Virus record (IMG/VR): IMGVR_UViG_3300050821_012709
Span: 1 to 27,916 of that record
Reading direction: 5' to 3' (one strand)
Source of the DNA: a virus
DNA: 27,916 nucleotides
In this document: positions 1-27,916 of the stretch, one piece after another
Layout: each line of letters starts with the position of its first letter
Position numbering within the stretch: the first letter of the stretch is position 1
Position numbers and translations under genes: made by a program
Notes under the pieces: generated by a model
What the model saw: the letters and a program-made list of their open reading frames with translations, nothing else
Databases searched by the model: none
Told to the model about the DNA's origin: nothing

Positions 1-81
1 CAAAAGCTCCATTTTCGGCGTGTTCGCTGGCATGGTTATCACCTTCATTGACGCTGACGATCGCTGCGCTATTGGGGGCAT
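1..81 (-). CDS. 5' end of a leftward gene running off the window edge (unrecognised)
   Basis: An ATG at 81-79 is preceded by a near-ideal Shine-Dalgarno sequence, AAGGAG at 92-87, with a 5-base spacer. This makes it one of the best start signals in the window. The frame stays open for 27 codons to the left edge and begins MPPIAQRSSASMKVITMPAN. It overlaps the end of the zinc-finger frame in another register. The visible part is too short to assign a family. The alternative is that the signal is fortuitous inside the zinc-finger coding sequence. The call rests only on start-site quality and the open frame. Confidence 0.35.
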   Translation of the reverse strand, partial: MPPIAQRSSASMKVITMPANTPKMELL

Positions 82-587
82 TCAGTCTCCTTAGTTTTTT
101 AGCTTGGGCTGCTACTTCGTGCTTGGCGTGATGAGCGCCTTTGACGTTGTGCTTCTGAGAGAGATGGATAGATAAGCCAAACCGATTAACAGCTTTGAAA
201 GCGCATTGCGGGCACGGGATGGTCCCTCGGGTCTCCCCGCGCCTTCGCAACGCTTCCTTAGACTTCCCCGGAACGTTGTGAGCGGTCCAGAGATGACGGC
301 CTAGCACTTGGGGACGTTTGAACTTTAGATGGCATTGGGGACATTCAAACGGCGGGCCTAGCTTCTTCGGCTTCTTTGCCTTATAGCGCATCGGCAGGCC
401 TGCGGCCTCGCGTTGCTGGCGAATCGCTATCGCTGTTCCAGATTTGCCTTTGACGTTGTGCTCGGCGCGGAGATGTGAGCCAAGGCCAAGTTCGCTTTTT
501 AAACGTTCGCGAGCACTTGGGACACTTGAAGGGTTGGGGCGGCGACGGCGCGGAAGCGCTCGACAGGACTAGCTCAGGATCTGGCAT
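1..587 (-). pseudogene. C2H2 zinc-finger array protein, frameshifted in finger 1, 3' end off the window
   Basis: From ATG 587 the frame reads MPDPELVLSSASAPSPPQPF and then the start of a finger, CPKC (524-513). After TTTAAAAA (503-496) the matching histidines lie in the next register, where SELGLGSHLRAEHNVKGKS follows (His codons at 475-473 and 460-458). Removing one A restores Cys-x2-Cys-x12-His-x4-His. Two intact fingers of the same spacing follow in that second register: CPQC...HLWTAH (343-278) and CPQC...HLSQKH (214-149). Each is followed by a linker starting HNV and then P/K-G. The frame remains open to base 1. Classical C2H2 fingers bind DNA or RNA, or mediate protein contacts; the target here is unknown. 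The break may be a real mutation or a homopolymer sequencing error, and I see no recoding signal. The start at 587 is weak: AGGAG at 605-601 lies 13 bases away. Confidence 0.6.
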
Positions 588-619
588 TTGAAGTGTTTAA
601 CTCCTAGTATTGCTGCCAG

Positions 620-650
620 ATAGTGTCTGCGAGCTGTCCCTAAAGGTCAA
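620..650 (-). promoter_or_regulatory. Possible sigma-70-like promoter for the zinc-finger gene
   Basis: On the minus strand TTGACC (650-645) resembles a -35 box. It is followed after 19 bases by CACTAT (625-620), a poor -10 box. An AT-rich stretch (651-670) lies just upstream. The site falls between the stop of the small basic gene at 681 and the start at 587, in one of the few non-coding gaps of the window. The spacing is longer than the optimum of 17, so this is tentative. Confidence 0.22.
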
Positions 651-680
651 CTTTAAGATTTTAGAAACTTGATTCGTTCG

Positions 681-827
681 CTATCTTTTCGCCTTGGGAA
701 TCTTCGCGCCCGATCGCCGCGCCGTGTCGAGCGCGATCGCGATAGCTTGCTTGCGGGGTTTCGTTGCCTCTTCCGTCTTGATGTTCTGCCCGATCGTTTT
801 TTTAGAAGTTCCCTTTTTTAAAGGCAT
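681..827 (-). CDS. Small basic conserved phage protein (DUF6496-like), 48 aa
   Basis: The protein starts MPLKKGTSKKTIGQNIKTEE and continues with KPRKQAIAIALDTARRSGAK. The pattern MPLKKG-S-KKTI-x-NI...KPxKQAxAIAL is one I recognise from very many small phage proteins and from DUF6496-type proteins of unknown function. The internal ATG at 827 was chosen because AAAGGA lies about 7 bases upstream, and upstream in-frame sequence does not look like protein. The gene overlaps the 3' end of the preceding exported-protein gene by 26 bases, so it is probably co-transcribed. It is strongly basic (Lys/Arg), so nucleic-acid contact is possible, but this is inference. Confidence 0.7.
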   Translation of the reverse strand: MPLKKGTSKKTIGQNIKTEEATKPRKQAIAIALDTARRSGAKIPKAKR

Positions 828-1476
828 CGCGTCTTCCTTTCTTGTCGGCGGGCGCTGTGGTGGCGACGTGCGGCACGATTCCGACAATGGCAATCGTTGT
901 GCCCATCGAACTAGCGCCGCATGTCCCCGTGCATTGAAAAACTATGTACAGCTTGTCGCCCTGATTCACCGATACCTGGTGCGTGTAGTCGGAGCATCGC
1001 TGTGAACTTAATGGGGCCTGCGTGCATGTCAGCGCCGTAGCTGTAGCCCCGTCATACACGGTCGCGGTTATCGAACTACCTGCGGGCACTGATGTGCTGC
1101 TCATCGTGGAGAAAGAGGTCAGAGAGCCTGCGGCCAGCACGCTATATGTCATCCCTGGCGGGCTGGTCGCGAGGGTCGTAAGCGCAATCTGCAACCAGTA
1201 GTTTGTCCCCGCCGTCATCGTTTGGAAGCCTGATGCAGTCGCCCATGTGATATATCCGCCTGGGGCGTTCCCCTGCGGGGGAGCTGGCGCACCGATAACC
1301 GGCGTGCCGCCGCTGGCAATCGGCGTGCCCGTGCCGGACACAACCGGCGTGCCCGAACCTCCGCCGATAACCGGCGTGCCCGTGCCGGATACAACCGGCG
1401 TCTGGGTGACGATCGGCGTTTGGGCGGATGCGATGGCGCATCCTAAAAGAAAAACTAAAAACCTTAAAATCTTCAC
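802..1476 (-). CDS. Exported protein with TP repeats and one copy of a Cys-paired repeat domain, 224 aa
   Basis: The start is GTG 1476, which overlaps the TGA of the upstream gene (GTGA). The codons upstream in this frame belong to the neighbour's coding region. Residues 1-19 form a signal peptide (MKILRFLVFLLGCAIASA, likely cut at ASA|Q; the LLGC stretch could instead be a weak lipobox). A low-complexity segment follows, built of GTPV and SGTGTP units and encoded in part by a 51-base tandem repeat. The C-terminal 125 or so residues form a domain also present twice in the neighbouring gene: TAGTNY, then TATVYDG, TC, C-S-D-Y-T-H, VNQGDK and CTGTCG. The four cysteines could form disulfides outside the cytoplasm. 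Function is unknown; an adhesin or surface-modifying protein is inferred from the domain style. It overlaps the small basic gene downstream. Confidence 0.75.
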   Translation of the reverse strand: MKILRFLVFLLGCAIASAQTPIVTQTPVVSGTGTPVIGGGSGTPVVSGTGTPIASGGTPVIGAPAPPQGNAPGGYITWATASGFQTMTAGTNYWLQIALTTLATSPPGMTYSVLAAGSLTSFSTMSSTSVPAGSSITATVYDGATATALTCTQAPLSSQRCSDYTHQVSVNQGDKLYIVFQCTGTCGASSMGTTIAIVGIVPHVATTAPADKKGRRDAFKKGNF

Positions 1477-1582
1477 GGCGTTATCGCCCCTATCTGTGCG
1501 GTGATGCCGCCCATACCCGTTAACGCGCCGCACGGTCCTGTGCAGACCAGCGCAATTTGAATTTTGTCGCCCTGATTCACCG
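953..1582. repeat. Direct repeat of 19 bases marking the duplicated domain
   Basis: TTGTCGCCCTGATTCACCG is present at 953-971 and again at 1564-1582, encoding the conserved VNQGDK segment of two copies of the repeat domain. A diverged third copy (CACCCTGATTCACGG) lies near 1966. This is nucleotide-level evidence of recent duplication or gene conversion between the two neighbouring genes. Confidence 0.8.
1322..1401. repeat. 51-base tandem repeat encoding SGTGTP-type units
   Basis: A 29-base segment at 1322-1350 recurs at 1373-1401 with one mismatch (C versus T within CCGGAYACAACC), giving a period of 51 bases or 17 codons. The shorter element CCGATAACCGGCGTGCC is also duplicated (1292-1308 and 1364-1380). 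The repeat sits in the linker of the exported protein. In-frame periodicity would allow linker length to change without a frameshift. Confidence 0.75.
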
Positions 1583-2333
1583 CGACAGAATCGGTGAAGT
1601 CTGTGCAACCCTGACTCGCGCTGGCGAGGGTGCATGTCATCGGAGAGAGCACAGCGTTAACAAAAACGCTTACCACGATAGAATCCCCTGCGGGTACTGG
1701 CCCTCCAGTATTCACAATCATGTTCTGTAAGTGACCAGCTTGCAGCGCGCCCTGCGACATCACACCGCCTATGTTGCCCGAGGTGGAGAAGGGAGCAACA
1801 AGCGAGGGCTGGATGGCATATTGCGCTCCGGCGGTCATGCTTGGGCTGGCGTTTGTGGTTTGCCACTGCATATAACCAGTGGTGCCCGTTCCTACCTCCG
1901 CGAAGATCGCACCAATCGACGTGCCACTACATGTGCCCGTGCACGCGAAAACAAACATCACCGCATCACCCTGATTCACGGCGGCGCTGTGCGTGAAGTC
2001 TGTACACGTCGCTGGTTGTCCTGTCGTGATCGCACATGTTATCGCCGTTGGATTGCCATTAAGATAGACAGTCGCTGTAACTGTATTCCCGGCAATCGTC
2101 GAACTTGTGTTGACATACAAATTTTGCAAGGTGGCGGTGGTTGGCGACTGGTACACCAGCGGGTTTGCGTTCATCGCAACCAGAGAGCCGAAGTTTCCCC
2201 CTATGAAGTAGTTGGTTCCCGCAGCCATCGTGCTGCCGCCATATGCCGTTGCATTTTGGATGATCCCAGGGGTAGGGGTTTGCCCCATGCAATAAGCGCC
2301 GCACAGCAAAACAAAAGCTAAGATCCGTTTCAT
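1473..2333 (-). CDS. Exported protein with two tandem Cys-paired repeat domains, 286 aa
   Basis: An N-terminal signal peptide (MKRILAFVLLCGAYCMGQ, about 17 residues before QTPTPG) is followed by two copies of a domain of about 125 residues (roughly 25-150 and 152-286). Each copy has TAG or AAG-x-Y, then a VPAGDS or TIAGNT strand, V-x-VF or TATVY, a Cys, CTDFT with H or D, AVNQGD, and CTG-x-C. The downstream gene carries a third copy. The 19-base sequence TTGTCGCCCTGATTCACCG occurs on the plus strand in both genes (953-971 and 1564-1582), so the duplication is visible in DNA. The predicted fold is all-beta from the alternating hydrophobic pattern. The gene starts two bases after the upstream stop, so it is part of the same operon. 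I do not recognise the domain by name. A role at the host surface or in attachment is inference. Confidence 0.8.
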   Translation of the reverse strand: MKRILAFVLLCGAYCMGQTPTPGIIQNATAYGGSTMAAGTNYFIGGNFGSLVAMNANPLVYQSPTTATLQNLYVNTSSTIAGNTVTATVYLNGNPTAITCAITTGQPATCTDFTHSAAVNQGDAVMFVFACTGTCSGTSIGAIFAEVGTGTTGYMQWQTTNASPSMTAGAQYAIQPSLVAPFSTSGNIGGVMSQGALQAGHLQNMIVNTGGPVPAGDSIVVSVFVNAVLSPMTCTLASASQGCTDFTDSVAVNQGDKIQIALVCTGPCGALTGMGGITAQIGAITP

Positions 2334-2334
2334 A

Positions 2335-2739
2335 TCACTGTTTCCCTGTGTAGTGGAAAATCACCCTGGTGGTGCCGTCGCCCGCCGTGTAGGTGACTAA
2401 GTTGATTCTTAGATAGAGCACGGGTTTCGAGACGATGTGTTCCATGTAGGCGGTCGTGCAGCTGTTGGTTGCGGGCGCGGTCACATCCAGCCCATACCAG
2501 GTGCTGTTATCGGAGCTGCCCTCGACGCGGAATGTGCAAGCGGTTGGCGCGGTCCCGTTCACGCTGGCGTCGATGGTGTAATTTTGCGGACGGGCTGCGA
2601 CGTTCGAGAACTGCAACGGGATGAGCGGCACGGCGGCGGTCACCGCTGGAAAGGTATAGAGCAGGTTATTCGGTGCTTGAACCTGCGCCGCCGCCGTCGC
2701 ACACACCAAACTAAAAACTAAAAACAGTAGCTTTTTCAT
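2335..2739 (-). CDS. Small exported beta-rich protein, 134 aa
   Basis: A signal peptide (MKKLLFLVFSLVCATAAA, cut likely AAA|Q) precedes a mature part of about 115 residues with alternating hydrophobic strands. It includes the segments NYTIDASVNGTAPTACTFRV and EGSSDNSTWYGLD and ends VIFHYTGKQ. It has two mature cysteines. The start ATG overlaps the stop of the endolysin (ATGA, 2736-2739) and has AGGAG 8 bases upstream, so the start is well supported. The signal-peptide region is encoded by the AT-rich motif TTTTTAGTTTTTAG. No family is assigned. It is the first of three exported proteins after the lysis genes, which argues for action outside the cytoplasm, but the function is unknown. Confidence 0.78.
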   Translation of the reverse strand: MKKLLFLVFSLVCATAAAQVQAPNNLLYTFPAVTAAVPLIPLQFSNVAARPQNYTIDASVNGTAPTACTFRVEGSSDNSTWYGLDVTAPATNSCTTAYMEHIVSKPVLYLRINLVTYTAGDGTTRVIFHYTGKQ

Positions 2740-3260
2740 GTTTTATTCTCCTGAATTTGCGATCGTACGATCGCGATATCTTCCTGTGCCCGCTCGGGAA
2801 CCTGGAATCTTGCCCAAGCTGAGTCTTCCATCGCATCGGCGGCGGCGGGATAGTCCTTGTGTTCGAATGCCGCGACCGTATCGACGAATTTAGAAAATCT
2901 GGTTGGCCCCAGGTTATAGATCATGTCAACGATCACAGCTTGTATCGGGTCCGGGTGCTCGTCGAAATTGCGGACGATTCCCGGCGCAAGCGCGATCGCA
3001 TCGTTGAGGTCTACTTCAAACAGCGCTTCTACGTGAAGGTCTGTCAGCCTGACCAGGCCCGCGAGCACCTTATCGAAATCGAGATCCAAGGCGATGAAGC
3101 GGCGGCGAATGCCGGGTACTTCAAAGAGCTTGTTGTCCTTGTCGCGCATCGCCAACAGGCGGCCAATGCCCACCGTTGGATTGCCGCCCGTGTCTTCATA
3201 GGTGACATAGCGGATGCCCTCATGCCGCCTGACTAGATCCGCCGTGTAGTCGCGGTTCAT
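2736..3260 (-). CDS. Endolysin, T4-lysozyme-type (GH24) muramidase, 174 aa
   Basis: The N-terminus LVRRHEGIRYVTYEDTGG followed by NPTVGIG is the GH24 signature. The catalytic triad of T4 lysozyme (Glu11, Asp20, Thr26) maps exactly onto Glu14, Asp23 and Thr29, with the same spacing. The family cleaves the MurNAc-GlcNAc bond of peptidoglycan to release progeny. A later segment, AVIVDMIYNLGPTRFSKF, matches the helical part of the family. At 174 residues it is close to T4 lysozyme (164). No signal peptide or SAR anchor is seen, so it should depend on the holin-like protein encoded just upstream, with which it shares an ATGA overlap. AAGGAG lies 5 bases before the ATG. Confidence 0.93.
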   Translation of the reverse strand: MNRDYTADLVRRHEGIRYVTYEDTGGNPTVGIGRLLAMRDKDNKLFEVPGIRRRFIALDLDFDKVLAGLVRLTDLHVEALFEVDLNDAIALAPGIVRNFDEHPDPIQAVIVDMIYNLGPTRFSKFVDTVAAFEHKDYPAAADAMEDSAWARFQVPERAQEDIAIVRSQIQENKT

Positions 3261-3586
3261 GGCTTCTCCTTCGGCGGCGGCTGCACGGCGCTTTTTAGAT
3301 CGGCCTTAGTTTCTGCGATCGTGTCCTGGCTCTCCTGCAATTCCGCCTGGGTGCTTTTAAAGCTGCCTACCACCTGGCGGCCCCAGGGCGATTTGAGAGA
3401 CAGCGCCCCTACTGTCATCAGCGCCCCTTGAAAGAAGAATTTCCAGAGCTTGCCCGATCCGAAGTCACGCGGGAATTGATACTTTGCCGGGTCCATCGCG
3501 GCGGCGAAAGCGCCCGCGATGCCGCCGCCTACCCCGCCAATGACCAGTGCTTTAATCCAGCCTTTCGCGCCTTGAACCTCCGCCAT
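3257..3586 (-). CDS. Holin-like small membrane protein, 109 aa
   Basis: The start is placed at ATG 3586 (MAEVQGAKGWIKALVIGG) because a G-rich Shine-Dalgarno (AGGGGG) precedes it by about 5 bases; an upstream in-frame start would overlap the spike stop. Two hydrophobic segments are present: about residues 10-30 (glycine and alanine rich) and about 49-63 (FFFQGALMTVGALSL). They are joined by the loop MDPAKYQFPRDFGSGKLWK. A hydrophilic helical tail rich in Gln, Glu and Lys follows. This layout, and direct overlap with the endolysin start, fit a class II-like holin that permeabilises the inner membrane. I have a sense of similar MDPAKYxFP proteins in environmental phages. The alternative is a virion or superinfection membrane protein. 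Confidence 0.7.
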   Translation of the reverse strand: MAEVQGAKGWIKALVIGGVGGGIAGAFAAAMDPAKYQFPRDFGSGKLWKFFFQGALMTVGALSLKSPWGRQVVGSFKSTQAELQESQDTIAETKADLKSAVQPPPKEKP

Positions 3587-3594
3587 GACACCCC

Positions 3595-6500
3595 CTAGTG
3601 AACCCACCAGCACACAGTTGATGTGTCGCCAGTGTTGCTCGACACGATGTTGAAACTGACCCCGGCTGTGATCGTGCCCACGGAGAGAATCCCCGGCGTG
3701 CCTGCCGCGCCGCAGTTGGTGAGCGTATAGACCGCGCTGCTCGATGCCGCTGCGGTGCTGATCGTCGCCAAGCCTGATGTAAGAGTTGTGCGCCCCTGGT
3801 TCGGAGGTTTAAATCCGCCCGTGAACCCGCTGAGGTCAATATCCGATCCGGCAGGCACTGTGTAGGCCGTATGAACGGGCAGGCTTAACGGCGTGCCGCC
3901 GTTGCACTGATACGTTTCGTTTATCTTGGTCGGCGTCACGCCTGCAGCGGTGTTAGATGAGGTAGTCCAGCCGCAGCCGGTGTTATTGCTCACCGTGCCG
4001 TTCCACCACATGAAATAGTCATACCAACCTGGGGGACCATTGAAGGTGCTGGCGGCGGTCGCGGCAGTCGCGTTGGTGTTTCCCATACGGGCCGCCTGTC
4101 CCCCGGTGCCGGTGTTATAGGCTAAAAACTGCGTTGAATTATTGCCGCTGGTGCGAAAACTTACCTGCCACTGTGACAAGGTTGCATTCCACGATTCAAA
4201 GCTAAAACCTGCTGTGGCCCCCGTGTTAGCTGGCGATCCTCTGAAGCAAACCCGTGTGAGCGCGTGCCCTGCGGCCATGTCATAAAAGCAGTGCTGCGAG
4301 AGGTACTGATGGCCGAATAAATCGCCGGTCAGCGGGTCTGCTGAAGTGTTTGAATACAAGCTCCAGTAGTTGTTTGTGTTGCTCGGCATCGTCGTGTCAT
4401 TAGAGGGATCGGAATAGGTCACCTGTGCGTAGGAACCATCGAGCGGATACTGCACCGCGTAGATGTGCGGCGATCCGGTGTTTAGAATTTGCCCATTGAA
4501 TACGCTGGTTGTTTCTGCCGCAGACGTGCTCCCAGGATTAGCAACCCCGATGCTGGAGCTGCCAAAGACCTTGATGTAATCCTGCCCGTATATCTCCGCC
4601 GTGTTCGGTCCCCAATACTGCATTCCCTCAAACATCGCGATCGAACCGCCCGAACCTTTTTGCGCCCGCGTCCAGGTTGAATAACCATTTGGAATCGGTC
4701 CCGCAAGGAACGTCGCGCAAGTTAAATTCGTGCCGTCCACGCATTCACTCGCCCAACCTGGTCCCGGTGGCCCAAGCGATGACGGGTGCCAGCTCTTGAT
4801 TGTGACCGGGCCATAGCTGCCTTGCGGCTGCATGGCAAGAATTGAACCAGCGGGCCACGCAACGTTTGTCACCGTGCTGCCCGCCTGGTTGCGTGCTCTG
4901 AACATAACTTGCTGCGTAGTGCCAGAGAAGACCACCAGCGCTAGCTCATAACTCCCGCGAGTAATTCCTGAGACAGCCGTGGATGGTGCGCCGCTGTTAA
5001 CTAGATAGTCCGCTGGCTCGATATAGTAAAAGCCGCCCTGCGTGTTCGATGGAATGTCGGCAGGGTCGTTGATGTACGGGAAAGCATAGGCGGTACTGGC
5101 CACGGGCGCGGTTGCGGTCGCCCCGGTGCCGGTGATCGGCCCTGTCGTCGTCGTCCACCAGGGGTAACCCACATCCATCAGCGCCGGATTGACAGGGACA
5201 CGGTTATTAAAGGGAAAGCCCTCGCAGTACATATCTTCAATCAAGCCGCCTTGGTGATTCGTGATATAGATGCAAGGGCTGTACCACAGCGATTTAATCG
5301 AGCCGCCCTGCACCTGGAAGGTGTCGCCGCCCACGGTCAGCCCTGCGCCCCAATACTCAGGCAACAGTGTGGGGGAATAAGTCAGGCTGCCCGGTGTCTC
5401 GGTGTCGGTGATCGTCGTAGCTGCGGTCACCGTGTATTGCGTGCCGGTCGGCGTGGTGTTCTGAACACTGGCCACCGTATAGAAGCCATTCAGCGCCGGA
5501 TTGTTGGTTGCGCCCCCTAATTGAAAGGTGTGGCCTGCAACAAGCGGCGAGATGCCGTTATTCGATGGCCCATTCGTTCCGCCGTTGATGACAAGCGTTA
5601 GTGTGGTGCCGTTGGCTGTCATCGCCGCCACAGTTTGCGGCGTCACCCATCCGTTATTGGGATAGACACCATTCACGCAATTGCGCGTGGAGTAGCAATA
5701 GTTAGAGGCATCCTGCCCTGGCGAAGCTATGGACGTGTCAAGGAAGCGATTCTCATTCCCTACCCCGACAACTGACCATTTGTTAGTGTCCCATTCCGTT
5801 GCGATGACTCTTAGCCGTTCGGTGCTTCCTGCCGTGGCCAGCCCACGGTTGCCGTTGCTGCCGCGAACTTTAAACACGGTGAAGCCCACCGCGTTGATAA
5901 GTTCTAAAAGCGTGCCGGTCGAGAAATGCCCGCCTGGTGCGTGGATCGTTATGTTTTCAATTGACCCCTGGCACGACCATTGATTCGGCTGCGGCCCTAC
6001 CCCGCCTGATACAACTACCCCGTCATAGTTCACGCCTGCGGTTGTTCCCACGTAGAGAAGCGATGCGCCCTCTCCATCGCCAATCAAGTGCAAGTTGCAG
6101 TTCATTCTTAGCGGCGCTTCGAGATAGTACGTGCCTGCGGGAACCCAGATAGCCGCGTTGCCGTGCGCCTGCGGATTCGCGATTGAATAGGCTATCGCCG
6201 CATTGATGGCCGCCGCCGATGGCCTGACCCCTTGGGGATCTGCGCCGCCTGCGAACATCGGATTTTGCACGTTCACCTTGGGTAACGGCGTCATCCATCC
6301 GGCTTGCCCGATGATGTCGCCCGCTACGTCCGTGTAGATCCTGTTCGGAGACGACACGCCAAAGTTTGACCCTCCGTTGAGCTGGAAATCGTAGAGCTGC
6401 CCCACTGGATTGTTCGCGCTGCCCCCCTGCGGGACGCATAGATTTGTGGCTGGCGAATAGACCATCCCCGGCGTGCAACCGGCAGGCCAGGTCACATTAC

Positions 6501-6780
6501 CAGGCGGGATCTGATCGAAGCGCAGGCAGCTATTGGTTGCCGGGTTATAGACGCCCATCGGCTGTTGACAGCTCGGGATCGGCCACACGATAGCCGATGA
6601 AGGAAGCGAGCCGATGTTCTGGCAGTTGTTCGCGCCTGGTACGTAGGCGGCGGTCGGTGACAGGCAGCTCGGGACCGGCCAGCGGATCTGATTCCCTGGG
6701 TTGATCTGATTCTGGGAAAAACTTAAAAAACAAAAACTAAAAAAACTAAGAATTAAGAGTGACTGCCTGGTATATCGCAT
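3595..6780 (-). CDS. Beta-helix tail spike with N-terminal signal peptide and Cys-pair repeats, ~1061 aa
   Basis: Two ATGs (6786 and 6780) are in frame; 6780 is chosen because GGGG lies 9 bases upstream of it but only 3 from the other. Residues to about 22 form a signal peptide (RQSLLILSFFSFCFLSFS|Q). Three repeats of about 30 residues follow, built on WPxPSCxxPxxxYxPxxNxC (roughly 34-58, 66-89 and 98-119, the last slightly shortened). From about 175 comes a pectate-lyase-like right-handed beta-helix entry: INAAIAY...WVPAGTYYLEAPL, then HLIGDGEG. The middle is long and strand-rich. The C-terminus has GILSVGTITAGVSFNIVSS then DTSTVCWWVH, a terminal beta module I recognise from phage tail fibres. 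Such spikes bind and often depolymerise surface polysaccharide. No catalytic residues can be named. An export signal on a virion spike is unusual. Confidence 0.85.
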   Translation of the reverse strand: MRYTRQSLLILSFFSFCFLSFSQNQINPGNQIRWPVPSCLSPTAAYVPGANNCQNIGSLPSSAIVWPIPSCQQPMGVYNPATNSCLRFDQIPPGNVTWPAGCTPGMVYSPATNLCVPQGGSANNPVGQLYDFQLNGGSNFGVSSPNRIYTDVAGDIIGQAGWMTPLPKVNVQNPMFAGGADPQGVRPSAAAINAAIAYSIANPQAHGNAAIWVPAGTYYLEAPLRMNCNLHLIGDGEGASLLYVGTTAGVNYDGVVVSGGVGPQPNQWSCQGSIENITIHAPGGHFSTGTLLELINAVGFTVFKVRGSNGNRGLATAGSTERLRVIATEWDTNKWSVVGVGNENRFLDTSIASPGQDASNYCYSTRNCVNGVYPNNGWVTPQTVAAMTANGTTLTLVINGGTNGPSNNGISPLVAGHTFQLGGATNNPALNGFYTVASVQNTTPTGTQYTVTAATTITDTETPGSLTYSPTLLPEYWGAGLTVGGDTFQVQGGSIKSLWYSPCIYITNHQGGLIEDMYCEGFPFNNRVPVNPALMDVGYPWWTTTTGPITGTGATATAPVASTAYAFPYINDPADIPSNTQGGFYYIEPADYLVNSGAPSTAVSGITRGSYELALVVFSGTTQQVMFRARNQAGSTVTNVAWPAGSILAMQPQGSYGPVTIKSWHPSSLGPPGPGWASECVDGTNLTCATFLAGPIPNGYSTWTRAQKGSGGSIAMFEGMQYWGPNTAEIYGQDYIKVFGSSSIGVANPGSTSAAETTSVFNGQILNTGSPHIYAVQYPLDGSYAQVTYSDPSNDTTMPSNTNNYWSLYSNTSADPLTGDLFGHQYLSQHCFYDMAAGHALTRVCFRGSPANTGATAGFSFESWNATLSQWQVSFRTSGNNSTQFLAYNTGTGGQAARMGNTNATAATAASTFNGPPGWYDYFMWWNGTVSNNTGCGWTTSSNTAAGVTPTKINETYQCNGGTPLSLPVHTAYTVPAGSDIDLSGFTGGFKPPNQGRTTLTSGLATISTAAASSSAVYTLTNCGAAGTPGILSVGTITAGVSFNIVSSNTGDTSTVCWWVH

Positions 6781-6997
6781 ACGCATTATCCCCGATTTCC
6801 AACTGGTAATTGAGGCTTATGGTGCGTTGCGAGAGCGTGAAATGGAGTACAGGGATTTGGAATATGCCGTTGACGAAAAACCAGAAGAACCCCCCCTGTT
6901 GGGGTGACTGGCTCAGACTGAAAATCGGCCCTGGAGAAACGACAATCCCGCCATCGGTGGTCATGTACGGCAGAGCCGGGACAACGGGGATCGTCAT
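6746..6997 (-). CDS. Small tail appendage protein, duplicate of the neighbour's C-terminal domain, 83 aa
   Basis: The segment GFFWFFVNGIFQIPVLHFTL, then SQRTISLNY, then IGDNAYAIYQAV aligns residue by residue with the C-terminal domain of the upstream 242-aa protein (GLFYNGQLLLDPLHYSLSGQ, TITLTF, IGDNLCASYVAA). This is a short beta domain often seen in phage fibre and baseplate proteins. The gene starts by an ATGA overlap with its neighbour and has no clear Shine-Dalgarno, so translation is probably coupled. It overlaps the spike start by about 35 bases. A structural role next to the spike, such as an adaptor or collar, is inferred. Confidence 0.7.
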   Translation of the reverse strand: MTIPVVPALPYMTTDGGIVVSPGPIFSLSQSPQQGGFFWFFVNGIFQIPVLHFTLSQRTISLNYQLEIGDNAYAIYQAVTLNS

Positions 6998-7722
6998 GTC
7001 AAACTCGCGGCCACATACGACGCGCAGAGGTTGTCACCTATGCCGGTATCGAATGTAAGCGTGATGGTTTGCCCGCTCAAGCTATAGTGCAGCGGATCGA
7101 GCAACAGCTGGCCGTTGTAGAACAGCCCTATGATCTGGCCGCTATAGGGCTTGCGGGTTAGCGTGTAGACGTTCCCTGGCGGCGCTGAGAGCGCTTTATA
7201 GCCTGTGGGCATGGACGCGGGCGGCGGCATCGGCTTGGGGCGGGCTGGCTTCGCGAAGCCAAGCTCGGTCAGCTTCACGATCAGGTCGTTGATGTCGGCC
7301 CGCTGCTGCTGAGTCAGCCCCGGAAGGATAATCCAAATATCGGCCGTCACGAACTGAAGCGGCGGCACTCCGATGCCTGGTGCAACCTGGAGCGCGTTGC
7401 TTAGATCGATCGTGCCGCCTCCGGTGAATTGGTAGATCCCCGATTGGACGATGTTCTTTTTGTTGTCTTCAATCGTGATGCAGTAATAAGTCTGATTCAG
7501 CGGGGTGATCTGGTCGTTACCCCACAACGACAAGCCGCCGTCGAAAGTTCCATCCGCGAGCGAATACGCGATCGGCCCCACCTTCGCGAGCATCGATGTG
7601 CCCTCGATCATGGGCAGGATAGCGCCGAAGCCAAACAACACGATCGTTACGGTGCCCTGTTGCACGGGCTGGCCGTTTATATCCTGCAAGGTGCAAGTCA
7701 GCGTGATGTTTGGCGCGGCCAT
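6994..7722 (-). CDS. Tail appendage protein, two beta domains, 242 aa
   Basis: The start is set at the second ATG (7722, MAAPNITLTC) because AGAGGGG lies about 8-9 bases upstream of it but almost touches the first ATG (7728). Residues 1-105 or so form a beta-rich domain (ITLTCTLQDINGQPVQQGTV ... TYYCITIEDN ... GIYQFTG) that resembles carbohydrate-binding or fibre-tip folds. A short helical segment follows (TQQQRADINDLIVKLTEL), then a Pro-rich linker (about 155-170). A C-terminal domain of about 60 residues (YNGQLLLDPLHYSLSG...) is repeated in the next gene. Position just ahead of the spike suggests a spike-attachment or receptor-binding accessory. The function is inferred from context only. 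Confidence 0.7.
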   Translation of the reverse strand: MAAPNITLTCTLQDINGQPVQQGTVTIVLFGFGAILPMIEGTSMLAKVGPIAYSLADGTFDGGLSLWGNDQITPLNQTYYCITIEDNKKNIVQSGIYQFTGGGTIDLSNALQVAPGIGVPPLQFVTADIWIILPGLTQQQRADINDLIVKLTELGFAKPARPKPMPPPASMPTGYKALSAPPGNVYTLTRKPYSGQIIGLFYNGQLLLDPLHYSLSGQTITLTFDTGIGDNLCASYVAASLT

Positions 7723-7735
7723 TTCCATGCCCCTC

Positions 7736-8158
7736 TCAGTCGTACACCATCATTGAGCCGATAATGGCGCGGCGCTTGTGTGCGACCTCGGCACGCAGCA
7801 CGTTATCCGTGAACCACTGGCGCATGGGCTGGTCTACGAATTGGTAGTACAGGGCCTTGTCCACGATCCGCCCTATCTCGTCGCCCTGCTGCCCGAAATA
7901 AATATCGTCAATCGCTCGCGCCAATATCTGAAACGTTTGGCTGTAGCAGTCGAACAGCGGCGCGGTGGTCGGCTCATTGCCGCTCACGTCGCCCGCCCGC
8001 TGTATCGCGTCGATCCAGCTCCCGTCATGCCAGCCGCCCACAACCCGGTTGCGGATGACATAGGCAACTGCCTTCATCGCCGCGATGCTGCCGGTGTGTA
8101 GGGCCTGCTGATAGGCGAAGCCGAACAACTGAGCGCGTTGGAATTGGTCGAGAGTCAT
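7736..8158 (-). CDS. SleB/cell-wall-hydrolase-like phage protein lacking an evident catalytic Glu, 140 aa
   Basis: The segment AAMKAVAYVIRNRVVGGWHD, then GSWIDAIQ, resembles the AVAxVVLNRV core of SleB-type cell wall hydrolases. In those enzymes a catalytic Glu lies in an AEA-like motif some 15-20 residues earlier. Here the corresponding stretch is FAYQQALHTGS, with no Glu. It may therefore be a non-catalytic structural derivative, or the resemblance may be limited to the helical core. The rest (FQILARAIDDIYFGQQGDEI) is helical. The start overlaps the preceding stop (ATGA at 8155-8158). It sits among tail genes, which fits a tail-associated protein. Function is uncertain. Confidence 0.6.
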   Translation of the reverse strand: MTLDQFQRAQLFGFAYQQALHTGSIAAMKAVAYVIRNRVVGGWHDGSWIDAIQRAGDVSGNEPTTAPLFDCYSQTFQILARAIDDIYFGQQGDEIGRIVDKALYYQFVDQPMRQWFTDNVLRAEVAHKRRAIIGSMMVYD

Positions 8159-8334
8159 TCTTCGCTTATGCCGTGCCCTTTCAGCACCCGTTCGCGGTGC
8201 GGCGCTGGTAGATAGTCAAGCCCCCTGATGCTGTGTTGCAGACACCGCCCGGTCTCGGCGGCGCAGCATACCGGGCAAGTGATCGATAGCGTTTCTTCGT
8301 CGTATGCGTTGAAGTCGATTAGCTCTGTCGTCAT
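8155..8334 (-). CDS. Small Cys/His zinc-binding phage protein, 59 aa
   Basis: The start is placed at ATG 8334 (MTTELIDFNAYDEETLSITC) because it forms an ATGA overlap with the stop of the upstream gene; a longer frame is open but would intrude into that gene. The core CPVC...GRCLQ...PHRERV fits the compact CPxC-x(5-7)-C...PHxxR motif I know from many small phage proteins thought to bind one zinc ion. The cellular role is not known; nucleic-acid or protein binding is possible. It is one of at least four small metal-binding candidates in this window. Confidence 0.7.
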   Translation of the reverse strand: MTTELIDFNAYDEETLSITCPVCCAAETGRCLQHSIRGLDYLPAPHRERVLKGHGISEE

Positions 8335-9116
8335 GCGTGACCCCTGTTGTTCCGCAAATCGTAAAGCTGTTGAAGATACCACTTGGAAGCGCTGCGCTCA
8401 TTCACGGGAAAAGCCTTGTGTGCCTCGGTCTCGGTGATGACGCCTTGCGTAATCAGCGACAGAAGCGCCGTGCGCCAGCCCAGGTATTTTGCATACTTCG
8501 GCACTCCATATTCGGTGAATTTCATCATCATCCATTCAGTGCCCACGGGATATTGCAGCGTGGCCACTTGCAGTTTTTTGTCCTGCGAGTGATAAGGCCC
8601 CGGTAGGATCAGGTCCGTCTTGTTGGGGTTCTCGATGACCACCGCCACGCGGCCCATGATGGCGTAACGGTACAGCTCTAAGCGCCCGCGCCCAATGACC
8701 GTCTCCAATCGCATGATGAACTGGACAGGGGTTAGCAGCTCGCCGTAACGCTCGGCCTCATTGTCCTTGCCGATCCAGCGCCCCTGCCCGTCCCACTGGT
8801 CTTTGCGCGTGGCCATCGTATTCAGCTCATGCAGCATCAGGCTCTTTTCTATAAACTCCTGCGAATTTCTAGATTCTTGAACTTCAGTTTTTAATTTTTC
8901 TAAAGCATCGGTCACACGGGGATGCTGCCAGAGCAACTGCTCGGGACCGATATAAAAATAATCGTCGTCTTTTATTTCCGGGGTGAACCCGCCCTGGTCG
9001 ATGTCCTCCGCCGCCTTGCGTAGCTCGCCGGTCATCCAGTGCTCTTTCGGTGCGGACTGGTGCTCAACAGGGATGACTACGCTCGGCGCTTCGCCGTTTT
9101 TAGTTTCTTCGCTCAT
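8331..9116 (-). CDS. Conserved-looking phage protein, 261 aa, function unknown
   Basis: I do not recognise a named family. The N-terminal 35 residues are acidic and Pro-rich. Next come DDDYFYIGPEQLLWQHPRVT, a strongly helical Lys/Glu stretch (about 72-95), an Arg/Leu-rich helical region (TPVQFIMRLETVIGRGRLEL) and a C-terminal TETEAHKAFPVNERSASKWY. No signal peptide or membrane segment is seen. The helical stretch is encoded by a striking run of AT-rich codons (8843-8907). It begins with an ATGA overlap on the large internal-virion-type gene, so a virion or assembly role is likely from context. The start is fixed by this overlap. Confidence 0.65.
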   Translation of the reverse strand: MSEETKNGEAPSVVIPVEHQSAPKEHWMTGELRKAAEDIDQGGFTPEIKDDDYFYIGPEQLLWQHPRVTDALEKLKTEVQESRNSQEFIEKSLMLHELNTMATRKDQWDGQGRWIGKDNEAERYGELLTPVQFIMRLETVIGRGRLELYRYAIMGRVAVVIENPNKTDLILPGPYHSQDKKLQVATLQYPVGTEWMMMKFTEYGVPKYAKYLGWRTALLSLITQGVITETEAHKAFPVNERSASKWYLQQLYDLRNNRGHA

Positions 9117-10741
9117 TGATTCTCCCCGCTGTTCGCGACTTCGGTTACTAACCGGCTGACAATCGGCACGTAAGTTTCGGGCGGTAGCCGGTGCGATACA
9201 GCCCAGACCATCGCGCTGCCAATTTTCGGGTTCGTCTCCATCAGTTGTAGAAACCTTTTCCCCGCGAGATAGGCCGTTGTGCCACCTAGTGTGGTCATGC
9301 CAACCGGCACACCGAAGAGTGAATGCAACACAGTTTCGCCCGCCGCCGCTTTCGCAAAGGTTCTGACTGTGACGTTTTGAATCGCGTCTCTCATGCGATC
9401 GCGGCCCGCCCGCGTCAAATTCGCATCCGCAATGTCGTCTAAGTTTTGCCGAATCCCCGGCCCTAGAACGTCATCCATCACCGTTTGGCCTTGCGTACCT
9501 ATGCCCCACTGCTGGCGGAGTTTCAACAAACCCTGTTTTAATTTCATGCCGTTCAAACCGCCGTCTTCGGCTGCATTCTCGGTGAGATTAGAAATCTGGT
9601 TTAGCTTCAGGGCCTTGTAATAGCTGCGCTTTGCTACATCGTGGTCTACGGGATCGGCTGCGCCTTTGGCTTCGTTCCAGAAATCCTCCATCTGCCTATC
9701 AGTTCGCGCAGCGCGGGCGACGTTCTCCTGGCTGTCGCTCTCGGTCAGCGCCTGGTGTGCCGCTTCCTGCCGATCGCGTAGCAGGCTGAATCTTCCGCCG
9801 CTCTCATCATCTAAAACTTTATAAACATCATCGCCAACCGACTTTACCTGGTCTACAGCTTGGGGAAAGCTGGTCACCTTGCCGGTGTACTTCTCCGGGT
9901 CTAGCTGCGTCCACCAGGGTTGCCCCGCGTCCTCGCGGATTTGATTCACTTCGTTGATGTGCCGCCCTACGATGTCCTGCGAGGCCTTCTGAATCGCTGC
10001 GTTGGCGGCTTCGTCTTTGGCTGTCTGCGCGATCTTGGCCGCGCCGCCGCCCTCGATGTTCCTTACGATCGCAGGTACGGCGCTTGCCCCGCCTTCCAAA
10101 AGGCCCGCGGTTCCCCCGCCGATGACTGCGGAAGCAATCCCCGCGCCTACACTGCCGGTTTTCGCCGCCGTCTGCGTGCCGCTGAGTGTGCCCTGTTCTA
10201 CTCCGGTTGTGAGTCCCGTTTTCACAGCGCGGGCTAGCTCTCCATCCGATTCTAAAGTTTTTAGAAAAGGTAAAACCTTCTGCATTTTCTCGGTGTACGA
10301 AAGTCCCTTGAGCGCTTCGTTTCCCAGAGCGTATTCGGCTACGCCTTCCATGAACTTTCCCGCTTGTTCATCCGGGGTATCTCCGCCCTTCCCGATGTCT
10401 GCCAGCCGTTGTAAAAATTTCTGCCGGCGATCTTCGCCGGGTATGAGGCTCACTCCGGGGATCTTCTCTAGCAGCTGCCCCGTGCCGCTAACGGTTTCCG
10501 CTCCGCCGCGTAGTATCCCCCCCACTCTGCCGGTAACTCCGCCCACGCTTCCCATCGTGTCTAAAACCTGCTCGGGCAGGCCCTGCGGGACAGGCGTGAC
10601 CGGCTGTCCGGTCGGCGCGGCCTGTCCGGTGCCGCCTGCGGTCGGCTCAAGCGTAATCCCAGGCGGAGGGCCGGACGTGCCTCCGCCGTTGCTGCTGCCT
10701 ACTGGCGGACTTAGCGTAATTCCAGGCGGAGGACCGTCCAT
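9113..10741 (-). CDS. Large internal-virion/ejection-type protein, 542 aa
   Basis: The start ATG 10741 has GAGG 9 bases upstream. The N-terminus has two copies of SGPPPGITL-like sequence (GPPPGITLSPPVGSS and GPPPGITLEPTAGG), followed by a Gly/Pro-rich linker to about residue 90. The body is Ala/Gly rich and helical, with a hydrophobic glycine-rich stretch near 195-230 (SVGAGIASAVIGGGTAGLL) that could insert into membranes. The C-terminal half is charged and helical. Length, composition and placement after the tail-nozzle gene and before the appendage genes match the ejected internal proteins of short-tailed phages, which enter the host with the DNA. No enzymatic domain is seen. It overlaps the next gene by ATGA. 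Confidence 0.65.
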   Translation of the reverse strand: MDGPPPGITLSPPVGSSNGGGTSGPPPGITLEPTAGGTGQAAPTGQPVTPVPQGLPEQVLDTMGSVGGVTGRVGGILRGGAETVSGTGQLLEKIPGVSLIPGEDRRQKFLQRLADIGKGGDTPDEQAGKFMEGVAEYALGNEALKGLSYTEKMQKVLPFLKTLESDGELARAVKTGLTTGVEQGTLSGTQTAAKTGSVGAGIASAVIGGGTAGLLEGGASAVPAIVRNIEGGGAAKIAQTAKDEAANAAIQKASQDIVGRHINEVNQIREDAGQPWWTQLDPEKYTGKVTSFPQAVDQVKSVGDDVYKVLDDESGGRFSLLRDRQEAAHQALTESDSQENVARAARTDRQMEDFWNEAKGAADPVDHDVAKRSYYKALKLNQISNLTENAAEDGGLNGMKLKQGLLKLRQQWGIGTQGQTVMDDVLGPGIRQNLDDIADANLTRAGRDRMRDAIQNVTVRTFAKAAAGETVLHSLFGVPVGMTTLGGTTAYLAGKRFLQLMETNPKIGSAMVWAVSHRLPPETYVPIVSRLVTEVANSGENQ

Positions 10742-10747
10742 AGTTTT

Positions 10748-12754
10748 TTACCTCGTCGCGGCAGGAGTCGCAGGATGCCAGCCGCTTGCATCCTGATAGC
10801 CTGCATATTTCCCGCTCGCATCGCGGCCAATTTGCGCCCCTGGTGGAAGGTTCGCGGGTACATCGCTAGGCGTACCGCCGCCGCCTGCTCCTTGCTGATA
10901 AGGCACGCCCATGATGTGCTGATAGGCCCCTTGCGCCGCTGGTCCGAAGATCGGGATAGGCGCGACGGCAGCGGGCGGCGAGCCTGAATTCCATTGGTTC
11001 TGCAAGCCTTCTAGCTTGCCGGAAAGCAGCTTGATAAACGCTTTCGCGTTGCCCCTTGTTTCCTGCGGAGACCACGCATTTATGCGGCTGCTCCATTCGT
11101 CCTTGTCCTTTTCGGTGATCGAACCCGCCTGATACGCTCTGCCCAATTCCCCAACTAAAGCCGTCTTCGCGTCTTTTAGATCCATAGCTTTTTGGTTTCC
11201 AAAAAACCGCTCCGCCGCGCCTACTATCGGCGTCGAGGCTAACCAACTGGCATTGTCATACATCGTCTGCATGTGCATCATGGCGGTGTTGATCGCGTTG
11301 ATTCCATCCGCTGGCTTGCCACTGGTGAACGCCTTGCGCGTGGCCGCATAAGCTGGCGCACGGGTGAAGTCGTAACCGGGATAAGCGAGCGCAACCTGTT
11401 TGGCCAAGAGCTGCATCGCCGGACTTCTGCCAAACGAAACATCCGTCTTTCGCCCTTCTCCGATTTCTCGCACCAGCGACTGAGTGCCTGCATCGAGCGA
11501 ATTTAGATAGTTCTGGCGCACACCGTTTACCGGGACTTCGTTCAAAGCTGCTTGCGCGTTCACGTCCTCTGCGCCCGTGTTGCGTAAGTTCGTCGCCTTT
11601 TGCTCGGCTAGATCGGCGGATGCCCTCTTTTCTCTCGTGCCCGCCTGCTTTTCCTCCAGATCGGCCTTTGCCGTTTGCGGCGCATATTGGGCCTTGATTT
11701 CGGCCTCGGTAGTCCCCGCTACCTGCTGGCGTCTTGCCAGCGCCGCGCCCGAATCCAGATTCCATTTGTTGTTCATCAGCTCCAGATCACGCTCTACAGA
11801 CCCCTCGGGTAGCTCCGTCTCTACCGTGTGGCCGCCCTCTTTGGAATCGTCGGGAATCCATTGCCTGCCCTTGGTGCCTTTGGGCAATGGCGCGTCCATG
11901 CGATCGGGCGGGATTTCCCAGAACTGCACCCCTTGGGCGGTGTGGACCGGCATGATGTTGGCGTTGTTGAAATGATCCTGCCAGATGTTCGGCGCAACCT
12001 GCTTGATGGTGTGGAAGTCTTCGGAGTTATAGAAACCGGGAATGGCGTGGCCGCCCATCGCCTTATAGCGATCCTGCTGCTGATTGGCCCATTCCTGTTG
12101 CTCTTTGCCGTACTCGAAGCCCTGGCGATCGTGCGCTAATGCCATCTCCGCGATCTTCATTTGCTGAATCTGCAAGGTGGCCTTGTCCATCTTGGCCTGC
12201 CGCTGCATCTGCCATGTTTTCGTTGCTTCCTCATCCTTCAGCGCATCCGCCTTCGCCCGATCGTTTAATCCCCCCTGTAATCCCGCGTTAAGCGCCCTTC
12301 CTGCGCCTCCTGCACCCTGACCGGCTGCTAACCCTCTCCCTGCGCCCTGGAGAGCTGCTAGGCCCACTCTGGCCCATTGCTGTGCATGGGTCTGTGGCGG
12401 GTGCTGGATGAATTTGTTGCCGTCCTGGTCGATGTAGACTTCCCCGCCCTGGGTGCCGCTCAGAAACTTGCCTACCTCGTCTATGACCCCTTGCATTCCG
12501 TGGCGTCTCAGCGGCTGGAGAACGACCGGCGCGGCGGTGTTCTGTGCCGGTGCGATGCCCTGCGCGGTCTGCCATGCCTGCGTCTCGGCCTTAGCTGCCG
12601 GGTGCGAAGCCGCGATCATGGCATCGCTCGGCGGCGCGGGCGGGTTGCCGGTAGTCGGCGGCGGCGAGCTGGTGCTGCTGTCCGCTGGCGGCGGCGGCGC
12701 GGGCGGCGGTGTCGCCGTCGAGGGTCCGATTCCGATGTCTGGTGCGTCTGCCAT
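10748..12754 (-). CDS. Large internal-virion/ejection-type protein, 668 aa
   Basis: The N-terminal 45 residues are almost entirely Pro, Ala, Ser and Thr. A Gly/Ala-rich helical segment follows (VGLAALQGAGRGLAAGQGAG, about 128-150), then long coiled-coil-like helices rich in Gln, Lys and Glu (about 165-230 and 335-390). A C-terminal helical region contains INAINTAMMHMQTMYDNASW, followed by KTALVGELGRAYQAGS and the tail PAAQGAYQHIMGVPYQQ. The INxAIxHMxxL...VAxELxxxYxxG pattern is one I have seen in internal virion proteins of podovirus-like environmental phages. The probable role is in the ejectosome that carries DNA across the cell envelope. GGGA about 5 bases, or AAGG about 10, before the ATG supports the start. 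There are no cysteines of note and no signal peptide. Confidence 0.65.
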   Translation of the reverse strand: MADAPDIGIGPSTATPPPAPPPPADSSTSSPPPTTGNPPAPPSDAMIAASHPAAKAETQAWQTAQGIAPAQNTAAPVVLQPLRRHGMQGVIDEVGKFLSGTQGGEVYIDQDGNKFIQHPPQTHAQQWARVGLAALQGAGRGLAAGQGAGGAGRALNAGLQGGLNDRAKADALKDEEATKTWQMQRQAKMDKATLQIQQMKIAEMALAHDRQGFEYGKEQQEWANQQQDRYKAMGGHAIPGFYNSEDFHTIKQVAPNIWQDHFNNANIMPVHTAQGVQFWEIPPDRMDAPLPKGTKGRQWIPDDSKEGGHTVETELPEGSVERDLELMNNKWNLDSGAALARRQQVAGTTEAEIKAQYAPQTAKADLEEKQAGTREKRASADLAEQKATNLRNTGAEDVNAQAALNEVPVNGVRQNYLNSLDAGTQSLVREIGEGRKTDVSFGRSPAMQLLAKQVALAYPGYDFTRAPAYAATRKAFTSGKPADGINAINTAMMHMQTMYDNASWLASTPIVGAAERFFGNQKAMDLKDAKTALVGELGRAYQAGSITEKDKDEWSSRINAWSPQETRGNAKAFIKLLSGKLEGLQNQWNSGSPPAAVAPIPIFGPAAQGAYQHIMGVPYQQGAGGGGTPSDVPANLPPGAQIGRDASGKYAGYQDASGWHPATPAATR

Positions 12755-12828
12755 AAAGTCCCGCCTTAGATGTATTCAGAGCCTGAATTTTGGGTTGCTT
12801 GATAAACCCCTTGGTAACCGCTTGTATC

Positions 12829-12847
12829 AGCGCCGCTCCCCGGCGCT
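12829..12847 (-). other. Short GC-rich hairpin at the end of an internal-virion gene
   Basis: AGCGCCG (12829-12835) pairs with CGGCGCT (12841-12847) across a 5-base loop. It covers the stop codon of the 200-aa gene and lies at the edge of the 91-base gap before the 668-aa gene. No U-run follows on the minus strand, so it is not a standard intrinsic terminator. It may limit transcript decay or read-through between the two genes. Confidence 0.4.
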
Positions 12848-13448
12848 AGACTCCCCCCAGGGCCATCCCTCCTATATTGCCCGCCGCTCCGATCGCCGCA
12901 TTGATCCAGCTATTCTGCTGCGTTGCGATCTGGTTTGCCGTGCTTGCCGCCGCACCCCCGGCGCTGGTGGCCGCGCCAGAGAACCCTACCGGGTCGGTCA
13001 TCTTCGCGGCGTTTGTCATCCCCTGCGCCGCATTGAGCCAGTTCTGATAGCCCTGCTCATACGACCCTTGGGTGATTCCTAGCCGCTCGCTCGCCTCCTG
13101 GCTGGCGGCGGAGGATGCCAGCTGCCCCTTGATCGTCGCCGTGGCTCCGCTCGGGATCGCGATGTTGCCGCCGCCCTGCGCGGCCAGCTGTTCGCCCACC
13201 GCTTGCGCGGCCTGCCCGTAGTTCTGCGCGGTCTGGTCGGTCACCTGGGTATTCAGGTTGGCCTTTTCTTCCGGCGAGAATCCCTCCTGGCTCGGCCCTG
13301 CGGCAAAGATCGGCTGATATACGGCTCGCATCTGCGCGAGGATGTCTTGATCCTGACTCCATGATGTTTCCTGCTGCTGCATGGCCTCAGACATGAATTG
13401 CTGCTGCTGCGTCTCGATCTGTGACTGTTGTGGAGTAGAGCCGCACAT
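12846..13448 (-). CDS. Gln-rich internal-virion/ejection-type protein, 200 aa
   Basis: It begins MCGSTPQQSQIETQQQQFMS. It continues with ILAQMRAVYQPIFAAGPSQE and GFSPEEKANLNTQVTDQTAQ, then GGGNIAIPSGATATI and a C-terminal TANQIATQQNSWINAAIGAA. I recognise this overall pattern (MCG start, PIxAAGPxQEGFSPxE, TDQTAxNY, GGGN, the final NSWINAAIGAxG) from a set of conserved phage proteins encoded next to tail and internal proteins. The Ala/Gly/Gln composition and a glycine-rich end suggest a helical, possibly membrane-active, ejected protein. GGGG lies 7 bases before the start, and the upstream gene ends 2 bases before it. Confidence 0.7.
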   Translation of the reverse strand: MCGSTPQQSQIETQQQQFMSEAMQQQETSWSQDQDILAQMRAVYQPIFAAGPSQEGFSPEEKANLNTQVTDQTAQNYGQAAQAVGEQLAAQGGGNIAIPSGATATIKGQLASSAASQEASERLGITQGSYEQGYQNWLNAAQGMTNAAKMTDPVGFSGAATSAGGAAASTANQIATQQNSWINAAIGAAGNIGGMALGGV

Positions 13449-13450
13449 AG

Positions 13451-13903
13451 TCAGACCCCGATTTCTTTCTCCAACCTAAAATCTTTAGTTTTCGAGAAAT
13501 TTAGTTTTTTCACGGCAAACGAGACCAGGCCCTGAGAGTGGCTGTCAAAGGCCAGATGACTAACCCCGTGGTCGCGCAACTTCCCCTCTAGCCAGTCCAG
13601 CCCTACCATCAGCGCTCGCCCTACCCGCAACGCCTGCTCGCGTGTGTACTCGGGTGCAAATTGGATGTGAATGTCTACCGAATCCGCACCCGTTTGAATC
13701 AGCTTTAGAAAAAAGACGCGCCCCTCGGCATCGAGAAGCATGTAGCTGTCACGGGTCGAGGTTTGTTCCAGCCAGAAGTCCGGCGCGGTTAAATCCTTGT
13801 GGTCGGGATCGGCCAGCGTCCAATGGATCGCGAACGTGCGATCGGTCTCGTCAACCGGCCTCAGCATGTAGCGATCAAAATGGAATGTGCGGCTGGCGCT
13901 CAT
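13451..13903 (-). CDS. GNAT-like acetyltransferase-fold protein, 150 aa
   Basis: The layout resembles phage-encoded GNAT-like proteins: an N-terminal YMLRPVDETDRTFAIHWTLA, a central strand GRVFFLKLIQTGADSVDIHI, then a helix after QFAPEYTREQALRVGRALMV, and a final LAFDSHSQGLVSFAVKKLNF. The last segment matches the usual GNAT end, where a side chain set (FxSxS...LxxFxxKxLxF) closes the cofactor site. A clear Q/RxxGxG/A acetyl-CoA loop is not obvious, so catalytic activity is uncertain. It overlaps its upstream neighbour by ATGA and lies among virion genes. Similar proteins are found in short-tailed phages, with unknown targets. Confidence 0.6.
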   Translation of the reverse strand: MSASRTFHFDRYMLRPVDETDRTFAIHWTLADPDHKDLTAPDFWLEQTSTRDSYMLLDAEGRVFFLKLIQTGADSVDIHIQFAPEYTREQALRVGRALMVGLDWLEGKLRDHGVSHLAFDSHSQGLVSFAVKKLNFSKTKDFRLEKEIGV

Positions 13904-14130
13904 GGCAGGATCGACCTCCGCGTTGGCACGATGGTTTTGCCGTAAAACTGGCGGGTGATGCCGTCCACGTCCGTAGACATGGCGGGCAGCGACGAAATAA
14001 AAACCGGGCTTAGTTTTAGATGTTGCGGCAGATCGGGCGGCATCTGCGGCGGCGGCTGCACGGGCAGCGGCGCTGATATACGGCGCATGTTCGACGTGTC
14101 TACAGCTCGGCTTTGTGCGGGGGTTGGCAT
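13900..14130 (-). CDS. Small Pro-rich conserved phage protein, 76 aa
   Basis: The central part is Pro-rich (SAPLPVQPPPQMPPDLPQHL). The end, AMSTDVDGITRQFYGKTIVP then RRSILP, follows a pattern (TDVDGxTRQFxGxxVxPxRR) I associate with small proteins in related phage late operons. The start ATG shares one base with the stop of the nozzle gene (TAATG), and AAGGAG lies about 11 bases upstream. The stop overlaps the GNAT-like start. No transmembrane segment or signal is seen. A small virion or assembly component is likely, but unproven. Confidence 0.65.
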   Translation of the reverse strand: MPTPAQSRAVDTSNMRRISAPLPVQPPPQMPPDLPQHLKLSPVFISSLPAMSTDVDGITRQFYGKTIVPTRRSILP

Positions 14131-17100
14131 TATCCGGGTTGCTCCTTCCGTTCTCCGTACTTCGCGCCGTAGATGGCGTGCGACAACAGCTCGTCGCCTA
14201 CCGCCTGGTCCGGCCAGCTAATCAGGATCTGGCAGTGCGTGCATTTCGGGCATTCTCCGTCCTGGCTGGTAACGTAGCGATCGGAGTACAGCGTCTCCGA
14301 TGCGGAGAGGGTCGGCGGGTCCACGCTGGTGTAGTCCAGCATGTCAAATGAAATTGTGGGGGATTCCGCTATCTCGTCGTAGAGCATTCCCACTTGAGGC
14401 CGATCGCCGGTCAGGATCGAATCCAGCTCGATGTGCGCGACCTCCGCGACTTCGCCGGTCTGACACAGCACCACATTGCCTAAAACCCCGTAGCAATTCC
14501 CTTCCCCATAGGTCTTGCCGTTGTCGGTGAACACCGAAGTATCCCGCATCAGGATTGGCCCTGATCCTGCCGAATATGAGACCGTGCCGGTTTCGGGGAC
14601 GGCGGGCGCTATCTCGTTAAGCAAGCTCTTTGCCTGATTAAGCAGGATGCGATTGCCGGAATAGCCCACGACAACAAACGTTTGACCGTTAAGTGCGGGC
14701 ACGGTGGTAAGCCCGTTGAGGACTACCTCAATCAGCGTATCGACCAGCGGCGCATCGAGAGTCAGCGTGATTGTCGCCAGGGGATTCTCTGAGGGGTCGC
14801 TGGAAAAGCCGATGATGATTTGAATTTCCTTTATGTCTCGCGAGCCTGCATTGTTGGGGCCTACTAACAATTCCCATTGCCCGGTGGCCACTTCCACGCT
14901 TTGCACGGCGCTGGTGCCGCTTACGATCGCCGCGAACGGCGACCAGAGAAAACCCGTCTCAGGCGGCGCAACCGGCGAGTATCTAAACCAGCCAACCGAA
15001 CCATCCGCAACATATAGCGCGGTATCGCCTGACTTCTTCTCGTGCCAAGTGACATAGGTTGTCGCTGGATCAAACAGCGAATCCTCGAAACCGCCAGTGC
15101 TCATCTGCTGAAACTGGTCCCCAATCGGGAAACCATATTCAACGTAGCCAGCGCCAGGGTCCAGCTCTGCCCCCTTTTGATTATTTGTAAAAAAATAAAA
15201 AGTAGAACCGACAACTGCTATCGCGTCGTAGTTCAAAACCCCTAAATTCTTCATGTACACAACCGGGTAGAACGGCTCCGCAGCTGTGCCGGTGCCCAGG
15301 ATGGCGTACACGTTCGCGGTTCCGAAAACTAAGAGCAACGCATCGTTGGTCACCGATGAGACCAGGCGCGTTAGCTTTTCGGGGAACTGCATCACGTTAT
15401 TGCCGGGGAAAGCCGTTAGCCCGTTGCCTACAACCGTGTCCGGCCCGCCGCTCCAGATCACTTGCGAGCCGTTGCTAATCATCCAGACACGTTGCAAGTG
15501 ATATTCCGGCGCGGTGGCGCCCACGGGCGGTTGATTGTTCGCGCCTATGGCATTGAGCGGAGCTGCGATCAAAGGATTGAGCGCGGCGCTGGTCGGGTCG
15601 GTGTCTACAAACGTCCAGCTGGTTGCATTGCCGGGGATCGGGTTGGGGATCGAGGCACGAAACACCATCACCGCGCCGCCCTGGTCGGTGCGCCAGATCC
15701 AGATTTGATCGCATTGCGGATCTGCCGGACTGTTCCCGATGACGTTCACGGAGAAGCCGCCAGCTGGCCCCAGGATGCCGTTCGGGATAACCGCTGCCGG
15801 TGACGCGGTGGTTATGCTGCCATCCACGCAATGATACGAATAGGCGTATTGGAAGCCGCCCGTACAAAGCACCGTGCCAGGGCCTGCACACGTCCAGAAC
15901 AGATCACCGTCAGACACTACCGCGCCTACTGTCGTGCCCCAGACTGGCGCAGTCGCGCCGCTGGTGCTTGGCACGGTCGGCGGTGCGCCCACGGGTGCGC
16001 CGGTACTGCATATCTGCAAATTGCCGTTGCTGTCCAGAATCGCGGAATCTAAAAAAAAGTAAGTGTAGGGCGACCAGCTCCCCAGGTTGCCGCAGTTCGT
16101 CCAGAAAACTATGTTTCCGTCCTGCGTGACGCTCTCGAAGTTCGACGACCATATAGGTTGCGTCGAGCCGGTGCGCCCGTAGTTAGTCACTCCGCTGACG
16201 ACTTCTATGTTTTCGTTGGCGTCGAAAATCGGATACCACGCTGCCGGACTGCTCAAGGGTTGCCAGTAGGTAAGATTCGATGGCGTGTTGAGGATCGGCG
16301 CGGCTGTGGGGCCTGCCAGCGACAAGTTTTGTACCGCTAGCCCCTGACACATCCATGTCACCGTGCCGTCTGTTGTTCTTCCCCCCGGCGTGCCTGCCCA
16401 TAATGGCGATGCGCTTCCGCTGATTCCCCCATTGCTTGCCCTGCCGCCGCCGAAGCCTGAGTCGCTTACCACTCCTCCGGTTACGGGACCATAGAAGAAA
16501 AAATATGTCCCGTTGGCGAGCGGAGGGAGTCCGAATTGCGCCGGTATGTTTGGGTCATAGGGCAACCGCTGCCCATTCAGTTGAACAAAGTTCGTCATCC
16601 CCGCGAACTGCACATTTCCGCCTACGGTCCACTGAGGTGAGGGGGTCGTCCAGTTAACTTGCAATACGAAGTGTGGCGATGCGCCGCCCGTGGAAATCAC
16701 CTGGATGCTTGACACCTGTACACTCGCCGCCGCGTTGCTGATGACCTCTTGAATGTTCCCGGTCGGGTCAACGATGAAATCGCCGCCGTTGTACTGCGTG
16801 TTCGGCTGCCAAACCTTCGAGGATTGCGTCCACTTCATTTGCTGTAGGTCGTTGGTCATTATCAGCTGCGTACCAACACCCAGAAAGCGCGTGCGCCCCG
16901 CGCCCGCTGGCTTGCTGAAAAGCGATACATTCGCGAGCTGCCCTGCGGTCACGTCCCATACTTGGGATAGGGAATCGCCCAGAACGACGACTTGCTGCAC
17001 ATTATTTTGAATAAATTTAAAACTATAAAAACTAAACATCGGAGGGTAAGGGTTCGGGTTGTAGACGATCAGCCCTGGTCTTCTCTGGAAAGTCAGCTTG

Positions 17101-17300
17101 GCGGTAATCTCGCGATTCAGCCCGTCAATCAGCGAATCAAAACGCGAAGCCCCATAGAACTTGCCATACAGGTACGGCACGGCGGCGTCACGTAGCGGGC
17201 TGCGCTGTGTCCACATCCCGGTGATGTAGCGATCCATCGACAGCGGCGCGTATTGTGTCGGCTCGTGAGCTACGCCCGCAGTTTCCAGAGGCCCGGACAT
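14130..17300 (-). CDS. Large tail-nozzle-like virion protein with inserted repeat modules, 1056 aa
   Basis: The N-terminal part (residues 1-90) contains MDRYITGMWTQRSPLRDAAV and FDSLIDGLNREITAKLTFQR. This resembles the start of tail tubular B or P22 gp10-type proteins, which form the nozzle below the portal in short-tailed phages. At least four modules of a W...GxxTxDGxxxW type interrupt the body: about 160-200 (GGDFIVDPTGNIQEV), 285-320 (PLWAGTPGGRTTDGTVTW), 355-404 (TQPIWSSN...TQDGNIVFW) and 409-472 (DSNGNLQICST...SDGDLFW). The C-terminal half is strand-rich and ends in CPKCTHCQILISW. Typical nozzle proteins are near 500-800 residues, so the excess is roughly these inserts. It follows the 233-aa gene by one base. 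The largest gene but one in the window. Confidence 0.68.
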   Translation of the reverse strand: MSGPLETAGVAHEPTQYAPLSMDRYITGMWTQRSPLRDAAVPYLYGKFYGASRFDSLIDGLNREITAKLTFQRRPGLIVYNPNPYPPMFSFYSFKFIQNNVQQVVVLGDSLSQVWDVTAGQLANVSLFSKPAGAGRTRFLGVGTQLIMTNDLQQMKWTQSSKVWQPNTQYNGGDFIVDPTGNIQEVISNAAASVQVSSIQVISTGGASPHFVLQVNWTTPSPQWTVGGNVQFAGMTNFVQLNGQRLPYDPNIPAQFGLPPLANGTYFFFYGPVTGGVVSDSGFGGGRASNGGISGSASPLWAGTPGGRTTDGTVTWMCQGLAVQNLSLAGPTAAPILNTPSNLTYWQPLSSPAAWYPIFDANENIEVVSGVTNYGRTGSTQPIWSSNFESVTQDGNIVFWTNCGNLGSWSPYTYFFLDSAILDSNGNLQICSTGAPVGAPPTVPSTSGATAPVWGTTVGAVVSDGDLFWTCAGPGTVLCTGGFQYAYSYHCVDGSITTASPAAVIPNGILGPAGGFSVNVIGNSPADPQCDQIWIWRTDQGGAVMVFRASIPNPIPGNATSWTFVDTDPTSAALNPLIAAPLNAIGANNQPPVGATAPEYHLQRVWMISNGSQVIWSGGPDTVVGNGLTAFPGNNVMQFPEKLTRLVSSVTNDALLLVFGTANVYAILGTGTAAEPFYPVVYMKNLGVLNYDAIAVVGSTFYFFTNNQKGAELDPGAGYVEYGFPIGDQFQQMSTGGFEDSLFDPATTYVTWHEKKSGDTALYVADGSVGWFRYSPVAPPETGFLWSPFAAIVSGTSAVQSVEVATGQWELLVGPNNAGSRDIKEIQIIIGFSSDPSENPLATITLTLDAPLVDTLIEVVLNGLTTVPALNGQTFVVVGYSGNRILLNQAKSLLNEIAPAVPETGTVSYSAGSGPILMRDTSVFTDNGKTYGEGNCYGVLGNVVLCQTGEVAEVAHIELDSILTGDRPQVGMLYDEIAESPTISFDMLDYTSVDPPTLSASETLYSDRYVTSQDGECPKCTHCQILISWPDQAVGDELLSHAIYGAKYGERKEQPG

Positions 17301-17301
17301 C

Positions 17302-18003
17302 TTAGGTTCCCCTTCCGGCAGTTCCCTGTTGTGTCGCGGCCTGCGAGCGCATAACCGTGCGCGTCATGTTCATCCAGTTGGACAGGAACAAATCCCGCGC
17401 CTGGTCATCGAGGCCGTCTTGCAGCGAGAGGATGCGGGCGAGAAACCAGCGCTCGAAAACAGGGAAGCGCGAGTCATTCACCAGCAAACTTAAAAAAGCT
17501 AAAAATCCAAGATTGTAAACATGGGCGAAGTAATCGGGGACCACATCCCACATCGAGGCCGGGGAGCTGATGAGACCAGGGCTGCGCTGATAGTCGCCCG
17601 CTACGGTGTACACCGCGTCCGGCGTGTTCTTCACGCGAAAGGTTATCGTCCCCTGGTTGTCGTTGTACTGCGGCGCTATCAGTGTCGGGCGGCTCTGCGT
17701 CGAGTCTTTACCCAGAGATATTGCCCCATTGAGCGCGAAGTTTTTCCCGGTTGAATCGCTGATCCATTGCGTCTCGATGAAACCGAAATCGGGAATCGGG
17801 ACGGGGTAATCGGTGAGGCCGGTCTGAGTAGGGAACTGGAAGCTCCGGCGGTTGAATGGCCAGCGAAACGGCGGCGCGAGGATGGTTTGCAGCACCAGGT
17901 TGCCCGCGAAGATTCCCGGTTCCTGGCCGTTAACATAGATCGGCTGATTTTTTAAATATGGCCGGACGAAGTTTGCCGAATTTTGTACAGTCAGCGTGAC
18001 CAT
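17302..18003 (-). CDS. Neck/tail adaptor-like virion protein, 233 aa
   Basis: The N-terminal two thirds are strand-rich (LTDYPVPIPDFGFIETQWIS, TFRVKNTPDAVYTVAGDY). A helical C-terminal part follows (DYFAHVYNLGFLAFLSLLVN, then RFPVFERWFLARILSLQDGL and FLSNWMN). The helical part has a hydrophobic core but also charged residues, so it is probably not a membrane segment. AAGG lies 9 bases before the ATG. The gene sits between a likely head-tail adaptor and the nozzle gene, and no other neck genes are seen, so a connector or neck role is the best guess. I do not recognise a named family. Confidence 0.62.
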   Translation of the reverse strand: MVTLTVQNSANFVRPYLKNQPIYVNGQEPGIFAGNLVLQTILAPPFRWPFNRRSFQFPTQTGLTDYPVPIPDFGFIETQWISDSTGKNFALNGAISLGKDSTQSRPTLIAPQYNDNQGTITFRVKNTPDAVYTVAGDYQRSPGLISSPASMWDVVPDYFAHVYNLGFLAFLSLLVNDSRFPVFERWFLARILSLQDGLDDQARDLFLSNWMNMTRTVMRSQAATQQGTAGRGT

Positions 18004-18014
18004 TGCGGCTTACC

Positions 18015-18995
18015 TTAGTACGGCGTTGATGGGTCTCTGGGGTTCCTCAAGCCTGGGTAAATCGCATCCACGGGAAAGCTCGCCGGGACCAGGCCGTAGA
18101 AATTCAGCTCTTTATCCGCAGATTTTTTAATTTCTAAAAGGCTAGAAATCCATTCCTGATAATCCGGCTGGAAGCGTGCCCGGTCCTTGGGATCTGGCGA
18201 AGCATCGAGAGCATAAGCCCGGTAACCCTTGCGGAAGTTTCGCGCCTGGTCATCGGGGATCGGATCTAACATCTGGTCAAACGCGGTGAAGGTCGGCGGC
18301 AGCATCTGATAACGCGGGATGATCTCCCACACTGGCCCGGTCGCCCCTGGGAGCGGGTACACGCGGAACCCTTTCGAGTTCGGAGCGCAGATAATCCAGC
18401 TCATCGTGCCATCAGGAACGATCTGCCCTTCTGTGGGGTTCGGGCCTAGCGCGGGCGGCGTTGTGCCAGTCGTGCCGAACGTCCACACGGTCAGAATCTG
18501 CCCCTCAAAATAAATCCCCATCAGCGGGTTGAACTGTACGGGGTTGCTGCCTGTCACCAGCGGGTAGTAAGTCACACCCGGCCCTGGCCACGGGCCTAGT
18601 TTCATTTGGCTGTTGTAGATCCAACACACTTGCGTGATCGGCCCCTGGCAATAGCTGGTCAAGGGAAGGTCTTTGCGTGCGGTGATCTGGCATATGGGCT
18701 TGGGGTTCGACGTGTTGTTGATGTCGATGCGGTCGGCATTTTCCAACCAGGCCATATTGTTATTCAGCCCTGGCGAGGGGTAATCCTGCTGCCAGGAGTT
18801 TGTCCAGAACGCATCGGCCAGCTGGCGATTCCACTTCCAGTTAAAGCGCTCGCTGATTAGATCGCTCATCACATCGTTGCCGATGTCGAGCGCGAGCTGC
18901 GAGCCATACCCCGCAGGGTGATTGAGCGGAGACGGCACACCCTGCGAGGTTATGTGATCGATGACACTTTGCAGCGATTGGGTGGAGTTTCCCAT
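18015..18995 (-). CDS. Head-tail adaptor-like protein with an inserted GxxxxDGxxxW module, 326 aa
   Basis: The N-terminus has a helical segment starting SLQSVIDHITSQGVPSPLNH, then GYGSQLALDIGNDVMSDLIS and FNWKWNR. This resembles adaptor proteins that dock below the portal in short-tailed phages. An insert near 168-204 (TTGTTPPALG ... IVPDGTMSWIICAP) carries the module seen repeatedly in the nozzle protein. The C-terminus returns to helices (WISSLLEIKKSADKELN) and ends with FPVDAIYPGLRNPRDPSTPY. The start ATG follows the upstream stop after two bases in an A-rich run (TAAAAAATG) with no Shine-Dalgarno, so translation is probably coupled. Family assignment is by layout and context. Confidence 0.62.
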   Translation of the reverse strand: MGNSTQSLQSVIDHITSQGVPSPLNHPAGYGSQLALDIGNDVMSDLISERFNWKWNRQLADAFWTNSWQQDYPSPGLNNNMAWLENADRIDINNTSNPKPICQITARKDLPLTSYCQGPITQVCWIYNSQMKLGPWPGPGVTYYPLVTGSNPVQFNPLMGIYFEGQILTVWTFGTTGTTPPALGPNPTEGQIVPDGTMSWIICAPNSKGFRVYPLPGATGPVWEIIPRYQMLPPTFTAFDQMLDPIPDDQARNFRKGYRAYALDASPDPKDRARFQPDYQEWISSLLEIKKSADKELNFYGLVPASFPVDAIYPGLRNPRDPSTPY

Positions 18996-18998
18996 TTT

Positions 18999-19559
18999 TT
19001 ATTTTTTAGAAACTGCGGACACTACGACCGCCGCCTGGTCGGTTGCGAACGTTACCCCAATGCCCACCGATGAGTTAGCGGGATGCGGTGTGATGGTGCT
19101 GGCAGGCGTCCCGCGCTCTACAACAAGATTGTTGGGGTCGCTGCCATCGGTGACCGTCATGTACTCGGAATCGATCTGTAGGACCGTGCCCGCCCCTACA
19201 GCCGATTCGGGCGCGTTTTCGAGTGCAACGGTGGTGTCCGTCTCCCCGTCCATCGGCAGCGCCAACACGCCCCACTCTCCCGGCTCCGATTGCGTGCCTG
19301 TCGGCGGCGGAGCTGGTGCCGATGGCCGGATGCCGTGCTGATCGAGGGTTGCCCAGATCGTGTCTATCTCCGTCTGCAATTGCTCGACGGTCGGCGGGTC
19401 TGTCTCGTCCTGCTGCTGCGTGACGGGCGGTTGTTTGGCGGTTTTGGGTTGGGGTGCTGGCGGCTGCGTCTGTTCTTCGTCGTAGTTGTTTGCCATCGCT
19501 CGGCTCCGTTTCTTCGCTGGTTTGGCCGCTTTGGTGGCGGCTTTTTTCTTAGCAGGCAT
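18999..19559 (-). CDS. Small virion-type protein with a histone-H1-like basic tail, 186 aa
   Basis: The start is set at ATG 19559 because AAGGGGG lies about 6 bases upstream and the longer frame would run back into the preceding gene. The protein begins MPAKKKAATKAAKPAKKRSR, a Lys/Ala/Pro-rich tail like histone H1 or bacterial H1-like proteins, able to contact DNA. An acidic Gln/Pro-rich linker follows, then a short helix (TVEQLQTEIDTIWATLDQHG). The C-terminal beta-rich part includes VLQIDSEYMTVTDGSDPNNL and VVERGTPASTITPH. That last part matches a module (DxExMxV...N.LTVxRGxxGT) found in several phage structural proteins. It may decorate or line the capsid and bind packaged DNA; this is inference. 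Confidence 0.62.
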   Translation of the reverse strand: MPAKKKAATKAAKPAKKRSRAMANNYDEEQTQPPAPQPKTAKQPPVTQQQDETDPPTVEQLQTEIDTIWATLDQHGIRPSAPAPPPTGTQSEPGEWGVLALPMDGETDTTVALENAPESAVGAGTVLQIDSEYMTVTDGSDPNNLVVERGTPASTITPHPANSSVGIGVTFATDQAAVVVSAVSKK

Positions 19560-19569
19560 AGTGCCCCCT

Positions 19570-20112
19570 TCATGCTCGCTCGGGAATGAACGGCACTCCG
19601 TCACGTTCAAACGTGAACGATGGCCCGCGAATCTCATCGAGGCCGGATTCCTGGGACATCTCCAGCCACTTGTCATAGATGGCTTTTAGTTTTTGGTATT
19701 CCTCGGGGTGAGACTTTCGCAGCGAGGGATGCGGGGTAAAGACTTTCAACCGGCAGCGCAGGCATTGCAGCAACCAGGTGTAGCCGTCCAGCATCTGTGT
19801 GCGAACTATGCACGGCTTGCCATCGCCCGCGTACACGTTCTGCGGCCTTCCGCCCTGGCGGTGGCGGCAGATCCTCTGCGCCAGCTCCATGTTGCGGCGC
19901 TCCGCCTCTACATCGGCCTGAATCTGGCGGTTGTGATTCTCTACCGCTTCCTTGCGAGCCAGCCGCCGCGCATTGTCATCTTTGACCCTATCTAAATCTA
20001 AAATCTTAGATTGTAGTTCGGTGGCGGCAATGAGCCGGTGCATCTCTTCCAGGCTCATGTGCTGAAACTCTGGCGGGATGGCGGGCAAAATTTCTTTTGC
20101 TGGTTTGGGCAT
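19570..20112 (-). CDS. Conserved phage protein with a Cys/His metal-binding pattern, 180 aa
   Basis: ATG 20112 (MPKPAKEILPAIPPEFQHMS) is preferred over the TTG at 20121, because AAAGG lies 9 bases upstream of the ATG but abuts the TTG. A helical N-terminal half (EEMHRLIAATELQSKILDLD, then KEAVENHNRQIQADVEAERR) is followed by ICRHRQGG ... QCLRCRLKVFTP. The CxHxxGG...CxRC pattern is one I know from small phage proteins placed just after the capsid gene. It should hold a zinc ion. The codons for SKILDLD are strikingly AT-rich (19985-20012). The gene follows the structured intergenic region after the capsid gene. A DNA-contact or capsid-associated role is possible; none is shown. Confidence 0.68.
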   Translation of the reverse strand: MPKPAKEILPAIPPEFQHMSLEEMHRLIAATELQSKILDLDRVKDDNARRLARKEAVENHNRQIQADVEAERRNMELAQRICRHRQGGRPQNVYAGDGKPCIVRTQMLDGYTWLLQCLRCRLKVFTPHPSLRKSHPEEYQKLKAIYDKWLEMSQESGLDEIRGPSFTFERDGVPFIPERA

Positions 20113-20126
20113 AGTTGCCAACCTTT

Positions 20127-20219
20127 CGGGTGTAGAAGTGAAACTAATGAGAGGGCGCGGGCTTATGGGTGAGAATCAATCCCCAAATTGCTATACACCC
20201 GCATGAAACCCGCGCTCTC
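20127..20219 (-). promoter_or_regulatory. Interlocking inverted repeats (possible pseudoknot) in the leader of the 180-aa gene
   Basis: Two pairs of complementary arms interleave. CGGGTGTA (20127-20134) matches TACACCCG (20194-20201). GAGAGGGCGCGGG (20149-20161) matches CCCGCGCTCTC (20209-20219) with a two-base bulge. The order A-B-A'-B' gives a pseudoknot if both form, or a two-state switch if they exclude each other. Arm A lies about 15 bases upstream of the ATG at 20112, so folding could affect ribosome access. There is no homology evidence for a known RNA family. Confidence 0.45.
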
Positions 20220-20231
20220 TAGAGCCGCATT

Positions 20232-20279
20232 CGCGTTAGGTGTGTCGGAGGGACGGCAACCCATTGGCACACCTACGCG
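20232..20279 (-). terminator. Strong hairpin just after the capsid gene (attenuator/processing stem, no U-run)
   Basis: CGCGTTAGGTGTG (20232-20244) pairs with CACACCTACGCG (20268-20279), a 12-bp stem with one bulged T and a 23-base loop. On the minus strand it begins 17 bases after the capsid stop. No U-tract follows, so full Rho-independent termination is unlikely. Such stems often stabilise the 3' end of an abundant capsid transcript or lower downstream expression. The stem is directly visible; the function is inferred. Confidence 0.5.
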
Positions 20280-20295
20280 GGCGGCATGTTAAAAG

Positions 20296-21462
20296 TCAGG
20301 TTGTCTGGGGTACTGCATCCCAACAACGGGCACGGCTCGTGGTATCTGGCGGCGGGCCGAAAGCTAAGATCGCGTTGTAACTTACCCCACCGCCGATAAC
20401 TCCGGGGGGATCAGCTTGGTTACCCATCTGGTACTCACCCATCCACAGTTTCATGTTTTTGTAATTGCCATCGTCTACATCCGTGCGGTTCTCGCGGTTG
20501 AGCTTGATGGTGATTACAGCGTCACGTCCGGCGCAGTAGGTGCGGATGGCCGTGTTGCCCGTGGCTTTCCAGTTGGGGGTTTGGGTGCAGTTAGTCGAAG
20601 CCATCCAGTGAACGCCAAACAGCTCAATAATGCGGATGCTGTCGCCGTCCTCTGGGTCGGGCAGCTCGGAGAGTTTCATCTGGCCTTCTGCTGTGTGCTT
20701 CCAGATGTCCACAATGCTGTTGTTCGACGTATCGAGGGCGACTAAATCGCCTACGAAAAATGGGTGGATCTTCCCGCCGAAGTAGCCGGTATCAAGTTCT
20801 GACACGTTCTGGCCGCGCAAGCTGAAGGGCGCTTGCTCGATCATGGCTTTGGTAAAGTTGGGCGCGGCGGTAGTGGCATCGAGGTTGGCAGTTTTTGGAT
20901 CTAAAATTCTCAGATAATCGAAGATGGCCATAATCAAGTCATCGACTGAGAGGCCCAGACGATAGGCCATCTCACGGCGCAACGCGATCATGTCATCGCT
21001 GATCGAAGTAACCAGGGCCTTATCACTTATGTTCAAGTAATCAGCCCATTGACCCAGAACATAGTCTTGGAAGTTAGCAGTAGTCGAGATGCCTGTCCCT
21101 ACTGTACCCTCCGCCTGCTCCTGGGTGTTGGCGGGGAAAACTGGCCACATAAAATTACGGTAGATTTGACCAGACTTGGCAGGCATTGGTAGCCTGGTTG
21201 TCATCCGCATCATAATCAGCTTGGCTTTTAAATTTTCTAAAAAATTTTTATTATAGAATGTTGAAAAGGCTGCCTGCGGCATATTTCCACTGGTCATCGA
21301 CGCAGGGGAAAACCCGTCGCAGAATGCAGCTCCGGGGTGTGCAGCACAGGACAGCGCATAGCGCGAGGTAACGACGATCGCAGAACCTAGCGCAACGATC
21401 AGCTGAAGAATCGGGAAAACAACCCAATCGACCAGCCAGCGGGTAAGCCTCTCTGTCGGCAT
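20296..21462 (-). CDS. Major capsid protein, N4-gp56-like (P22-type fold), with hydrophobic N-terminal extension, 388 aa
   Basis: From residue 61 the sequence MPQAAFSTFYNKNFLENLKA, then LPMPAKSGQIYRNFMWPVFP, EGTVGTGISTTANFQDYVLG and LNISDKALVTSISDDMIALR, follows the N4-gp56 capsid family. In that family a short N-terminal helix with YxKxxLExxxPK and a KNSGKTI-like strand precede the EGxT, YGDYxxxSD and helical regions. It forms the icosahedral shell. Residues 1-55 are unusual: MPTERLTRWLVDWVVFPILQ, continuing hydrophobic to about 33, then CAAHPGAAFCDGFS. The first ATG (21462) has GGAG with a 7-base spacer, while ATGs at residues 56 and 61 have no good site. The extension therefore appears to be translated, then perhaps cleaved. 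The preceding gene is a likely scaffold, as expected. Confidence 0.85.
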   Translation of the reverse strand: MPTERLTRWLVDWVVFPILQLIVALGSAIVVTSRYALSCAAHPGAAFCDGFSPASMTSGNMPQAAFSTFYNKNFLENLKAKLIMMRMTTRLPMPAKSGQIYRNFMWPVFPANTQEQAEGTVGTGISTTANFQDYVLGQWADYLNISDKALVTSISDDMIALRREMAYRLGLSVDDLIMAIFDYLRILDPKTANLDATTAAPNFTKAMIEQAPFSLRGQNVSELDTGYFGGKIHPFFVGDLVALDTSNNSIVDIWKHTAEGQMKLSELPDPEDGDSIRIIELFGVHWMASTNCTQTPNWKATGNTAIRTYCAGRDAVITIKLNRENRTDVDDGNYKNMKLWMGEYQMGNQADPPGVIGGGVSYNAILAFGPPPDTTSRARCWDAVPQTT

Positions 21463-21469
21463 GGCAGTG

Positions 21470-21473
21470 CTCC
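21470..21473 (-). promoter_or_regulatory. Shine-Dalgarno that fixes the capsid start at 21462
   Basis: On the minus strand GGAG (21473-21470) lies 7 bases upstream of ATG 21462. The alternative starts at residues 56 (upstream CCCTGCGTCG) and 61 (GTGGAAAT) are much weaker. The site therefore supports translation of the hydrophobic N-terminal extension of the capsid protein. Confidence 0.6.
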
Positions 21474-21481
21474 GGTCACGC

Positions 21482-21519
21482 CCCGCAAACTAAAAAACCG
21501 GGAGTTTTTAGTTTGCGGG
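21482..21519 (-). promoter_or_regulatory. Perfect 15-bp hairpin between scaffold stop and capsid start
   Basis: CCCGCAAACTAAAAA (21482-21496) pairs perfectly with TTTTTAGTTTGCGGG (21505-21519) across an 8-base loop. On the minus-strand transcript the first arm contains the UAA stop of the putative scaffold gene (21508-21510). The second arm ends 8 bases before the GGAG of the capsid gene. It could set the scaffold-to-capsid expression ratio by coupling, by attenuation (U-rich second arm) or by RNA processing. The stem is seen directly; the role is inferred. Confidence 0.65.
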
Positions 21520-22356
21520 CGCAACAGTGAGCGCAGCGACAGCCGCAGCAAAGCCGGGTTCCGATTCAAGTTTTCTTCGGTACTCGGCACTGCTCATCGC
21601 GTCGATCTGCGCTCGGGTGTACTTCGGCTGTTGTGAAGCTGGAGCGGGCGCAGGGCTTGCATGGGTCGCCCTGCGGTAGCTCGCAGCGCCTCTAGGCCGC
21701 CGTACAGTGACCGGGGTTTCCACCGGGTGCGCGTCGGGTGATGTGGCGTCTGTGTCCTCTTCGGGCACAAATAGGCCCTGGTCGGACAGCTCGTTAAACA
21801 CCGCGTCGAGAATGTCGGAAGTGATATTTTCGTATCCCCCCGCCCTAATGACTGCGGCATCGTTCATTAGCTTATAGTTGGTCGGATGCTTCGGGAAATC
21901 TGGCCGGTTGATCGACCAGGCCGTTTGTATGGCGGCAATACGCTTCACCGTCTCTTGATTGGCAAACGAGCTGAAGTCGAAGCCTGTATGACTTTCTATA
22001 AGTTTGGTCAGTGCGGCAGGGGCCTTGGCCGGATTGGATAGATCGGCGGTGAGTGCCATTTGCTCACCCGCCGATAGCGGCGCTGGCTTAGGAGGGGTTC
22101 CGGCCCCTGCCGTTGGTCGGGCGGTTCCGTTGCCGTTAGGCTCGGAAGATCCACCAGGCCGGGGAGTGGTCAATTGTCCGCGTAGCTCGGAGATGGTGCG
22201 CTGGCCGTGCTCTACGGTCTTGGCCGCTTTGTCGAGAATTTCTTCTCGTGTTCGGCCCCATACACGTAAAGGGTGCGTGCCATCTTCAGGATCGATTTCG
22301 AGGCATAGTCGGCCCGATGGATCGGGCTTGCCATCATTTAACCAAGTGCGTGCCAT
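21508..22356 (-). CDS. Putative scaffolding/assembly protein, 282 aa
   Basis: It lies directly upstream of the capsid gene, the usual place for a scaffold. It is hydrophilic, with an acidic N-terminal domain (GRLCLEIDPEDGTHPLRVWG), a Pro/Gly/Thr-rich linker (about 60-95) and a helical middle (ALTKLIESHTGFDFSSFANQ ... FPKHPTNYKLMNDAAVIRAG). A second acidic and Pro-rich region and a basic C-terminus follow (KYTRAQIDAMSSAEYRRKLE). The middle part, with PTNYKLMND and a later LDAVFNELSDQGL, is a pattern shared with other phage proteins encoded before N4-like capsids, from memory. The C-terminal basic helix fits scaffold-capsid docking. No protease motif is seen. AAGG lies about 14 bases before the ATG, so the start is less certain. 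Confidence 0.55.
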   Translation of the reverse strand: MARTWLNDGKPDPSGRLCLEIDPEDGTHPLRVWGRTREEILDKAAKTVEHGQRTISELRGQLTTPRPGGSSEPNGNGTARPTAGAGTPPKPAPLSAGEQMALTADLSNPAKAPAALTKLIESHTGFDFSSFANQETVKRIAAIQTAWSINRPDFPKHPTNYKLMNDAAVIRAGGYENITSDILDAVFNELSDQGLFVPEEDTDATSPDAHPVETPVTVRRPRGAASYRRATHASPAPAPASQQPKYTRAQIDAMSSAEYRRKLESEPGFAAAVAALTVAPAN

Positions 22357-22419
22357 ACCGTCGGGGGAACCTTTTGGAACAACGCATTTGATCTGGGGGG
22401 GACTGCAAGTTTTTAAAAC

Positions 22420-22806
22420 TTAAATTTCTATATTTTTAATTTGTTCTTGCACCATGAGCTGAATGTCGCGCATCACGGTTTTGAAACATGAAACGTAAAC
22501 CCACTCGTTGACGATTCGATCCTTGTTATTCAGCGGATCTTGCGAGGACAGCAATGTAACACCTTTTTCCCGTTTGGTGATAGCAGAGTTTAGCAATCTC
22601 AAAAAAATCCCGAAACCAGGCTCATGTACGAGCCGCCGCAACCAGGTGCGGTCATCATCGGTCAGCGGTTCCTCATTCGCTTTCGTTTCGCCCAGAGTAA
22701 CCGTTTCCGGCTCCGCTTCGAGCGCGGGATCGCGGCCCTCCATCAGAGCCGCGTTCTCGTCATTCAGGGGCAGTCCCGTTAGATACCGTTCCAGCTGGCT
22801 TGCCAA
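22420..22806 (-). CDS. Conserved phage protein, 128 aa, probable TTG start
   Basis: The frame opens with TTG 22806 (MASQLERYLTGLPLNDENAA), preceded by GAGG about 8 bases upstream. The next ATG, at residue 22, has no site. It has an acidic N-terminus (about 25-45), then LTDDDRTWLRRLVHEPGFGI and FLRLLNSAITKREKGVTLLS, and a helical end (FKTVMRDIQLMVQEQIKNIE). The EPGFxIxxRLLxxxIxxxE pattern, with DPLxNKDxI later, recurs in the portal-to-capsid interval of environmental phages in my recollection. The function is unknown. It overlaps the preceding gene by 47 bases, so expression is linked. The 3' end lies in an AT-rich patch with the near-palindrome at 22407-22421. Confidence 0.6.
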   Translation of the reverse strand: MASQLERYLTGLPLNDENAALMEGRDPALEAEPETVTLGETKANEEPLTDDDRTWLRRLVHEPGFGIFLRLLNSAITKREKGVTLLSSQDPLNNKDRIVNEWVYVSCFKTVMRDIQLMVQEQIKNIEI

Positions 22807-23248
22807 GCGCTTCCCTCAATATCGCGTTAGTGTACGCCAGAACCACAGGAACGTTGTCAGAGAAGGAGCGCCACTCGACACCCCGCACCCGATGCCGGTA
22901 GCGAACGAGTTTTTTGTAGCCGTGGAGTCGAACGCGAAACCCATAGTGAAATTCGCGATACTCGGCAAAGCCCTTCATATCCTCGCCCTTGGTGCGGAAC
23001 ATCTCTTGCAGCTCGTCAATGGTGCGGTGTAGGCGCTTCTGCTTCCACTCTTCGAGCTTTTCATTCCCCGATATAGCCGCCAGCTGCGAGCGTACCGTCT
23101 GCCGCTCCACTTCGAGCAAGCGCCGCGCCAGCCAGCCGCGCAGTCCCCAGGTCTCCAGCGCCGTATAGCCAGGGCTTAAAAACTCCTTCCTTCCTTCTTC
23201 GGTGGTCACGTTGTACAGCGCTTCCGCTGTGATTTTTTCTAATTTCAT
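22760..23248 (-). CDS. Hypothetical phage protein, 162 aa, basic and helical
   Basis: ATG 23248 (MKLEKITAEALYNVTTEEGR) is chosen over the TTG at 23305 because the latter adds residues that do not look like protein. AGGAG lies about 16 bases upstream, rather far, with an AU-rich leader between. The protein is rich in Arg/Lys/Glu (WLARRLLEVERQTVRSQLAA, then EEWKQKRLHRTIDELQEMFR) and has YREFHYGFRVRLHGYKKLVR, so nucleic-acid contact is possible. No family recognised. It diverges from the plus-strand gene at 23324; the 75-base gap between them must hold any promoters. Confidence 0.58.
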   Translation of the reverse strand: MKLEKITAEALYNVTTEEGRKEFLSPGYTALETWGLRGWLARRLLEVERQTVRSQLAAISGNEKLEEWKQKRLHRTIDELQEMFRTKGEDMKGFAEYREFHYGFRVRLHGYKKLVRYRHRVRGVEWRSFSDNVPVVLAYTNAILREALGKPAGTVSNGTAPE

Positions 23249-23323
23249 AAAATTTAAAAATCGTCTCCTGTAGCCGACGGTAACATGAGACGTTTTGCCG
23301 CGCAAGCGTAAAATTGCTGGCGA

Positions 23324-23647
23324 ATGCTCGGCAAATACATCCTCGATGCGAACGGCAATCCGGTGGTTTGCAACGATCTGATCGAGTGGGCGACGTGGTA
23401 CGAGAGCGCCCGCGATCGCCGGGTTGCGTTTGACCAGGTGGGAGAAGTTAAAATCTCGACCGTATTTTTAGGTTTAGATCACAACTTCGCGATGACCGGC
23501 CCGCCGATCCTCTGGGAAACCATGATCTTTGGCGGCCCATTCGACCGCGAAATGTACCGCTACACTACGCGGGATCTGGCGCTGATCGGTCATGCTGACG
23601 CCCTGCTGATGGTGAAAACCACCATGCGCCACAAGCAGCACGTTTAG
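23324..23647 (+). CDS. Conserved phage protein on the plus strand, 107 aa
   Basis: It begins MLGKYILDANGNPVVCNDLI and contains VAFDQVGEVKISTVFLGLDH then FAMTGPPILWETMIFGGPFD, followed by MYRYTTRDLALIGHADALLM. The pattern (NPVVxxDLxEWAxWxE, RVxxxxVGxVxISTVFLGLDHNF, PPxLWETMIFGG, RYxTxxxAxxGH) matches a small protein I know from a great many phage genomes, of unknown function. A stop codon lies 5 codons upstream, so ATG 23324 is the only start, although its leader has no Shine-Dalgarno. It is one of only two genes on the plus strand, opposite to the virion operon. Confidence 0.8.
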   Translation: MLGKYILDANGNPVVCNDLIEWATWYESARDRRVAFDQVGEVKISTVFLGLDHNFAMTGPPILWETMIFGGPFDREMYRYTTRDLALIGHADALLMVKTTMRHKQHV

Positions 23648-23673
23648 AATCGGGGGCTGAGGAACGGGCACAA

Positions 23674-23880
23674 ATGGGAGACTTAGGGAACCCGCACTAT
23701 AACACCGCAGAAGACGAGCCAGCCGAAATGAGAGTGATCGAACTGGAAGAGACCGACTATAAACTGCTGCTGCTCGCCTTGGGCATCGCTGCCGGTGCCT
23801 ATTCCAAGGACAAAGGCACGAATCTAAGCGCGAAGATTATCGATCTGTGCAACCGGATCTTGGAGACTCAGAAGCTCTAG
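23674..23880 (+). CDS. Small acidic/helical phage protein on the plus strand, 68 aa
   Basis: ATG 23674 has GAGGA about 10 bases upstream. The alternative start MRVIELEETDY (residue 19) has a weaker site. The core, VIELEETDYKLLLLALGIAA then IIDLCNRILETQKL, resembles small phage helical proteins of the ELxxxEYELLLLALGxAxG type with a hydrophobic helix pair; function unknown. It follows the 107-aa gene by 26 bases and is presumably co-transcribed with it. It converges on the zinc-ribbon gene that ends 7 bases away, with a run of seven T right after its stop (23882-23888). Confidence 0.65.
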   Translation: MGDLGNPHYNTAEDEPAEMRVIELEETDYKLLLLALGIAAGAYSKDKGTNLSAKIIDLCNRILETQKL

Positions 23881-23886
23881 ATTTTT

Positions 23887-24117
23887 TTATAACCGCCGCC
23901 AGCGGCCACGGGGGAACTTGCGATGTAACTCCCCGAACAAATTCGGCTCCGGGGGAGCTGGCGGCGGGGGTGCTGTCCCCACAGCATTCTCTAATTTCGC
24001 AAGGCACACCAGGCAAGGCCCGCGCCGCCCTGTGTCTACGCGGTGCATTGTCGGCTTGGCGCATTTCTTGCACCAGAACGAAGCGGCGACGGTTCCCTTA
24101 GTGAAGTGTTCAGGCAT
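23887..24117 (-). CDS. Small zinc-ribbon-type phage protein, 76 aa
   Basis: It begins MPEHFTKGTVAASFWCKKCA, then KPTMHRVDTGRRGPCLVCLA. Two CxxC pairs (WCKKC and PCLVC) about 20 residues apart make a zinc ribbon. The MPxHFTxxTVxASFWCxKCxKxTxHRVxxGRRGPCxxC pattern is very familiar from phage genomes; function unknown. A Pro-rich tail (APPPPAPPEP) and a basic end (RKFPRGRWRRL) follow. The leader is CTTTAAAAAAATG with no Shine-Dalgarno, and a 10-bp hairpin ends 13 bases before the start. The 3' end abuts the converging plus-strand gene. Confidence 0.78.
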   Translation of the reverse strand: MPEHFTKGTVAASFWCKKCAKPTMHRVDTGRRGPCLVCLAKLENAVGTAPPPPAPPEPNLFGELHRKFPRGRWRRL

Positions 24118-24129
24118 TTTTTTAAAGTG

Positions 24130-24155
24130 CCGGACACCCGGTTAAGGGTGTCCGG
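24130..24155 (-). promoter_or_regulatory. 10-bp hairpin between the glycoside hydrolase and the zinc-ribbon gene
   Basis: CCGGACACCC (24130-24139) and GGGTGTCCGG (24146-24155) form a perfect stem with a 6-base loop (GGTTAA). On the minus strand it lies 47 bases after the hydrolase stop and 12 bases before the zinc-ribbon ATG. The bases between are CACTTTAAAAAA rather than a U-tract. It may act as an attenuator that separates the hydrolase transcript from the zinc-ribbon gene, or hide the start. Confidence 0.55.
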
Positions 24156-24202
24156 TTCTCCAATTCCCTGTAGTCCAAAACGAATCAGTGCTCGCGAGTT
24201 TA

Positions 24203-25690
24203 CTACTGCGCCATCTCAATAGCCACAGTCGAGTACGCGGGAACGTCCGCTTGCACGATCGCATTATCAGCGGGCGCGGCCCTCAGATCCTGTTTGGTCA
24301 GCGCGTTATTGCCCAGGGTGAATAGCTGGCTGTGTGTCGGCTTGATGCCCAAGTGTGACATCTTCACCCGCAGCCCGCTAACCGCCGTGGCCGTGGGATT
24401 GATGAGTACCAGGGTGTCTGCTGTCGGGCTGTATAGCGCGATGGTGAGCAAGCCGTTTGGCGCTGTCGGTGGAACCACCACACTGAAGCCTGATTTTTCC
24501 AGGTTGAGATAATCGCTCGCGCAGAACAGCTGAAAGGCCATCAGCGATGGATAGGGCACATAGGCCGCGTTGTACGGTTGCCCGTCTTTCGGCGGGTTGC
24601 ACATCAGCGGATCGCCGCCCTGTATCCCTTCGAGGCAGAAGTACCCCCGGCTGTCTGCGGACATGAAATAGACGATTCGACCAGGCGGCAGCGAGCCTTG
24701 CGCTACCACATCGAGAAAGTCAGCGATCGCTACCGTGTTCCACAAAGGCCCGTACACGTTATCGTTTTGCACTTTGTTCATTTGGTACGCATAGTTCGTG
24801 TTGTACTCGCTGACCAGGATTGGCGTAGTGGCCGCGTTGGGCTGTGACCCTTTGCGAACTGTCTGCTCAAGCTGGCGATAGTAGTAGGCCACTCCGCCAG
24901 TTGGGTTTTGCGTTGTCTGGTAAGCCTGATCCCAAGTCATCCCCGGCAGCAACCAGGTGCCGGTGATGTAGATATGCCACGAAACCAGATCGACATAGGG
25001 CGCGGTGGCCCCGCTCAACAATGGCGGTATCCAGGTGGCTATGTTGGCAGAGCTGGCCAGCGTAGGACCGCCTAGCTTGGCCGTGGGTGCGGCTTTTCTA
25101 AATTCCGGTCCCAAGGCCGCATAGAGTTTTAGATAGTTGCCCAGAGGATCGGACGGCGGGCAGAAACTGCCGTTGGCTACGTCCGGCTCATTCCACAGTT
25201 CGTAATTCAATCCGGGGTGGAGCTGGTCGGTGTGCTTGACCGCCTGCGCCGCCAGCTGCGCCCACTTGTTGACATCGCTCGGCATCGAGCACGGCTGCGG
25301 TCCCAGGCTTGGCGGGGTGCCATAAATCGTAATCATGGGGCTTAAACCGCTCTGCGTGCCCCGTGAGAGCTGCCCGTCCCAGGCGCTGTAGTTCGGCGTG
25401 TCGCCATTGGCAAAAATGGTTTGTACGTTGATCCAGATGCGATTGCCTAGCAAGTTAACCTTGGTCAGATTATCGATTCCGCTCTGGCTGGAGACGGTTG
25501 AACCCACACCGCCGCTGCCGAAGAAGTAGGGCGGTATGTTCACCGTGCTGGTGCGGCCCCCGAAGTCCGCGACCACATCGGCGGGCTTGTGATGGTGGTA
25601 CAGCCACCAGAGCACTAGGAAGGCCAGCACCATGACAAGGAACGTATATAAAAAGAAAAATTTATAAAAATTAGGATTTCTTCCCGGCAT
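24203..25690 (-). CDS. Membrane-anchored glycoside hydrolase, clan GH-A (GH39/GH30/GH5-like), 495 aa
   Basis: Residues 9-31 (YKFFFLYTFLVMVLAFLVLWWL, preceded by a basic end) form one transmembrane anchor. The positive-inside rule puts the enzyme outside the cytoplasm. The catalytic part is a (beta/alpha)8 barrel of the GH-A type. LNYELWNEPD places the acid/base Glu168 after strand 4, VSWHIY (about 236-241) is the usual later strand, and ILVSEYNTNY gives the nucleophile Glu295. A beta-sandwich of about 90 residues ends the protein, as in GH30, GH39 and GH51. Substrate cannot be told; plant or host polysaccharide is likely. GAGG lies 7 bases before the ATG, so the start is firm. It stands between the portal-linked zinc protein and a zinc-ribbon gene. 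This looks like an auxiliary metabolic or host-modifying gene. Confidence 0.82.
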   Translation of the reverse strand: MPGRNPNFYKFFFLYTFLVMVLAFLVLWWLYHHHKPADVVADFGGRTSTVNIPPYFFGSGGVGSTVSSQSGIDNLTKVNLLGNRIWINVQTIFANGDTPNYSAWDGQLSRGTQSGLSPMITIYGTPPSLGPQPCSMPSDVNKWAQLAAQAVKHTDQLHPGLNYELWNEPDVANGSFCPPSDPLGNYLKLYAALGPEFRKAAPTAKLGGPTLASSANIATWIPPLLSGATAPYVDLVSWHIYITGTWLLPGMTWDQAYQTTQNPTGGVAYYYRQLEQTVRKGSQPNAATTPILVSEYNTNYAYQMNKVQNDNVYGPLWNTVAIADFLDVVAQGSLPPGRIVYFMSADSRGYFCLEGIQGGDPLMCNPPKDGQPYNAAYVPYPSLMAFQLFCASDYLNLEKSGFSVVVPPTAPNGLLTIALYSPTADTLVLINPTATAVSGLRVKMSHLGIKPTHSQLFTLGNNALTKQDLRAAPADNAIVQADVPAYSTVAIEMAQ

Positions 25691-25701
25691 GGTTGCACCT
25701 C

Positions 25702-25932
25702 TCAGTCGTTAGGGAGCTGGCCCGGTACTTTGCCCCTGGTGCCGCAGCGATCGCAGGGAATGCCACCAGGCCGAAGCCCGCAGCCGTCGCAGTCGGGACA
25801 GGTGATTACAGTAGCTTTGCCCTTGCAGTAGGGGCAGAGAACTTTGCAGCGGAATTTAAAAACGTCACGTCGAGCAACTATAGTTTTTACTTTTTTAGCT
25901 TTTGGGCAAGGTTCGAGAATCGCGGTGTTCAT
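25702..25932 (-). CDS. Small DnaJ-type cysteine-rich zinc-binding protein, 76 aa
   Basis: The core has three CxxC-type clusters: CPYCKGKATVITCPDCDGCG then CDRCGTRGK. The CxxCxGxG-like spacing resembles one DnaJ-type zinc-finger unit, in which two zinc ions are held by four CxxC pairs; here only part of that set is present. The N-terminus is basic (KAKKVKTIVARRDVFKFRCK). It starts in an ATGA overlap with the portal stop (25929-25932), so the two are translated together. Many phages carry a short zinc protein at this place. The exact role is unknown; chaperone-like help in portal or capsid assembly is only a guess. Confidence 0.72.
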   Translation of the reverse strand: MNTAILEPCPKAKKVKTIVARRDVFKFRCKVLCPYCKGKATVITCPDCDGCGLRPGGIPCDRCGTRGKVPGQLPND

Positions 25933-27916
25933 GGATTCATTCCCCCTTCGAGAATTTGCTCATCGCCTTTGCGCTCGGCCAACGCCATAGCGCGGTTTAA
26001 CGGGACGCCTTCCTCGGTGCGCTCCATCGCTTTTTCGGTGATGGTGTTTGCAAGGTCGTCTTGCGATTTCGCGTGTATCTCCGCGATGCGGTTCTGTCCG
26101 CGTGTCTGCTCGACTTGCAGCTTGCCCTGGTTCTGTGCCTGCATGGGCGCAGCCGTGGCCTGTTGCACGCTTTGCTTTTCCTGCGGGGTGAGAGGCCGGA
26201 TGATGTCGGGCTGCTGTTGCAGTTCGGAAACCTGCATGAGTAGATCCACGATCGTGGCGAAGTCGATGGTGTCGCCGCGTGCGTGAAGGAACTGCAAGAG
26301 CTGCGGCTGTTGCACCATTTGCATAAAAAATGGAATGACTTGCTGAATCCCCTGCCGTTTGGCCAGCTTTTCGCCAGCTAAAACTAAAACCTCAAATTCT
26401 GAATTTAAAAGTTGATTGACGAACAGGCTGTCGATTATGCCTCTCGAGTATTTCTCGGTGAGGATCTCGCGTATCTCCCACAGCGGCATATTTTCTTTAA
26501 TCATGTCGATCAGCCAATACACCATGCGAACGATGACGCCCTCGGAGACCGCTTCAACCGGAGTTGAAACCGTTTCGTCGGCCTTGTTCGCAATGCGGCT
26601 TGCGCCGGTCGCGGTGCGTGCGGCGGAGCTGCCGGGTCCGGGTAGGTTGCCCTGCATAAAGGCCGCGTTCGCGCCGCTGATGTCCTCGGCGCTCTGCGAC
26701 GACAGCTCCAGCATGTGCCACGCATCGGCGGGGACTGCGGGCATTTCTAAAAATCCAACCTGGCGTTTTAGATCCGCACCAGGGGCCATGCCCTCGATCT
26801 GCCAGAATCCGCCCAGGCGGTGAATCACGTTCTGGGTCGGTGCATTCATGCCGGTCGCGATCAACAGCGGCGCATTCATCGGGTACGCGATCATCTTTAG
26901 GCACTCGTTCAAAACGCCCTGGTTGATGCGTTGGTCCGCTCCCGTGCTACGTCCAATTCCAATGCCCATTAAGCAGTTGTCGATGTTCCACCAGTTCGCC
27001 GTGACGTGAATACAGGTGTTGTCGTGCGGCTCATTGCGGATGCAAAGTTTCCTGCCTTCGTAGTAAAGAATGGTCTGCACGTTCTCGCAGTCCCACCGCT
27101 CGATGAGCATTAGCGGCTTCAGCAACGGATCTTCGGAAGTCTGCGAGCTGGTCGATTCCGCGTGCGTAACCGCGCTGCCTTCGCTGCTCATGCTCTGCGC
27201 TACGCTGGTCGGGTAGGGCGCGTCACCGATCGGGCGCGAGAAGAAGAACGCCCGCAGTGTGGCCTCATCGGGGATGTTTTTATAACACTCCAGCTGCCGC
27301 ATCTGTTGCAGATCAGCGAATGTCACATAATCCAGATCGATGCAGTAATTGCCGCTTAGATCGGGCCGGTTCGGGGTGCAAGTCTTCGGGTCAAAAAGTG
27401 TGGTGCCTAGCTTGCGATACTCGAAGCATGGCCACGATTCTTGTACTTCTTTCTCGATGACTTCAAAATCGTCACTCTCCACCGTGGGGATCGTCTTTTG
27501 CCCGAACGGGCTATTGATGGTGACCGGCGCTTTCTTTCGCACGCGGTATTTCCGGCGCACCGTTTTCGTGTCCCAGAATGCTTTGCCTATGCCGGTGCCT
27601 TGCAGACATTGGCAGTCGATCAGCAAGCCAACGTGATACTGAAAATTCATGCGCTGTAGCAGCTTGCCGATTAGCACCGTCCAGGCATCGGCCATCGTCT
27701 GCGTTGTGTTCTTTGCTGGCCGCAGGAAGAAAGGCACGGTTTCAGAGAACAGAGCGCGTTTTACCTGCCGCGACATGGTGTTGCTGTTCTTCGCGACCAG
27801 GTAGCGCGAGATGCGCCCCGGTCGCCCCTGCTCGTTGTAGGGGTAACGGTCAAGGTTGGGCGACTGGTAGAGGATGTCGGTGTGCTGCCATTCGAGAAGC
27901 CAGAGGTTCGATTCAA
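25929..27916 (-). CDS. Portal protein, 5' end off the window (661 aa visible)
   Basis: The frame is open from the right edge (beginning ESNLWLLEWQHTDILYQSPN) through an internal Met at 27776 to the stop at 25929, so the start lies beyond the window. A central run (SAEDISGANAAFMQGNLPGP then SSAARTATGASRIANKADET) and a later VRMVYWLIDMIKENMP match the crown-proximal core of large portals in short-tailed phages. The C-terminal 90 residues are helical and Gln/Glu-rich (TPQEKQSVQQATAAPMQAQN, RIAEIHAKSQDDLANTITEK), as in a portal barrel or scaffold-binding tail. The portal forms the dodecameric DNA entry channel at one vertex. The 615-residue reading from 27776 is a truncation, not the true start. 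Confidence 0.8.
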   Translation of the reverse strand, partial: ESNLWLLEWQHTDILYQSPNLDRYPYNEQGRPGRISRYLVAKNSNTMSRQVKRALFSETVPFFLRPAKNTTQTMADAWTVLIGKLLQRMNFQYHVGLLIDCQCLQGTGIGKAFWDTKTVRRKYRVRKKAPVTINSPFGQKTIPTVESDDFEVIEKEVQESWPCFEYRKLGTTLFDPKTCTPNRPDLSGNYCIDLDYVTFADLQQMRQLECYKNIPDEATLRAFFFSRPIGDAPYPTSVAQSMSSEGSAVTHAESTSSQTSEDPLLKPLMLIERWDCENVQTILYYEGRKLCIRNEPHDNTCIHVTANWWNIDNCLMGIGIGRSTGADQRINQGVLNECLKMIAYPMNAPLLIATGMNAPTQNVIHRLGGFWQIEGMAPGADLKRQVGFLEMPAVPADAWHMLELSSQSAEDISGANAAFMQGNLPGPGSSAARTATGASRIANKADETVSTPVEAVSEGVIVRMVYWLIDMIKENMPLWEIREILTEKYSRGIIDSLFVNQLLNSEFEVLVLAGEKLAKRQGIQQVIPFFMQMVQQPQLLQFLHARGDTIDFATIVDLLMQVSELQQQPDIIRPLTPQEKQSVQQATAAPMQAQNQGKLQVEQTRGQNRIAEIHAKSQDDLANTITEKAMERTEEGVPLNRAMALAERKGDEQILEGGMNP

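Follow-up and report, generated by a model that had tools for sequence, protein, structure and literature searches.

A GH39-like glycoside hydrolase with a predicted membrane anchor in the head operon of a probable Acidobacteriota phage

IMG/VR record IMGVR_UViG_3300050821_012709, a linear stretch of 27,916 bases analyzed at its full length (the window), is probably from a soil phage infecting Acidobacteriota, and its head operon encodes a GH39-like glycoside hydrolase (GH) with a predicted N-terminal membrane anchor. We propose, with a probability of about 0.5, that this enzyme is a retaining glycosidase held in the inner membrane, where it cuts the exopolysaccharide of the infected host by a PslG-like mechanism. 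The signal for the gene is well above chance, as judged from a Pfam match, a PDB match that includes both glutamates, viral orthologues, and a dN/dS of 0.09.

The gene is a real open reading frame (ORF) on the minus strand; the plus strand across 24203–25690 is riddled with stops. An earlier note, made from the sequence by eye, had described a 495-aa enzyme with its catalytic glutamates in LWNEPD and VSEYN, lying between portal-linked and capsid-linked genes. E168 is found in the first motif and E295 in the second, and PHROG matches identify the portal gene on its upstream side and the major head protein gene on its downstream side. The features of this region are as follows.

24203..25690, minus strand: gene for the GH39-like glycoside hydrolase, predicted to be membrane-anchored, 495 aa (ORF, Pfam PF01229, fold, orthologues, dN/dS).
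25698..25703, minus strand: Shine-Dalgarno-like GAGAGG, 7 nt 5' of the GH ATG (sequence).
25702..25932, minus strand: zinc-ribbon protein of 76 aa with CxxCxGxG-type repeats, directly upstream of GH (kept with GH in the window clade).
25929..27914, minus strand: portal protein gene, running past the window edge (PHROG portal, E=1.2e-5).
20296..21462, minus strand: major capsid protein gene (PHROG major head protein, E=4.6e-5; 38% to the Tunturi_3 major head protein).

The gene order is portal, 76-aa zinc-ribbon protein, GH, small ORFs, p181, p128, a scaffold-like gene, and the major head protein. A GAGAGG-like element is also present in a second virus (L002), and nothing above chance was found for a dedicated promoter or terminator of the GH gene on its own strand. 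The GC and GC3 of the gene resemble those of the neighboring genes and give no hint that it was acquired recently. Two small plus-strand ORFs (23324–23647 and 23674–23880), on the strand not used by the head operon, are situated between GH and p181, and C2H2-type zinc-finger ORFs occur in two GH-carrying viruses (window 2–391 and L101:12391–12951).

Anchored orthologues were found in four further viral contigs at 44–93% identity, including other gene settings. The near-identical viruses L002/L003 carry GH at 93%, and L011 carries it (54%) at the corresponding position, again flanked by portal and capsid genes. In L101 (64%), it lies among ParB-like and HNH-type (DNA-metabolism) genes, and in L103 (44%), it is on the strand opposite to the structural genes; GH does not accompany late genes in every virus, a point against the mechanism proposed here. 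The head-module setting in the earlier note therefore holds for the window but is not essential to the gene. No match to the window capsid was detected in the L101 or L103 contigs, and as these may be fragments, the missing match is weak evidence for different phage types. GH is absent from the more distant relatives L008/L009 and from the isolate Tunturi_3, in which the portal runs straight to the p128/scaffold/capsid region. Its presence in some lineages and absence from these indicate a cargo gene, gained or lost by particular lineages. The dN/dS of GH calculated against L002 was 0.086, and that of the portal was 0.089, indicating that the gene is under purifying selection on par with the portal. 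A 98-aa protein, its family not recognized, lies directly upstream of GH in L101 (5283–5579) and L011 (12080–12367) with 53% identity and is absent from the window; in these two contigs, it and GH appear to be arranged like a two-gene cassette. One phage-collection match (25% identity), MT836841, comes from a faecal scaffold that is unverified, and it was not considered further.

The closeness of the gene to the portal gene would suit a virion-borne depolymerase or an ejected protein with a hydrophobic N-terminus by chance. However, the orthologues outside head modules argue against this explanation, as does the presence in the window of a separate protein of the usual depolymerase type (3595–6786), a beta-helix ending in a K1-lyase domain, and we give it almost no weight. 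Within 802–6786 of the minus strand, four ORFs start like Sec signal peptides (MRMRYTRQSLLILSFFSFCFLSFSQ, MKKLLFLVFSLVCATAAAQ, MKRILAFVLLCGAYCMGQ, and VKILRFLVFLLGCAIASAQ, the last from an internal start), one of which is the 1063-aa protein that ends in the K1-lyase domain, a pectate-lyase-type beta-helix. To our knowledge, exported beta-helix proteins are unusual in phages.

The Pfam family Glyco_hydro_39 (PF01229) matched the enzyme with E=1.4e-9 (37.7 bits against a curated cut-off of 26), a match spanning residues 139–313 only. The earlier note had named the failure of every GH-A profile as one result that would count against it, and its claim of a clan GH-A glycoside hydrolase is upheld. 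The best PDB sequence matches were GH39 beta-xylosidases (E=1.2e-7), whose WNEP and TEYNT glutamates align with E168 and E295, respectively; PHROGs and NCBIfam held no useful model for the protein. An AlphaFold2 model computed with 48 relatives reached a pLDDT of 84.4 and a pTM of 0.84, and a run on the three nearest phage sequences alone (pLDDT 42) was discarded. The features of the encoded protein are given below.

25595..25675, minus strand: N-terminal transmembrane anchor, residues 6–32, predicted type II (N-in) from the positive charges that most orthologues carry (AlphaFold helix, hydropathy).
24506..25522, minus strand: (beta/alpha)8 catalytic barrel, about residues 57–395 (secondary structure; structural matches to GH39/GH30/GH79 barrels).
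25187..25189, minus strand: E168, predicted acid/base at the end of strand 4, WNEP motif (invariant in 48 sequences; aligned with a GH39 beta-xylosidase).
24806..24808, minus strand: E295, predicted nucleophile in strand 7, SEYN (invariant in 48 sequences; aligned with a GH39 beta-xylosidase).
24209..24487, minus strand: C-terminal beta-sandwich, residues 402–494, common to the acidobacterial homologues (AlphaFold2 model, alignment).

In the model, E168 directly follows strand 4 (162–165) and E295 lies within strand 7 (291–297), the positions at which the earlier note had expected the two glutamates. Foldseek gave GH39 structures as the top matches (E 4e-19), and a second structural aligner gave Z 26–29 for GH30, GH79, GH39, and PslG, with GH30, GH79, and GH39 tied. 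On the modelled fold, membership of clan GH-A is certain. The fine family, which had been called unassignable by eye, comes out as GH39-like by sequence; the tied fold scores do not distinguish GH39 from GH30 and GH79.

The single N-terminal membrane anchor proposed earlier was recovered by two predictions, the AlphaFold helix at residues 6–32 and a Kyte-Doolittle 19-residue maximum of 2.45 at residue 12, the only strongly hydrophobic segment (runner-up 1.24). One N-terminal hydrophobic helix was present in all five phage orthologues, none of which has a recognizable lipobox. Basic residues precede the hydrophobic peak in four of the five, the exception being the L011 protein, which has none. 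From charge and hydropathy, the phage GH is predicted to be an N-in, C-out single-pass protein. Four cysteines (Cys134, Cys177, Cys352, and Cys364) are invariant among the five phage proteins, which fits an oxidizing compartment. An anchor of this kind was absent from the 19 other GH-A-type viral loci found. Another viral GH-A-type family of about 405 aa in IMG/VR (L105, L109, L110, L114, L121, L122) has the WNEP motif and an N-terminus like MTDYVITNGRISNYP..ATFC and carries no membrane anchor.

Relatives of the enzyme were found among large exported proteins of Acidobacteriota. A first scan of genome contigs with phage-only patterns gave no relative, and wider patterns gave only partial matches of about 21–35% identity, including Patescibacteria proteins. 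In the phylum to which Edaphobacter modestus belongs (via L043/G001), close matches occurred in one of 396 genomes, G400, which has two such proteins (1e-97 and 1e-93). In the family of G400, the domain was present in 8 of 300 genomes, with copies per genome reaching at least five when five candidates were scored per genome. The acidobacterial homologues, which include proteins of G400, G415, G607, G539, G436, G413, G476, and G518, are 700–1980 aa long and also match PF01229, and the domain is C-terminal in the complete ones. Ig-like repeats (Cep192/ASH/HYDIN-type or Big_2) were detected in five of the six scanned, and several begin with a lipobox, such as ISGC, LSGC, or LTGC. Identity between the phage and acidobacterial proteins is 31–35% for most and extends over nearly the whole ectodomain, including the barrel, both glutamates, and the C-terminal beta-domain (E to 1e-72). 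The cellular-ectoenzyme layout described in the earlier note can thus be taken literally, as the ectodomain is common to exported acidobacterial proteins. These proteins share the catalytic and C-terminal domains with the phage protein; their N-terminal regions vary widely in length, mostly carry Ig-like repeats, and have signal peptides or lipoboxes, whereas the phage form has just a membrane helix. The predicted anchor of the phage form occupies the place of the acidobacterial stalk. One acidobacterial protein has two tandem GH domains (L162:4973–9448, contig C309 of G436), with a further paralogue adjoining it at 9399–11543.

The phylogeny with bacterial homologues that the earlier note had asked for was computed by maximum likelihood. 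The phage proteins formed one clade (100/100), and the phage and acidobacterial proteins together were split from 21 other GH39-like proteins, also at 100/100. A topology in which the phage proteins nest within the bacterial ones was tested and was unsupported (AU p=0.36). Patescibacteria were considered as a source of the gene; GH39-like proteins of 445–498 aa with an N-terminal membrane helix occur there (L023, L024, L032, L050, L060, L061, and L097), but despite the same anchor-plus-barrel layout, the tree places them outside the phage and acidobacterial clade, and this source was rejected.

A periplasmic glycosidase expressed from a late operon would be suitably placed to assist lysis by acting on a periplasmic glycan, whether linked to peptidoglycan or not, alongside the lysozyme-type endolysin of the phage, for which the window has a separate gene (2736–3260). 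We regard this role as very improbable, because the nearest relatives are polysaccharide hydrolases of the GH39/GH30/GH79 type and not muramidases, and those in Acidobacteriota are exported proteins on stalks.

Among isolates, Tunturiibacter phage Tunturi_3, a podovirus with an acidobacterial host (PMC11924767), comes nearest to the window by both portal (28%) and capsid (38%), and capsid homologues were detected in an acidobacterial genome (1.7e-58). These likenesses and the kinship of GH make Acidobacteriota the likely host phylum.

In G607, one stalked homologue lies beside a glycosyltransferase, a sugar transferase, a second GH39-like protein, a Wzy/ligase, a Wzz-type kinase, and WecG, a neighborhood which, by its predicted products, is a Wzy-type exopolysaccharide locus. 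The second GH39-like protein (L155:3386–4765) is distinct and adjoins the Bac_transf sugar transferase and the stalked GH. A general association of the acidobacterial homologues with such loci was rejected, as only one of about 14 neighborhoods showed it in a test with three query proteins.

The acidobacterial proteins provide a cellular homologue of the phage GH, which is one criterion for an auxiliary metabolic gene (AMG), and the earlier note had offered two roles, feeding the host from polysaccharide or modifying the host coat. In a classical AMG role, sugars freed from environmental (plant) polysaccharide would feed the infected host; beta-xylosidases are among the GH39 members, and glycoside hydrolases in soil viruses have been labelled AMGs, with some shown to be active (PMC11924767 and references therein). 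However, an enzyme anchored in the inner membrane and facing the periplasm would miss a polymeric substrate outside the cell, no transporter or sugar catabolism gene was recognized adjoining GH, and the gene is within the head operon. The feeding role is rather improbable in our judgment and the weaker of the two, because an anchored enzyme would act in or on the infected cell, its gene belongs to a head operon, and one cellular homologue is in an exopolysaccharide synthesis locus; the role of host-coat modifier fits better.

Cutting of host exopolysaccharide by a membrane-held enzyme has a precedent in PslG, a GH39 retaining endo-beta-glucosidase (PMC11912335). Most PslG is located in the inner membrane, and overproducing it lowers the exopolysaccharide Psl, whereas overproducing a catalytic mutant does not (PMC6813494). 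From this precedent, we propose that the target of the phage GH is host exopolysaccharide, reached from the periplasmic side of the membrane, and since its cutting domain is common to giant exported acidobacterial proteins, the phage may use it to trim the slime coat of its host. The enzyme would be expressed from the head operon, with an uncleaved N-terminal helix holding it in the host inner membrane and its catalytic and C-terminal beta-domains presumably facing the periplasm. There it would cleave the host's own exopolysaccharide during export, using E168 as the acid/base and E295 as the nucleophile. Infected cells would end with a lost or shortened coat, and progeny might then escape the matrix more easily and be re-adsorbed less.

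An anchored enzyme could instead trim a receptor glycan at the surface or in transit through the periplasm, thereby blocking sister phages. Membrane retention would limit the effect to the infected cell, and a cargo gene common to otherwise different viral contigs suits a cell-level advantage. However, expression from the head operon would come late for such superinfection exclusion, and this receptor removal is hard to tell from the cutting of exopolysaccharide; we consider it unlikely. Returning to exopolysaccharide cutting, a broader and tentative generalization, which we regard as possible but somewhat doubtful, is a class of "inside-out depolymerase" in which Acidobacteriota phages bear, on a membrane anchor, the catalytic domain found in the stalked surface enzymes of their hosts, strip or shorten exopolysaccharide from within before lysis, and exchange the gene as mobile cargo among unrelated phages.

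Virus-encoded soil glycoside hydrolases and phage depolymerases are already known. In the literature searched, of which coverage was incomplete, we found neither a phage-encoded exopolysaccharide hydrolase with a membrane anchor nor a conserved anchored phage form whose domain also occurs in stalked enzymes of Acidobacteriota. Phage anti-coat enzymes are known chiefly as parts of the virion acting from outside, whereas the phage GH seems to stay with the infected cell, held in its membrane, and the catalytic part of GH is common to a family of large exported acidobacterial proteins that looks undescribed. Should host exopolysaccharide be its substrate, the enzyme would give the viruses of a phylum that is among the most common in soil a route to alter the soil matrix and would be a counter-example to the default carbon-feeding AMG label. 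The phage GH also offers a testable handle on the role of its multi-copy acidobacterial relatives.

Among known systems, PslG of Pseudomonas aeruginosa shares the GH-A barrel with the phage GH (Z 26.1). Its inner-membrane association and retaining glutamate pair, E165/E276 (PMC6813494, PMC11912335), are similar, by prediction, in the phage enzyme; however, PslG is encoded in an exopolysaccharide operon with Psl as its substrate, and the phage GH in a head operon. PslG was not among the phmmer single-sequence matches of the phage GH at E<=1, and a profile of the 48 relatives matched it at 5e-13. The GH39 beta-xylosidases (Geobacillus XynB1, 2BS9), which gave the best PDB sequence matches, were solved as chains that lack the phage-type membrane anchor, and the similarity is confined to residues 135–307. 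Soil-virus glycoside hydrolases labelled as AMGs include a GH5 mannanase and a GH75 chitosanase; they are cargo like the phage GH but belong to different families. Phage tailspike depolymerases are mostly beta-helix trimers. Tailspikes cut bacterial surface polysaccharide, as proposed here for the phage GH, but they are virion-borne (PMC6966330), whereas the phage GH has a TIM barrel and is predicted to reside in a membrane.
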